This document shows positions 1 through 64,000 of a stretch of DNA of 64,000 nucleotides, piece by piece. Under the pieces are notes generated by a model that did not search any database, was not told the DNA's origin, and saw only the letters and a program-made list of their open reading frames with translations. The stretch covers positions 620,001-684,000 of the forward strand of contig BQMF02000142.1 of assembly GCA_027922465.2 (NCBI GenBank), given 5' to 3'. The DNA comes from Turritopsis dohrnii. Its lineage: Eukaryota > Cnidaria > Hydrozoa > Anthoathecata > Oceaniidae. Each line of letters starts with the position of its first letter. Position 1 is the stretch's first letter. The position numbers and the translations under genes were made by a program.

Positions 1-1
1 A

Positions 2-691
2 TCTGCACTCGGCATCGTCAATATAATTTTAAATTATTTTTGCGTTTTTAATTGGTTGGCTGTAATGAATCTATTGTCTATTGATAGATTTCTAGAAATC
101 TGGCTTCACCTTAAATACAGTTTATACATCAGTGAACGATTAACCATCTACATGATATCAGCGTGTTGGATCTTCAGTGTCGCCTGTACAGTAGCAGCTA
201 TAGCAATTCATAAACTGTTGACAGTTGATGTCGTGTCTGTGTTTCATGGGTATGTCGTCCCAGTTGTATTGATACTAAGTACAGCAGCGTTTATTTTCAT
301 TTATTCTTTCATTTATTGGAAGTTATATTGGTCCAAAAAAGCCCTGGAAAAACAACGAAGGGGTGTAGCAACAAATGGTTCCACATTGCATCGGACACAT
401 CGGACACATGCAGTGTATCTAGTCCCGTTTCTTATTGTGTTGACATTTTTGATTCTTGATGTTATTCCAGAGATAGTATACATTTCAGTGGTGCAAAATC
501 TGGGCGTATATGGTCATAGTTTAGCATTTCGTGCGCTTTTTATACTGTGGACGATCAGCTTTTTAGTGGACGCTTGTTTGTATATATTCATCCAAAAGCC
601 GTTACGAAATCAGTTTGCAAAAATATTCAAAAGGAGTGGTGCACAACCAACCAACACCAATTCTCTTAGCACTCTATCAGAGGTATGCTGA
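2..691 (+). CDS. Rhodopsin-like G-protein-coupled receptor, 3' part (5' end outside window)
   Basis: The reading frame is open from base 2 to the TGA at 689-691, so the gene starts upstream of the window and about 230 codons are visible. The visible part begins in transmembrane helix 3, which ends in SIDRFLEIW, a variant of the class A DRY motif. Further hydrophobic segments follow: TM4 (YMISACWIFSVACTV), TM5 (GYVVPVVLILSTAAFIFIY), TM6 (AVYLVPFLIVLTFLILDVIP) and TM7 with VDACLYIF in place of NPxxY. A basic helix-8-like stretch (QKPLRNQFAKIFKR) and a short Ser/Thr-rich tail complete it. A seven-helix receptor in the plasma membrane coupling to G proteins is the expected role. The ligand cannot be inferred. 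The fold is clear, but the subfamily is not. Confidence 0.8.
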   Translation, partial: SALGIVNIILNYFCVFNWLAVMNLLSIDRFLEIWLHLKYSLYISERLTIYMISACWIFSVACTVAAIAIHKLLTVDVVSVFHGYVVPVVLILSTAAFIFIYSFIYWKLYWSKKALEKQRRGVATNGSTLHRTHRTHAVYLVPFLIVLTFLILDVIPEIVYISVVQNLGVYGHSLAFRALFILWTISFLVDACLYIFIQKPLRNQFAKIFKRSGAQPTNTNSLSTLSEVC

Positions 692-2276
692 CAATGAGAT
701 ATATATGAACTAACAGTACCATTAAATTATATTCTATTTATTTATTGTATATTTATTTCTACTCGTTGGTAATTTACAAACGAAAAGAACAATAAAAAAA
801 CATCTCAGAACAAATTAAAATCGACTGTAACAAACAAGAGAGATATCGTTATCGACGGTTTGTAGATGCATATTTACCCACAATACCAGCAGCTAAGCGA
901 AGATAGTAAGCAACTATAAGAGAGAACAGCATTTATGAGAAAGGGAATGATACACTATTTGTTATTGAAGCAGTGTTGATGTTGATCTAGAATGCGATGC
1001 CTTAAGTTACGTGTCCACAAAATCTCTCTGAGAATCTCCCAATATTTCACCATCAACTTACGTGCTTGCAAAGTTTAGACTGGTCCCTTTACATTGTGTT
1101 TTGAATGTATTACAATCTCATCAACAATCAGATGATTCCCCACAAAAAAGTTGAAAGTGCTCTGCGGTTGCAAGCAATTATTTTCCGGAGTTTTTTTCAT
1201 TCTGACTGCTATCTACCCAAATATGGACCTCATTCATTAATTCATGAGATGTCCAAAAATGATTGCAGCAAATGCAAACCATACATCACTCAATTCCTTA
1301 TTTCTATGGTAACCAAACATATTTGCTGCAAGTTTGTTTAACCAAGTGGAGTCCTGTATGGTTTGACTTATCGAGACTTAATGTATCGGCTTGTCTAAAA
1401 CATCAAGTTTATGTCCAAAAGAAATAAAGCTCCAAATGTTGTTTGACAAATTTTTTCAGTATTTTCTGATTCTTTCTAGTTTTTGATATATCTTATTTCA
1501 AATCTTAAAAACTTCTGTTCAATATGCATATTTATGATGTAATAAGATAGTAGCTAACATAACTTTAGATGATTAATATTACATATTTACAAATTTAGTA
1601 AGGGCTTCTGATCTGACTCTGAGCTGATTAATAGACGAATAAGTTATCGACAGATGCTACTATAATAGTATTTTCGAATTTTTTCTCCTGTTGATCTTTT
1701 ATTTTCTTCTTGAACGTGAAAACTTAATTACACCTGATGAATGAGCTCGCAAAAAAGAAGCCTCTAGATCCGCCGCTGACATATACTCAAAGAGACGAAT
1801 AAACCTAGCTATGTGCAGGGTGCAGTATTCTGAAAACAGGATATACATTACTATGGTTCTGTTACCTTGGTTACATAACCACCGCCGTTAACTATAAACA
1901 ACTGTTCTAGTCAGCTCTAACGGGAGATAAATCGATGGATAAAAGGCTCAGATATACACTTGAAATAAATATCAGTGGGACAGAGACTGCAAGACCCTTC
2001 AGTAGTATCTCGCAGTATCAGGGCGTTAATGGCGCATGTCATAACACCCTATGCTTACGCCAAGGTACAAAATGTATTTCCTTTTATCAGTCAACCAGTT
2101 TTCCTGTGACGAAAAATAAAAATTAACTCAAAAAATGAACTGCTTCTTGTTCCTTTTCCGATTATACACGAAAGTACAAAAAAGATGAAAACTTCAAAAA
2201 TCCAAAACAGAAACTTCATTTATTTTCGTTTACATTTACCAAATCGAAACTAGACTGTTGATAAACAATTCTCAAT
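692..2276. other. Intergenic, no gene seen
   Basis: I see no gene here. Besides the duplicated SLC22 exon fragment at 858-961, the stretch holds one isolated transposon end at about 1761-1779 (CTCTAGATCCGCCGCTG). It matches the right end of the TIR element at 39075-39239. No matching left end was found nearby. Confidence 0.5.
858..961 (-). pseudogene. Duplicated fragment of SLC22 exon 6 plus intron
   Basis: These 104 bases match 22414-22517 at 100 of 104 positions with no gaps. The match covers the 5' half of exon 6 of the SLC22 gene, its splice acceptor and about 48 bases of the upstream intron. Because intron sequence is included, this is a DNA-level copy and not a retrocopy. No other SLC22 exon lies around it, so it cannot be a working gene on its own. 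Confidence 0.85.
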
Positions 2277-2396
2277 CCTAGTGTGCAAAATCGTCAAAAA
2301 ACCACCGTGAAGAAGATCAATTTTTTTTTAAATAGAGTAATGTTTCTATAGAAAAGCACTCCTTCGCAATGACTTTCATCGGATTTGCCCACTGGG
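2277..2396. mobile_element. Foldback MITE, CCCANTGGGCAAA family, copy 1
   Basis: The left end (CCTAGTGTGCAAAATCGTC) and the inverted right end (CCCAGTGGGCAAATCCGATG) form imperfect inverted repeats of roughly 40 bases around a short AT-rich centre. Similar foldback units occur at 22097-22197, about 23193-23262 and about 26178-26275. Confidence 0.5.
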
Positions 2397-2630
2397 AAGT
2401 TTTTCAAGATTTTATGGCTTTCTCTGCCCTCCACAACCTCTAGTGAAATGAACGGTGAATTTAACTCACCTTTGACAGCTGTGCGCTTTTACCACGGCGT
2501 ATTTGTCAAGCCGAACAAACAAGTACCGCTATATAATCAAGATGGAAGTCGACAAAACGGTAGAAGCATAACTGGTAACAACAGCAACGCAGCAGGAGAG
2601 CTTGGAGTAACGCTGTAGACGAAATTTACG

Positions 2631-3068
2631 ATGAATAACTCAAGAAGAGAAGAATCAAATATTACTGCTCACCGCGAGTCTAGCCTGTATGCCTCAAATC
2701 CAAACAAAGAACATGGTATTGCTGTTAACGGAAAACCTAATCAAGAAGAACCAGTCGTTGCTGTTTGTCATATGTCCGATCCAAATGTTTCTAGTCCGAA
2801 AGAACAAACTCCATCTGCTTCCAAAGAGGTATTCGTGGAAACACATGCTGTCTGCCGTGTAGAAGAATCATTGGGCTCTGCTCCAGGTGGAGCGTTAGCC
2901 ACTGGTGGTAATACATCTTTTAATGGAGAAAGGGGAACATATGTTGTCCGCCGTATGGAAGAATCATTGGTGTCTGCTTCAAGAGGGGAAGCAGGCGCTG
3001 GCATGGGTGACATGGTAAAACCTGCCCTTACTGATGGATCGTCTTTGAATGGACCAACGGGACTGTAG
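2631..3068 (+). CDS. Low-complexity ORF, unknown
   Basis: This 145-codon ORF encodes a hydrophilic Ser/Glu/Gly-rich protein with an internal degenerate repeat: 'VCRVEESLGSAPGG' is followed by 'VVRRMEESLVSASRGE'. The ORF directly before it in another frame (2385-2618) has similar composition, so both may be pieces of one decayed tail exon. There is no recognisable domain, no clear splice site and no upstream partner. It may be the intracellular tail of a receptor or a non-coding open stretch. Confidence 0.25.
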   Translation: MNNSRREESNITAHRESSLYASNPNKEHGIAVNGKPNQEEPVVAVCHMSDPNVSSPKEQTPSASKEVFVETHAVCRVEESLGSAPGGALATGGNTSFNGERGTYVVRRMEESLVSASRGEAGAGMGDMVKPALTDGSSLNGPTGL

Positions 3069-3544
3069 AAACACACACGAAAGGTGTCAAGAGACATTTC
3101 CTCATTTTATTTTGAAAGTTACTGATATGTTTCGATATATGGACACAACAGGCTTTTTATACCGATATATATTTCAGCTAAATGATGTTTACTTTATTGA
3201 ACTGTCTACTTGTTGTTCTGTTTATGTTCATCATGTGCTGTAGTTCCTTTGCTGTCTTAAAGATATGTTCGTACCAAAACGAAACTGGATGTCATTAAGT
3301 ACTGATTTGTTTATTGAATTTATGCGTGCGTTTACGTGAAACGAAAACGCCATTCAATTCATGTCACCCAGCGAAGAAACCTTTTTAGATTTACGAGTTT
3401 CTTTGGTCGATATTAAAATGGATTTTAAAGATGAAACAAGAAGCCGCTTGGCTTGAAGACTTCAGGACGTAACACAACGATGCATATCTAGTCTCAAAAA
3501 TACAACATTGCCGAATTGCCAAATTATGTTCAAATCTAACAAAA

Positions 3545-4262
3545 ATGACTAAAATCAACAACTTCTAATTGTGCATTGTACAAATTTTTATGAATATTGC
3601 AGAACTTTCTAAGTCCAAATTTGGCCCAAATGACCCATTTCTGGTCAAATCTGACAAAATGACTGTCAAATTCGAAATCAAAACTTTTCAAATGTGATAT
3701 GTGCAAAATTTGTGAAATTTGAAGAACTTTCTAAATTTGGCCCAAATTTGGCCCAAATTGTCCATTTTTACACTAATCTGACAAAATGACTGCCAAACTT
3801 GAAATCAGCACTTATCAAATGTAATACATGCAAAATTTCATGAAAATTGAAGAATTTTGGAAATATGGTCCAAATTTAGCCTAAATTGCCCAAATTTAGT
3901 CAAACATGGCAAAATCAGTGTGAAATTTGAAATCAGCACCTTTCAATTGTGATCCGTGCAAAATTTCATGAAAATTGAAGAACTTTCGACATTTGGTCCA
4001 AATTTAGCCTAAATTGCCCAAATTTAGTCAAACATGGCAAAATCATTGTGAAATTTGAAATCAGCGCCTTTCAATTGTGATCCGTGCAAAATTTTATGAA
4101 AATTGAGGAACTTTCGAAATTTGGTCCAAATTTGGCCTAAATTGCCCAATTTTAGTCAAACCTGGCAATATCATTGTCAAATTTGAAATCAGCACCTTTC
4201 AATTATGATCTGTGCAAAATTTCATGAAAATTGAAGAACTTTGGAAATATGGTCCAAAAGAA
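3545..4262. repeat. 128-bp tandem satellite, about 6 copies
   Basis: The motif ending in GTGCAAAATTTCATGAAAAT recurs with spacing of 123, 127, 128, 128, 128 and 128 bases. The unit is full of short internal repeats of the type AAATTTGGCCCAAATT. Copies diverge towards the left edge, as in an array growing from one side. Confidence 0.85.
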
Positions 4263-5997
4263 AATCTATAAAAGAAACTTCGTATTATCTTGCACTGTGA
4301 TCATTCTTTTCTAAAGTTCTCAACATTTTGTAAACAGAAGAGTCAAAAAGTTTGTTTATATTGAAAACACAAAACATCTTCGATTGTTTCGTGTATACGG
4401 GCTGTTATTCTTTTTAAGCTTTGGATACTGAAGCTCAGTTCAGAATCCTTCTCAGCTCCAATATCAAAAATGTGTGTCTACTCTGCACCACTTTTCATTT
4501 TGCATGCTGGTGTTTTAGATGTTTGATCAGTTTTTAAGTTATATTGTCAATGTCCTTTCACTACGAAAGTTACTGGCTCATAAGGAAGAATTACCGTTGT
4601 TGAAGGAGTGTTTTTTTTCGCCTTAGATTTTTTGTGTCGTGGTTCGTGTATGATCCTGACTTACTATTGTGCACTTGACTGTACTATCGTGCAGTACGTG
4701 CCAGTGTTCAATCAATGGGGGTAAGATATGCCCACATCACGATGGCTAGAAACGACCAAGGCATTCACATGTTATGTGCAAAAGATAATTCCTCAATTCT
4801 CACTTTCTCTTCGCTAGGTTCATATACGCATGCACTCCAATCATATTGTAGGGAGGGAGTACAGTTGTAGTTTTATCACGTAAAATTAGTGGGAAATGAA
4901 ATAAATATTTTAGCAATAAAATGGCTTTTCTCTCTTTACGTTTACATACTACACATTTTTTTTTTAATAATAAACCAACCGAAGGGTCTAGTTGTAAAGG
5001 TTTCTGAAACTATGTTTTTGGTCAGCGCCGCAAGGTAGCTGATCTTTCATTTCCCCGTGTCTGTCAGTCCGTCCGTCCGTCCGTGTGTAAGATCGCAGTT
5101 CTTCACGCCCCAGTTGTACGCCCGTTGTTACTAACTTTAAATTTTTCAGTTCAAAATCAGAAAGTTTAAAGCGCAACTCTGATTTTTGAAAAATACATCA
5201 TTTGTGTCGGACGAAATAGATATATTTACAGTACAAAAAGATTTCTCTTCATTCGAATGAATCAATTAATTATCTGTTTTAATGCGCCCTCTCCTCCCAC
5301 CCTTTATTTAAACTAGTGCATTCTGGGAGCGAAACGCTGCTAAAAGTTATCAACAAGAATCAAAGAAGTATATATATACCTATTTTGGTTCCTCTAACAG
5401 TCGAGTTAGGTTTTACAGATGTGAGAATACAAAAGTATAAATTTACATTGAAGTGTATTGAATCAAGACATCAACAACCATGTATCCGAATTGGATGGGA
5501 TAAAATTTCAGGAGGGAGAAAAAGTCAGGCAAGTTGCGTAGATTTATTTATGTCATGGCACTCAAAATTATGTTTTCTTTTTCTTCAAAACATTTTTACA
5601 TGCCTTAAGGGAAAACTAGGTGATTCTTACTAAATTATTCTATTTTATTGTGTTCTTTTATATACTGTTAAACACTTCAATTTTGTAGCTTAAAATTTTG
5701 AATGAACAAAAAAAAGTTAAAAGACCTTATAATGGCACAAGTTTTTTAATCATTATTTTTACGAACAATACAACTTTTTTTAAAACATGTTTCGACATTT
5801 CTGTTGTCATCATTAGTTGTAAAATTAAATTACAAGCTGAATCGTAAGTATATTATATATATATATATATACAAGAAGTTAATTTATAGTAAAAATATAT
5901 GTACAAAGGTTAAATATGTTAGTAGTTATTAATCAGAGAAAGTGTTAAAAAATATGCAAGGTAGATGTATATGTAAGGTAAATGTAAACGTAATTAC

Positions 5998-6152
5998 CAG
6001 AGGCGTACTTAGAGTCAGTCAAAAAAACCTGGAGGAGTTCAACATTGTGATATTTTTTTTCAATCTAAAGTGGCGGTTAGGTTACTTGCACGCTTTCCTA
6101 AATGACTAAACTCTCCTCCACAAATTTTGACTGACCTCTGGCTACGCCTCTG
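5998..6152. mobile_element. Small TIR element with 5-bp target duplication
   Basis: The ends are inverted repeats beginning CAGAGGCGTA, extending about 45 bases with mismatches. The flanks carry the direct repeat ATTAC at 5993-5997 and 6153-6157. It is too short to encode a transposase. The TIR start and duplication length match those of the element at 39075-39239. Confidence 0.6.
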
Positions 6153-6717
6153 ATTACAGTAGCAATAACACACATCAACTCATAAGAAGACAAAAATGAA
6201 GAAAAAATCAATAAAACACAAGCACAAAATTATATTATATATATACTACCTTCGTACAATGCTAGGAGAATTTCTTGCAGCACTATTAATCGCGGGATCT
6301 ATTTTTGTAATTTTGCCATGAAATCGCAAAAATTTCCTTTGTAATTAATACGCTTTCTCTCATTTTTAGAGCAATTTTTTTCCCAAATTATACACGTAAA
6401 GGGAAAGGAAATTGTATCTGCAGACCATAGAATGATTAATATATGGAAATAATGGACCGCAAAACAAGAAGACATAATATTTTACTTTTCAATCTATCTA
6501 TATCTCTATTACATCATTATTAGTAGTATTCTGAACTTTTTTTTCTTGATTGTACAGGTAACATTGAGGGAGATTCTTAAAATTTTACAAAGGAATAATT
6601 TTGATATTCTCGATAATGGAAATGATGATGAGTAAAGGATAAAAGGATAAATTTGATTTTTACAAGTTTGTCTTTGAGTCGCTCAAGTTTTTCGCACAAA
6701 TTCTAAGATTCTAAGAT

Positions 6718-6858
6718 CGAACCGACTGGTAGCCTTGTGGTAGAGTGCTTGCTTCCTGTTCCGGAGGTCGCGGGTTCAATCCCCGACCGAATCGTGCCAG
6801 CGACTATAACAGTGTGAATCGGTAAACATTCGTAAAATAAAAAAATAAATAAATAAAT
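6718..6858 (+). mobile_element. tRNA-derived SINE
   Basis: A tRNA-like head carries an A box (TAGCCTTGTGGTAGAGTG) and a B box (GGTTCAATCCC) at tRNA-like spacing. It is followed by about 40 unrelated bases and an (AAAT)n tail near 6836-6858. The tail shows that this is a retroposon and not a tRNA gene. Confidence 0.7.
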
Positions 6859-8689
6859 TTTTGGCAAATTCGCAAAAAAAAATCCCGCAAATCCGTTTTT
6901 TTGGGGTTAAATTTGCATAATTTTACTTGCCTTTTTAAATAAGGATAAATATTAATTGATATTTTCATTATCAGTATGGAAAGAAGTATCCACAAGGGAA
7001 ATTTCCATCCCTTGTGACAAATTGCTTCCCCATCTGGGAGTCTCTCTCATCAAGACAGGTTGCTTTATTCTGCCGTGTTGAATTTTATTTGAGGGATCGC
7101 TTACATACAGTGAAAACTTTCGTGCGACAAGCTGGAATTGTTTGTTTACTTATGGATGCCTCTGCCCAAAATCTTGCAATTTAGTGAACTTGCTACCAGA
7201 TATATTGTAAGTGTTGGTCTTTTGTTGGTAAAGTGGATTCAGGCTCATTTAAAAAAAGTCATTCAGGCAGCGATGATGCCTGAAGACCAACGATGACCAG
7301 CAATTTTCCCAATTTGGAATCCAATAAGATTCTGGTCAATGAGCTGATGCATCCATGCTCATTTGAAGAAATGTCTTTTCATTTGATTAACAGTATGGGA
7401 CGTGCAGTGTTTTTAATTTATGACAGTTGGATTTGATTTGTGTTCAGAATTAGGAAAATTGACAAATATCAAAAGCAAATATTTAGTCGTAGTTATTTCC
7501 TACAATTGTGTGCCATTATGAAAAATATGTGAAAGTCAATCAAAGTTCAATACAAATTATTTCAGATTTCTTTTGTAACTGGAGAAAAACTGGAGAATTT
7601 ATATGAATTTCCATGAACTGAATTTTACCTTCTTCGTTAAATAAATTTAAAGTTTTATTGGCCAATATCGACTCACCGGTCACTACGAAATTGAGAGAAT
7701 CAGTAACTATTTTCCCTTCAGGTATAAAATGAGAGTTAGAATGATGATGCTGTAATTCAAGTTTCTATAAGGTCTGAATTTTGCTAAATGGAATTAATTA
7801 GAACTTTTTATACTTTCATTTTTAGTAATCAGCAACTGCTTGGCATTCGATCTTCATGTAACCTTATCTGCGGAAACGAAACGAAAGTTCACCTACGTGT
7901 TCACCAGCGTGATTAACCAAACAGGAAGCTTGTTAGGACGTAAAGCTGGAAAGTCCAACTTGTAAAACTGGAATTTGAAGCTTAAATAAAACCGATTAAA
8001 GTATCAAAGTAGTTGCTGTAGTGTTGTAATGCCCATACGATTTCTGTTGATGCGTATTGTATTACTGTACGCAGTTTACATGTTGCCACGAAAATCTCCC
8101 GACCAATAAGGAAAAGGTAACAACAACCATACGGTGCGAAACGGTAGCAGTGTTATAACACTAACTCCCGGTATGAATAAACTACATTCGAAATAGAGCT
8201 TTAATTTTATTTTAGCCTGAGTTACACTAGCCACATTTCATGTTTTAAAATTATTTGTACTATACGTGTAAACGATGCTGATAAACAGCTGTTGTAATTG
8301 AAACAAAAGAAATATACTTCGTGAGCTGTAACCATGGATACATTTAATGTTTTATTCCCTTAATCACCCTAGTTACAACTCAAAAATTGCTGTTTTGACC
8401 TTTCTGGAGCAAACATTTTTTAGTTTTGCTTCACAGTCCTTCGTTTTTCATCTTAGCCGAAAGCGCTGACCTTAAGGCCTCAGGGCCTCTTGTTATTTAT
8501 TCAAGTTTCCTATTTAATTTCTTAATTCTTCTTATAAAAACATTTTGTTGTTGTTTTACGACTTAACTACCTCCAGGTTCAAATCAAAATTTAGAGAAAT
8601 AATCATTTAAAAGTAGTACTCGAAGTTTCTTAATTTTTAAAGATTCTATATGCAGGTTTGCTTATAAAAAACTGTGTACTGCAGATGAT

Positions 8690-10930
8690 CAGAGAATAAT
8701 TAAATATGTCATTGATGTTTACCCAGCATGGCTTTGTTTTCTACCTCCATGGTTTGTCATAGCAAAGGGCTTCAGGAAGTTTGTACGATTTTTGTGGGAG
8801 GGAAACCTATACGAATTTCTTTGCCTATGTTTTGGTCTGGGACCAGCTCCGTTGACAGTCACAAAATTACTAAAGATGCCAATCTCAGTATTAAGGAGAA
8901 CAAACATCAGACTGATGATATTTCTGGATGATATGCTATTGATGGCTCAAAAGCAAATGAAATTAGTGCAGGACAGAGATACTCTAATGCATCTTCTCCA
9001 GAATTTAGGATTCATCATAAATCAGAAGAAATCTTTCTTCCAACCAGTTTAACAGATAGAATTCCTTGGGGTAATAGTTGATTCAGTGACAATGACACTC
9101 TCCTTACCAGACCAGAAGGTCTTTGACATCTAAAACAAATGCAGAAATATGTTACTAGCAAAGAAAGCATCGGTGATGGAATTGTCTCAATTGATAGGAA
9201 AACTCTACAGCAGAGATATCTTCAGAGACAACAAATAGAACGTCTTCAAATAGCTTGCTTATATCAGACAATGATAACTCTAAATGCAGATTCCAGAGAG
9301 GAACTACAAATTCAGTGGCTATTCAAACAAATAATGCCAGCAAGACAGGCTGGGGAGCAGTGTGCCAGGGAGTTCCCACAGGGAGGAGATGGTCACTCAA
9401 GGAAAAGGAGGAACACATCAACCTCTTAGAATTAAAAGGAGCCCATCTTGCCATTCTCTGCTACACCAAGGAGCAGCAGTATATGTCCATTCACCTTCAA
9501 ATGGACAACATGACAGCGTTAAGTTACCTAGTGAAGATGGGGACAAAGAATCAAAAACTCCTCAAAATTACAAAAGAAATCTGGAATTACCTGTTATTGT
9601 AAGGGATCGCACTTACTGCGGAATACCTCCCAGGGAAGTTGAATGTGACAGCAGATTGGGAGACGAGGCACATGCAGGACAGGAGTGATTGGAAGTTAGA
9701 CAGGAGAACTTTCAACAAGATAGAGGAAATGCTTGGGACTTCAAAAGTGGACCTTTTTGCATCAAGGTTAAACTATCAAGTGCCCAGGTACATGTCTTGG
9801 AGACCGGACCCAGAGAGCATATCAACCAATGCTCTACTTCAACCTTGGAAGGGGATAAAGGGATATACTTTCCCTCCATTTTGTCTGATAACACAAATAG
9901 TGAAAAAATGGAAAAGATGGAAAAAGCAGAGATCATTCTGATAACACCAGCATGGCATACTCAAACCATTATGGTATGCAAATCTCCTAACAATGTCAAT
10001 TCAATCTCCGATTCTATTACCGCAAATTCCAAACATTGTGTTAAACCCAGGCAGGGAAAAGCATCCATTAGCAACTCAAGGCCAACTACGCTTAGTGGCT
10101 TGGAAACTTTCAGGAAGTCATTGGAAACAGAAAGAAATTTCGCCAGCAACTGCGGATCTTATCTCATGCTCTAGGAGAACAGAATCTTTATCAAATTACA
10201 ACTCGGCCTGGAGAAAGTGGGTTAGCTGGTGTGGTGGAAGGAATTACTTTTCATAGATCAGCCATATCTGCACTCCTGTTGGGCAACACCCACGTGCTTT
10301 AATTAAAGGGGTTTTCAATAAAAGACCGCCAAAACCTTTAACACCTTTTGTTTGGAATGTGCAAGATGTTTTGAATTATATATCTAGTTTACCATGTAAT
10401 GAACAAACTCTCTCTACGAACTTTGACTCACAAATTAACTATCCTAAGCACTAACTGCAGCGTCACGAGCTCATGAAATTGGTCTTCTGAATACTCAATA
10501 CATGTGTAGAACAGACACTAGTTATATTTTTACCTTTGATAAATTGACTAAGAGTTGGCATCAAGGGAAACCCCCTTTATCAGTAGAATTCGAAGAATTT
10601 GCAGACAATAGAGCACTATGCGTAGTATGGACAATTGACCGGTACCTGGAAGTCACCAAAAATTCTCGGAATAGTGGTAAGAAATCTCAATTACTTCTGG
10701 GAACTGTGAAACCTCATACAGAAGTAAAACGTTCTACAGTGTCAGGATGGTATTGATATCAATGTTTATAAACCTCACTCCACCAGGTCTGCTTCATCCT
10801 CTAAGGCATGTTAAAAGTTGTTCATGGGCGGCGAACGAAACCGCCTCGGCGTTAGTTAGTTTATATAGTAATGAATTTACTGGAGGGCGTATTTCAAATC
10901 ACAGGTTCATTTTCTCATCTTCAAGTTTTT
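8690..10930 (+). mobile_element. Decayed DIRS-type (tyrosine recombinase) retrotransposon
   Basis: Fragments in shifting frames read in the order expected for DIRS elements. The RT palm has 'PPWFVIAKGFRKF', 'GLGPAPLT' and the catalytic motif 'MIFLDDMLLMAQ' at about 8918-8950. An RNase H follows with 'TGWGAVCQG', 'LLELKGAHLAI' and 'LQMDNMTALSYL' (about 9345-9530). A linker holds 'KVDLFASRLNYQ'. A C-terminal tyrosine recombinase ends in 'KPHSTRSASSSKA', whose HxxR is at 10776-10787. Frameshifts and stops break it repeatedly, and the 5' part of the RT is missing. No terminal repeats were identified. The left edge abuts a sequence like the right end of the CACRG MITEs (about 8655-8678). It is a dead copy. 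Confidence 0.8.
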
Positions 10931-11407
10931 TTTATTTCATCAGTTAATGAAGAGGAGACCCCTTAAAACATCATCATGGATGTCACTTGTAGTTAAAGCC
11001 AGCTAGCCTCCACCTGTTCCCATTCATTTTTTAAAGAATTTCACAAAAAGAAACAGGAAAAAAAAGTAACGAAACAAAAACACGTGTCTTGTGATGTTCC
11101 GCTGTGGTTCAAAACAATTCAGTGCATATAAACAACCAGTTGATCAGTGTTTCTATGTTCTTATAGTTTGTACATGGTGATTATATGTAACGAATCTCGT
11201 CTTTATGCAATATAATATGCAGTGGTATGTCATTTATTGTGTATTTGGAATGTAGCTGAAGTATAGGAGTATCATGAAAGTATTTCTTAAGGGAGGTTTA
11301 CACGTTAAAAACTTTACTTTTAAGCTGGTATTTTAAGAATGTTTACGTGTAAATCCCCTTTTAAGAGTTATCTAAGTCATTCAGCATATTTTCACTTCGC
11401 CTAAATA

Positions 11408-11850
11408 CACAGTTTTTTTTTATAAGAATTACATAAATCGAAATGAGCCTCATGATTCTTAAAAATTTTCAGTTTTGAGCCTTAAAATATTCTTAAGTGA
11501 TTCTTAAATTTTAAAAGAAGAGCAAGAAAATTTTTTTTAATTAATGGTCAAAATATGTATATTTTCGCTTGAAGTAGTCTCAAACGTGCGAAAAAGAAGA
11601 AAGGGACTAATTATTTTAACAAAACGTTAATAAGTTTGTTTCTTTTAGGATAATATCATCGAAAGCTCGAAAATGGTTATGCCTGATTTACACTGTAGAT
11701 AAAAAAACGGAAAGTTGAAAAACTCTAACCGAAGAAAAAAATTGATTAAAATTTTTGAGGCTCAGCATTATTCTTAAAAGATTCTTAAAATTTTGCAAAT
11801 TTGAGCCTTGTGATTCTTATAAAAAGAATTCTTATAAAAAAAAAACTGTG
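11408..11850. mobile_element. CACRG-TIR MITE, subfamily A (TAAGAAT word)
   Basis: The inverted ends start CACAGTTTTTTTTTATAAGA. The element is flanked by TA on both sides, like a TA-target duplication. The subterminal regions repeat ATTCTTA several times on both arms. No transposase ORF is present. It shares terminal architecture with the elements at 12767-13086, 26388-26921 and 28333-28701. Confidence 0.7.
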
Positions 11851-12160
11851 TATACAAGTACTTGCGTATTTTAAGTTTAGTTTTTTTGGTCCAAGTAAAT
11901 CCCAGTACTGATGCTTGTTAGTGCAACATTTCACATACAACTTCTTATAGGGCTGTTTCTTATAAAACAAATCACATAAAGCTTTAACACTGTTCTTCCA
12001 TAAATATTGATTAAGAAATTTGTATCCCAATGTACATGAATTGTAAGTAATGTCGTAAAATATTTCCAAAACTTCTTCGATACTGTTGATGTCACAAGGT
12101 ATTACCTTTAGAAAACTGTTTTGTCCCAAATCGAACATAATCCAACGCACTTTATGAAAC

Positions 12161-12439
12161 ATGGAAAACAGAAATTCTTCAAAGTTTACTGGGGTCGAAA
12201 CCAAAAATCCCAACGGAACTGTGACCACCCTTACAAAAGAACCGACTATTGTGCCAAATCTAGATCCTCCGGTTGTCACACCCAAACAAGAACAGCCATC
12301 ATCAGCTGCTAGGTCCGATTCATCCATCACTGAACCTAAAGAAGATGGTGGTTCTTCTTCTGTACCTCGAATGTCTAGTACAGATGTATCCTTCGTGAAT
12401 GAAACAAGGGATGAAACAGATCACTGTTGTATAATATAA
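12161..12439 (+). CDS. Ser/Thr/Pro-rich ORF ending in CCII, unknown
   Basis: An ATG in good context (A at -3, G at +4) opens a 92-codon ORF of hydrophilic Ser/Thr/Pro/Glu-rich sequence, including two stretches 'VVTPKQEQPSSA' and 'DGGSSSVPRMSS'. It ends in C-C-I-I, which fits a CaaX prenylation box. It may be a terminal exon of a gene whose other exons I cannot see, or a small gene. No family was recognised. The opposite strand is also open here, but its translation is not protein-like in this part. Confidence 0.3.
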   Translation: MENRNSSKFTGVETKNPNGTVTTLTKEPTIVPNLDPPVVTPKQEQPSSAARSDSSITEPKEDGGSSSVPRMSSTDVSFVNETRDETDHCCII

Positions 12440-12766
12440 GATTTTTTCCATATTACTCAAAAAAATTAACATGTTAATAGCAAGATGGGTTCAATATGAA
12501 GATGTATTCAACATGCATTTATTACTGCTTGCGTTGCTCCTTTAACCCAAGGTTTGTGGAATAACAATTATAGAGACAGATATTAATCAGTTGGTCTGTG
12601 AATTTATTGCGTTGGGCAACTTCAAAACGTTGATCTTTTCGTTCTATATCGCCATTATGGATTGTAAAGAACGTTACTCCCCCATCGTTATTTTTTTCGT
12701 CACCGAACTTTCATTATATAAAATGTTGACGGCTCTTAGATATTATATCGTGAGTTCTAGAACATA

Positions 12767-13086
12767 CAAGTGTTTTTTTATAAGCAACCAAGATCAGATG
12801 TTAGGAGTAATGTTGCTTAATGTTGTTGCTAAGCATTAATCGAAAATTATATATATCTCGTTTTGAAAACCTTTGTGTATGTCTTAGTTGTTTAAGTCTA
12901 GGACATTCAAATCATTATATGGAGCACACAACCTAGTATTGCAATCTGGTGGAGCTATGCTAGCGCTGCATCATTTCAAAATTTCATGTTGCTAATTTAT
13001 CTAAGATTCTGGAAGTACTGTTGCTTAACTTTTAGAGAACATTTGCTAGTGTTGCTTATAAACTTGTTTTTTAGAACAAAAACGTG
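12767..13086. mobile_element. CACRG-TIR MITE, subfamily B (GTTGCTTA word), copy 1
   Basis: The ends are related to CACGGTTTTTTTTATAAGCAACC and are flanked by TA. Internally it carries repeated GTTGCTTA words. It aligns along its length with the copy at 28333-28701, sharing for example 'AAAATTTCATGTTGCTAATT'. It is non-coding and shorter than copy 2. Confidence 0.7.
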
Positions 13087-14109
13087 TAAGCGGTTGGGTA
13101 TCCCAGACATTTGGCAGCACGTTCGCAAAAAACTGTCCAGAAGCTTTGAATAAGTTTTGAAACACCAAACTGACATCTTCTTTTAAAATATTCAGCTGCG
13201 TGTTTGATCTGGCTGATAAAATAGCCTTTCCCGAGTTTTTATTTAAACGCTGCATTGTTGCCGAGTTACAGTGTTCAACCTCGTTTTTGATATTCTAACT
13301 GCTTCTAATTTTTGTAATGTGAATTGGGAACAATAGAGACTATTACAAATTTATAAAGTAATGAAACCAGTGGGAAATGAATCCTATAAAAAGGTGGCTA
13401 GGTTGGTCATAATCCTGCGTTTAAATAAATTGAATAAATTCGGGAAAGGTCTATTATTACAGAAGCAGATCTTCGAACAAGTTTCGGTCGAGTACCTAGA
13501 CATCATTTTCAAAATTAAAACCCGTAAAAAGGTTACCCAGATTTCTAGAACCTCCTCTACATCTAACGTATTAAATACGAAAAATTAGCCACATTCCAGA
13601 AAAACATTTTTTGTTTACACGAAACTATATTCGCTATGTATCTGTAGGGACGTTTATATAACTTGGTAGAGTTGTTCTTAAATATGTCCCCCGAAGTCAT
13701 TAGAAACTTTCACATGAACATTCGAAAAAAACGTGCAAAGTAATGATGTTTCTTTTTGCGGAGTGTAGCTTTTAAGCGGAACGGAGCTCATTTGGCAAGA
13801 TCAAATTTTTTTTAATTTAACGGTATATTACGTAAATAACAATTACATCACCGATACCTAGATATGTATTACATACAATAATTGCTTTTAAATATTTCTA
13901 ATCATCCTTTCCCATGCATTGGTGTCGTTTGCCATTTCTGTCGCTTCGTTCCAATTTATACCTAGTTTTAGTATGTCGCTCTTGATTATATTCAACCATG
14001 TTGATTTTGGTTTGCCTCGGGGTCGTTTGTAATGGGCGTTTGCGTAATTGAACGCTTTCTTCATTGGCGTTGATTCATCTGCCCTGATGACTCTTCCGAA
14101 CCATTTTTA

Positions 14110-15004
14110 TCAGGGGGGATCCGGGTCATAAGTCGCCGTCCGTTTCGGGCGTTGGTTTTAGCCGTTCGCGTAATTGGTCGTTGGTTTTAGTCGTTGGTTT
14201 CGGGCGTTCGTACAATTGGTCGTTGGTTTTGGTCGTTGGTTTTAGGCGTTGGTTTTAGGCGTTCGTACAATTGGTCGCTAATTTTTTCTTTCGTTTTCTT
14301 TTAAGTGTTCGTTTGTTCAATTTAGTGAGAAACACATAACAAGTCCTAAAAATACAGAAAATTAAAAATAGTTAAAGCAGAGAAAATATGGCAGCTATTA
14401 CTGGGCCACTTTCACTTTCACTCATGGTAACTCATAAGAATTGCAAAACTGTCACCTTATCACCAAATCTGTCACCTTAATTCATCAGTTTGGCTGTCAC
14501 GAGTAAGCTCGAATCTCTTCCTGTGCTTTATGTAAACGTGAAAATCGCACACGTCCTGTAAATGAAATATCGTAAATTATGGAGTAAAGAAGATACTGTA
14601 GTAGAGAGTATAATGAACAAAATTGTTCAACTGTTTTCTTTTCTTCTTTTCTTTCTCCATTTTCTTTTGTTTTTTCTCTTATGTTTTCTAATGTTTTAAC
14701 GACATCACCAAGCATGGTGGTAATATCAGGCATTTTGTAATCGGTAAACTTTGCAACCATGCTTGTTTATGAAAATAAAGGAAATACTGAGGACCTGTTA
14801 TGCAAAATAATCAAATAAGTCGTTGATACGAAAAAAATATACGAGAGAACGACCAATTGTACGAACGCCTAAAACCAACGACCAAAACCAACGACCAATT
14901 GTACGAACGCCCGAAACCAACGACTAAAACCAACGACCAATTACGCGAACGGCTAAAACCAACGCCCGAAACGGACGGCGACTTATGACCCGGATCCCCC
15001 CTGA
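14110..15004. mobile_element. TIR transposon with about 150-bp nearly identical ends, TA target site
   Basis: The left end starts TCAGGGGGGATCCGGGTCAT and the right end is its inverted copy. The two arms agree almost base for base for about 145 bp and differ mainly by one extra internal repeat unit on the left arm. TA flanks both ends (14108-14109 and 15005-15006), as in Tc1/mariner-like elements. The arms are built from repeats of CGTTGGTTTTAG and GTACAATTGGTCG. It sits inside the LINE remnant. The 530-bp core has no transposase, so the element is non-autonomous. The near identity of its arms points to recent movement or conversion. Confidence 0.85.
14497..14760 (-). CDS. Small ORF inside the TIR transposon, unknown
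   Basis: This 87-codon ORF starts 'MVAKFTDYKMPDITTMLGD' and continues with a charged stretch likely to be helical (about residues 22-50), then a hydrophobic patch. It matches no transposase family that I recognise. It could be captured host sequence or chance. Only its length and ordinary-looking N-terminal half support it. Confidence 0.25.
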   Translation of the reverse strand: MVAKFTDYKMPDITTMLGDVVKTLENIREKTKENGERKEEKKTVEQFCSLYSLLQYLLYSIIYDISFTGRVRFSRLHKAQEEIRAYS

Positions 15005-15480
15005 TACATTTTAGACGTCGTTTTTGGATAGTTGTACTCCATTTAACAGCTTTTGTACTTCTGTATAATTCTTCGTTTCTGATGGTGTTTGGCCATTTAA
15101 CGTTTACGACGAAAGTTCTTAATAGTCTTCGTTGGAATGTGTCAATCGTATTTTCTGCTTTAGTAGTTGTCAAAGTCCAGATCTCACAGTTATATAGAAA
15201 TATAGGTTCGACGTATGTTTTGAAGACGTTCATTTTTGTCTGCGTTGTCAGCTTTTTGTTGGTAAAGATGCTCTTGATGTTGTTAGCTGCATTTATAGCA
15301 AGAATTTTTCTGCGTTTTATGTCTTCTGATGTATCTAATCTAGGAGGATAGATCTAATACACTTCCAAGATATCTACATTTTTTCCAATCTTCTGATGTT
15401 CTGTTAATCAGGTTTTCTTCGGTCTTGTCATGATTTATCTGTAGGTCTCTGGATTCTAGCAGTTTGATTGTCATCAAAAT

Positions 15481-18466
15481 ACTAACAGAGAGATGCGTTC
15501 GGCTGCCGTTAATCGCTGAAATTTCTTACAGGACATACCAAAAATCTCAATTTTCTCGTTTACCTTTAAGTTTTGCAAATTGCAATGTAGATATTAATAT
15601 GATTGATCAAGCCCAAAAGTGTTCAGTGTATAGCTTTAGGGTAAAATTGTCGATGTGTACGGTAGCGGGAAGGCCAAAGTAGTTGCTTTTTTGAGTTAAG
15701 TAGACATTTTTCCCCGGGAATATTCCGAATGCTCTGAAGTTTGTCATGAACTTAAATTTAAATTTAGATCAAAGCTTCTGAAAGTTGTGCATCTTTGCTC
15801 ACAAACTGTGTATCTATCTGTGAGGAATAAAATAAAAAACTGCTATCTCTTCTCCATTCGTTTTTATCTTTAAGCCATGTTTATTCAAGTTGGTGTTGTA
15901 TTTTGATCCACTTAACTGTTTTTATTTCCACACACAACACAAACCAAGACATACAAGAGCCAGATGGCGCAAAACGGTAGCAGCAAAAGTACTTGCCACA
16001 AGAATACTTTTAAATTTGAAATTTTACTTAAAGTTCTTAAACGTTCTGTAAACGTTATTCCTTGAGATATCTTACTGGTGGAAAACAGGCATAAACGATA
16101 TTATAATGTTTAAAATTACTAACTCGTGTAAATAGGGTCTAATCGCAACACACCAGCAATTTAATTTATTAGAAGACAAAAGAATTATACATGCATGAGC
16201 TGTTTATAACGTACGTTTTTTTTATAAGAGCTTATGTAGAAAAAAAAACACGTTTCTTCGAAAAAAAATGTATGTTTTGAATTATAATTTTTTGAAACCG
16301 AAAATGAATTCAAACAGATAACTGCCTTTTTTTAACTCGATTTTTGAAAACCTTGATGTTCAAAGACAGAACAGATAGCTAACAAACGTAGAAAGTAATA
16401 AGAAAGTCTGATCTGTGCTTTACTGACACGAAAAACATATCTATTTTCAAGTGCCAAAGTTCATTGATTCAGTACCATAAAAGTAACTAAAAGTCGCAGT
16501 TTTATGTAGACCTATTTGATTAATGTCCATTCCTTCATCAATTAAGTGATAAAATATCAAAGAAAACGTATTTTTAAATGTATGTGATTGAAAACCTTCG
16601 AAAATTCAAAAGGCTGCGTTCGTTCATTAGAATGTATATTGAGTTTTTAGTGGGGATTCGCATACTCTAAATCGTAGGCTAAAAACTGCCGTTTCGGCCG
16701 GAGTAGTAGTAGTAGTAGTAGTAGGAGTAGTAGTAGGAGTCCAAGGGTGTTTTAATACGGTATTCGCTTACGCTGCTACCGTAAAAAGTCCAATGATAAT
16801 GATAAAATCTAATGTTACTTTTGTCGTCCCACAAAATGTTATTCATAATAATAGGCCCTTTTAGAGATTTACTACCCATTTTGAATTCTTTATTGCAAGC
16901 TTATTATTGTTCATGGGAAATGATTTGCATGTTCCGTATATAAACTTTTTATGCTGACAGGGAATGTGTGTGCAGAAAAAATTGGCTTAGATAATTTCTA
17001 ATAATGTCTAAATCAATGCAATGAGACATCAAAACAGAGTATACGTCAACATGGAATTTGTCTATTTAAAAGAGTATATACAATACACAATTTTAGTTGC
17101 CTTTTGTGATCAAATTGGAATGTTTAACAACAAAAAATGTAGACAATATATATCCATCTATATTGAAAAATATTCTCTGATTTGGAATTCAATATCAGTA
17201 AACTCTGTTTAGTATTTACATTTAATTTATACCTGTGCCTGGGTGAGAGATAACTGAAGGTAAAATAGCTATATATATATATACAGCTTACCAATTCTTT
17301 AATTGGATAAGATAATTAAAAATAAACGACAATGAAGAGTAAAGAAATAAATCAGTTAATTTTGGTTTTTTTTAATCACTCACCCCACTCAAGGCCCGAA
17401 GCCACTACAAGGAGTGGAGCTACATATGTTTTTGTGTAATTGTTAATAACTTTAGATGTTATATACTTGAGTTATTTCTAAAAATATATATATAATTATG
17501 ATATAATTACATAATTGTTAATAAATATATATAAATGATTTTGATTACTTTCAGTATCATGAATGGAAAATTTATGCTTTTAATAATTTGTTTGTTGGTT
17601 TTACTAATTTTAGGTGTATAAGGCATTATCAAGAGTAATTGATATCAATGAATTAAGACGAATCACTATTATGGTCGTGGAATATCTGCTGTATATACTT
17701 GAAACAATGGAACTGCTGAACCAAGACAGGAGTAACAAGTGTGATGTGTCTGGCATTTCCAGTGGTTAGAGACTAATACTATCAGGAAACATTCAAAAAT
17801 GTTTTTCATCATTCATTTGAAAGAAACATGGACGGATTCAAGAATCAAGAATGTATATAAATTGAATTTTGTTGATTGACATTTAAAGTTGGGGTTAAGT
17901 TACCTGAACATTCTGGCAAAGTTTAGAAGATGCCTGTTATGTATTTCTTGTTGGTTTACTTCCTAGTGCTTCTTTATGCTTTTGAAAATGCTGGGTTTTT
18001 TAGAATAGGTCATCTTCATTCATGCTCTTTTTGCCACTATGACTGTCAGAAATTTTTTGAATCTGTACTTATGCAGTGTACAAAAGAATAGGAAATGATT
18101 GATTCAGGAAGCATTTTGTTTTCCTTCTCTTTTCTATCTCCATCCCACATTGACAAAATCAAATACTTGAATACACATTATCAGATTATCAAATTCGACT
18201 TTGTTTTGATTTTTTATATTGTGACATTACTTAGTATTATGTTATTCATAACTGAAAATTACTAATGGGCCAATTTCTGATAATATTCATCAAATTACCA
18301 CATCAAAACGAGGCAAGGGAGCACAGTTTGGTATTTGGACATTTGAATTATATAATAAGGTCTTTGAATCGCAATATAACTAAAATGTACATTACATTGA
18401 TAGGATACATTGATGATAGGATACAATATCAGGAAAACTAACAAAAATTACATATATTCTTTCAGT
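15481..18466. other. Gene-poor stretch
   Basis: No gene was recognised. It contains a (GTA)n microsatellite at 16701-16740, a (TA)n run near 17267-17282 and a short foldback-like patch at about 16215-16260 resembling CACRG MITE ends (ACGTTTTTTTTATAAG). The remainder is AT-rich with only short open frames. Confidence 0.5.
16701..16740. repeat. (GTA)n microsatellite
   Basis: A run of GTA/GTAG-type triplets with two GGA interruptions spans about 40 bases. Confidence 0.85.
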
Positions 18467-18840
18467 GGTGCTATTTCCTTTTCGCACCCCCATTCTCCGT
18501 CCAGGATATGTTTTAGGGTCTGAGTTAAGGGTTAGGGTTTGGGTAATTTTTTATCTCCATCATGAAGAGCCAACACAGTAAAAAAATATGGCAGATACCT
18601 TAGGCCGACTTTTTTTTGCGTCGAATGAGCATATTTTCGCTAAATTAAAGTTGCGGAAAATTTAACTTTAGCAAAACTTTTATTTTACCTACTGGCAATT
18701 CTCCGTAATTAAGGGGTAATTCGCTAAAATTAGGTTGCGTTAAATCCATGTTCATCCATTTTCACAAAATTTTACTGACGCAAAAAAAGTCGGCCTAAGG
18801 TAGGTAGATTAAGAGGGGGGTGCGAAAAGGAAATAGCGCC
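18467..18840. mobile_element. hAT-like MITE with 8-bp target duplication
   Basis: The inverted ends read about GGTGCTATTTCCTTTTCGCA. The flanks carry the exact direct repeat CTTTCAGT at 18459-18466 and 18841-18848, and an 8-bp duplication is the hallmark of hAT transposition. Inside is a second inverted repeat (CTTAGGCCGACTTTTTTTTG at about 18599 and its complement at about 18778-18798). The element could therefore fold into two stacked hairpins. There is no coding capacity. Confidence 0.8.
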
Positions 18841-19239
18841 CTTTCAGTTATGGATATGCGTATTCATGCATTCAACTCTATCGTCGGAATTTGTTGAAGG
18901 AATATCCGGCTTTCACGCATTCCATGTTTTCGCTGGCGAACGGGTGATTCCACGCACCCACTCAGCAAACCTTATATATATTGATGATACAAGTAAAGTT
19001 TTACATCTCAGAAGTAATTATTGAGTCTCATCAGTAATTATATTTTTTCGTGTAACAGGCTGGTTGATGTCAGGAATGTGGCTAATAACTTCGTACTCCA
19101 CATATAGAATTCAGTTTTGCCATTACTTTCAACAACCTCATCCCTAGGTCCCTTATGTCTCCTCTGAAAAGCCATAGATAATAACAGAAGAAAAAAAGAC
19201 ACCACATCATCGGAAAGAAAGAAAGAAGAAAAAAGAACT

Positions 19240-19460
19240 TTTTGTGTGTTTTGACCCGGTTAGCCGGGCTAGCTCACTTAGCAGAGACCTCACTGTCATT
19301 AAGAAATCTTTATAAAATAAATTGTGTTCATATGAAAAGTGGGTTAGCTCACTTAAGTGAGATCTTGTTTCATTTGACCGGGATATGATGAAATATGATG
19401 AAAGTTATCATGAAAAGTGTTTTTAAATTAGTTTCAAAAGCCATATGAATCATCGCGTTG
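19240..19460. mobile_element. Partial copy of the CCGGTTAGCCGGG MITE
   Basis: 'CCCGGTTAGCCGGGCTAGCT' and the following roughly 150 bases match the left half of the intact element at 20318-20707, including 'TTGTGTTCATATGAAAAG'. The right half and terminal repeats are missing. Confidence 0.7.
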
Positions 19461-19947
19461 AGTAGCCGTACGGCGCAAAGTCCGCAGAAGTTACCTTATT
19501 GCCTTTCGTGTACCTTGTCATGACACGATGAATTTTCACTAGTTAGAATCCATATTCCGGTAATGTGGAAGTCCGATTTTTCCGGTGGTTAACACATAAT
19601 ACGGCACACTGTCCAGAATATGACAAGTAACAGGTTGGAATGTATGCAATGTCGTGCAAATGTATTTTCGGCCCAGATATTTATTTAGCAAAACGTTCAA
19701 GACATTTTGAGAATCAACGTTTCTTAGTTTCAAATCTCAAAATGCCTTGATTGCCCATCCAGAGATTTCAAAGATCTGGCCAGGAGTTTAAAAAAAGGTC
19801 AATCTGCAAAATTTTCATAGATCAGTGTTTTTTACTAACATCTCTTGAAAAATCCGTCTACGTTTTGTGCGATGATATCTGGCCAGGAATTTCGAGACAT
19901 CTTGTTTTGAGACTCACGATAGTGTCCAGGTTTGCCAAGGTGATTTT

Positions 19948-20127
19948 GTAGTTACGTAAAGTTAGTTGTAGTTACGGAAAGTTAGTTGTAGTCACGGAAA
20001 ATTAGTTGTAGTTACGGAAAGTTAGTTGTAGTTACGTAAAGTTAGTTGTAGTTACGGAAAATTAGTTGTAGTTACGGAAACTTAGTTGTAGTTACAGAAA
20101 GTTAGTTGTAGTTACGTAAACTTAGTT
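19948..20127. repeat. 20-bp minisatellite, 9 copies
   Basis: The unit GTAGTTACGGAAAGTTAGTT is repeated nine times over 180 bases with only scattered substitutions. There are no spacers, so it is a simple tandem repeat and not a CRISPR-like array. Confidence 0.9.
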
Positions 20128-20317
20128 GGCGAAAACCCTGAAAAACATTAACAGTTACCTTGTGATACCGAAACCCATAACCAGACTTCCGATGTAAAAC
20201 GTTTTCTTTCTAAAAAATATCTAACTATTTTATAAATTTTTTAAACATGAAGACGAATAAAAACTTAAATATTTAAAAGAGAGGACTACGTCTTTATTAC
20301 TATGAGAGTATTATTAA

Positions 20318-20707
20318 GGGGCTGTTTATGGAGGTGAGCTGGCCCGGTTAGCCGGGCTAGCTCACTTAGCAGAGATCTCACTGTTATTAAGACATCTTTA
20401 TAAAAATAAATTGTGTTCATATGAAAAGCGGGCTGGCTCACTTAAGTGAGATCTCATTTCATTTGACCGGGATCTCACCTAGGTGAGATGAAATTTGAGA
20501 TGAACAGGCTAGCCCGGCTTAGTGGGATAGATTTTAGACAAGTGCGCACGCGTCGAAATTCGAATTATTGTTTACGTGATTTATAAAACATTCTCCAGCC
20601 CGGTTGAGTGGGATGAGAAAAGCCATATGAACACTGGGTGAATTTCATCTCATTCAAATGAGCCAGCCCGGTTAACCGGGCCAGCTCACCTCCATATGAA
20701 CAGCCCC
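20318..20707. mobile_element. TIR MITE with TAA target duplication (PIF/Harbinger-like)
   Basis: The inverted ends begin GGGGCTGTTTATGGAGGTGA, and TAA flanks both sides (20315-20317 and 20708-20710). Each arm contains its own palindrome around CCGGTTAGCCGG/CCGGTTAACCGG, and the core contains further palindromes such as CTCACTTAAGTGAG. A 3-bp TAA/TTA target site is typical of PIF/Harbinger. No transposase is encoded. Confidence 0.75.
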
Positions 20708-21026
20708 TAAGAAAGCGAATGGTATGCGTTGGTAAATCTCACAAACTTCTGTATTCATTTTTGACGCACGAATTAATGAAGGACACGTGTTGTTACAATT
20801 GATATTTACATTTAAAAAATAAGGAAGAATTTCATTTGAGATAGACATGGTGTTGCTATTACAAAAGCTTTGTGTGAGGAAAAATAACAATTGATTTTCA
20901 GTACCGTATCTATGGTAACCCAAAGTCGAAGAAAAAATTTCACACCATCTTGCAAGTGTTTTAAAAATGAATAATGTAATAATAATCAATTTCATAAAAC
21001 TCATCTAACTACAACAACAGTTCGTG

Positions 21027-21473
21027 ATGCCAGTAACACCAGAAGATTTAGTTATTTATCTATCTTTATTATCTGAAGAAGTGAATCTTCAGGTGTCGAT
21101 ACCTGCCAATATAAAAGGTGGTTTGATTGCAGGAACGTCCGCCACGGTTGGTGGTTTTTTTGGTGGTCCAGCCGGTTTGATTGTTGGTGGTGTGGTAGGA
21201 AGCACTGTTGCTGGTATCGGTTTCAAATGCCATCAGGAGAACGTGAAAGATATTCTAGTTCAGTTGAATCGTCAAGAAAGAGCAAACATTTACGAGGAGT
21301 TGAAATCTGTATTAGAGAAAGAATATCTGGCTAGAAATTATACAGAACTGAGCGCTAATATTGAAAAAAATATCGATTTAAAACACGAAGTTCTAAGATG
21401 CCTCAAGGAGATCATTTCAAAAAAGTGGAAGCTGAAAATTCATGATCCGCGTGTTAGACGCGACTCGGAATGA
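21027..21473 (+). CDS. C19orf12: C19orf12-family membrane protein
   Basis: This intronless 148-aa ORF starts 'MPVTPEDLVIYLSLLSEE', a start typical of the C19orf12 family. It then has a glycine-rich hydrophobic hairpin at about residues 30-66 ('GGLIAGTSATVGGFFGG' and 'GPAGLIVGGVVGSTVAGIG'). The C-terminal half is charged and helical ('ILVQLNRQERANIYEELK'). Length and domain order match the animal family. In vertebrates these proteins sit in mitochondrial, ER and mitochondria-associated membranes and have been linked to lipid balance. The molecular activity is unknown. The ATG at 21027 is chosen because the homology begins there. A possible polyadenylation signal AATAAA-like patch (TTAATAAAG) follows at about 21508. 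Confidence 0.8.
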   Translation: MPVTPEDLVIYLSLLSEEVNLQVSIPANIKGGLIAGTSATVGGFFGGPAGLIVGGVVGSTVAGIGFKCHQENVKDILVQLNRQERANIYEELKSVLEKEYLARNYTELSANIEKNIDLKHEVLRCLKEIISKKWKLKIHDPRVRRDSE

Positions 21474-21766
21474 GTAATTGTTGATTGATATCGATTTAAT
21501 TAAAAGTTAATAAAGAAATGCTTTTGTAGATGTATTTGAATTGTTGCAGTATTACACTAGCGAGCCATGGAAATTGAATTTTATTGCAAAGCAGAAAAGA
21601 AGAAGAAAAAGAAGATGTGTGAAAACTCCCTTTAACAAAAATACCATACTATAAACCTATATATACTATATAGCTATACTGTATTAGAAAAACATCTCCA
21701 TCATTGCTTTACTGACAACTTGCAATTCCTGTTCAGTCATCATTCTAGACATCCACCAGGTGACTG

Positions 21767-24700
21767 CTACAGACATCCACTTGAACGTTCTTTACTTTGT
21801 TCTAAGTACTCAGTCATAGTATCTGAAATCGGTTGGTCCTTAGTTTCAGGAAGTAAAATGCATGTCAGTCCCATGAAAATAGCAATTACCGCCATCAACA
21901 GGAATGGCAACGGTAAATAGATAAATTTTAGCTGAGTGATGACAACTGGAGACAATGAAGCACCAATACGACTTGTCACAACAAATAAACCAATTGCTTG
22001 TCCCCTAGAAAACCAAAATGTTGTGATTTTCTGGGTGGGGGAGGGGGAAAACATTTTTTTTTTGTGGAATCCAGAGCTTATTCGCAATTTATGGAGGCCC
22101 ACCGGGCAAATTTGCCAAAATGCCAATGCGGAGAAGTACTTTGAAAATAAAAATGTACTTTGTCGCAGTGGCTTTTTGAGATTTTTGCTCACTGGGAGAG
22201 CTGAGCTATTTAGAACAGAAAAAAACAACGTGCTAATGGCCTGAATAAACAATGAAGATTGAGAAGAGATTATATAACACTGTACTCCTTAAATTTAGTT
22301 GACTGTCACTGCATTAGCTTCTGTCCTAATCGTTTGTACATGAAAATGGTTTATCAGTACCTTATCTCAGTTGGGTGCAATTCTGCAGACCAAATATACA
22401 TAGAGTTGAAATAGTTTGTAGATGCATATTTGCCCACAATACCAGCAGCTAAGCGAAGGTAGTAAGCAACTATAAGAGAGACCAGCATTTACGAGAAAGG
22501 GAATGATACACTATTTGTTTGATGCATGAACAAATTACCTAAGATTATTCGGAAGTACTTATTGTTTCCTGTCAAATTTTTCATTTTATAAACAGATTTT
22601 TCCAGATTTTATTTCATTTTGGTTTTGAATACTATGTGCCAGCGGCTAGAGGGTAGTGGTTATTTGTGTTGACTTTTAAGAATTTAATGAACCAAATCGT
22701 TGAGTTTTTCTTCAATATCTTTTCGAAGAACAAATATTTTGGCAAACTTTTTATATTAACGGATAGAGCATAAAAAGCTCTTTCTTGTGATATGAAATTC
22801 ACAATATTTTATCAGAGATGTAATGAAAGTTGGTGGATAAGACATTTTGATACACACTGTATTAGATGGAATTCTCAAATTATGTTAATGCGCTTCTCCA
22901 CAAGTCACAACTATCCTCTAGAAAAATCAGATACTTGTTTACGTATGATATTCTTTATGAGTCAAAAAGACATCAATATGTTTTTTTTGAAAAATTATCA
23001 TTCGTTGTAACTATTATATTTATATCGATCAATTTCGTCCTTGCTTTTAAAAAAATTCTTTTGTCCACAGCTTATGAACCTAGATAACATTGATGCACCT
23101 ATATGTAAGCTGCGTATGACGGGATGAAATACTCTGCAAGAATATGAAAGGCTTTCTTTGACTGTGTGTCATATGAATATAAGAACGATACCCAATGGGC
23201 AAACTTGTTGAATAATCACTTCAAAATGCTCTTCATCGCAGTGACTTTTTGACGAGTAAAATTGTTTTTCCGAAAAATGCTTCTTTATAATTTTAAAAGC
23301 GTTACAGTGACCTACCCGGTATGACTTGATGATTCAGTGGTGTGACTGCAACGATGAAGAAAGCGACAGCACCAAGAAGACAGTGCGATATGACTGTAGC
23401 CTTCCTGCCATATCTGCAAAAACAAACTTAAGTATTTCAAACTAATTATTATCAAATAAACTTTGCCAGGGTGAAAGGTTCAGACTCCATTCTCTCTTCG
23501 CATTCATTAAAAATGAAATTAGTTTGACCTGTTACAAAAGTAGATGACACCAATGTTTGCAGGAACCTCAACAATACTGGTGAAGATGAAATCCATGTAA
23601 AAACTCCCACTCAAATCCTGTGATGATAACGAGGCCGCAAAATACGTTAACCCAGAAATAAACCTGTGTAAGGAATGGAACATTTGTATATGAATATGTT
23701 TCTGAAGAGAAAAGACCAAACAAAATATTTCCAATCCAGGCCGATCCTTTTTAAGAAATAATTAAGATGACGTCAGAAGAATTTAACAGTCCCTACCAAG
23801 CTACACTCTGAAAAATGGTTTGCGCCAGAATTGGAATTGGACGAAATAAATCTAAATACGATGATTTCGATGGATCGTCATTATCTGGTTGTAAAGAAGC
23901 AGTGGGTGTCGATCTTCCATTTAATTTGGCTATTTTCTTCAGTGTTTCTTCGGCTTCCGTGTGTTTGTCATGAACACGCATCCAGCGAATAGATTCAGGA
24001 AAACAACTGAAACGAACAATACACCAGCTATGTTCACCATGCTATGTTCACCAGCTATGTTCACCATGCTATGCTCTGCAAAAAAAACTTTGCTCAAAGA
24101 ACGTTCAGCATTACATGTTGTATTAATAACGTCGAATTATCGAATGTTTGGGATAGACGGTTACGATAGTAATAATTTATATTAATTCCACTTTTTAAAG
24201 TAACCTTCTTTTGACTGCTGCCGTTTAATATTGAAAAATAAACTTAACTAACGTTTTATTTTAATACAATGACCATTTCTACACATTTTCAAAATGAGAC
24301 GTTCATTTTGGAAATGTGTTCGTCATTCACAACGCCATTGAGAGGTTTGACAGACGCAGTTCGGAGACTATATATCCAGGCTTTTAAATCTGCTCCTTTT
24401 TGCTTCGAGATCCAATCACTTATCTAATATCAAGACCCGTATACTGTGACACCATTTCAATATAAGAGAATGCCCACTCCGATCGCAACAAGTGGAGGCA
24501 ATAGATCTCTCCAAAATGTTTTTTGGTTGGACAGCTTTCCGGTTGTGGGAGCATGATTTTTGTGTTAATTATTTCCAGCATCTCAGAAGAAGACTCACTA
24601 TCTTTTCTGAAATTTGAGAATACCAACATTATATCGAAAAACAATTTACCTCCATGTTAAGGCTATAAACGAATATGGCAGCGTAGCCATTAACTCTATC

Positions 24701-26109
24701 TCCTTCCAATTCTGTAGGAAATATGAAATGACAGTTAATAGGACCATCGCCAAAGTAAAGTAAAACCACACCAACGTACACGATACTGCACGATACTTCG
24801 GGCTGCTTATTTCTGCCGCAATGACAAACACAACTCCACCGCCGAGAAAAAAACCGATTACAAATCTTGAGCAAATAAACAGGATGAGATCATCAGCCAC
24901 GACGGAGAGCACAGTTGTACATAGAATCACCATGGTGGAGAAAAATATAGTTTTTCTTCGACCATATGTATCTGATACATATGCTAGCACAATACCACCG
25001 ATACCCCAACCGAGGAAAATGATAGTATTCGCCACGGTGGCATACGATTCTCTATCGCATACCAAATCAAACTAAAATAAACAGTGGAAAACCATAGCAT
25101 TGGCAACGATCGTATGCGATTCTCTATCATCAAACCAAACTGAAATAATAACACTTGTTTTATTATAATGCAAAATCTTGATGTCTCACCGAGCTAGTGT
25201 AAAATTCTTGGTACCTATCTAGAGTCACATCACTTTCTTTGGCAATTTCTAGAGCTGACAAATTTTTTCTCCCCAATTTCTAGTCCAACTTTTTTTTTCG
25301 TTTGACCTTCAAAAATGTGATCTGATTATATCCTGGAACTATTTTTGGAATCATTCTATGTAGGTTATTCTATTCGATGTAGGATTGATCCAGACAGCCG
25401 TAGTAGTAGGCTGAAAATGTGGTTGCCAACAAAAATATAAATTTGGTCGGAGGAAAGGGACTTGGGTTGGATAAAATGATTTATTTCAGAAAAACGATTT
25501 TTATTACTTCCCTGTCAATAAAAATGGTGATTTTCTTTGCAATCCAATACGTGTAGACACTAGATTTCCTTCAGTTTGTCACAAGAAATCTTAGTCGTGT
25601 TTGAAAGAAAACATATACGCAGTACTCACTGACTGAAACTTTGCATCCATATAATCTGAATTACGTCATCAAATTCATGAAATCTAATGCAGTTAGATGA
25701 ATGTTAACTTTTAATGGCCTGTTTAGACTATAACGTTTTTTTTTCAACTCACCTGGGTAACGATTGAATATTCTTTGTGTTTTGTGAATTCCCATTCATC
25801 CCGGTCAATGTCACATCTCGATTTGAACAATTCGCTTTGAGAGGTGATGGTGGCGTTGTAGGTGCAAACAGTGCTGTTGATTTTGCATTTCCATGGCGGA
25901 TCGTGAACAACAAAATACGCCATAAAGATTTGTGACGTCAGCACCAGCATAAAAAAGAGAAATATGACATGACATCTGATCTGGTATAATCCAAAACCAC
26001 CAACCAGTTCCATGTATTCATCAGGGCGAAGAACATCATCTTCTGCAGCTGCTGGTTCCACAGACTCCTCAGTGACCTCACCTTTGTTGATATCCAGCTC
26101 AACAACAGG
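21767..26109 (-). CDS. SLC22-family organic ion transporter, 7 exons (first coding exon not found)
   Basis: The exons are 26109-25753, 25071-24650, 24006-23797, 23663-23529, 23413-23316, 22469-22361 and 22004-21767. All have AG/GT borders, their phases fit, and they total exactly 523 codons including the TAG stop. The product is a 12-TM major facilitator. It opens with the SLC22 signature 'ELVGGFGLYQIRCHVIFLF', an extracellular loop with two N-glycosylation sequons (NST, NAT), and then 'FDLVCDRESY'. The MFS motif is 'YVSDTYGRRKT', and 'FPESIRWM' marks the central loop. 'YIWSAELHPTEIRGQAIG' precedes TM11, and 'LLPETKDQPISDTM' ends the last helix. SLC22 proteins move organic cations, anions or zwitterions across the plasma membrane, but the substrate is not predictable here. 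The start ATG must lie in an upstream exon that I could not identify. The last intron contains a foldback MITE. Confidence 0.88.
22097..22197. mobile_element. Foldback MITE, CCCANTGGGCAAA family, in SLC22 intron
   Basis: Arms of about 38 bases (left ACCGGGCAAATTTGCCAAAA, right inverted CCCAGTGAGCAAAAATCTC) face each other across a short spacer. It lies between the exons at 22469-22361 and 22004-21767. Confidence 0.55.
24030..24077. repeat. Short tandem repeat in SLC22 intron 2
   Basis: CTATGTTCACCATG/CTATGTTCACCAG is repeated about 3.5 times, just outside the splice acceptor of the exon at 24006-23797. Confidence 0.7.
25098..25147 (-). repeat. Decayed duplicate of SLC22 exon 2 start and acceptor
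   Basis: On the minus strand, 'TTATTATTTCAG' followed by TTTGGTTTGATGATAGAGAA repeats the true acceptor and exon start at 25071 ('TTATTTTAG', TTTGATTTGG...GATAGAGAATCG), with indels. It lies just upstream of the real exon and could act as a decoy acceptor. Confidence 0.6.
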
Positions 26110-26177
26110 CTATGCGAAAAGAAACTAACTTCTTAAACCTCCAAACTTTCGAGTCTTCCCTCTCTGAACTAACACTC

Positions 26178-26275
26178 CCCACCAAGTGGGCAAAATCGTC
26201 AAAATGTCTCTGCGATAAAGAGTATTTTTATTGAAACAGTGTGTATACTTCTATAGAAATGACACTCCGGCATTC
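26178..26275. mobile_element. Foldback MITE, CCCANTGGGCAAA family, degraded copy
   Basis: 'AAGTGGGCAAAATCGTCAAA' at the left and 'TTCTATAGAAATGACACTCC' at the right match the copy at 2277-2396. The right arm is shortened. Confidence 0.45.
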
Positions 26276-26387
26276 CCTTGAAACAAACATTGTCTGTGAA
26301 TCTGATTTTCAAAGCTGGTTTACCAAACTGGAAAAATTAAGTAAGTAAAAATTCAAAAGCACTTTGGCATATCCGCGCAGGCAATTA

Positions 26388-26921
26388 CACGTTTTTTTAA
26401 ATAAGAAACCTGGCGAAGGGCCTAGTTCTAAAAGTTTCTTATTTTTTTTCTGAAAATCCATGCTTTTAGTTCCAAACGTTTCTAATTTAGTTTCTTATTT
26501 TTCACCCACTCCGCAAGCCGGTGAGAGTCGCAGTTGTAATTTTCTACTATTCCGATATTGTTATCGCTTGTGATTGAAACCACCATTTTGTCCAGAAACT
26601 TGAACGCTATCACCACGATGTTCAACGCTTTTGGTAAACTCAAACTTAAAGAGAGTATAGCTTGCTTCATTGTCACTAAAAACATCTGTTTTGATTCTGA
26701 AGGCCGTATGTAACAAACCGCCCGACGATTGACAAAACAAAAACAAAACATTCGAATCATGGCGTTCTAAATTTTCTGTTTGAAAATACGAATGCAATGC
26801 AATGTCCGTTTACAAGCTCCTTACTAAAGTTTCTTATTTCAGAAATAGACATATATAATGTAGTAATAAAAAAGATTCTACATGTACGTTTCTCATAAAC
26901 ATGTTTCTTATAAAAAACGTG
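26388..26921. mobile_element. CACRG-TIR MITE, subfamily C (GTTTCTTA word)
   Basis: The inverted ends start CACGTTTTTTTAAATAAGAA on the left and CACGTTTTTTATAAGAAACA on the right, flanked by TA. GTTTCTTAT recurs at least four times inside both arms. The middle holds open frames on the minus strand (26482-26797), but these look non-coding. Confidence 0.7.
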
Positions 26922-27001
26922 TATTCATCAAATTAGTGGAATGTCTAAAAACGTGAAGGCTGTCACAAACAAAATGCAAGTTTTTCTACAGAGGATGGAC
27001 G

Positions 27002-27076
27002 TAAACCAATTACTACGCTACAAGTTGCTACGCTACAAGTTACTACGCTACAGCTTGCTACGCTACAAGTTGCTAG
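27002..27076. repeat. 15-bp minisatellite
   Basis: The unit TTGCTACGCTACAAG is repeated about 4.5 times with single-base variants. Confidence 0.8.
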
Positions 27077-27280
27077 ACAAAATTTTCAATAATTCTTTTC
27101 TCTACCCTGTTAGTAGGTGACGGAGTTTGAGAGAGTTCTTGTGTGATTTGATCTTTTCCTTCCAACGTCGTCATAATGTCATAACATCGTCATTTTTCCA
27201 GTTCTAGTGATTATATTCAAAATATGGTTTGTTGCTATGCTAATTTGTAGATCAGCTCATAATATGCATGATAAAGATAA

Positions 27281-27610
27281 TCAGTGAAGCGTATTATATT
27301 GATAAATGTAACCATCATGATCAACCTCGTTCCCAGGGCTTCTATCATGATGTAACAAATAGAAGATCTGCTGCTTTCCCAATGTTTCTATAAAGACATC
27401 TATGCGTTTTTGAACACGAGTTACGTGGAAACAAACTCTCCTCGCAATTAACTGCAACTCTTCTATCATAGTAGTTGACGTTTATAACACACAGCATTGA
27501 TCGAACTTGACCGAAGCCAGTGTGACCAGCGTGTGGCGGCTCCAGATATGCTGCTTTGAAAGCGCGCGGTGCTATCACATAGATGTGAACCCCATGTAAA
27601 ATATACGAGT
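27281..27610 (-). mobile_element. Probable LTR-retrotransposon integrase remnant
   Basis: On the minus strand 'IAPRAFKAAYLEPPHAGHTG' resembles the stretch leading to the HHCC zinc-binding domain of Gypsy-type integrases, with HAGH at the first His pair. A frame change near 27480 leads to 'MIEELQLIARRVCFHVTRVQ', which fits the C-C half weakly. No catalytic core was found. It is a frameshifted fragment only. Confidence 0.35.
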
Positions 27611-28332
27611 CATTGCTGTCACACGGTTGAGATCTGGTAAAGATTTTTGCATCTTCTATTTGAGCTCTGAATAATTAGGAATTTGTGACAACTTGCATTT
27701 AGCCTTCGTTGAAGACTTGAGGAAGTCTGACAACTTCGCACCCAGTAGGTTTTCCTTCATTCTGAAATAGTGGAGGGCGGTGAAGTCACATCCTGACGTC
27801 CGTCTATGCGGATTCTATTTGTATTCGTTAGTATGTAGGAACTATCCACTGATAAGTTTCTGCGGACGATTATTTAGTTGACACAGGTGATTATATAATT
27901 TCGTGCAAGTGAAGACAGGTGTGAGTTCACATATTTGCTATCACGCTAGTACGCATGCGTAGCAACAGCACGTTTTTGTCAAGTTAAAAGATTTCACCTT
28001 TCTCTGATCCCACCTCTGGATCATAAGAGGACCAATAATTCTTAAAATAACCAATGAACAGCGTTTTGTATCACGTGGTAGGGATTTCGTGTTTGCAGTG
28101 ATCTCTTCTCTAAACGCTTTGAATAAGCTCGCCTCATTATCAATGTTTTGATATATCGCATATCAAAACGAACGCAAAATCAGAGGTACCGATAATTAAA
28201 TAAGTTCTTTATTACAATACTCAAAGTGAATTTTAAAAGAAAACACAATGAGAGAAATAAAATTTTCTTATCTTGACGTTTTTGAGCTTACCACCAGATA
28301 TTGAAAACAGATTTCAATATGTTCATCAAATA

Positions 28333-28701
28333 CACGGTTTTTTTTATAAGCAACCAAGGTCAGACCTTAGTAGTAATGTTGCTAAAAAAATGACCATTTT
28401 TTAGTAGTAATGTTGCTTAATTTGTTGCTAAGAATTAATTGAAAAAATATGTATTTCCAGTCTTGAATACCTTTGTGTAAGCTTAAGTATTTAAGTACAA
28501 AGTGTAGGACATAGTACTGCAACCTAGTGTAACCACCTAGTGTGGCAATTTTAAGAAATGTGTTGTAGCTAGGCTAGTGCTGCATCATCTCAAAATTTCA
28601 TGTTGCTAATTTATGTAAGATCCTTGTAGTACTGTTGCTTAACTTTTTGAGAAAATTTACTAGTGTTGCTTATAAACGTGTTGCTTATAAAAAAAAACGT
28701 G
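28333..28701. mobile_element. CACRG-TIR MITE, subfamily B (GTTGCTTA word), copy 2
   Basis: The ends are CACGGTTTTTTTTATAAGCA and its complement, with TA on both sides. Inside are repeated GTTGCTTA words. It is homologous to 12767-13086 over most of its length, with insertions. Confidence 0.75.
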
Positions 28702-31700
28702 TACAGAATGAAACGCGCTAAATGTTTGCCTTAATTAACCAAAATTATCTTTTTCTTTTTTCTTCTTCTTTAATTTTCAAACTTTGAAATAAAAAATAAA
28801 AAAAAATCTTCAACTTCATCGAGCTCGAAGGTGAACTTCCAATGTTTACTAAATTGGTCCTGAAAAAGAAATGCAAAAATATACAAAAGTGAGGGGCGAA
28901 ATCCATGATGGAAATCATCACAAAGCATCTTAACTGTGGACGCTTAAAACGGGCATCTGCATTGTAGATAAACGCACTAAGCGTCCAGTGGGAACCTAGC
29001 TTTACGGTACGTGTTGCGACTTCTTATGTGAACGAAAACATTGAACAAACAAACAAATTTTTTTGTTTGTTATTTGGAAAGTCCCTTTTTCATCGACCTC
29101 TGACGATTGACGTAAACAACGAAAGAAATACACTCCTTCGCAGTGATTTTTCAGCAAAGTTGGCATATTCCACATAATAACATTATGATTATTTTGCGTC
29201 GCTGGCAAACCGGTCTCTAGAAGGAATTAATGAGTTTCAGCCAAAGTGTGGATAGGATCAAAATAAAACACAGAGAGGTCTGGGATCAACAAATAAAATA
29301 AAAACAATCTTTCTATTGTATACACTTTCGATTTCCCCAGCGTTTTTGCAAGTCATCAGGATTTTACCCAATTATCCTAGGAAATTCCCTTTTTTTGTGT
29401 TATATAAGCAGCGCTGGGAAATTATTTGTTACAGTAAAAATAAAGATACAAAGAGGGACAACAAAAAGACAAAGTAAGTTTCGATTATTATGGTAATGTT
29501 TTTGGAAATTTTAGAAGTCTTGTTGCTGCTGCTGGGAGAGGTTACCAAAACCCAACGCTGTGATCTTTTCTACCTTTTTTTACACACCGCTTTTGTTAAT
29601 ATGACTTCAAGTTATGGGGAAACTTTCTCCAACATAGTAGGGAAAGTAGTATTGTTGGCTTTATTGCTGTTTACTCCTGTAACAACTGACCAGAAATCAT
29701 TATCATGTCCTGCAAAGAACAAGTCAAGAATTTAGCATTTGGTTGTTCCAATAAAAGGGGTAGGGCTAAGCGACCTGGAGAGACAATTTTATTTTTTTTT
29801 CCTTTCCCAATCCTGTGAAAGAGAAATGTCGTGCTCAAAGATGGATATATATATACATAATATCAGGGAAAAAATAGTCAGTAAAAAATTTAGCTAGTTG
29901 GGGAAAATTTTAATCTGGGAAAATTTTAGCCATCTAAGGAAATTTTAGTCAATTTTCCCGACCAATTTTTGAAATTATATAGTCACTTTTCCCCGACTAA
30001 ATTTTGAAATTAGTTACTTTTCTCTGACTATTTTCAATATATATAAGAAGAAAATATAACGTTTAAGTTATTGTATACCTTATCGGGGAAAAAAAGTTGG
30101 GGAAAATTTTTAGTCGGTGTAGAAAGTCGGGGGAAAATTTGGTCGGGGAAAATTTTAGTCAAAAAAAGGGTTTTAGGCTAACAGGACATGCAAAAACAAC
30201 AACAAAAAACAACACAACAAAAACAAGAGGAACACCAGCGGTCAGGGGTATCACGTGAATTTGATTTTAATTTATTCTCTGTCCAAATATTTTCATGAAA
30301 TATGAAAACTTGCAGGTATTTTTAATCAGCAAAATATTGTGAAACAAATTTTTTTTTGCTTTTACTTCTGCGTTTATTGATCTTTCATCATTGTTCATGA
30401 TCGCAAAGGTTTTTTCTGACTAAGGTGAAAAGGAAATTGACATGGGTTGTTTGCGATATTGCAAAAAGATATTTCATTGGAGCACTGAAAATATTATATT
30501 GAACATGCAACTGGAACTAGAAAACTTATCTATGAATTTATGGCAAGAATCATTACTATGATTAAATTATAATGACTAACTACATCGAAATTGTAAATAA
30601 CCAAACTTCAATAAAATACTTATTTTCTCCTTTTAATCGTTCTTTCTGTTGAAATCTTTCATTTTCATTGGTTCAATATTCCAACCTAATTTGAGCAGCT
30701 CACAATAAAAAACTTGGCAAACCAATGCCTTATAATTCTAACAGAAGTACTAACAGAATAAACATATCGAACAAACAACCTACCTTAAGAGGAATTTTGG
30801 GCAAATTTGCAAAAAAAAGTCCACACAAAATTTTATGATTTTATTTGCTCATTTTTTGGCTCTGTGTGCCTTTCGTATATTAACTATTTCCTTGTACTAA
30901 TCAAGCACCCATTGGTTTTGCAATGTGGCAGGCATGGAAATGGTGATTTTCACTGTTACTTCTAAGCTATATATAAAATAAACGCGTTGCACTTTGTGCA
31001 CATTCGCAAAAATAAATCCAAACATTTTCCTTGAGAAGCTCTGACTTGGAAAAATTAATCCACGCAAAACGCTCTCAAACCGTGGCTCACAAAAATTAGT
31101 CCATGCAAAAAAAATCCCTAGGTAGGATACTTTAAAAAGAAAACAATTAAATACTAACATTATTTTCATTTAAATCCTAGGGAATTGTAATATTGCCTAT
31201 CATTTAAATAGACGTTATAGTTGAACATCAAGTGGATTAGGGTAAAGATTGAACATCTCTTCCTTTTTTACTATAAAAGAAATTGACAAATATGGCATAA
31301 AATGTAGAAAACAGTAACTGAAGGTATTACAGCTTCAGGATTCAAATTTTTATGCCTTTTTCAGCTCTCACTTATGTATTTAGTTTTAAAGTGAAATTCA
31401 CAAACAATAATATTTGCTTTAATTTCAAAATCATCCACAGCACCTTTTCTTCTGTAGAGTTTAATCCTATGTTTCCACAAGTTTCTTATGTTTTCTCCAT
31501 ATTTTTGTTAAATGCTATTGCATTCCGGAATGCATCATTTGATACTCTTCCACCTCTGTCAGCTTTTGGAGATCTTAATCTGAATGAACTAGAACGTTGC
31601 TGTTCTGTATCTTTTTTATCTTCCATTTCTTAAAATAACATTGTTCCACACACTAACACACATTTTACTCAAAATAATGTTTTATATTTTTATTCAGTGT

Positions 31701-33948
31701 TTCAACAAAAGTTTATCACCTTTCTTTACTAACTTTACTCACTGAATAACCTGCTACATCTTTGATTAATGTGGTAATATAGCTCTGCTGTTCTCCTGAT
31801 TTCTTTCGAAGTTGTGTTTCCTTTGTTTCTTTACATTTCAAGTAAATCCAACCTCGTTTTCAGGTTACAGAAAATAATCTTGGGAAGGGTGTATCCTAAC
31901 AACACAACTATCTCTTTCTATGAATTCTGATATAAAAACATATACCGCACAACAGCTGTGGGCTACGGTGATGTCACACGAAAGGTAAAGAAAAAACAGG
32001 CAGTAAAAAGAAAGTGAGTTAAAAGCCATTGTATTAATAATTTTTGAAAAAGAAAAACATTTTTTGTATGAAAAAAGTGTTGTTTTATTCATATAGAATA
32101 AAAACAAAAAGATGATTATTTTAGTGGACCACTCCTTTAAGTTGTTCGACATGATGGAAAACGTGTATCTTTGTTTTTTACTTGTCATCTTTTCTAAAGC
32201 ATTTACACTTGTAAATGGTCATTTCTTCGAATGAGCAGAAATACATGTATTCCAATCTACCTGAGTTTAATTCTTCTTCTATAACTTCATCATGATCACT
32301 TACGTGAGTTTCAAAACTAGAATTCAGAATTTTCGAAGACACTGAACTTTCATGAACGTCAGACATCTTGCAAATGAAATTCGCTCCATGACGTCATGGC
32401 TTTTAAAACAGAAAGCTGTAATTGCGATTTAACTCAGTTGGTTTTTTAGCAATTTCTTCGTTTGGGAAAACTTTTTGTACATAAAAAGGTGTTCTTCTAG
32501 GATAAATGAAGTATTTCATGCTCAAAATTAGAAAAGAAAATAGTTGGCTTAATTTCTATTTAACAATATAGTGTTTCTTGAGAATCGAAGGAATAAAATG
32601 ATTATGTCACATAGCAAAACACTTAGTAACATCTTAGTGACTAAGATATCTATGTATAATACAGTGTAAAGAAATGATCTAATTGAGGATAATGAAGTGT
32701 GCTAATAACACGAAACATACCTTCTGTCTCGTCAATAACGTCGTCATTACAATAGAGTCAATTAAGCAAAGAATGTTTTAAGTAAAAAAACATTTGCGAG
32801 GAGATTCGCAAAAATGCGTATATATTTCCCCTAAGTTGCAACAATTAGAAAAATGTTGGTATGACTCATCAACCTGATACTGAGATAAAAATGTCCTTCA
32901 TAAACAGTGTGGAATTAAATTTAATACCAGAAAAGAACTTATTTTTAACTTATTATGAAATAAAGGTGTTCATAGTCAAACGATAAGGTTTCTCTTCAGT
33001 TTTTGTAGAGGAGTTAAAAAGTGAATGTGAAATTTTCTCTGCTCAATAGCCATCTTTCTACACGTTTCTTATTTTATCAGCTCTTTTCAAACAAAATTCA
33101 GTAAAAGCACATTTCATCGTGGGATGAAATTAACATGATTGTAAGGAAAATTGACAGTTCATTAATTTTTACAAAATAAAATATTGTATGTAGTATCAAA
33201 ACAGTATACGTGATCATGGAATTCATCCATAGCAAACTGTGTTTCTGTTGTTGTTAGGTTAAACGACTATCCATTCCAGCCACACACTTGTCTATTAAAT
33301 TATTATACGTAATTGGTTCTCTGAACTTTGTTTGGCATATATGACATTGTGTTTTTTACTTGCAGTTTTTGTTATGTACTCTTTCTGAATTAAAACACAT
33401 ATAACTGGTTGATTTGGTTGTTCTCCACCATAAAAAGGGTTTCCTTCATCATCATATGACTGTGTGCATGTTTTCATAAAAATAAATCTTCAGCTGGCTT
33501 TTACTAATGAATTTTCACTGAAATCACAGCTTTTCTGTTCCAAGCATTTCATTACCAATCATCATCAACAAAAACAACGTTTTTCACATCTTGATTCAGA
33601 ATCTTTTACAAAACCTTTTAGGACAACACTTAAACAATTTATTTCCATCATTTAACGTTTTATCTACTGAATCACTTTAAAAAAGCTAGCAGAAAGAAAA
33701 GATCTTCCACTGCTTTGACTGAAAAAAGATGGCATACTACTTTACTGAAGACTAGCCTCTATTCTTATCTACCTTGGCTAGGCCAGAGTTCAATACTGAA
33801 CTGTGGCTATAAAAGTGAATGAAGAAGAGGAAGGAGGAGAAGGAAAATGCTCGTTTTAACAAATATTTCGCCCTATGGGGAAATATATCAAAATATTTTT
33901 CACAAGAGAAATTTCTCCCAATAAAATAATGTAATTTCAACTTTTCAG
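28702..33948. other. Gene-poor stretch
   Basis: No gene was established. A minus-strand ATG at 32366 begins 'MSDVHESSVSSKILNSSF' and runs into a fair donor (ACTCAG/GTAGAT), so it may be a first exon. A minus-strand 47-codon ORF near 31486-31623 ('MEDKKDTEQQRSSSFRL') could be another exon. I could not join them. The stretch at 30785-31140 is rich in 'CGCAAAAATAAATCC' words shared with 6.3-6.9 kb, suggesting an old interspersed repeat. Confidence 0.4.
29865..30165. repeat. Clustered GGGGAAAATTTTAGTC words in both orientations
   Basis: At least nine copies of GGGAAAATTTTAGTC or its complement lie in about 300 bases, in mixed orientation, with a central TATATA patch. This looks like the subterminal repeats of a degraded TIR element, but no clear ends or target duplication were seen. 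Confidence 0.55.
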
Positions 33949-33950
33949 AT

Positions 33951-36900
33951 ATGGTCAGAGTACAGATACTGCTTCTACTGGTTTCCTTGTTATGTGCAGT
34001 CAAGGTAATTGTTTTTGTAGCCTTTTACTGTCATATTTTGCAATTTAAACTGGTAAGATGGTCTTTTGTTCTTCTTTGATTTATTCTCACAAACTTTTAG
34101 TAAATCCAGAGCAAAGATGTATTCAAGTGAAAAGAGATAAAACTGTCAGTTTAGAACTGTTCATTTCATGTATGAAAAACCTTTTCAAAGTTGCCCTCTA
34201 TGAAACAATGCATAAGTAATTGAAAATAAAATATTATTATTATTATGGCAAGTGTATCAGGGACATACACAACAATTCTGAAGTCTGAAGATATTTCCTA
34301 CCTCTCAAAAAAGTTTTCAATTTCTTAGAACTAGAGTATTATAACTATTTTTTTCTTGCATTTGAAATTAAGTTGAAATCAAAATCAATTTTCAGCGAGT
34401 GATAGCTGGAAGAAAAATAAGAACAAAACTTGCAATAAAAATTTTCTTAGCATTCAAGATGTTTTGAACTGTTAGGCAAGGCAATGCAGCTTAAGCATTC
34501 CAACTTTGTTCAGTATTTTTTTTACAAAGAAAGCTACTCAAAATGTTTTCGTTCTTAGCTTTCATTTTAATCCTTTCTATTTGCAACATTATGTAGAATG
34601 AAACAATGAAATAATGTGAAATTTTTGTGAATGATAACAATGTTTTCTTTATTTTGCTTGTCTTCTACTTTTTAAAAAATACAGGGAAATAAAAATTTTG
34701 AATAATTTTTCAGATGAGAATAATGGAAAGGTTAGAAAGATCACTGTTTTAACAAATTCTGTGTGTTTTTTTGCCCTCCTGATTGGTACTAAATTTATTT
34801 CAAGTAGAAGATCTGATTCTTTTATAGTGTGCTCCACTATCACGTTATGATTTTTTATCTGAAAACAAAGTATACATAAACATCACCTATCCTGCAAACT
34901 ATAAAAGATGCAATGACTGTCAGAAATGCTATCCCAACAGGAAATCCTATGTAAAGGTGAGTTAGATTTCATTATGAGCCGAAGTTCCCTGGAACTGGAT
35001 TCCAATGCTTCTCACATTTTGCAGTCAAATTTTTTATCCTCCACTGAGAATAATAATCCTTAGTAGCATATTTTTCTATGATGCCAGAAGAGTCCCAGTT
35101 TTTTCTACAATGGTCATCTGCATGTTGCACTGATTTATGTTCTTATAATGCTGTATTGACCAGATTAAAGAATAGCATCAATTCTACTCTAAAAAATTCC
35201 ATTTCAGAATAATTTGCTTTAGTCAAGTAGACTTGCACATCTTATTCTCCTTTTTAGACTGCACCCAGTGACAAATACAGATTGTTTGAACGGAATACAT
35301 ATTATCAGGACTTCTTTACTGCTATGATCATCTTTGGTTTTTCCTTCCATGTTTTTGGCAAGTCAGGTAAACTATAGAACTATAAATTCCTGTTTCCTGT
35401 GCAGAAATCTTTTTTCAGTTATTACTTTGAGGATTACGGTTGTTACAATACACTCTTTAATAACAGTTTTTATTTTACGTTGCTACAATTTCATTACAAT
35501 AATTACAATAATTGTTTTTTATTTAGACTCCTCAACACAAACAAGGTGATTGTAATTCCTTACATGGATAAACATTTGCATTGATTTAAATTTCTGGTTG
35601 CTTCATTTTTTTTTTCATTTGGCATGGATTTAATTTCTCATCATTCTTCTTGTAACAAGATAAAGTAACAATAATTGATTTTTAAAAGAATGTTTTTCTT
35701 AAACACCTGAAAACACCAATAAATGAGAAGATAATTGAATTTTGTGTATTTCACTCAAATTACTTTGATTTTTTTTCTTTAAAAACCGCTAAACCACAAA
35801 CTTTTGTACACATAAGGGGGTGTTAATTTATTCTTGATGCTAAGGATTTCTCAAGATACAGTAAAAATCATTTGAAAATCTTTTTTCTTTAATTCTTCAT
35901 AAAGTTGTCTAAATTTTTTTATATCATAATTCCATGTCCTCTTACTTTATTTTCATGTAGTGTACATAAGTCTTGGTTTGGATGTGACATAGCTGAAGAT
36001 CCAGAAAAAGAAGATGATGTTTCTGATAAGAGTAATCCTGATAGTTTGCTTGCATCAAGCAAAATCATGAAAGAAAATGAAGTTTCTGATACGAATAATT
36101 CTGCTTCACTTCAATATCAACAAACTGGTGATTATGGTAGGGATTCTTTTTGACCCCCACACAGGATTTTTCATTACAATGTTGTTTATGTAAAAATATT
36201 GCATAAACATAATAAGATTTATTAATTAATGGTATCCGCACACAATATACCTTTCCAATTGCAGCGCAAAGTTTTCGGATCGAGTGGGACTGGAACCCAT
36301 GACCTCTTGCTTGCCAGGCAATTGCTCTAACCACTAAGCTACCGACCCCTTGTGATCACACTAGTTCGTAGCAGATGAGGGGAGCGGTCTGCTCAATTGA
36401 ACCTGAATGCCTACGAATCAGTGGAATCCCATTGGATAGATGCTCAGAGGTGATTCAATTTCCAACCAACTCGTTAACTTTGATGCAACTAGGAAGGTGT
36501 ACTACATTGGGGAGAGGCATTAGCCCAACAGAGCCCCGGTTTTGGACAAATGTCCATCTTCAGCCAGGTAACTGAAACCAATGTGCTGTGTATACTGTAT
36601 GGAGGGATATCAAAGCCATCCTAAAACAGAATTTAATTATGACTACAAAACAATTGTCAGGCCACTTCACTTCACCTTTATGTTATGTGAAGGCTGACTA
36701 TAGTCCAAATGACGAGGAATAAAGGTGTCTCATTCTGTGGTGTTAGTGTTGGTGTGCTTATTATGAGTCGTTGTTGAAACAGTTTTCATAACCATTAAAC
36801 TTAAGAGATTTGGCTTGAAGATTTCTATTGAAATGCACAATGTGCAATACTGTATTTAGAGATAGCAAAGATTGAGAAACTACATTTCAAATCACTCTGA

Positions 36901-38739
36901 AACAGGATGAATTAGAAACAATAAAAACTGATAAATCTAAATTTAAAGACAATAGTTAAATACAGATAGATAATAACAGATGCGAAAAGTGGCTATACCC
37001 TCAAACATCAGTGATTCAAAATAGTGCCTTTTTGCAGCACTTAGGCCTTCTTAATTATACAAAGGATGTTTTTGCAAAGTTAGAGGAGTTGATATTAAAA
37101 GCATGTTCTTATTCTTGTTCTTCTTGCATGTAATGATTCATTTTTCTGTTTAGAATGCCACCCATCTATACCAAACCAAAGGTATAATCTGTTGATGTAT
37201 GTCTTACATACCCACCTAAAGGGGTAAAGTTCTCCATCCAGATATAACAACAAACCCTACTCTTACTTGTATCAGTGGTTGTCTTATTGTTTCCATATTT
37301 GTGAGGCATTGTTGTTTTTGTTTGTTTTAGTAAGTTGGTTTACCAGTTGGATATTTCTATCACCTATCATTCTAAACATGATGTTTTCAAAGACAATCTT
37401 CCAACAAGCATCTGCAATATTCTAGCTGAAACTCTATCATCAAAAGTGATAGTGGAAAGCTTTCAACACATTAACAATGACACACAAGAGTATTGTTTGA
37501 ATTTCATATTTCTTATTTTTGAACACCATGAGAATTTGTACCGATTAAGTGCTCCTGACACTCAAAAACTTGTGAAAAAGATCAAGCTTTTCCTGAAAGA
37601 AGAACTGGATAGTGCTTCCAGCTATGTCACTTATTGGCATTATCAAAATCTTGATAATGGTATGTGTTTCTGTATTATTTTGCTTCTGTGGAAGTACCAA
37701 AACAGGGTCTAATCTAGAAAGGCAGGGCAGGGTCTGGCGGAAGGGAAAAGGACACATGAACATCCAAAGGGCAATATTTTAGGAAAAGGGCAACCTGAGC
37801 TTTATTTGGGTGGGTTAAACCTGTGATGTAGAAGGGCAGCGTCCGATCAACAGACGCTCTTTTGGCGTAGATTAGACCCTGCAAAAAAAAATGTATTCAG
37901 TTTTAGGTAGTGTTAAAGACACTGTCATAGTTTTTTCATGTGTTTTATTTTGCATGTGCTATTTATTCAAATTTGAACCATCAAACTCAGTCCATTTGGT
38001 CACATTAGTTTGTCCAATAAAATCAAAACTGTTAACAAGCATTGTTATTATAAACCTTCTCTAATTATCTCATTCAAAGTGCAGTTCAAAGTTTTGTTGA
38101 AAACACATCATTACTAAACTTGTATTATGAATTATGTATCTACTTTTAGATAGGAAATGTTTGAAAGATCTTACAATTACCCAGATTCTTGAAATTGGGA
38201 AGTCCTTGACAATTTGTTGGGAAGAACTTGCTAATTTGATGGATAAGCAGTTGGAAGAATCACAATTTTCTGAGTTCCTGTTGAGGCAAGATGGTGATCA
38301 CACTGGGGAATTTTTGAGTCTGCTGCAGAAACGATATCCATTGCTTACTGCCAACCGTTTTAAGAAAATTCTCCTTCAAAAATTGCTCAATTGCATCCAA
38401 CACAAAAATATCAATGAGTATTTATCAGCATTAAAGCATGTCTTGCATTTAACTGCGAAAAACACTCGAATTAAAGATCTCAGAATGCAGAAAAAGTTGG
38501 AATTTTTGAAGTTCCTGAAAGGGATTCTTGATCAATTTGAAGGTCCTGAAAAAGTTTGTTTTTGGAGGAATCTGCTTGAGGAATTTGAGGGAATATCATA
38601 TGATGATCTAGAGCAACATGTAAAGAAGAGAAAAGAGGCAATGTCAAATCCCGGTGCAGAGCTGATCACCATTCTTAAGTATCATCAACCTGATGTCCCG
38701 TTGAAAACTTTTCTGGAAACATTTGTCAGCATGATATAA
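33951..38739 (+). CDS. Single-pass receptor with death-fold cytoplasmic tail, 8 exons
   Basis: The exons are 33951-34004, 34828-34956, 35258-35366, 35527-35545 (19-bp microexon), 35961-36136, 37154-37181, 37331-37659 and 38150-38739. Phases fit throughout and total 478 codons with the stop. Exon 1 encodes a signal peptide (MVRVQILLLLVSLLCAV). The short ectodomain has few cysteines (CNDCQKC), and a transmembrane helix follows (DFFTAMIIFGFSFHVFG). The cytoplasmic part has an acidic linker and then helical blocks. 'LEIGKSLTICWEELANLMDK' fits helices 1-2 of a death domain. 'CFWRNLLEEFEGISYDDLEQ' with 'GAELITILKYHQPDVPLKTF' fits a second one. The architecture suggests a TNF-receptor-like or other death-fold signalling receptor at the cell surface. 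The ectodomain is too short for standard cysteine-rich repeats, so the exact class is uncertain. A SINE lies in intron 5. Confidence 0.72.
36215..36348 (-). mobile_element. tRNA-Ala-like SINE in receptor intron
   Basis: The minus-strand stretch 36348-36277 is exactly 72 nt and folds as a tRNA cloverleaf. The acceptor is GGGTCGG/TCGATCC, a 4-bp D stem is GCTT/GAGC, the anticodon loop is CTGGCAA (anticodon GGC, Ala), and the T arm is TGGG-TTCCAGT-CCCA. The G3:U70 pair, the alanine identity element, is present. No T-run terminator follows. A roughly 60-base unrelated tail ends in TAATAAATC, which favours a SINE over a tRNA gene. The discriminator base is G. Confidence 0.6.
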
Positions 38740-39519
38740 ATACCATGTAACTTTGTATGGGAATGACCATGTTACTTCGTATGGAAATGATTGCACCATA
38801 GCTGTTGTTGTGGTCAATGCAAAGCAACTCTATCATATTTATTATGTTACATTAAGTATTGATGATATATAAAAAAAGTGTTGAAAAGGTGTTCAATTAA
38901 ACATTTTTACTTTTTGAAGATTAATAGTTGTTTTAATCGATTAGTCTATGCTAAACTGAAATCACTAAAAGGTTTCTCAGATCTGTCAACATTTGTGAGA
39001 GAAGCATGGTTTGGCTTTATTAAAACAATTTATTTTTATTTTGAAGTTTGAAGATTGCTTATAACGACGACATTCAGCGACAAATCTAGAAGGTAGTCAA
39101 AACTTATGGAGAAGCGCATTAACATAATTCGTGAATTCAACCTATATTACCAATGGGATTATCTGCACATTTTTCTGTTTTGGTTAAATTGCTAACACTC
39201 TCCTACATAAATTGCGACTACCTTCTAGATCCGCCGCTGACATTACTCATTTTATATTTAATGTACTTTATATGTGTTGTCAATATTAACCCATGCATCA
39301 AGTTGATTTGATCGACCCTTGTTGAACTACTTATGATATCACAAATGCTTTGACTGCAATCATTTTCTTTTAATGACGTCTTAAATGAAATTACAATTTT
39401 ATGACCTTTTTGTTGTTGATACTTTTCATCTTCAATTCTTTTTCTTTCCCTTTTGCCAATAATGATAAATAATTATCATTTAGATGTAAAAACTAGAATA
39501 CAATACCACAATCACACAA
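38740..39519. other. Spacer between the two death-fold genes
   Basis: It contains the TIR element 39075-39239 and AT-rich DNA, with possible polyadenylation signals near 38870-38910. No gene was seen. Confidence 0.5.
39075..39239. mobile_element. Small TIR element with ACATT target duplication
   Basis: The inverted ends share TCTAGAAGGTAGTC, with outer bases CAGCG. The right end reads CTAGATCCGCCGCTG. The direct repeat ACATT lies at 39070-39074 and 39240-39244. It is of the same type (CAG start, 5-bp duplication) as 5998-6152. A lone related end is at about 1761-1779. Confidence 0.65.
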
Positions 39520-40570
39520 TGGAAGGAGAGGTATTGTATATTTCATAACAATAGAATCACTTTAACCTGGCTTTAACAGCTTTGTGCTGTTTGTTTTACT
39601 TATCATATATTTTTAGACTACGACTCTCCTGTGTTATCGCACCGCACAATCTTTACTGTTGAATAACCAACATGAAAGACAAAAACTGTTCAAACTTTCG
39701 CAGAAGATCTTAGCAGTATACCTTCCACACTATGAAAATCTTGAAACAGTGAACTGTGAAACTTTGGAAAATATTCTACTGGCTGCAACCAGTAAGAAAG
39801 AGCCATATTTGACAGAAACTGACTTTAGATTGATTGCAGAAAGTGTTGGTTTTAATGAGTCTGTGATACATTTGGGTAAGAACTAATACCTTTTGTGTAG
39901 CGATGGTGTAGTGGTTAGTACCTTTGAGTGCGACCGCTGCGACTCGTATTCGAGTCCAGTCATGTCGTATCTCAATACACCATTCCGATGCGCTTTAAAA
40001 GCATTAGGAACCATCGACTGACTGCACACTGGTCTTCGGGCAAGTTAGAGCAATGTTATACGTATCTCTGGCGGTAAGTCAACTAATAGTTGCAAGTCGG
40101 CGGGTGGAAGAACCAACCATTACGGATGGAAATCCAAGGACTAAAAACTCCCGTTACTTACTTGCTTTTGAAGCTCTGACGATGCTTTCATGGATCATGA
40201 TTAAAATGATATTTTTTCTGTTGTAGATGAGAAGCTTTCATTATTTGTTCAAAAACATTGGGAGATGGGACAACAATGGGAAGAGCTGTTGTCCGACATT
40301 GGCCAAGAAATGTCACTTGAGGCTGCTGATGACTGGAAAAAGTTGCTTCAGTGCGTGATTATGTCCCTACCATATACATACCGTGATGGTGTGATGCTGC
40401 TGAAAGAGGCTGCTGCTGGTGGCAATGTCATTGAAAATTTTTTCCTTGGATGGACCGCAATTATCAGTAGTCACCTCAAGCATGGACAACAGATTTTACA
40501 CGGACTTTTACTTGGTTGTCGAGTGTGTAAAAGAGAAGATCTCTTACTGACTGTCACTGGTATGACGTGA
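39520..40570 (+). CDS. Small helical protein related in style to the upstream death-fold receptor, 3 exons
   Basis: The proposed exons are 39520-39531 (ATG GAA GGA GAG then GTATTG), 39617-39875 and 40227-40570. Phases fit and give 205 codons with a TGA stop. The product is all-helical and has no signal peptide or membrane span. Its C-terminal block ('DDWKKLLQCVIMSLPYTYRD' then 'KEAAAGGNVIENFFLGW') has the same spacing of Trp, Leu-Leu, Tyr-x-Asp and Gly-Asn as the last death-like block of the gene just upstream. A tandem duplicate reduced to a cytoplasmic adaptor is therefore plausible. The first exon is the weakest part of the model. The gene could also be the 3' part of a longer transcript. 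Confidence 0.5.
39893..40180 (+). mobile_element. tRNA-derived SINE in intron
   Basis: The A box is TGGTGTAGTGGTTAGTACC and the B box TATTCGAGTCC, at tRNA spacing. A body of about 200 bases with no tRNA similarity follows. The body differs from the other SINEs in the window, so it is a separate family. Confidence 0.65.
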
Positions 40571-42804
40571 TAGAAGACTTTTGTTCTGTTTGAACTACAT
40601 GCTGCATTATTTTTGGTCCACCATTCAGGGTGTTAATAACGGAAGTTTATAATGATGAGAGATGGTTCTTTTGAAACTTATAGTAAATTATCAGTCTTAT
40701 GACATAATTAAATCTCATCACACTGATTCATCAAACAAAATCTTCACTGTTCATCCCCTGCTTTTGAAGTCATGTTTTGTACTAGATTGCTGTAAACGAA
40801 AACTGAAGAATCATGGGTGTGTACCAAATGAATGGTTGCTGCAAGTGCATCAAGGTACGAATGCATGTCACATCAACCTGTTATATAAAAGATTTTAAGA
40901 AATTAAAACGAGCTGGAGATTTTGAGTTGATGTTTTGAGGGGTTTCCTCTTCCAGGGGGAGGATTTAGTTGCTCATGTCTGTATCTCAGTTTTCACAGGG
41001 TCAAAACTTGAGAACATGCTAAGAACATCAAAAGGCTTTTAGTTTTGACATTTTCAATTTTTTAACAAACTAAATTATTCAATTCAGTATATTAGTAGTA
41101 TAAATTAAGTGGAAAAAGTTAAGAACATCGCAAGGCTTTCTTGATTTTCGGTGTTTTTATAAAAAATAAAGCGTGTAAGGGCCATGGTTGTTCTTATCTC
41201 GTGGAAAAATTTAACATTAACAGACAGGAATCGTTTATTGCTCTCATTTCATCGAGAACCTAAACACAGTATTTGCATTTGTGTTTAGATTTTATTTTAG
41301 ACTCGCAAACCCACAGGGAAGTCAAATAGTGAATTCAGACATTTTATTAAGCCATGGTGCAGCGCATTCTGTTGGCGAGCACTGTGTATTATATATTCTA
41401 CAGTAGATATGTTTTATGCAACATCAAAAAACAATTTTTCGTGTATTGCATGAAACATCGAAAAACACATCGAGGAGGCAAGGTTGTGCTATTTCATTTC
41501 GTTTCTCTACCTTGGTATGTGCAAAACTGTCAAATCAAAATATAAAAGGTTCAGCTTTGAATTATTTCTTTAAAATGTTTTGTGATCTAAAATATGGCGT
41601 GCTTGTTGTTGCGTGCGACAAATATTGAGGTACTTTTGTGAAAATTAATTTTTGAATATTTAATGCTTTTGATTTGTTTTTTGTTAGTGATGACGTATGA
41701 GACAAAGAACAGTAAGTAATTATTGAGTTCCTTCTTAACCTTCACCTGGTGAAATACATTTAACAATGTTATTATTTTTCGAGAGTGGTGTTGCAGCATA
41801 AGCAGTGACTGACTTAGAGAGAAAGTGATGTGTTAGGTGAATTGTGTGCAAAATGCAGGATGTGAAGTGAAAATTAGTCTCTCAGATAGGAAGCGTGGAG
41901 AGTCGTGGTGTTGTGTTAGTGCAGGGGGTGCGGTGCAGTATAAGTGTATGGTGGGGTGCATAGTCCTGTTCTTGTGTCCTCCTTGTCAGTAGTGCTTTTG
42001 TATCAGTGTGATGCGCAAGGTTGATGTCTCGTTTATTAATAATATAGAAATTATGATGTCTAAGTAAATTAGAAGCTAAAAATGTGCAATAAAATGAGAG
42101 AAGTCTTTCATAGTATGTACAAGGATGTGTGAAAAAAACGCGTGTATGAGTTTGCCAAGACAAAGGCAGGATTGTAGGTCCTTCATCAGGAGCTGTCACC
42201 TACATTTGCACAATGTCAGTTCGTTTCTGGTGACCTATGGTGCCACGGTCTATCAGCTCTACGAACTACTCATACTTTTGGCAGGGGTTCTTGTATATAC
42301 TATAGGTGACTTGGGAGGACGGGGAGACAAGTGATAGAATTAAAAAACTTACGTTTAGGTAGCTGTGCTTGACGCGTCTGCTTATATCAAGAAATAAAAT
42401 CTTTCTGTTGTTTTTTGTTTGTTTCACCGTGTCTATGGTGCGAAATTCGAATGACGTGAAATACAGTTAACAATGTTCAGGTTTTTTTTGTAAATGTTTC
42501 GACATGCCTATAATCAACCATGTGCATGCCTAAAAGTCGTTCTTTTTGTTTTTAGTCACGCAATACCAATATTTGAACGAACAATTGGACAGTTGACTTT
42601 GGATATCCTTGTAGCTCTTCGAAAGAAAGACTTGTGATTTCAATACATATTCCATTCCCTGGAACATTTGGGAAGAGCTACAACTATCTAATCGCAACTC
42701 TATTGTTTTGTGATGCACTAATTACTTTGTTACGAGTTTTTCTGAACTGAAAATTGATTAGGGACAATTTGTGTTCATTGTCATCAAATGATCAATTCAA
42801 GAGT
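40571..42804. other. No gene recognised
   Basis: Several short open frames are present on both strands (for example 41882-42199 minus and 42125-42334 plus), but they overlap each other and show no domain. No repeat structure was clear. Confidence 0.4.
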
Positions 42805-42918
42805 CCTCTGAATTTAGGTCGGCACTCGGAAAAAGCCGACCTTTAAGCGACGCAAAATCTCAAAAGCCGACCTGAAATTGCTATATTTTGCCGACCTATC
42901 TTAAATTAAATTCAGAGG
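42805..42918. mobile_element. 114-bp foldback element
   Basis: CCTCTGAATTTA at the left end is exactly inverted at 42907-42918. Inside, GCCGACCT recurs in both orientations. It is related in wording to the inner inverted repeat of the element at 18467-18840 (GGCCGACTT...GACGCAAAA). Confidence 0.6.
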
Positions 42919-43148
42919 GTTCTGAGCGTCTCTTCTAGCAAAATATTTACAAACATGTCTCGAAAGATCTATAATCGATATTCGAACTGAAGTTCAGATG
43001 ATGTATTGTTTTCGTGCATATACAGGTTTGTTAGTGAATGTCCTAAACTGCACAAGCCTATAGCTGCTAGAGGAAAAATTTAATTTTGCAATTTTTAACT
43101 ATTGATAGATGATTATTACAATGTGTAAGCTATAGGCTTGTGTAACTA

Positions 43149-43629
43149 GGGGCCATTCAATAATTACGTCACGCTAAGGGGAGTGAGTGGTTCTTTCTGA
43201 TTTTCGTGACGCAGCGTGACGGTAAAAAAAGGGGATGGATAGTACTTAGTTCAAGTCACGATATAAAACATTTTCGATATAAAGTATTTTTTGTATAAGT
43301 CAAAATAAGGAAGTTGTTTTCCGTTTTAACGCAATCTTCTTTTATAGTTTGCAATGTAAATAGTGCTCGTGTTGAATTCGAATGTTTCGAATGTCAAAAA
43401 TACATTCCATGTTTGTTTGTTTGTTTTTGTTTTTTTGTTTTTGTTGTTTTGTTATTGTTTTTTTATTATTTATTTATTTTTTGGGGGGGAGGGGTGGTGT
43501 CTCTGCCAAGCGTGACGTCACGCAAGGTGGTTATGTTAACCATTATATTAAAATGTGACGGAGCGTGATGAGGGGGGATGGGGGGTTGAAACAGCAAAGT
43601 TAGCGTGACGTAATTATTGAATGGCCCCC
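43149..43629. mobile_element. TIR MITE, GGGGCCATTCAATAATTACG ends
   Basis: The first 29 bases from GGGGCCATTCAATAATTACG are inverted at 43601-43629 with one added G, and TA flanks both ends. Similar 'GGCCATTCAATAATTACGTCA' ends are common in invertebrate MITEs. There is no transposase. A G-rich and T-rich patch at 43415-43495 lies inside. Confidence 0.75.
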
Positions 43630-43786
43630 TAAAATATATATCAGAATATATATTTGTATGATATGTACATAAGTCAGGGTTTTTCTTCATTATATTGACT
43701 ATATTTTATAGTATTCTATGATACCATATATTATAGAGATGCTGAGCTATATATTTTAAAGAATTCTAATGGAGAAGAATACCTGA

Positions 43787-44158
43787 TTACACGTAATTAA
43801 CAGGCGGACTATTTAACGCGCCATAAGTTAACCCGGTCACGAATTAATTCTAAATTCTGTGTATAATAATTCTGTGCTTAAATTAACACGGTTCAAGGAC
43901 AGTAATTTTTAAATGGTATCAAATTAACACGGATTTTGTATTTTTGACTCTTGATTATTTTAAATGATTTAGAAGATGTATTTTCGAATACCGAAAGGAA
44001 ATCAAAAGCTTCAACGTTTACAGAGTAACCAGAGTCGTAATATTTTACCTACATAAGAATAATAAAAAACATTAAATGGGCGGTTCAATTACGCGGGGTA
44101 CAAATTAACACGGCTTCAATTAACGCGTTAATTAATTCCCACGTTAATTTCGTGTAAT
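43787..44158. mobile_element. TIR element, TTACACG ends with AATTAACACGG words
   Basis: TTACACGTAATTAAC at the left is inverted as GTTAATTTCGTGTAA at the right. The interior repeats AATTAACACGG and AATTAACGCG several times. No target duplication was resolved and there is no coding capacity. Confidence 0.55.
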
Positions 44159-46703
44159 AAGGTACCCTGAGTATTTTTTACGTAGTATTTAACTTATTTA
44201 CGTTTATGACTACTCAAAAAATACACGCGCTATCGCTGACGAGCCGTCTTTACTGTTTTTTGTTAACTAGTTGCTCCTTTGAAAGATTTTAGGCCTTTTC
44301 CCCGAAATTAATCCTTACTTTTTTACATTTTTTCTTTTTCTTTTCTTCGTAATTCTATCGTGAATGAACAGGACTTGGCTAAAATGGTTCAAAGATCATC
44401 AATTGCGTGGAAAGCTGATTCCGTGTTATCTCTGTTTATGCTTTTGTCGCCTGTAGATAATTTTTTTAATACAATAATAGTTAAAAAACAAAAAAAACAA
44501 GTTAAAAAAATGCAACGTTCAAAAGGTTGGCTGTTGTCTTGTTTTGAATAATGTTCCCCTCAGAAATCAGCTGGTTCCTTGATATAGCTGTCCACGTTAC
44601 TGTCTATCAAAAGGATTAGGCTCAAGGCTTTTTTTTTTTAATCATCAAATTGGGATCCATACAATAATAATATGGTACTTCTCCCTAGAACTTAAATTTT
44701 CAAATAAAAATATTAAATATTATTATATTAAATAACTTAAGGGAGGAAAAAAGGAAAGAAAAGTGAGCCAGTGCACGAGACTATGGAGAAAAAGTCTGAC
44801 GGATTGAAGAGAAATTGTGATTGAAACACTGAGAGGAAACAGAAAATGAAAGTGTAAAACGATAAGCAGACAAACAATAAATATTTTTATTCGAGCTATT
44901 CAGAATGTCGTTAGTCAGAATGTCGTATTTCTAAGTTTTATATATTATCATAGAAATATTTCTATGATATTATTCATACGTCAACTTTCAAGACTTTCAA
45001 GTTTTAATATTTTTATTCGAATATATACATGACCTATAGAAAAGAGAGAAAGACTACGAGGACAGGACTCTAGCCAGAGCTCTGTCTTTGTAGTACTTCA
45101 TCGCCTCTTTGCAAAATTTTGCAACGGCTTTGTGCGTATTGAAACAAATCCTGCTGAAGTATCAACAAACCAAATGACGAACCATTTGTCTCTTTTTAAT
45201 GACAAGAAGCACGGCTTTTTCTCACTACTTCATCATCAGTGATTACCTGGGAATTTCACATCCAGGAGAATTATGATGTATGATGTAGTTTTCCTCGATT
45301 TTTAATTTTACTGTTTCTGTCAATGTCCATAATACTTTGAGTTGCATAGGAAATATACTGCTGACGTAACATTCGCAGAATCCCTTGATGAGGTCTAGTA
45401 AAATCTACCGACGGGTATTTTGTTATAAAAATGACTGCATATGTCAATATAATTTGTTTCACAGATTTTGTCTCTTTTTTTTCTGCTGTACGAAGTGAAA
45501 GTATTTTCCCTTAAACTGGAAAGGTTTTATTCACATAGTTGATTTTCGGGTCGGACAGACGCGATAGAAATTAGGGATTAATACATTGAAGTACTATTCA
45601 TACTTCATACTATTGAACTTAGATGTCTAGGTTTTTGTCACAACAAAAACCAACATCTACATCATGCGAGGTTTTCTTTCGGAAAGAGTTTGACGATAAT
45701 AGTACAATCGCTTAACTATGTCGAACGGACATTCTGCAACATAAACTTCCGCGTCAAGAAATCGTCACAAAACCAGTGTGAAGTAGTACCAAGTTCTTTT
45801 CACGCCAACGGGACTTTCCAATCTATGATGTGATGAAAACAATTTTCATAGGGGGCAAATATCTTGTTAGTGGACATGTCTTAAGATCCAGTCACGACAC
45901 GGATATGTAATAGATAGTAAGGAAATCTGATGAAGTCCATAAAATCTTGGATTAAAGATATCACAGTTAACCGTTAACTTGTCATTCAATTTCTTACTTC
46001 GTTTTTCCGATGATATCAGCAAGGTTTCACATTCTGTCGTTTGTTTCACAAAAGGTTCAAGCAACAAACTTAATTATAAGCAAAACAGGAGATTTTATCA
46101 TTTAAGCGAACAGAAACACAAAGACACGTACATGTGACGAAATAAGGAAACTTCACATTATATTATCAAACAACAAGCAAGAACAATACTGAATCATCGT
46201 AAACATCACAGACTAAATTTTGAATTGAATCAGGTAAAGATATTCTACAGCACTTCAAATAGTTTAAACTTTCAAAAATCAAACTGTCCTGAACTTCTTG
46301 CAGTAGTGAGAACCTCGTTTCCAAACTCAAAATTATTAAGAAGTGTAAATCTAAAAAGCAATCGTACGAAGTAACATGTGCACGAACTAACATTCAGGAG
46401 AGGTGTATTAGACAGGGACAAACTAGAACTTTCGGGGTGAAACGAAATACGTCATGACCATAGCAACAAAAAGGAATCAGATTTCACCCAATCAGGAACC
46501 AGTTTCGCTAGAAATAAATTATGACACCCGGTGTTTAGATGAGGGCCGTCAAAATACGAGCTTTTATTTAAGACAATCTGACCACAATCGGAGTTTCAAG
46601 TCGCTCGTAATCATGTTAACATTCATACAGTTTCATCCAGGAAAGAAGCGAAAGTCTGTGTGCAAACTTGAAAATTGATCGTAACAAAACACTAGCCGGT
46701 GAT
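44159..46703. other. No gene recognised
   Basis: This is AT-rich sequence with scattered short open frames on both strands, none with domains or splice context. An imperfect palindrome (ATAGAAATATTTCTAT) lies near 44950. Confidence 0.4.
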
Positions 46704-49700
46704 TCACGTATCAATCTTCTTCTCAACGCCATAAGTCTGATAAATATTTTTCGTACGATTTTTTCTGATCTGCTTCAAGTTGGTTGCATATTGTTGTTCA
46801 CGCAACAAAATCTTTCTTTGATCTTCTAGCTCAAGTTTGTGTTTATGTAGCGCCCTGGTCTTTTGTATCAAACAAAGTAACTCCTTGCGTAACGCCCGAT
46901 TTTCCTGTTTGATTTTCACCGTATGTTCTTGCAAATACTGATGTGCTTCCTAAAGAGAAATGAGTCATTGTGAAGGAACTTTGTTTACTTACAACATCGA
47001 GGTGGTAAATTACATCATCCTTTCAAATGGAATGTAAAAATGATCTTTTCGATGTACGCACTGAATACGATTTATCGGGAGATTTTGCTGTGCCCATAGA
47101 AATACGAAAAGAGATAGAATAACATCTGTTAATTTATGCATGTTTTTCTATTGAAAAAGTTATTGTTCTTTTAAACAATGATTTTCAATCCGCGTGTACT
47201 CGATCCAGTGTCTTTTCAGATGTTTTGCCGCGCGGTCTGATGCCGACAATTCATGCAAAAGTTCCGACAATTTCAAGCCAAAAACGACAGCTGTTCCGTT
47301 GCTTAACCCTATATGGATAAGATACCTCCATATATGGGCATATTTTGAGAAACTTTTGCAAAAAACCGCTTCTTCTTTTGACTTGTCGTTCGAGAGATAT
47401 CGAAGGAAGTTTCAGAAGCCATTTTGTGAAGTAAAGTTTATGCCATTATTTGAAATGGCTTGTTTCGATATTTGTAGGTCCGTTTGCTTAACGTTTGAAA
47501 TAGTATGTGTAGAGGAGGTGTGTGGGAGTGAATTGTGAAATTTTCAAGGCTTCTTTTCAAGGATTGCCAGTAAGAAGTCTCTTTTTGTGTTGATGTTTTT
47601 ATGGCAGCCATGTCTAATATTGTCGTGTTTTCGGTGCAACCGTTATCTTCACGAGAAAACTTTATCAGTAATGTAACGATGATAAAAAGCTTTATGTTTA
47701 CAGTGGCCAAAAGAAACTGAATCACTTTATTTTTAACTTGTGGGATATTTTCTTCCAGCTGTTAAAAAACTATGGAACATCATGTTAAAAAACTTTCCAG
47801 TTTATGCAGGATTTTTGGTTTGGAGTTGTGTCAATCCAAAATTATGTATTGACTACAGTGATGTTTTGAAAAATGTTTATGGAATTATTTTGTGAAAGGA
47901 TGAAAAAGAGGTGAGTGTCTTCATAAAATATGTATATAATAATTATATTTCTATGTTGCAGTTTTAATTTTTTTTGTCAAACATATGGATGTTCATTGTT
48001 ACCTGAGGATATTTTCTGGAAACATTTTACAGTGTTTTTCGTTCATTATGTTACATTTCATTTTATTTTTCTCATATATAGATGCATCCACAGATGTTAT
48101 GCTTAAAATGTAAATTAACTTCTGAAGTAAAATTTTCAGTTCACAAGGAGTATATATATGCACAAGAAAGTCAAAAATCTGTGATTCTTATATTATCATC
48201 GAGGAGAAAATGGTTGAAGAAGTAATCGTTTCTAAATGTGAATTGCTGATGTAGAGAAAGAATGCTGAGGAGGGAACTGCTGAGGAAGTAACAATCTCTG
48301 AAGATACACTTGTTGATCCAGATGTATGAAATTATAATGAAAATTCCTCATTTGTTTCGTTTTAAGAAGTGACAACAACTAATGGAGAAAACTTGCACCT
48401 GGACACTATCGACCAAGTTTTTATCGCCAACTTGATCTAGAATTGCCGAAAAACTTTCAGGATTGTTGAAATCTCAAATTGTAAATACTGAGTTCAGTTT
48501 TTACTTTATAATAAATAGTGAAACTTTTTGTAGATATACTGAAAGCTGGCTATAATTTTTATGTAACCTGGTAACAAGATTTGGAATTAAAATACATATA
48601 CTTTGAAATATTTTTTTATGGTGTCATTATACATAATTGAAACAGTATTTTAGTCCTTGTAAACCCCATCATGACTGATTTTTCCAAACTGCTAAAGCTA
48701 CACATGATAGCACAGGTCTATTTCATTTTCCCAAGCGGACCCATATTTCCACAGAATTACCTGTAGGGTGCTTTCCTATAATTATTGCCATTGAAATGCC
48801 ACTCCTAAGATCTTATGTAAAAGCTTTCACTTTGATATTGAGAAGCAATAAATGTTTGACACATCTCTGTTCTATTTTCTAACAAAATTACTTTGTTTAT
48901 GCACATAAATAACTTTCTTTGAAAAAACAGCTGCAAAAATGAATTTTAATAAATAAAAGAACCGAAAAACGCATTCTGTCACATCGCTAGTTTTGTTTTT
49001 ATTTTGTGTTATGACCACGTGATCATAATATTTACAATTTCATCCGTCAATAGCCTCTTTAATTGTCGGTAAAAAGAAGTTTACGACTATCAGAAGACAT
49101 ATCTCGAAAGCACAACTTCTATTGTTTCCGTTATTGAGACGCATGGCGTTTAAATGTTGCAAACAAAAGAATTTAAAAGTCGGCGCGAACATTTGAAATA
49201 AATTAGAGTTGCACAACTATACGGCCACCTGCATTGTACACGCGGATATAACAAAAGATTCGAGGTCGATTATGCTGTGCCTATGCATTGCAATGCTTAC
49301 GTGTCTTTAGACAGAATATTGGCGAGTTAACTTAACATGAAGGCGTATAATCTAAAATTTGAAACGACTTCTTCTGAAGAAGATTTCGGATTTCTTAACT
49401 GTTGGGATGTCTCTGCTTGTCACATGTGCGTTAATAGTCATTACTATTAACTAATCCGCCCAGAGTATACCTCACACCCTTTTATTAGCACTTGCAATTT
49501 TTAAGCGCCCTTGATCAACGTTTCTTTGAGCTCGGGATATTAGCAACAACAGCAGAGGGTGTCACTAAATGTTCGTCAATTTGGTTTCAGGGTTGGAAAG
49601 GATTGTGATTGGTGAGCAAAAGGGATTAAAAAAGAAACAATCGTTGGTTTCAATTTTTCATGAGACATACCATTTTAGCGACTTTATTCAGTTCTTTCAG

Positions 49701-49847
49701 CTTAACCTCCGATTCGGAATGGAACTCGTTTTTCTCTTCCAGGAATTTTGCTTTGAGTTTCTGCACCGCTTCGTTATGTTTGATCCGCATTTCTGATACT
49801 CTCTTTTCCAGTTGATTAATCTCGGCTTGTTGCTCCAGTTGTAACTC
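46704..49847 (-). CDS. Coiled-coil protein, last two exons (CCDC166/BBOF1-like, DUF4515 type)
   Basis: Two minus-strand exons join in phase 0: 49847-49671 (177 bp, after TTTTTAG, before GTATG) and 46949-46704 (246 bp, after CTTTAG, ending in a stop). They encode 140 residues of nearly continuous coiled coil. The first starts 'ELQLEQQAEINQLEKRVSEM' and the second has 'EAHQYLQEHTVKIKQENRAL'. The 'EHT..IK.EN..LR.EL..L' spacing fits the DUF4515 group (CCDC166, basal-body orientation factor), proteins of cilia and basal bodies. That assignment is from pattern memory and is tentative. Earlier exons were not found between 49848 and 50400 and may lie beyond the Maverick element, which would then be intronic. 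The intron of 2.7 kb between the two exons shows no other gene. Confidence 0.6.
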
Positions 49848-50412
49848 CTAAAAATATGGAGAGGAACACACAGGTTTGTGGATCAAGCAAGCAAAAAAAT
49901 CATTGGTGGAACGGTGAGTTTTCAAGTTAAAAGAAGAACGGACGAAATAAAATGCTGTCCAAATCTTGAAAGAAACATATAACTGTGGTCACACTGCATC
50001 AAATTGGAAAAATGGAAAATCTATTAAAGACATTTTTGAAAAAATCATGCTGAAGGGAATGATGTTCAAATCCAGTACTTTATCAGCTTTAGAGATAGGA
50101 AAGTGCCGATTATAGCGCAAAATTGTATCCCTCATAAACATAACATGGAATCATATGATTTCGGGAATTTCCCTACTATAGCTAATATTATCATCTAAGA
50201 CCTTTGTTTTCATAACGCGATACGAGTTATGAAACGTGTTATTTTGATTACATAACAAATAACAACACGTAAGCAGTTTTAATTATTATTATATAACCAC
50301 AAATTACTCATAAATGTAAACAATTAAATATCTCATAAAAATGTAGTAAAAAGCAGTTTGTAGTAGTTTCATTTTTATAACATAAATGAGCTAACAATAC
50401 ATATAACATACA
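49848..50412. other. AT-rich spacer, possibly the left end of the Maverick
   Basis: No gene was found. A perfect 9-bp hairpin (TTTCATAAC, 9-base loop, GTTATGAAA) at 50208-50234 looks like the gene-end hairpins inside the Maverick. The element may therefore extend left of the SINE. Its terminal repeat cannot be recognised without the other end. Confidence 0.4.
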
Positions 50413-50420
50413 GATCAGCG

Positions 50421-50754
50421 TAGTCTAGTGGATAAGAACGCTAACTTGTAACAACAAGGTCGTGTGTTCGAACCCCACGCAGTTCGTCTGAGAGGAAGTA
50501 TATATACTTCGGCGGTTGTAGATCTCTCATGTTCTGGTTGTAAAACTTGCATGAGTGCGCACTTCCCCGCAGTTGTGTTGAATATATCGCGGAATGGTTA
50601 GCATTGCGTCTGGGTGATTTATCATTGTCAGGTTTCTCTGGTCCATAGAGACATTCAGGTTACCGTCATTTCGATCGAAATTCAACAAACGCCAGGGCTT
50701 AGAAGTGTTAGCATGTATCCACAATGCCGGCTATAATTGCAAACTACATGCGCT
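50421..50754 (+). mobile_element. tRNA-derived SINE with 8-bp target duplication
   Basis: The A box lies in TAGTCTAGTGGATAAGAACG and the B box is TGTTCGAACCC. A body of about 250 bases with no tRNA similarity follows. The direct repeat GATCAGCG occurs at 50413-50420 and 50755-50762 and fits a target duplication. The right copy contains the stop codon of the adjacent Maverick gene. The tRNA part lacks a paired acceptor stem, consistent with the first bases belonging to the target. Confidence 0.6.
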
Positions 50755-50756
50755 GA

Positions 50757-51917
50757 TCAGCGAAATACATACCATATACTAAACATCGTGGTAATCGCTA
50801 AAACCAAAGCTATTTTCTCTTCTTCGTGAGATGGGAGTGAATCTGTTTGACTCACTACTCTTTTGTGAACTTCCTTTTGTGAACTTTTATTTTTTGTTTG
50901 TGTTGGAGAGCTAGTCACTTTGGGTGAAATATGATGCTCTTGCATAATATTAATCATTTTGTTTCTTCCGAGGCTCAAGTTGTCATTAGATATGAGAATT
51001 TTATTATTATAACCAGACACTCCCGACTTGATGTTTAGATTCATGTCACTAGGTAACATGTAAATACCTTGTCCAACAGAATAATCAACTTTGCTTGAAG
51101 CGTAATTTAAAGTATCTTGATAACGTTTAATGTCATCTTGAATATCAACTCTGCGGTTAACAATGTCTTCAAAGTTGTTCATAAAAACTCTTTGAGCTGT
51201 CAAAGAGCTTGAATTATTACCTAAAATAGAAGAACGAGCTGAGGCTTGCGAACTAAGAACAAGATAAGCATATGCTCTAACACTCTCTGAAATTTTTACA
51301 AGACCTGTTTTTGTAAAGCCTTTAGATTTTTCTATAATCCATCGTGTCATGGAGTCGTCTGTGAAATAACTCAGACCTGGCGTTGGATAGTCTCTACGTC
51401 TTTTTTGATACGAGCTGTAAAAATATTGCCCTTTGTATTTTTTAGGATCAGAATCGACACCATATTCACTACAGATTTTTAAAAACTCTTCTTTGTTATA
51501 AGGATTATCGTATTGGTTGAAACTATCTTCAAAAGGTAGAGGTGTCTGCAGACGCTTAATGATTCGTCTAATATGATAATAGACGTGAAAACGATATACT
51601 GCTCTAATCATAGGAGTAGAGCGACCTTCTTTCAGATGTTCAGAACTGACCCCACAAGCACTTGAAGCACACCAAGTGATAAAATTGAGTTGGGTTTGCC
51701 ATAATTTAAATGGTTGTTCCTGCCAAATTTTCATGCGTTTTTCATTTTCATCCATTTCGTAATTAGTAAAAATATTGGGAAAGCTCGCAGGAAAAGAACC
51801 ATTTTCAGAGACAATAATTGTTTGTTTGTATAAATCTTTAGAATTCAATATCTGAAGGTATTGTCCTCCATTTGGCTTATAAAGCGCATTAGGATTATAT
51901 TTAAAAATGTTCTGCAT
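50757..51917 (-). CDS. Maverick protein of 386 aa with C-terminal membrane anchor, unknown function
   Basis: This intact ORF starts at an ATG 38 bases from the start of the divergent penton candidate. It is rich in Tyr/Asn/Gln and has no catalytic motif that I know. The N-terminal part ('FKYNPNALYKPNGGQYLQIL') is followed by a basic helical region ('RAVYRFHVYYHIRRIIKRLQ') and a hydrophilic Ser/Lys linker. A single hydrophobic helix ends the chain at about residues 367-385 (IALVLAITTMFSIWYVF). A tail-anchored virion or membrane protein is the likely role given its place next to capsid genes. The stop codon lies in the GATCAGCG target duplication of a SINE, so the original 3' untranslated region is displaced. 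Confidence 0.8.
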   Translation of the reverse strand: MQNIFKYNPNALYKPNGGQYLQILNSKDLYKQTIIVSENGSFPASFPNIFTNYEMDENEKRMKIWQEQPFKLWQTQLNFITWCASSACGVSSEHLKEGRSTPMIRAVYRFHVYYHIRRIIKRLQTPLPFEDSFNQYDNPYNKEEFLKICSEYGVDSDPKKYKGQYFYSSYQKRRRDYPTPGLSYFTDDSMTRWIIEKSKGFTKTGLVKISESVRAYAYLVLSSQASARSSILGNNSSSLTAQRVFMNNFEDIVNRRVDIQDDIKRYQDTLNYASSKVDYSVGQGIYMLPSDMNLNIKSGVSGYNNKILISNDNLSLGRNKMINIMQEHHISPKVTSSPTQTKNKSSQKEVHKRVVSQTDSLPSHEEEKIALVLAITTMFSIWYVFR

Positions 51918-51940
51918 TATTTAAAAATATAATCCTCTAT

Positions 51941-51948
51941 TCTCTAAT
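51941..51948 (+). promoter_or_regulatory. CTCTAAT leader motif before penton candidate
   Basis: TCTCTAAT ends 7 bases before the ATG at 51956. The same core stands before three other Maverick genes. Confidence 0.45.
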
Positions 51949-51955
51949 ACAAGAA

Positions 51956-52516
51956 ATGTATATCACAGTAAATGTCGCAAAAGGTGAGAAGACCATATAT
52001 CTATCTTACCCCATTCAAAATATGGATGGCTCAAAAGAAATTGCATTGCTTGATATGTTTGCAGACAATGTTACGTATGAAATAACCACAGAGTTGAAAC
52101 TGAAACTGTCTGCTGATGGGAAAGCTGAAAAGTTGGTACCTCAAGGAACATTCACGAGCAGGGAATTGAATGCCTTTTTAGCAGGTGCCTTTTTAGCAGG
52201 TGATGTAAAACTTACCTCATTAGACAAAGACCCTCGAATAATCAAAACAAATAAGCTCGCTAAAATAACCAAAATTAATTTGCATCTCTCTGAACTCGAT
52301 AACACTCAAAATCTTGAGAATGGAAAGCTAAGTGATATTTTACTAACCTATCACATGGTTGAATATAGTGACTTCACACATGTTCAGCCTAAAAACCCTC
52401 AATACAAAAAATTAAAAGATGGTGTATTTCAGTCTCTCACGTTGAAACTCACAGATCAGCATGGCAATATGCTAAAAGAAGACCTAGGAAGAACCGTTGT
52501 TTTGCACATCCGCTAA
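51956..52516 (+). CDS. Candidate penton (single jelly-roll minor capsid protein)
   Basis: This 186-aa protein is rich in beta-strand-like segments ('MYITVNVAKGEKTIYLSYPI' at the start and 'LTLKLTDQHGNML' near the end). It has no membrane span or enzyme motif. It lies directly upstream of the hexon candidate and packaging ATPase, the place taken by the penton protein in Polintons, and its size fits a single jelly roll. The function is inferred from order, size and strand pattern, since I cannot run a structure search. A 15-bp exact tandem duplication at 52172-52201 duplicates five residues (AFLAG) in frame, probably lengthening a loop. Confidence 0.6.
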   Translation: MYITVNVAKGEKTIYLSYPIQNMDGSKEIALLDMFADNVTYEITTELKLKLSADGKAEKLVPQGTFTSRELNAFLAGAFLAGDVKLTSLDKDPRIIKTNKLAKITKINLHLSELDNTQNLENGKLSDILLTYHMVEYSDFTHVQPKNPQYKKLKDGVFQSLTLKLTDQHGNMLKEDLGRTVVLHIR

Positions 52517-52535
52517 ACCGAGATAAAAAGTAATA

Positions 52536-52560
52536 ATTAATTATATATATCATAATTAAT
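52536..52560 (+). terminator. Hairpin after penton gene
   Basis: A perfect 9-bp stem (ATTAATTAT/ATAATTAAT) with a 7-base loop lies between the penton stop at 52514 and the hexon ATG at 52562. It contains a TATATATA-like loop that may also belong to the hexon promoter. Confidence 0.4.
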
Positions 52561-52561
52561 A

Positions 52562-53878
52562 ATGGAGTATGGAAAGAGGTTAAATCCAGAACGTTCACTT
52601 AGAACTGCCCGCGGTGTAAAAGGTTCTCGTCAAAAAGTAATTGTCACACACAATCCAAGTGAGATTGATCAAAATCAGCTATTATTGGTTAGGTTTCCAA
52701 ATTTAGGAAGCGATGATGTTATTATCCCAGGAACAACGAATCTAAGTTTTGATATTGAACTCGAGTCGAAAGCTGACTCAAAAAGAACATTGGTCAGTAA
52801 CATTGGGAGAGCTATTATTAAAAAGTTGGCTGTCAAGTTCGAAGGTAACGAGATATTGAGTATCGATGACTTTGATCTTTTTGGGTGTTACAGAGATTTA
52901 TGGTTAACCAAGTTTGAAAAGAGAAACGCGATAAGACAGGGTATCATCATCGATGATGGGTGTACAGAGAATTGTATGAAATTGAGGATTGGTGCTTCAG
53001 ATAAAGACACCTCTGATGCAGAAGACAAAGCCATTGCTGACACCTATAAAAACAAGTTTGTCATTCCACTCGACTTTGAGATGCTAGATAGTACTATTCC
53101 ATATTATCAAGCAGGTTTAGGTAATAGGCTTTGCTACGAGATCACATTTAACGACTATAACCGAGTTATTTATTCTGACCCTCCAGATACTGCCGCAGGT
53201 CAAAAACGTAACCCAGATGGTAAATACAAAATATCTAACATCTCACTTGAATATGAGCTTGTGACACAACCCACGTTGGCTAGACAAATCGCTTCTGAAT
53301 ATCAAAACATGGCTTTGCTCTATGATAGGATTTTGCGGCACAGACAAATTAGAGTAAACAAGTCAGACACAACGTGGAATTGGTCATTCAACACACCTGC
53401 CAAATCTTTGAAGGGTATTTTAGTTCTATTTGAAGAAGAAAAATCCTACAAACGAGAAACCTGTAAATTCTATAATCCAAAGATCGAAAAGGTATCTGTC
53501 ATCGTCGAGGGTAAGCCTAACCAACTTTTTGCTCAAGGGATGCAGCCGTTTGAACAATACAATGAGATTTGCAAGTATTTTGCTGAAGGAAAACCAAAAG
53601 ATAATAGTGTCGGCGAAAACCGAAAGCGCTTGGGATTACATGATGTAAAAGTCTCTGATTACTTGACAAACAAGTATGCTCTATGGTTAGATTTCAGAAC
53701 AATTGATGAGAATGCCTTGCATGGGACCGGTCGAAGGATTGAAAATGCGAGTGAAGGCATCACTTTACAGATTGAAAAGACCGCTGAAACTGCAGGAAAC
53801 TTAAACGCATATATATATCTAATAATGGACGCTCAACTAAACATACAAAACGGTCAATTTATGTCTGCATTATATTAG
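52562..53878 (+). CDS. Candidate hexon (double jelly-roll major capsid protein)
   Basis: This intact 438-aa ORF has no membrane span. It has many alternating beta-type segments ('LLLVRFPNLGSDDVIIPGT', 'NLSFDIELESK', 'KFVIPLDFEMLD') and a C-terminal 'LNAYIYLIMDAQLNIQNGQF'. Size, position between the penton candidate and the packaging ATPase, and similarity in style to hexon-type proteins of invertebrate Polintons support the major capsid role. Such proteins form trimers that tile an icosahedral shell. It stops only 4 bases before the ATPase ATG, so the two are probably on one transcript. The fold itself is inferred, not seen. Confidence 0.7.
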   Translation: MEYGKRLNPERSLRTARGVKGSRQKVIVTHNPSEIDQNQLLLVRFPNLGSDDVIIPGTTNLSFDIELESKADSKRTLVSNIGRAIIKKLAVKFEGNEILSIDDFDLFGCYRDLWLTKFEKRNAIRQGIIIDDGCTENCMKLRIGASDKDTSDAEDKAIADTYKNKFVIPLDFEMLDSTIPYYQAGLGNRLCYEITFNDYNRVIYSDPPDTAAGQKRNPDGKYKISNISLEYELVTQPTLARQIASEYQNMALLYDRILRHRQIRVNKSDTTWNWSFNTPAKSLKGILVLFEEEKSYKRETCKFYNPKIEKVSVIVEGKPNQLFAQGMQPFEQYNEICKYFAEGKPKDNSVGENRKRLGLHDVKVSDYLTNKYALWLDFRTIDENALHGTGRRIENASEGITLQIEKTAETAGNLNAYIYLIMDAQLNIQNGQFMSALY

Positions 53879-53882
53879 TAAA

Positions 53883-54488
53883 ATGGATACACTTTACATG
53901 AAAGAGCCTCACACAGCATTATTCGTTGGACCAACATCGTGCGGTAAAACGGATCGTGTTGTAAAATTATTAGAAAATGAATACTTTGATCACTTTGATT
54001 TCATCGTGATTATATGTCCCACCTTGAGGTGGAATCAGACTTACAGAAATCGGAAGTGGTTCTGGAATGACAGCTATGTGATTTTAATTGAGCCGGAAGG
54101 ATCTTTATATGAATGGATTAAGAAAATAGACTTTTTCTGTGCCGGATATAAAACCTTATTTCTGATTGATGATATAATAGCTGATGAAAAATTGGACAAA
54201 AAGAGACAGCCTTTGCTCGAGTTGGCAATTAGTGGTAGACATCGAAATCATTCGCTATGGTTACTTACACAATCATACACGGCTATACCTAAAAATTTAC
54301 GACGGCAAGCTAAAATGTTATATGTGTGGTATCCAAAAGATAGAAACGATCTAGCCACCATTCATGAAGAGAACGATGTCATTGAATCGCAAGAAGAATT
54401 GAAAAATGTCAAGGAAAAACTGAAAGGAGGGAAACACACGTGCCTAGTCATGAGAATGGAACACCCAAGAACGCACGTGATTTGTTAA
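53883..54488 (+). CDS. FtsK/HerA-type genome-packaging ATPase
   Basis: This 201-aa protein has a Walker A motif GPTSCGKT at residues 16-23 and a Walker B FLIDD at 93-97 preceded by hydrophobic strand residues. A conserved 'LWLLTQSYTAIPKNLRRQ' (about 125-142) has the polar sensor residue (TQS). These are the hallmarks of the short A32-like packaging ATPases of Polintons and related viruses, which pump DNA into preformed capsids. It immediately follows the hexon candidate. The Cys in the P-loop is a common variant. The length is typical for the group and the gene is complete. Confidence 0.93.
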   Translation: MDTLYMKEPHTALFVGPTSCGKTDRVVKLLENEYFDHFDFIVIICPTLRWNQTYRNRKWFWNDSYVILIEPEGSLYEWIKKIDFFCAGYKTLFLIDDIIADEKLDKKRQPLLELAISGRHRNHSLWLLTQSYTAIPKNLRRQAKMLYVWYPKDRNDLATIHEENDVIESQEELKNVKEKLKGGKHTCLVMRMEHPRTHVIC

Positions 54489-54501
54489 ACAGGTTGATAT
54501 A

Positions 54502-54526
54502 TTTGTTACAAGACTCTTGTAACAAA
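54502..54526. terminator. Hairpin after packaging ATPase gene
   Basis: A perfect 11-bp stem TTTGTTACAAG/CTTGTAACAAA with a 3-base loop starts 13 bases after the ATPase stop, in the gap between two convergent genes. Confidence 0.6.
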
Positions 54527-54527
54527 A

Positions 54528-54799
54528 ACTATAAGACTACTGTAAGACTCCTATAAGACTACTGTAAGACTCCTATAAGACTACTATAAGACTACTATAA
54601 GACTCCTATAAGACTCCTATAAGACTCCTATAAGACTACTATAAGACTCCTATAAGACTACTGTAAGACTGTTATAAGACTCCTATAAGACTCCTATAAG
54701 ACTCCTATAAGACTACTGTAAGACTCCTATAAGACTACTGTAAGACTCCTGTAAGACTCCTATAAGACTACTGTAAGACTGTTATAAGACTACTATAAG
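54528..54799. repeat. 11-bp minisatellite between convergent Maverick genes
   Basis: About 24 tandem copies of AAGACTCCTAT/AAGACTACTGT/AAGACTACTAT stand directly after the hairpin. The right edge reaches into the 3' end of the PPP1R15-like gene. There are no spacers, so it is not a CRISPR array. Confidence 0.92.
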
Positions 54800-55019
54800 A
54801 GAATAATTTACGTCTCAATACAGGTTCTAGAATTTTACCAATATGTTTAATCCTCGATTCAAAGCGTACTCTATCAACAGCAGCCTCTATCCAGTTACCT
54901 CTACGAGATTCACAAGCAGAGATATAATGGACCATTACTATATCATTAAAAGTAACCCTTTTTGTATCTTGATGGGAAAATATAATATCATCATCTGAGG
55001 ATTCATCATCATCGGACAT
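54768..55019 (-). CDS. PPP1R15/GADD34-like protein phosphatase 1 regulator
   Basis: This 83-aa ORF starts with an acidic patch (MSDDDESSDDD). It then has the PP1 docking motif RVTF at residues 21-24, 'DIVMVHYI' at 26-33, a Trp at 43 in 'RRGNWIEAAVDR', and 'RFESRIKHI' at 52-60. The order RVxF - V.V.Y/F - GxW - DR.RF..RI is that of the conserved C-terminal core of PPP1R15 proteins. In animals this core brings PP1 to phosphorylated eIF2alpha and restores translation. Compact versions of this core occur in some large DNA viruses of animals. The inferred role here is to counter an eIF2alpha-kinase response. The last 10-12 residues derive from the minisatellite, so the C-terminus may have been altered. 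Known from the family: the motifs. Inferred: the activity. Confidence 0.75.
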   Translation of the reverse strand: MSDDDESSDDDIIFSHQDTKRVTFNDIVMVHYISACESRRGNWIEAAVDRVRFESRIKHIGKILEPVLRRKLFSYSSLITVLQ

Positions 55020-55030
55020 AATTGTTTAAG

Positions 55031-55043
55031 TAAACAATGTTTA
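55031..55043 (-). promoter_or_regulatory. TAAACATTGTTTA leader motif before PPP1R15-like gene
   Basis: Read on the minus strand it is TAAACATTGTTTA, 11 bases before the ATG at 55019. It differs by one base from the motif before the integrase and SAP genes. Confidence 0.5.
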
Positions 55044-55130
55044 TTTATTTAACAATGTTAGAATATATCAACTTTATATTATTAAACATCATCATCCTCT
55101 TATCATTATTTTGTCTTAAAAAATACCTCT

Positions 55131-55137
55131 CTCTAAT
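55131..55137 (+). promoter_or_regulatory. CTCTAAT leader motif
   Basis: CTCTCTAAT ends 4 bases before the ATG at 55142. It supports that ATG, rather than the one at 55037, as the true start. Confidence 0.45.
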
Positions 55138-55141
55138 AAAA

Positions 55142-55678
55142 ATGGCGGAAACAGCGATCGATAATTTAATCAACCAGAGTTATGATGTTCCGGGTGAATT
55201 TCCACCTTCAGATGGTAAAAGACAAAAATTACTCGAGTGTGTCTTAATTGGAAATAGCAAGCTATACTTAGGGAAAATGTACACGGAAGAGCAAATTAAC
55301 AAACTCAAAGATGAAGAGGTAGAAAAACTTTTTAGTATTTACGAGGCTAAACTACCAGGTCAAATGGTAAAATCACTGATACGCATTTATTCGACGAGGG
55401 CTTGTGCAACGTTAGGAATAAACAATCAAGAAGCGCTGAGCAATGACCTGGAAACTGACCCCTTCTTAAACTCTGCTCTTCAAAGATTTACATGTGACTT
55501 ATATTATAAATTCGGCCCATTATTAGCACCACTCAGTGTTGCACTTATTACTGGGATGCATTATATCAATGAAAGAAATTTAAATAAATCCGATGATAAT
55601 ATAAATACAGCAGATAATAAAAATGTCAGAAGAACAGACTCCCATTCAAGTGACAACGAAGAACCCAAAAAAGGTTGA
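55142..55678 (+). CDS. Maverick helical protein, unknown function
   Basis: From the ATG at 55142 the product is 178 aa and begins 'MAETAIDNLINQSYDVPGEF'. The frame is open further up to an ATG at 55037, but that ATG lies inside the leader motif of the divergent PPP1R15-like gene. The 35 extra residues would be a hydrophobic AT-rich stretch, so the shorter form is preferred. The protein is mostly helical ('YTEEQINKLKDEEVEKLFSI'), has a mild hydrophobic segment near residue 135 (GPLLAPLSVALITGMHYI) and an acidic/basic tail. Its last 56 bases overlap the next gene in another frame. The family is not recognised. It may be a virion component, judged from neighbours and leader type. Confidence 0.75.
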   Translation: MAETAIDNLINQSYDVPGEFPPSDGKRQKLLECVLIGNSKLYLGKMYTEEQINKLKDEEVEKLFSIYEAKLPGQMVKSLIRIYSTRACATLGINNQEALSNDLETDPFLNSALQRFTCDLYYKFGPLLAPLSVALITGMHYINERNLNKSDDNINTADNKNVRRTDSHSSDNEEPKKG

Positions 55679-55967
55679 AGCGGGTAAGAAGTTGGCGGAA
55701 TACAACCGTAAAAAACGAGAACAATTAAAACAAGTGTCACCTCAAAAAGAAGTGAAGAAGCCCGATGACTCTCTCACCAAACCAAATGAACAACCTATGA
55801 ACTACACCTATGGTGTAGGTGGAATAATAGCTCTCGGTTTAGTTGGTGGATTTGCTTATTTTGTGTATAAAAAGAAAGAGCAAATATTACCCCGTGGGTC
55901 ACCATCCACCCCCCTTCCACAAAAATCTAAAATACCGGTGAAAATCAATAAACATGAAATGGAATAA
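55623..55967 (+). CDS. Small single-pass membrane protein of the Maverick
   Basis: This 114-aa ORF overlaps the preceding gene by 56 bases, suggesting translation from the same transcript. The N-terminal half is strongly basic ('NPKKVEAGKKLAEYNRKKRE'), a pattern I recall from other invertebrate Polintons. A transmembrane helix follows at about residues 65-82 (GVGGIIALGLVGGFAYFVY), with a short Lys/Pro-rich C-terminal tail. The basic half could bind DNA or lie against a membrane face. It may be a core or membrane component of the particle. The function is unproven. Confidence 0.7.
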   Translation: MSEEQTPIQVTTKNPKKVEAGKKLAEYNRKKREQLKQVSPQKEVKKPDDSLTKPNEQPMNYTYGVGGIIALGLVGGFAYFVYKKKEQILPRGSPSTPLPQKSKIPVKINKHEME

Positions 55968-55978
55968 AAGGATAAATA

Positions 55979-56243
55979 ATGGCAGCAAAAACGACAGGAA
56001 AGGATCGATTTCATCAATAAACAACTGTTGCTCGAAAAGAAGGCTGAGACTAAATTCGTAGAGCTAAATGATGCAATGAGAGAGTACAATAGGGTGTTTA
56101 GTAATCATCTTGAACCGCTACCACGGGAGCCTGTATTGAGCGACTTTTATACACCGAGTCATGATCAACATGAAAGGGAATTGACTTTTATAGCTATGAG
56201 TATGCTTGGAATTGGTGGAATTGTATGGTATTTTGAAAGATGA
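55979..56243 (+). pseudogene. Small C-terminally anchored protein, start frameshifted
   Basis: The main open frame runs from about 55980 to the stop at 56241-56243 and encodes a coiled N-terminal half ('KAETKFVELNDAMREYNRVF') and a C-terminal membrane segment (FIAMSMLGIGGIVWYFE). It has no ATG near its start. The ATG at 55979 is in a different frame that stops after 13 codons. An A-run (CAAAAAC at about 55986-55992) between the two is a likely place for an indel. Either the gene is broken in this copy, or it starts at the internal ATG near 56073, or the assembly has an error. Its place and strand suggest it belongs to the preceding gene pair. Confidence 0.5.
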
Positions 56244-56261
56244 AGACCATCAACAAAAAAT

Positions 56262-56286
56262 TATGTTACACGATACATGTAACATA
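56262..56286. terminator. Hairpin between convergent genes
   Basis: A perfect 9-bp stem TATGTTACA/TGTAACATA with a 7-base loop sits in the 58-base gap between the small membrane gene (plus) and the 426-aa gene (minus). Confidence 0.6.
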
Positions 56287-56301
56287 TACACTTTCAGATG
56301 G

Positions 56302-57582
56302 TTACCGTCTAGTGACAAGGTACGTATAGATCAACCCTACAATCAGAGCCCATAAATTTTGACTTAACCAACCTACAACTTCTTTTGCTCTGTTCAATAT
56401 CCATGATACGATAGATCCAATTATTCCTGGTAAAGCCTCTGCCGCTTTAGATGCTAATCTGCCTAGAAGTGATGCTAACGCTTTGAGTTTATTTTTTATC
56501 CATTCCTTTGCATCGTCCTTTTTATCACCACCTTTGTCAGGATTTTGTGAAGAGCTTCCAGCTGCTGATCCTCCCGGTAACAAAGCTTCCACAAGGACAC
56601 CGATAGCCATACCAAACGCTGTCAGAATGCTAACGATTGTGATACCTTGTTCACGGAATAGTGTTCGTATCCTTTCACCTAATGAGGTATCTTTGTCGAG
56701 GACTTTAGCAATGGTTTCTTTGATGCTCGTAACTTGACTGTTTAATTTGCCTTTGAGAATATTAATGTTCTCTTTCCTAGCTTTCAACTCTTCATGTAAT
56801 CCCTCTATTCTCTCTTCAACCTCTTTTCGTTGTTCATCTGTGTATGTTGCATCATTTTCCATCTCTTCCAACTTGTTTTTCTCCTTATCGATATGCTGTT
56901 CTGTTCGAACCTTTTTTGCAACCTCTTCCTGAAGACCTCCTTGTATGTTTCTCAGTGCTTTATCCAATCCTAACAGCTCACGCACAGGATATTCAAATAG
57001 ATCACCGGTCTGGGTTGTTTCATGATCGACCGATTGTTGTCTAAGCGTTGAAATTAAATCTTCCGTACTGTTCACCACATCACCGGACATATCTTCCAAC
57101 TCTACATCGGTTGCTGTTGTGATTTTAGATGTCGAGGGAAGGTCATCTGCTATTTTGTTAAGTACGGCTGCCTGTCTGGCTGAAAATTTGCTCTTAGGTA
57201 TATCATACCCTAAACTACGTAACCTGTTCTTACCCAATATGTCAGCTATAGTACCAGTAGCCTTTAGTCTTCCATTGTTTGTCAATGGTTTGCTACTGTC
57301 TTTGTAGTATAATTCACCATCTCTAATTTCAAACTGATCGGTATATAACACCTCAGGTTTTGGCTGGAATTGACTGGATAATCTATCATACAGCCCTTCA
57401 ACTAGTTCTTTCAAAACTCTAGTATTCAGACTGTGACCTCCAAATGATGTTTCTCGTTCACCTGATGTATGTATCTGTGCACCCGTACGATCACCGGTCG
57501 GTATGAGAGGAAACGTCTCATCGGTTGTTTCATCTGTCGTCATCCCATGTTCTCCAAAGGGGTCAATGTCAATGTCTGCCAT
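56302..57582 (-). CDS. Maverick coiled-coil protein with membrane-active C-terminus
   Basis: The domains of this 426-aa intact ORF come in order. Residues 1-50 are acidic and disordered. Residues 51-150 are globular ('LYYKDSSKPLTNNGRL'). Residues 211-300 form a long coiled coil. Residues 313-338 are hydrophobic and glycine-ended (GITIVSILTAFGMAIGVLVE). A Gly/Ser/Lys linker is followed by amphipathic helices at 361-400 ('LKALASLLGRLASKAAEALP') and a terminal membrane helix at 405-423. Hydrophobic plus amphipathic helices at the C-terminus suggest membrane insertion or disruption, a job done by other proteins in adenovirus-like particles. This is inference. It is divergent from the 197-aa membrane gene, and each has the same CCTCTAAAT leader. 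Confidence 0.78.
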   Translation of the reverse strand: MADIDIDPFGEHGMTTDETTDETFPLIPTGDRTGAQIHTSGERETSFGGHSLNTRVLKELVEGLYDRLSSQFQPKPEVLYTDQFEIRDGELYYKDSSKPLTNNGRLKATGTIADILGKNRLRSLGYDIPKSKFSARQAAVLNKIADDLPSTSKITTATDVELEDMSGDVVNSTEDLISTLRQQSVDHETTQTGDLFEYPVRELLGLDKALRNIQGGLQEEVAKKVRTEQHIDKEKNKLEEMENDATYTDEQRKEVEERIEGLHEELKARKENINILKGKLNSQVTSIKETIAKVLDKDTSLGERIRTLFREQGITIVSILTAFGMAIGVLVEALLPGGSAAGSSSQNPDKGGDKKDDAKEWIKNKLKALASLLGRLASKAAEALPGIIGSIVSWILNRAKEVVGWLSQNLWALIVGLIYTYLVTRR

Positions 57583-57593
57583 TTTATTTATTT

Positions 57594-57602
57594 ATTTAGA
57601 GG
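57594..57602 (-). promoter_or_regulatory. CCTCTAAAT leader motif, minus
   Basis: CCTCTAAAT on the minus strand ends 11 bases before the ATG at 57582. The identical 9-mer faces the other way at 57633-57641. Confidence 0.5.
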
Positions 57603-57632
57603 ATAATTTATTATTAATTATGTTATAACAAC

Positions 57633-57641
57633 CCTCTAAAT
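57633..57641 (+). promoter_or_regulatory. CCTCTAAAT leader motif, plus
   Basis: CCTCTAAAT abuts the ATG at 57642 directly, leaving no further leader. Confidence 0.5.
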
Positions 57642-58235
57642 ATGAATTTTAAAATTTATCCAAAACTACCCACTGCTCCTGAGGATTTGAATGAGCAGGA
57701 AAAGTTTAACGCAAGCGTAATAAATTCTGAGTTTGAAGAGTTGATAAAACTTAAGAACAAGTTTAGCATCAAGCTCAAGAGATACAACAAGGTGATAGAA
57801 CGATCGATGCTACTAAATGCTAGCTCAAGCGCTATAACCATTGGCTCTGGCATCGGTTCAATTGCAACAGGGGCTACTATTATCGGAATACCTATTTCTG
57901 CAGGATTAGGTGGTGTAGCCTTAGCCGGCTCTATCTGTACCGGACTTACCACAGCTGTCATCAAAAGATATCAAAAGAAAGTAGAAAAAGTGATAAAATT
58001 ATATGATATTGTTACATCCTCAATTTCTGTCTTCGAAACAAGTATCTCACAGGCATTGAATGATGGGAGGATCAATTACAAAGAATTCCAGGTTTTGCAG
58101 GGAACATATTACAAAGCTTTAGAAAGACTCAGTTCTACAGATAGAAAGATGGAGACTGAAACCCAAAATCAATTTCAAAAAAGTTTGATGGTAGAACTTC
58201 AAAACCTGAAAAAATCCATAAACGAAAATGGTTAG
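57642..58235 (+). CDS. Maverick membrane hairpin protein, unknown function
   Basis: This 197-aa protein has a helical N-terminal part ('NSEFEELIKLKNKFSIKLKR'). A long Gly/Ala/Ser/Ile-rich hydrophobic region lies at about residues 58-107 ('AITIGSGIGSIATGATIIG', 'ISAGLGGVALAGSICTGL') and can form two membrane passes or a pore-like hairpin. A coiled-coil C-terminal half follows. The composition resembles proteins that insert into membranes in oligomers. It is transcribed divergently from the 426-aa membrane-active gene with a shared leader motif, so the two probably act in the same stage. No homologue was recognised with certainty. Confidence 0.75.
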   Translation: MNFKIYPKLPTAPEDLNEQEKFNASVINSEFEELIKLKNKFSIKLKRYNKVIERSMLLNASSSAITIGSGIGSIATGATIIGIPISAGLGGVALAGSICTGLTTAVIKRYQKKVEKVIKLYDIVTSSISVFETSISQALNDGRINYKEFQVLQGTYYKALERLSSTDRKMETETQNQFQKSLMVELQNLKKSINENG

Positions 58236-58337
58236 TAGGATGTGCGGTTATGTGCTCTTCAATTTGAAAAAGTGATTAATGAAATGAAACTGTTATAAAG
58301 ACATATGATCACAAGTATATATAGACAAAAAGAGACA

Positions 58338-58670
58338 ATGGAATTTCCAACAGTTGCAACATTTGAACAAAACATGGAACAAACGATCATAAAGTGGAGA
58401 GAGCTACCTGAAAATGTGATTTATCATGTTAAATCTATAGGTGAGATAAAAACACCTGCATCTGAATTTGGTTCTGGAAAAGCTATGTATGCAAAGGTCC
58501 AAGACAGAACAGGAAATTTATATAAGACATGGTTGCCTGCAAGACTTTGCGTTGAATTGAAGGTTTATCTCTGGAATTCTAGAGAAGCCTTTGTCAGACC
58601 GAAGGGGCTCAAACAATCTGAAAAGAATCCTGAAAGACAATTCTTTGATTATGACATTATGTGGCGCTAA
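58338..58670 (+). CDS. Small Maverick protein, possible OB-fold nucleic-acid binder
   Basis: From the ATG at 58338 the product is 110 aa and starts 'MEFPTVATFEQNMEQTIIKW'. An in-frame ATG at 58305 is possible but lies upstream of the TATATATAG-like patch (58314-58323). The body alternates short strands and turns ('VIYHVKSIGEIKTPASEF', 'AMYAKVQDRTGNLYKTWLP', 'VRPKGLKQSEKNPERQFF'), a pattern compatible with a small beta-barrel such as an OB fold. In a replicating element this could be a single-strand DNA-binding protein. That is inference from pattern alone. The gene converges on the integrase gene with a hairpin in between. Confidence 0.6.
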   Translation: MEFPTVATFEQNMEQTIIKWRELPENVIYHVKSIGEIKTPASEFGSGKAMYAKVQDRTGNLYKTWLPARLCVELKVYLWNSREAFVRPKGLKQSEKNPERQFFDYDIMWR

Positions 58671-58690
58671 ACCTCGTCGCTAGACGACTC

Positions 58691-58715
58691 ATCTTTACTT
58701 GTTTCTAGTAAAGAT
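58691..58715. terminator. Hairpin between convergent genes
   Basis: A perfect 9-bp stem ATCTTTACT/AGTAAAGAT with a 7-base loop lies in the 61-base gap between the 110-aa gene (plus) and the integrase (minus). A smaller stem TCGTC/GACGA lies just before it. Confidence 0.6.
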
Positions 58716-58731
58716 ACTTTGTATTTACGGT

Positions 58732-59715
58732 TCACCAACCTTGCACATAATCAGGAGGTAGCTCTGTATCCTCAGGTATCAACATCAGCTCTTCATTTAC
58801 AAAAGATCGTTCAGGTCCATCTTGAAGGTAATACATTACACGGTTACCTGGTTGATCTATTACCTCACTCAATCTATATGTCCTCTTTGACCATATTCTA
58901 TCTGTTGCTCTTTTTCGATGGTCATCGTGCTCTTCACCCGGTTGCAATAGATATCTATACAAACCATCTTGAGGTAGCTCTACTTCAGGTGGATAGCTCT
59001 CTCGTTTAGCGAGAGGCACCTCTTTCAATTTGATGGCATCTTTCGGTTTCATACCGATCATCTGAGTCTTTGTATCGTTTAATCTACCCACAAGTTTATA
59101 CAAATATTTGACCCATGTAGATGATACCTTTTCCGAATCATTCAGTTCTTGAGCATCTTGTATTTTGAATAAATTTTCAGCAAGTATCTTGTTCAATGCC
59201 TCAACAAAAGCTGTATGAGTATGCTTATATTTTGTAGTTGCTCTTTTAATTTCAACATTATTCTTCTCCAACAATTTTGATACATCCGCTTTGAATTCTG
59301 AACCGTTATCACATTGAAATACTTTTGGATAAGTTAACGGTCCAACCTTGTAGATGTCTTCAATCATAGCGGCAACCTCTTTCGCTCTCTTAGTATTCAA
59401 AGGTCGAGCCACCTTATATCTGGAAGCAACATCGATACCAGACAAAATGTACTTGTATTTATTACCATATAGCATATCACTAGGCATATACAATATATCA
59501 AATTGATGAATTTCATTCGGTTTAGTCACCTCATAATGTGGACGTTCGATCCTTTTCGGTGCCGGTAGATGTACCTGCCACAAAGCTTGTTTTGATAGCC
59601 ACTTCTTAATTTGCTTCGGTTTGAAGCCAAATCCTCTTAGATTGCGAACAGCCTTTTGTCCTTTCCATAAGTTTTGAGGTTGATAGTAAATCTCTTGAAG
59701 TTTAGTGTCTGACAT
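58732..59715 (-). CDS. Retroviral-type integrase (rve), Maverick
   Basis: This 327-aa enzyme has a complete catalytic triad: D73 in 'IHQFDILYMPS', D136 in 'VFQCDNGSEF' and E172 in 'HTAFVEALNK'. The spacing of 35 residues between the second Asp and the Glu is the D,D35E signature. 'SGIDVASRYKVARPL' between them is typical of the RNase H-like core. The C-terminal part (about 270-327, 'DRIWSKRTYRLSEV') resembles the small beta-barrel or chromodomain-like tail seen in Polinton integrases. No N-terminal HHCC zinc finger is visible. It joins the element's linear DNA ends to host DNA. It is divergent from the SAP gene across a 106-bp spacer holding two facing copies of TAAACGTTGTTTA. Confidence 0.95.
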   Translation of the reverse strand: MSDTKLQEIYYQPQNLWKGQKAVRNLRGFGFKPKQIKKWLSKQALWQVHLPAPKRIERPHYEVTKPNEIHQFDILYMPSDMLYGNKYKYILSGIDVASRYKVARPLNTKRAKEVAAMIEDIYKVGPLTYPKVFQCDNGSEFKADVSKLLEKNNVEIKRATTKYKHTHTAFVEALNKILAENLFKIQDAQELNDSEKVSSTWVKYLYKLVGRLNDTKTQMIGMKPKDAIKLKEVPLAKRESYPPEVELPQDGLYRYLLQPGEEHDDHRKRATDRIWSKRTYRLSEVIDQPGNRVMYYLQDGPERSFVNEELMLIPEDTELPPDYVQGW

Positions 59716-59728
59716 TTTTATTTATTTA

Positions 59729-59741
59729 TAAACAACGTTTA
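59729..59741 (-). promoter_or_regulatory. TAAACGTTGTTTA leader motif before integrase
   Basis: This 13-mer on the minus strand lies 13 bases before the integrase ATG. The identical 13-mer faces the opposite way at 59784-59796. Confidence 0.55.
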
Positions 59742-59783
59742 TTTTAGCTCATTTTATTAAAAAATGACACGAGAAAAGTGACT

Positions 59784-59796
59784 TAAACGTTGTTTA
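59784..59796 (+). promoter_or_regulatory. TAAACGTTGTTTA leader motif before SAP gene
   Basis: This 13-mer lies 25 bases before the ATG at 59822, with CTTTATATAAAG, a palindromic TATA-like patch, in between. Confidence 0.55.
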
Positions 59797-59821
59797 TTAT
59801 CTTTATATAAAGATAATAAAC

Positions 59822-60103
59822 ATGACCGACAAAACAGAATCAGATTACCAATCAATGACTCGTGACGCTTTACGAAAATTATGTGCGTCACGAAAAATAA
59901 AATATGTTTACCTAATGAACAAAGCTAAATTACTCGAGGTACTTGAGAAAAATGATGAGGATCCATCTTATATTCTCGATCTTGATACGAAACAAACGGT
60001 TAATAAATACTGTTTAAACTGGATAAAAAATAACAGAGAAAAATATCTCAGCTCTCAAAAACGTTATAACGCTAAGAGAGAGAAGAGAGTTTACAAAAAA
60101 TAA
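59822..60103 (+). CDS. Small SAP-domain protein, Maverick
   Basis: This 93-aa protein has a SAP-like helix-turn-helix at about residues 11-45 ('MTRDALRKLCASRKI' then 'MNKAKLLEVLEKND'). A very basic C-terminal half follows ('NNREKYLSSQKRYNAKREKR'). SAP motifs bind AT-rich DNA, so it may coat or organise the element's DNA or act as a regulator. The same type of SAP motif begins the DNA polymerase encoded next to it. It has the same leader motif as the integrase gene. Confidence 0.75.
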   Translation: MTDKTESDYQSMTRDALRKLCASRKIKYVYLMNKAKLLEVLEKNDEDPSYILDLDTKQTVNKYCLNWIKNNREKYLSSQKRYNAKREKRVYKK

Positions 60104-60118
60104 ATAAATTGACCTCGC

Positions 60119-60147
60119 TTTTGTTACTTAATCAACGAGTAACAAAA
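60119..60147 (+). terminator. Hairpin after SAP gene
   Basis: A perfect 10-bp stem TTTTGTTACT/AGTAACAAAA with a 9-base loop starts 15 bases after the stop. It shares the GTTAC/GTAAC core with the hairpins at 54502 and 56262. Confidence 0.6.
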
Positions 60148-60253
60148 ATAGAACACAAAGGTTACGAATCTTTTGGATGAAAATTGAAAAATGATAATTG
60201 AAAATTTTAAAAAGTGATTTAAAAAGATATAATCGTGATATATATATTACAAC

Positions 60254-63200
60254 ATGACTACTAAAAATACTGTTGTTGAATTAAAAGCTCTTGCAAGAGA
60301 ACGCGGTCTACATGGCTACTCAAAACTCAGAAAAGCTGAGTTGATCGAATTATTAGCAAACCCACCTGTCCGACCTGTTCCACTACCAAGACCGATGAGG
60401 TCTAACCGACCTGTTCCACCACCAAGACCGATGAGGTCTAACCGACCTGTTCCACTACCAAGACCTGTTCCAATTATTCCTACCCAACAAGATATGGATT
60501 TGTTTGAGCAGCAAGAAATGACAAAAAGTAGACCTCAGGTAAAAAGCAAGTTGAATGAATGGAGAGATTGGTTAATAAATCATGTACCTAAACCTATTCG
60601 TGAGAAAGTGAGTAGCGCTTATAGAGAGATGAAGAAGAAGATTCTCAATCTCTACAAGAGGAAGAATGATGAAAAAGATGAAAAATTAGTGAAACCAAAA
60701 GCGTTTGTCCCCATTGAAACGGCGTTTGAGGGTTCTTACAAAAGGTTCAAGATAAACTCAGATGGAAAAAAGGACGTTGATTCGTTTCTCGAAAAGGTTC
60801 GACCCATTTTAAGTGATCTGATTATGAGAGAACTCAAAAACAAAAAATCAATAAAAATTCAAGCAACTGTGTGGATCAAATGGAGAAAAGAAGATCTATC
60901 CAATCCTGAACCAACAATCTACGTCGATAAGGCGTTCAATAGCAATATGGAAACAATTCATAGTGAAAGTGATATATCTGATGTTGTCAATAAGATGTTC
61001 AATAAGATAATCGAACAGGTTGAAAACCCCGCGTTACCTCAATCCGGCTTTGTTATCGATAAGATTTTAAATATTGATGTAGACTTTCACAAGCTAAAAT
61101 TAACGAGAGGCAGCTCTTACTTGCCTTTACCTGAGAATTTCAGTGGGAAACGATCTGTTATCAATCCACATAACGAAGATGATGAAGAGTGCTTCAAATG
61201 GGCTGTTACTGCTGCTTTGAACCACAATGAGATTAAGAAAGATCCGCAAAGGATAACGAATCTCAAGAAACACATTGATAAATATAATTGGGACGGTTTA
61301 TCGTTTCCAATGGCGCTAAATAAAATAGATTTGTTTGAGAGAAGGAACCTTGATATCGCTGTGCATGTTTTGACAAAAGACGAGAAAGAAGGTATCTATA
61401 TGTGTCGTAAGTCGAAGCATCTTGATCGCAAAGAAACGGTTGTTTTGTTTTTACTATGTGAAGAGGAAAAGAGACATTATATAGCTGTAAAGAACTTGAG
61501 TGGTGTCTTGAGTAAGGTCAACTCGAATCATGAACATAAGGAGCATTATTGTTTGAATTGTCTCAATGGATTCTCAAGTGAGAAAACACGAGATGAACAC
61601 TTTCAATATTGTAAAAATAATGATGTTGCTAAGATTGAGATGCCAAAGGAGGGTAGCACCGTTAAGTTTCATGACGGTCAGTACCAGCTCAAAGCTCCTT
61701 TCATAATGTATGCTGATTTCGAAGCTTTGTCAAAAGAGGTTTGTAAAGAACCGCGTAGCGTTATTGGATCATCCACTAAAAAGGTTGGTATACATATCCC
61801 CACAGGCTTCTGTTGTTATAGCAAATTTGCTCATGGTGAAGTTTCAGACCCTCTAACGCTTTATCGAGGTGAAGACTGTGTTTTACGTTTCGTGGATCAT
61901 GCGGTAGGTGAAGTGAAAAGGCTATACAACATGTTTCCTAAACAAAGAATGCGAGACCTCACATATGAAGAGGAACAGGGATTTACCGATTCAGATAAAT
62001 GTCACATATGTATGAAAGAATTTGAAAAAGATAATATTAAGGTTAGGGATCACTGTCATTTTACTGGTAAATTTCGTGGAGCTGCACATCAGTCTTGTAA
62101 TCTCCGTTACAAAGTGCCTAAATACATCCCGATCGTCTTTCACAATCTGAGCGGATATGATGCTCATCTGTTTATCAAAGAACTAGCCAAACAGTATGGA
62201 GATGAAGGGATTGCCGTCATCGCTGAAAACAAAGAAAAATATATCTCTTTCTCATTGGATGTTAAGGTTGGTGAATATACTGACAAAAATGGGGAGACGA
62301 GAGTTCAAAAGATACAGTTGAGATTCATCGATAGTGTGCGTTTCATGGCTAGTAGTCTGGATAACTTGGTAAACAATCTATCCGACGATCAGTGTAAAAA
62401 CCTTCGAAAATTCTTCAAGGGTGATGAGCAATTCAAACTATTGAGAAGAAAAGGAGTTTATCCTTATGAATACATTGATTCTTTTGATAAGTTTAATGAA
62501 ACTAAGCTCCCACCAAAAGATGCTTTTTACAGCAAGTTGAACATGAAAGGTATCAGTGATGCTGATTATACACATGCACAGAAGGTGTGGAAACACATGA
62601 AAAATAAAAATATGGGTGCGTATCATGATCTCTACCTCAAGACAGACGTTCTATTGCTTGCTGATGTTTTTGAGACTTTTAGGGAAACATGTATAACAAA
62701 CTATAAACTGGATCCTGCACATTTTTACACTGCTCCAGGACTAGCTTGGCAAGCCTGTTTGAAAAAGACAGAGGTTGAGCTGGATCTGTTGTCAGATATG
62801 GATATGTTTCTCTTCGTAGAGCAAGGTATTAGAGGAGATCTCTGTCAGGCTGTTCATAGACATGCTAAAGCTAATAACAAGTATATGGATGCTAAATATA
62901 AGAAGACTGAAGAAAGTAGCTATCTCCAATATCTTGATGCAAATAATCTATATGGATGGGCTATGATTCAGAAGCTACCGACAGGGAATTTCAAGTGGGT
63001 AGATGCTAATAAATTTACCGCTGAATTCATTTCAAAGTTGGCTGAGAAAGATGGTAAATATGGTTATCTTCTTGAAGTTGATGTGAACTATCCTCAGGAG
63101 CTTCATGATTCACATAACGATCTTCCGTTTATGCCTGAGCGAAAGAAGATCAATGGTGTAGAAAAGCTAACTCCATGTCTTTCAGACAAGAAGAATTATA

Positions 63201-64000
63201 TTATTCATATCCGTGCACTTGATCAAGCGCTGAAGCATGGTCTTGTTCTTGAGAAGGTTCATAGAGTACTGAGATTTAGACAAAGTGCATGGTTGAAGCC
63301 GTACATCGATTTCAACACCAATTTGCGTACTAAATCAAAGAATGACTTTGAAAAGGACTTTTTCAAGCTCATGAACAATTCAGTCTTTGGTAAAACTATG
63401 GAGAATCAACGTAAACATAAAGACATACGCTTGGCTACCAAGAAAGAACAATATGAGAAGCTGGTGATGAAACCTAATTTCAAGGGTAGTATCTGTTTCA
63501 GTGAACATTTGATGGCTGCTGAAATGCAAAAGATCAAACTCGTATTGAACAAGCCGATCTATCTGGGACCTACAGTTCTTGATTTGTCAAAGACGATTAT
63601 GTATGGGTTTCACTATGATTACATGAGACCAAAATATGGTGACAATCTAAAGCTCTGCTATATGGATACAGACAGCTTTGTCTACCACATCAAAACCGAC
63701 GACTTTTACAAAGATATCGCCGATGATGTAGCTTTGAGATTCGACACTTCAGCGTACGATGAGAAAGATAACAGACCTTTACCTATAGGTTTGAATAAGA
63801 AAGTCATCGGTCTAATGAAAGATGAGTTGGGTGGTAAGATAATGACAGAGTTTGTTGCTCTAAGAGCGAAGACATATGCATATAAACAGCTAGATGGAAA
63901 AGAAGACAAGAAGTGCAAGGGAGTCAAGAAGTGTGTAGTAAAGAAGACGATGGGGTTTGATGATTATAAGAGATGCTTATTTGATGGTAAGAATGTTTAC
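60254..64000 (+). CDS. Protein-primed family B DNA polymerase, 3' end outside window
   Basis: 1249 codons are open from the ATG at 60254 to the window end. A SAP-like motif lies at residues 8-36 ('VVELKALARERGLHGYSKLR') and is followed by a Pro-rich repeat from a 36-bp tandem repeat. A conserved N-terminal region has 'DDEECFKWAVTAALNHN' and 'EKRHYIAVKNLSGVL', and a C2HC-like finger ('HYCLNCLNGFSSEK') follows. The exonuclease motifs are Exo I 'YADFEAL' (D488, E490), Exo II 'HNLSGYDAHLF' (from 630) and Exo III 'YLKTDVLLLADVF' (from 794). The polymerase motifs are A 'YLDANNLYGW' (D895), B 'KLMNNSVFG' (K1038) and C 'YMDTDSF' (D1138, D1140). The proofreading and polymerase centres are intact. It replicates the linear element using a protein primer. 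It follows TATATATA with a 5' leader of only a few bases. Confidence 0.96.
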   Translation, partial: MTTKNTVVELKALARERGLHGYSKLRKAELIELLANPPVRPVPLPRPMRSNRPVPPPRPMRSNRPVPLPRPVPIIPTQQDMDLFEQQEMTKSRPQVKSKLNEWRDWLINHVPKPIREKVSSAYREMKKKILNLYKRKNDEKDEKLVKPKAFVPIETAFEGSYKRFKINSDGKKDVDSFLEKVRPILSDLIMRELKNKKSIKIQATVWIKWRKEDLSNPEPTIYVDKAFNSNMETIHSESDISDVVNKMFNKIIEQVENPALPQSGFVIDKILNIDVDFHKLKLTRGSSYLPLPENFSGKRSVINPHNEDDEECFKWAVTAALNHNEIKKDPQRITNLKKHIDKYNWDGLSFPMALNKIDLFERRNLDIAVHVLTKDEKEGIYMCRKSKHLDRKETVVLFLLCEEEKRHYIAVKNLSGVLSKVNSNHEHKEHYCLNCLNGFSSEKTRDEHFQYCKNNDVAKIEMPKEGSTVKFHDGQYQLKAPFIMYADFEALSKEVCKEPRSVIGSSTKKVGIHIPTGFCCYSKFAHGEVSDPLTLYRGEDCVLRFVDHAVGEVKRLYNMFPKQRMRDLTYEEEQGFTDSDKCHICMKEFEKDNIKVRDHCHFTGKFRGAAHQSCNLRYKVPKYIPIVFHNLSGYDAHLFIKELAKQYGDEGIAVIAENKEKYISFSLDVKVGEYTDKNGETRVQKIQLRFIDSVRFMASSLDNLVNNLSDDQCKNLRKFFKGDEQFKLLRRKGVYPYEYIDSFDKFNETKLPPKDAFYSKLNMKGISDADYTHAQKVWKHMKNKNMGAYHDLYLKTDVLLLADVFETFRETCITNYKLDPAHFYTAPGLAWQACLKKTEVELDLLSDMDMFLFVEQGIRGDLCQAVHRHAKANNKYMDAKYKKTEESSYLQYLDANNLYGWAMIQKLPTGNFKWVDANKFTAEFISKLAEKDGKYGYLLEVDVNYPQELHDSHNDLPFMPERKKINGVEKLTPCLSDKKNYIIHIRALDQALKHGLVLEKVHRVLRFRQSAWLKPYIDFNTNLRTKSKNDFEKDFFKLMNNSVFGKTMENQRKHKDIRLATKKEQYEKLVMKPNFKGSICFSEHLMAAEMQKIKLVLNKPIYLGPTVLDLSKTIMYGFHYDYMRPKYGDNLKLCYMDTDSFVYHIKTDDFYKDIADDVALRFDTSAYDEKDNRPLPIGLNKKVIGLMKDELGGKIMTEFVALRAKTYAYKQLDGKEDKKCKGVKKCVVKKTMGFDDYKRCLFDGKNVY
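60371..60470. repeat. 36-bp tandem repeat inside polymerase gene
   Basis: The unit CGACCTGTTCCACTACCAAG plus 16 more bases is repeated about 2.8 times in frame, giving the RPVPLPRPMRSN repeats. Confidence 0.9.

What the first reader, a model, noticed from the sequence alone, without database searches (positions are those of the whole stretch)
54768..55019. A PPP1R15/GADD34-like eIF2alpha-phosphatase regulator in a Maverick
The 83-aa ORF carries, in order, an RVxF PP1-docking motif, a V.V.Y segment, GxW and DR.RF..RI, which is the conserved core of PPP1R15 proteins. Viral proteins with this core reverse host translation shut-off. I know of no such gene described from a Polinton. If real, it suggests the element, or the virus form of it, faces an eIF2alpha-kinase defence in an invertebrate.
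Basis: partly seen in the sequence, partly recalled or inferred. Interest (0 to 1): 0.92.

Follow-up and report, generated by a model that had tools for sequence, protein, structure and literature searches.

The report
PPP1R15-like gene carried by a Maverick
A large virus-like transposon present in hundreds of copies in one genome carries a small gene that closely matches the core of a host switch (PPP1R15/GADD34) that turns protein synthesis back on, suggesting that the element, like some herpes, swine-fever and insect viruses, can cancel the cell's translation shut-off.

Summary
Confirmed. The 83-aa minus-strand ORF at 54768-55019 scores 32.2 bits against PF10488 PP1c_bdg (cut-off 26.1) and matches solved PPP1R15B (E 3.7e-6) and viral DP71L (E 2e-5). 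A profile of R15B rows alone gives it 32.3 bits; the best of 20,000 shuffles reaches 11.3. RVxF, the VH 'phi-phi' pair, the arginine-pocket Arg and the Trp, Phe, Arg and Ile reported for the G-actin step sit at R15 spacing.

The element spans 15.85 kb, with 873-bp inverted repeats, rve integrase and A32-type ATPase. An R15 33-mer occurs 409 times in the genome; of 59 copies viewed with flanks, 56 show R15 antisense between ATPase and a 213-aa ORF, the other 3 only the latter.

Function is inferred: probably recruiting host PP1 to eIF2alpha-P. Ten full-text searches listed no such gene in a Polinton. Odd: the ORF has roughly three- to six-fold less synonymous variation than neighbouring genes and pN/pS near 1, so coding selection is not cleanly shown. 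No relative turned up in the protein set or IMG/VR (animal genomes were not searchable); the host's own PPP1R15 was not located.

The parts
54768..55019 (-). 83-aa PPP1R15-core ORF (here called R15)
   Evidence: ORF; homology; other copies
54948..54962 (-). K20-F24, RVxF PP1-docking motif (KRVTF)
   Evidence: sequence; V22 and F24 unchanged in 50 of 50 distinct cores
54927..54932 (-). V30-H31, phi-phi PP1-docking pair at the same spacing from RVxF as GADD34 V564-H565
   Evidence: sequence; GADD34 residues from passages of PMC10743859. V30I in one and H31Y in one of 50 distinct cores
54903..54905 (-). R39, counterpart of PPP1R15B R658 (PP1 arginine pocket), four residues before the Trp
   Evidence: sequence; passages of PMC4394352 and PMC10743859; unchanged in 50 of 50 distinct cores
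54849..54893 (-). W43 to I57, with D49-R50-x-R52-F53-x-x-R56-I57: counterpart of the R15 segment whose W662, F672 and I676 (R15B) serve the G-actin step
   Evidence: sequence and alignments; residue roles from passages
54529..54800 (.). 11-bp minisatellite between the ATPase gene and R15; it supplies the R15 C-terminal tail
   Evidence: tail variants
50091..50963 (+). left terminal inverted repeat (the right one lies outside the window, C142:685936 down to 685081)
   Evidence: 5-base shared flank GCTTT
50757..51917 (-). 386-aa ORF, its C-terminal end inside the left TIR
51956..52516 (+). 186-aa ORF, minor capsid protein by position only
   Evidence: no family match
52562..53878 (+). 438-aa ORF, putative major capsid protein
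   Evidence: 3,493 homologues at E 0.001 or better; Capsid_N only at E 0.047, under its cut-off; model of low confidence
53883..54488 (+). A32-type packaging ATPase
   Evidence: PF04665 E 7e-8, above its cut-off
55037..55678 (+). 213-aa ORF, divergent neighbour of R15 (17 bases between the start codons; a second in-frame ATG lies at 55142)
55623..55967 (+). 114-aa ORF used as an element-count marker
58732..59715 (-). rve integrase
   Evidence: PF00665 E 1.1e-10, above its cut-off
60254..64000 (+). long ORF running off the window, protein-primed PolB by eye (YMDTDS motif, recalled)
   Evidence: Pfam gave only Rho_N and Endonuclease_7 above cut-off, no polymerase family

Best explanation
The ORF is a true, stripped-down member of the PPP1R15 (GADD34/CReP) family carried as a gene of a Maverick/Polinton element. 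Shown: sequence homology over the PP1-docking and G-actin-recruiting core, presence at a fixed place in the copies examined and of its sequence in about 400 places, and few changes at the contact residues. Inferred: when the element is active (its virus-like phase), the small protein is made, clamps host PP1 through RVxF, phi-phi and Arg39, brings in G-actin with W43 to I57, and directs PP1 to eIF2alpha-P, so that translation of element proteins goes on although a host eIF2alpha kinase has been triggered. It lacks the membrane anchor and the long substrate-recruitment region of the cellular proteins.
For: Pfam PF10488 above cut-off. PDB matches to PPP1R15B and DP71L, the latter aligned to query residue 71. 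Shuffle and window controls. Residue-by-residue agreement with contacts named in PMC10743859 and PMC4394352 (passages). All 150 scored copies, of 413 first-look candidates, pass the Pfam cut-off. 149 of the 150 listed copies lack a stop. 409 places with an R15 33-mer at up to 3 mismatches, 0 for the reversed-pattern control. Sampled by ATPase, not by R15: 35 of 38 element places (the window's own among them) have R15 within 2.5 kb. Antisense slot between ATPase and the 213-aa ORF: 36 of 38 loci with both neighbours and 2 with only the 213-aa ORF in view; 20 of 21 further R15 copies with both and 1 with only the 213-aa ORF (the C149 copy is in both sets). Nonsynonymous variants avoid 12 contact positions chosen by me: 3 of 38, all conservative (V28I, V30I, R56K), P 0.019; counted by position, 3 of 27 variable positions, P 0.050; both uncorrected. 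[quoted passage not shown]
Against: No expression or binding data. Among copies pN/pS of the core is 0.83 (31 distinct) to 1.24 (47 distinct), while the ATPase (0.18) and MCP end (0.10) show clear purifying selection, so coding constraint on R15 is not shown by this measure. No relative was found in the protein set or IMG/VR. PMC7615683 (passages) holds that the C-terminal fragment alone does not raise activity towards eIF2alpha, that a separate region recruits the substrate, and that its helix H1 is conserved in ICP34 and DP71L too; I did not look for H1 here, and only 19 residues precede the RVxF motif. The low-confidence model predicts a helix over residues 24-37, not an extended stretch. 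The MCP and PolB assignments of the element rest on weak or by-eye evidence.
Confidence: 0.68

Rival explanations
1. A PP1 recruiter with another job: it binds PP1 (and perhaps actin) through the R15 core but its substrate is not eIF2alpha, for example a capsid, integrase or host chromatin protein.
For: The substrate-recruitment region described for R15B in PMC7615683 (passages) is missing. Positions 27, 29 and 34 vary freely and Gly41 is Ser in 26 of 50 distinct cores.
Against: The match extends past PP1 docking into the W43 to I57 segment, which serves the G-actin, eIF2alpha-specific step in R15 proteins. DP71L, which recruits PP1 to eIF2alpha (PMC5346070, start of abstract in the listing), aligns up to residue 71 of this ORF.
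Confidence: 0.15
2. A captured host exon that is no longer under selection: genuine PPP1R15 ancestry, amplified passively with a young element family.
For: pN/pS near 1. Copies are alike, so a gene this short could stay intact without selection (inference; not modelled). The avoidance of contact residues is only P 0.019 to 0.050, with a residue set chosen by me.
Against: Diversity in the ORF (0.02 to 0.03 per site) is below that of the minisatellite and of 55060-55119 beside it (0.07 to 0.14), though several windows of neighbouring genes are as low. V22, F24, R39, W43, A47, D49, R52, F53 and I57 are unchanged in 50 of 50 distinct cores. R15 beside 35 of 38 ATPase-sampled copies.
Confidence: 0.14
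3. Chance resemblance to a short linear motif; not a PPP1R15 relative.
For: RVxF alone is common among PP1 partners (PMC7615683, passage).
Against: Pfam over cut-off, PPP1R15B and DP71L both matched, shuffle control 32.3 against 11.3 bits.
Confidence: 0.02

Closest known systems
Cellular PPP1R15A (GADD34) and PPP1R15B (CReP)
   Same: Same core in order and spacing: RVxF, phi-phi VH (as in GADD34), PP1 arginine-pocket Arg, Trp, Phe, Arg, Ile. 44% identity to a 45-aa PPP1R15B stretch.
   Different: 83 aa instead of 674 and 713 aa (lengths from a figure legend of PMC10743859). No room for the membrane helix or the substrate-recruitment region; acidic N-terminus; one open frame without intron.
DP71L of African swine fever virus (chain 9nb9_B, 71 aa)
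   Same: Minimal viral R15 of similar size, aligned from residue 17 to 71 of this ORF, including the segment after RF..RI.
   Different: One residue fewer between RVxF and Trp. Belongs to a large free virus (recalled), not an integrating element.
Insect-virus (baculovirus) PPP1R15 homologues and ICP34.5 of herpes simplex virus
   Same: Viral capture of the R15 core. PMC4394352 aligns an insect-virus protein and an HSV-1 protein with R15 (figure legend passage). [quoted passage not shown]
   Different: None is described from a Polinton in what I read. I did not compare their sequences with this ORF.
Maverick/Polinton elements and adintoviruses
   Same: rve integrase, A32-type ATPase, capsid-like ORF, long terminal inverted repeats, about 15.85 kb.
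   Different: No R15 gene reported in the texts searched (term searches; term counts and passages of two surveys). No protease was recognised here.

Membership tests
PPP1R15 family | Match to the curated PP1c_bdg profile above its cut-off | tested here: met
   32.2 bits against 26.1; 150 of 150 scored copies, of 413 candidates, above it
PPP1R15 family | RVxF plus phi-phi plus arginine-pocket residue for PP1 | tested here: met
   V22, F24; V30-H31; R39 at R15 spacing (sequence; passages)
PPP1R15 family | Conserved segment after RVxF (W, D, RF, RI) needed for G-actin-dependent eIF2alpha specificity | tested here: met
   W43, D49, R52-F53, R56-I57; Gly41 before W is Ser in 26 of 50 distinct cores
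PPP1R15 family | N-terminal membrane association and eIF2alpha-recruiting region of the cellular proteins | tested here: not met
   Only 19 residues precede the RVxF motif. PMC4394352 (passages) counts pared-down viral proteins in the family, with conservation confined to the same 70 residues; PMC7615683 finds recruiting helix H1 also in ICP34 and DP71L, which I did not test for here
PPP1R15 family | Binds PP1 and lowers eIF2alpha-P | not testable with these tools
   needs bench work
Maverick/Polinton | Retroviral-type (rve) integrase | tested here: met
   PF00665 E 1.1e-10
Maverick/Polinton | FtsK/HerA-type packaging ATPase (Pox A32) | tested here: met
   PF04665 E 7e-8
Maverick/Polinton | Long terminal inverted repeats in an element of 15-20 kb (size recalled) with a short target-site duplication | tested here: met
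   873 aligned columns at 97.5%, span 15.85 kb, shared flank GCTTT of 5 bases (6 is what I recall as usual)
Maverick/Polinton | Double jelly-roll major capsid protein | tested here: inconclusive
   Capsid_N E 0.047, under its cut-off; AlphaFold2 model pLDDT 38; best PDB sequence match E 0.48, unrelated
Maverick/Polinton | Protein-primed PolB | tested here: inconclusive
   YMDTDS motif by eye in the ORF at 60254; no polymerase family in Pfam at E 0.1 and no PDB match at E 1
Maverick/Polinton | Adenovirus-type cysteine protease | tested here: inconclusive
   none recognised in the 14 ORFs scanned; the 1.9 kb beyond the window was only listed for open frames

The most novel reading that the evidence does not exclude
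The first eIF2alpha-phosphatase regulator known from a Polinton, and one that entered this element family recently and spread through diverged copies by recombination: its synonymous diversity is a third to a sixth of that of neighbouring genes, while residues 27, 29 and 34, which I take to face outwards between the docking residues, change repeatedly and contact residues hardly change. That would be the mark of a fresh arms race between an animal transposon-virus and the host stress response.
Probability: 0.25. Interest if true: 0.87.

Novelty: new member of a known kind. Interest (0 to 1): 0.74.

Why it matters
Polintons are held to be endogenous viruses (PMC11071308, passage), but as far as I know little is established about what they do against host defence in animals. 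A captured PPP1R15 core in hundreds of copies would say that such an element meets an eIF2alpha-kinase response, and it gives a small protein with a ready assay (PP1 binding, eIF2alpha-P, ISR reporter). It would add another kind of DNA virus to those that took this host gene, and the known PP1 and G-actin contacts of R15 make clear predictions for it.

Tried and rejected
Close relatives elsewhere: the ORF against 5.8 billion proteins gave 1 candidate and no hit. IMG/VR scans with the ORF, MCP, integrase, the ORF plus R15B alignment, an MCP alignment, an R15 alignment and a DNA motif gave none. These searches need short exact words or patterns and hold no animal genomes as such, so they do not show absence. 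Of the 11 proteins, one is a human R15B chain; the other ten look at first like short viral homologues, but they carry R15B sequence behind splice-acceptor-like leaders (my reading); I reject them as viral.

Host PPP1R15: a GPWE..A..DR pattern gave 0. A vertebrate-type R15B query scored 150 of 393 candidates, best E 6e-4, and no row stood out as a separate host gene; every one of the 98 loci fetched and by region and tested holds the element R15 core, but the remaining rows were not read. A looser pattern did not complete. So the source gene was not found; this does not show its absence.

RNA structure as the cause of the low synonymous variation: z-scores -0.78 (sense) and +1.44 (antisense), rejected. 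An overlapping plus-strand ORF: the three plus frames over the ORF all hold stops, and no plus-strand ORF of 60 aa or more is listed inside it.

MCP fold: low confidence, not searched further. R15 model: mean pLDDT 60, helices 24-37 and 43-82; of little weight, and the first helix does not fit an extended docking stretch.

pN/pS for the 114-aa and 213-aa ORFs failed (wrong frame chosen; gaps) and is not used.

Full report
What was claimed and what is there. Pfam PF10488 (PP1c_bdg) matches residues 14-60 at 32.2 bits, over its cut-off of 26.1, E 1.1e-7; the only other family listed, a UHRF1 tudor domain, has 13.7 bits against a cut-off of 29.1. By sequence the PDB gives PPP1R15B (E 3.7e-6) and DP71L (E 2e-5); PPP1R15A is weak with the single sequence (0.43) and clear with the two-row profile (5.5e-7). 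That profile contains R15B itself, so its R15B scores are not independent; the R15A and DP71L scores are. A profile of 11 R15B rows without the window's sequence gives 32.3 bits, against 11.3 for the best of 20,000 shuffles and 5.4 for the next best of 1,107 window segments.

Residues. Passages of PMC10743859 and PMC4394352 name the working residues of human or mouse R15. Counted from the motif, the ORF has the same ones: RVxF V22, F24; phi-phi V30-H31, six and seven residues after F24 as V564-H565 follow F558; arginine-pocket R39, four before W43, as R658 before W662; F53 ten and I57 fourteen residues after W43, as F672 and I676; R56 as R595 of GADD34. I recall, but did not see (paper not held), a published eIF2alpha-binding motif in this same stretch. 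The long N-terminal regions of the cellular proteins have no room here. PMC4394352 says that conservation among viral versions is confined to the same 70 residues; PMC7615683 says that a substrate-binding helix, H1, is also conserved in ICP34 and DP71L. I did not test for H1.

The element. Integrase (rve) and A32 ATPase are firm. An inverted repeat of 873 aligned columns at 97.5% runs inwards from window 50091 and from 1,936 bases past the window's end, giving a 15.85-kb element with the 5-base flank GCTTT on both sides. The 438-aa ORF has 3,493 homologues, yet its capsid identity is unproven here: weak Pfam, poor model, no PDB match of note. The PolB ORF shows a YMDTDS motif by eye but no polymerase family in Pfam.

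Copies. The window lies in a 436-Mb genome of 891 contigs. The 150 R15 copies listed (a cap) are 91-100% identical; 149 of 150 have no stop. With the Pfam family as query, 150 of 413 candidates were scored and all 150 pass the cut-off. An R15 33-mer occurs 409 times at up to 3 mismatches, one from the neighbouring 114-aa ORF 521 times, controls 0 and 0. Of 38 loci L001-L038 all 38 have the 213-aa ORF beside R15 and 36 the ATPase, R15 antisense in each. Of 21 further R15 copies in L039-L058 all 21 have the 213-aa ORF and 20 the ATPase; one of these copies (C149) is also in the first set. These were chosen by R15 similarity. To avoid that, I took those of the 150 listed ATPase matches (of 942 candidates) that lie on contigs covered by the printed R15 list: 35 of 38, the window's own included, have R15 within 2.5 kb. 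From the 114-aa ORF, 76 of 97 do; 3 further printed rows beyond C132 were left out. The misses may carry mismatches, since the printed places are exact matches only, or may lack R15. One ATPase-chosen copy that was read (C71) has an intact R15.

Selection. Over 95 gapless core copies (94 places, C149 twice; 4 gapped ones dropped) there are 50 distinct cores, no stop, and 38 nonsynonymous variants; 3 fall on 12 contact positions chosen by me, against 8.4 expected (P 0.019); by position it is 3 of 27 (P 0.050); uncorrected, copies related. pN/pS is 0.83 (31 distinct) or 1.24 (47 distinct), against 0.18 for the ATPase (39 distinct), 0.10 for the MCP end (19), 0.18 for the 71-aa ORF (15) and 0.51 for the 186-aa ORF (13); gapped copies (R15 4, ATPase 7, MCP end 7, 71-aa ORF 0, 186-aa ORF 2) and those with a stop (ATPase 3, MCP end 3) were dropped. 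This does not show coding constraint on R15. But R15 pS is only 0.032 (0.043), against 0.12-0.19 for these genes. The R15 set includes loci fetched without neighbours, so the sets are not the same copies. Total diversity per site is 0.02-0.03 in the ORF against 0.07-0.12 in the minisatellite and 0.137 at 55060-55119; but 55120-55179, partly non-coding, is 0.026, and many windows of the MCP, ATPase and 114-aa ORF are as low as R15, so the oddity lies in the synonymous sites, not in total diversity. Most copies were picked by R15 similarity, which biases this down; the ATPase-chosen C71 copy differs from the window by 5 nonsynonymous and 2 synonymous changes in 72 codons, in line with the rest, but it was among the closest by ATPase. 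R15 distance rises from 0.009 to 0.025 with ATPase distance and then stays at 0.023-0.030. Recent capture and spread by recombination, gene conversion, or an unknown nucleotide-level constraint would each fit; RNA folding does not.

How it most likely works. Shown: homology, place, number, contact residues. Inferred: expression, PP1 binding, G-actin recruitment, eIF2alpha-P as the target, and an advantage in a virus-like phase. PMC4394352 found C-terminal fragments enough to blunt the stress response in cells (passage); PMC7615683 holds that such a fragment does not raise activity to eIF2alpha and that another region recruits it (passages). The literature thus allows but does not settle it.

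Novelty. Searches: PPP1R15 + Maverick 0 papers; Polinton + GADD34 0; Polinton + eIF2 3, none on this by title and abstract start; Polinton + protein phosphatase 1 2, neither on this by the passages seen; PP1c_bdg 1, on ASFV (listing). Broader ones, of which only the listings were seen and not all papers were listed: 20 of 589; 3 of 3; 4 of 4; 25 of 29; 15 of 34. Two surveys of the group (PMC11071296, PMC11071308) hold no eIF2, GADD34 or phosphatase term in the main text. The original adintovirus paper is not held. Viral capture of R15 is known, so I file this as a new member of a known kind, in a kind of virus where I found no report of it.

Noticed in passing
G000 C746: about 24000-44000 (L054, L055): Three R15 copies 7.5 kb apart in tandem, each in a unit running from the 386-aa to the 426-aa ORF; about 1.1 kb is left between units, too little for integrase and polymerase (those two were not searched for).
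   Followed up: partly
window 54820-55019: The R15 ORF has roughly a third to a sixth of the synonymous diversity of neighbouring genes; unexplained.
   Followed up: partly
L039 (C333:6000-14000): A 110-residue R15 frame with the acidic leader repeated three times ahead of RVxF.
   Followed up: no
window 54529-54800: 11-bp minisatellite that varies between copies and changes the R15 C-terminus and its stop.
   Followed up: partly
window 60254-64000: PolB-like ORF with Rho_N and Endonuclease VII matches but no Pfam polymerase match.
   Followed up: no
window 50757-50963 and L059:1075-1284: The C-terminal end of the 386-aa ORF lies in the TIR and is therefore present at both element ends.
   Followed up: no
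G000, 21 of 97 places of the 114-aa ORF: Element copies where R15 was not seen nearby; may lack it or carry mismatches.
   Followed up: no
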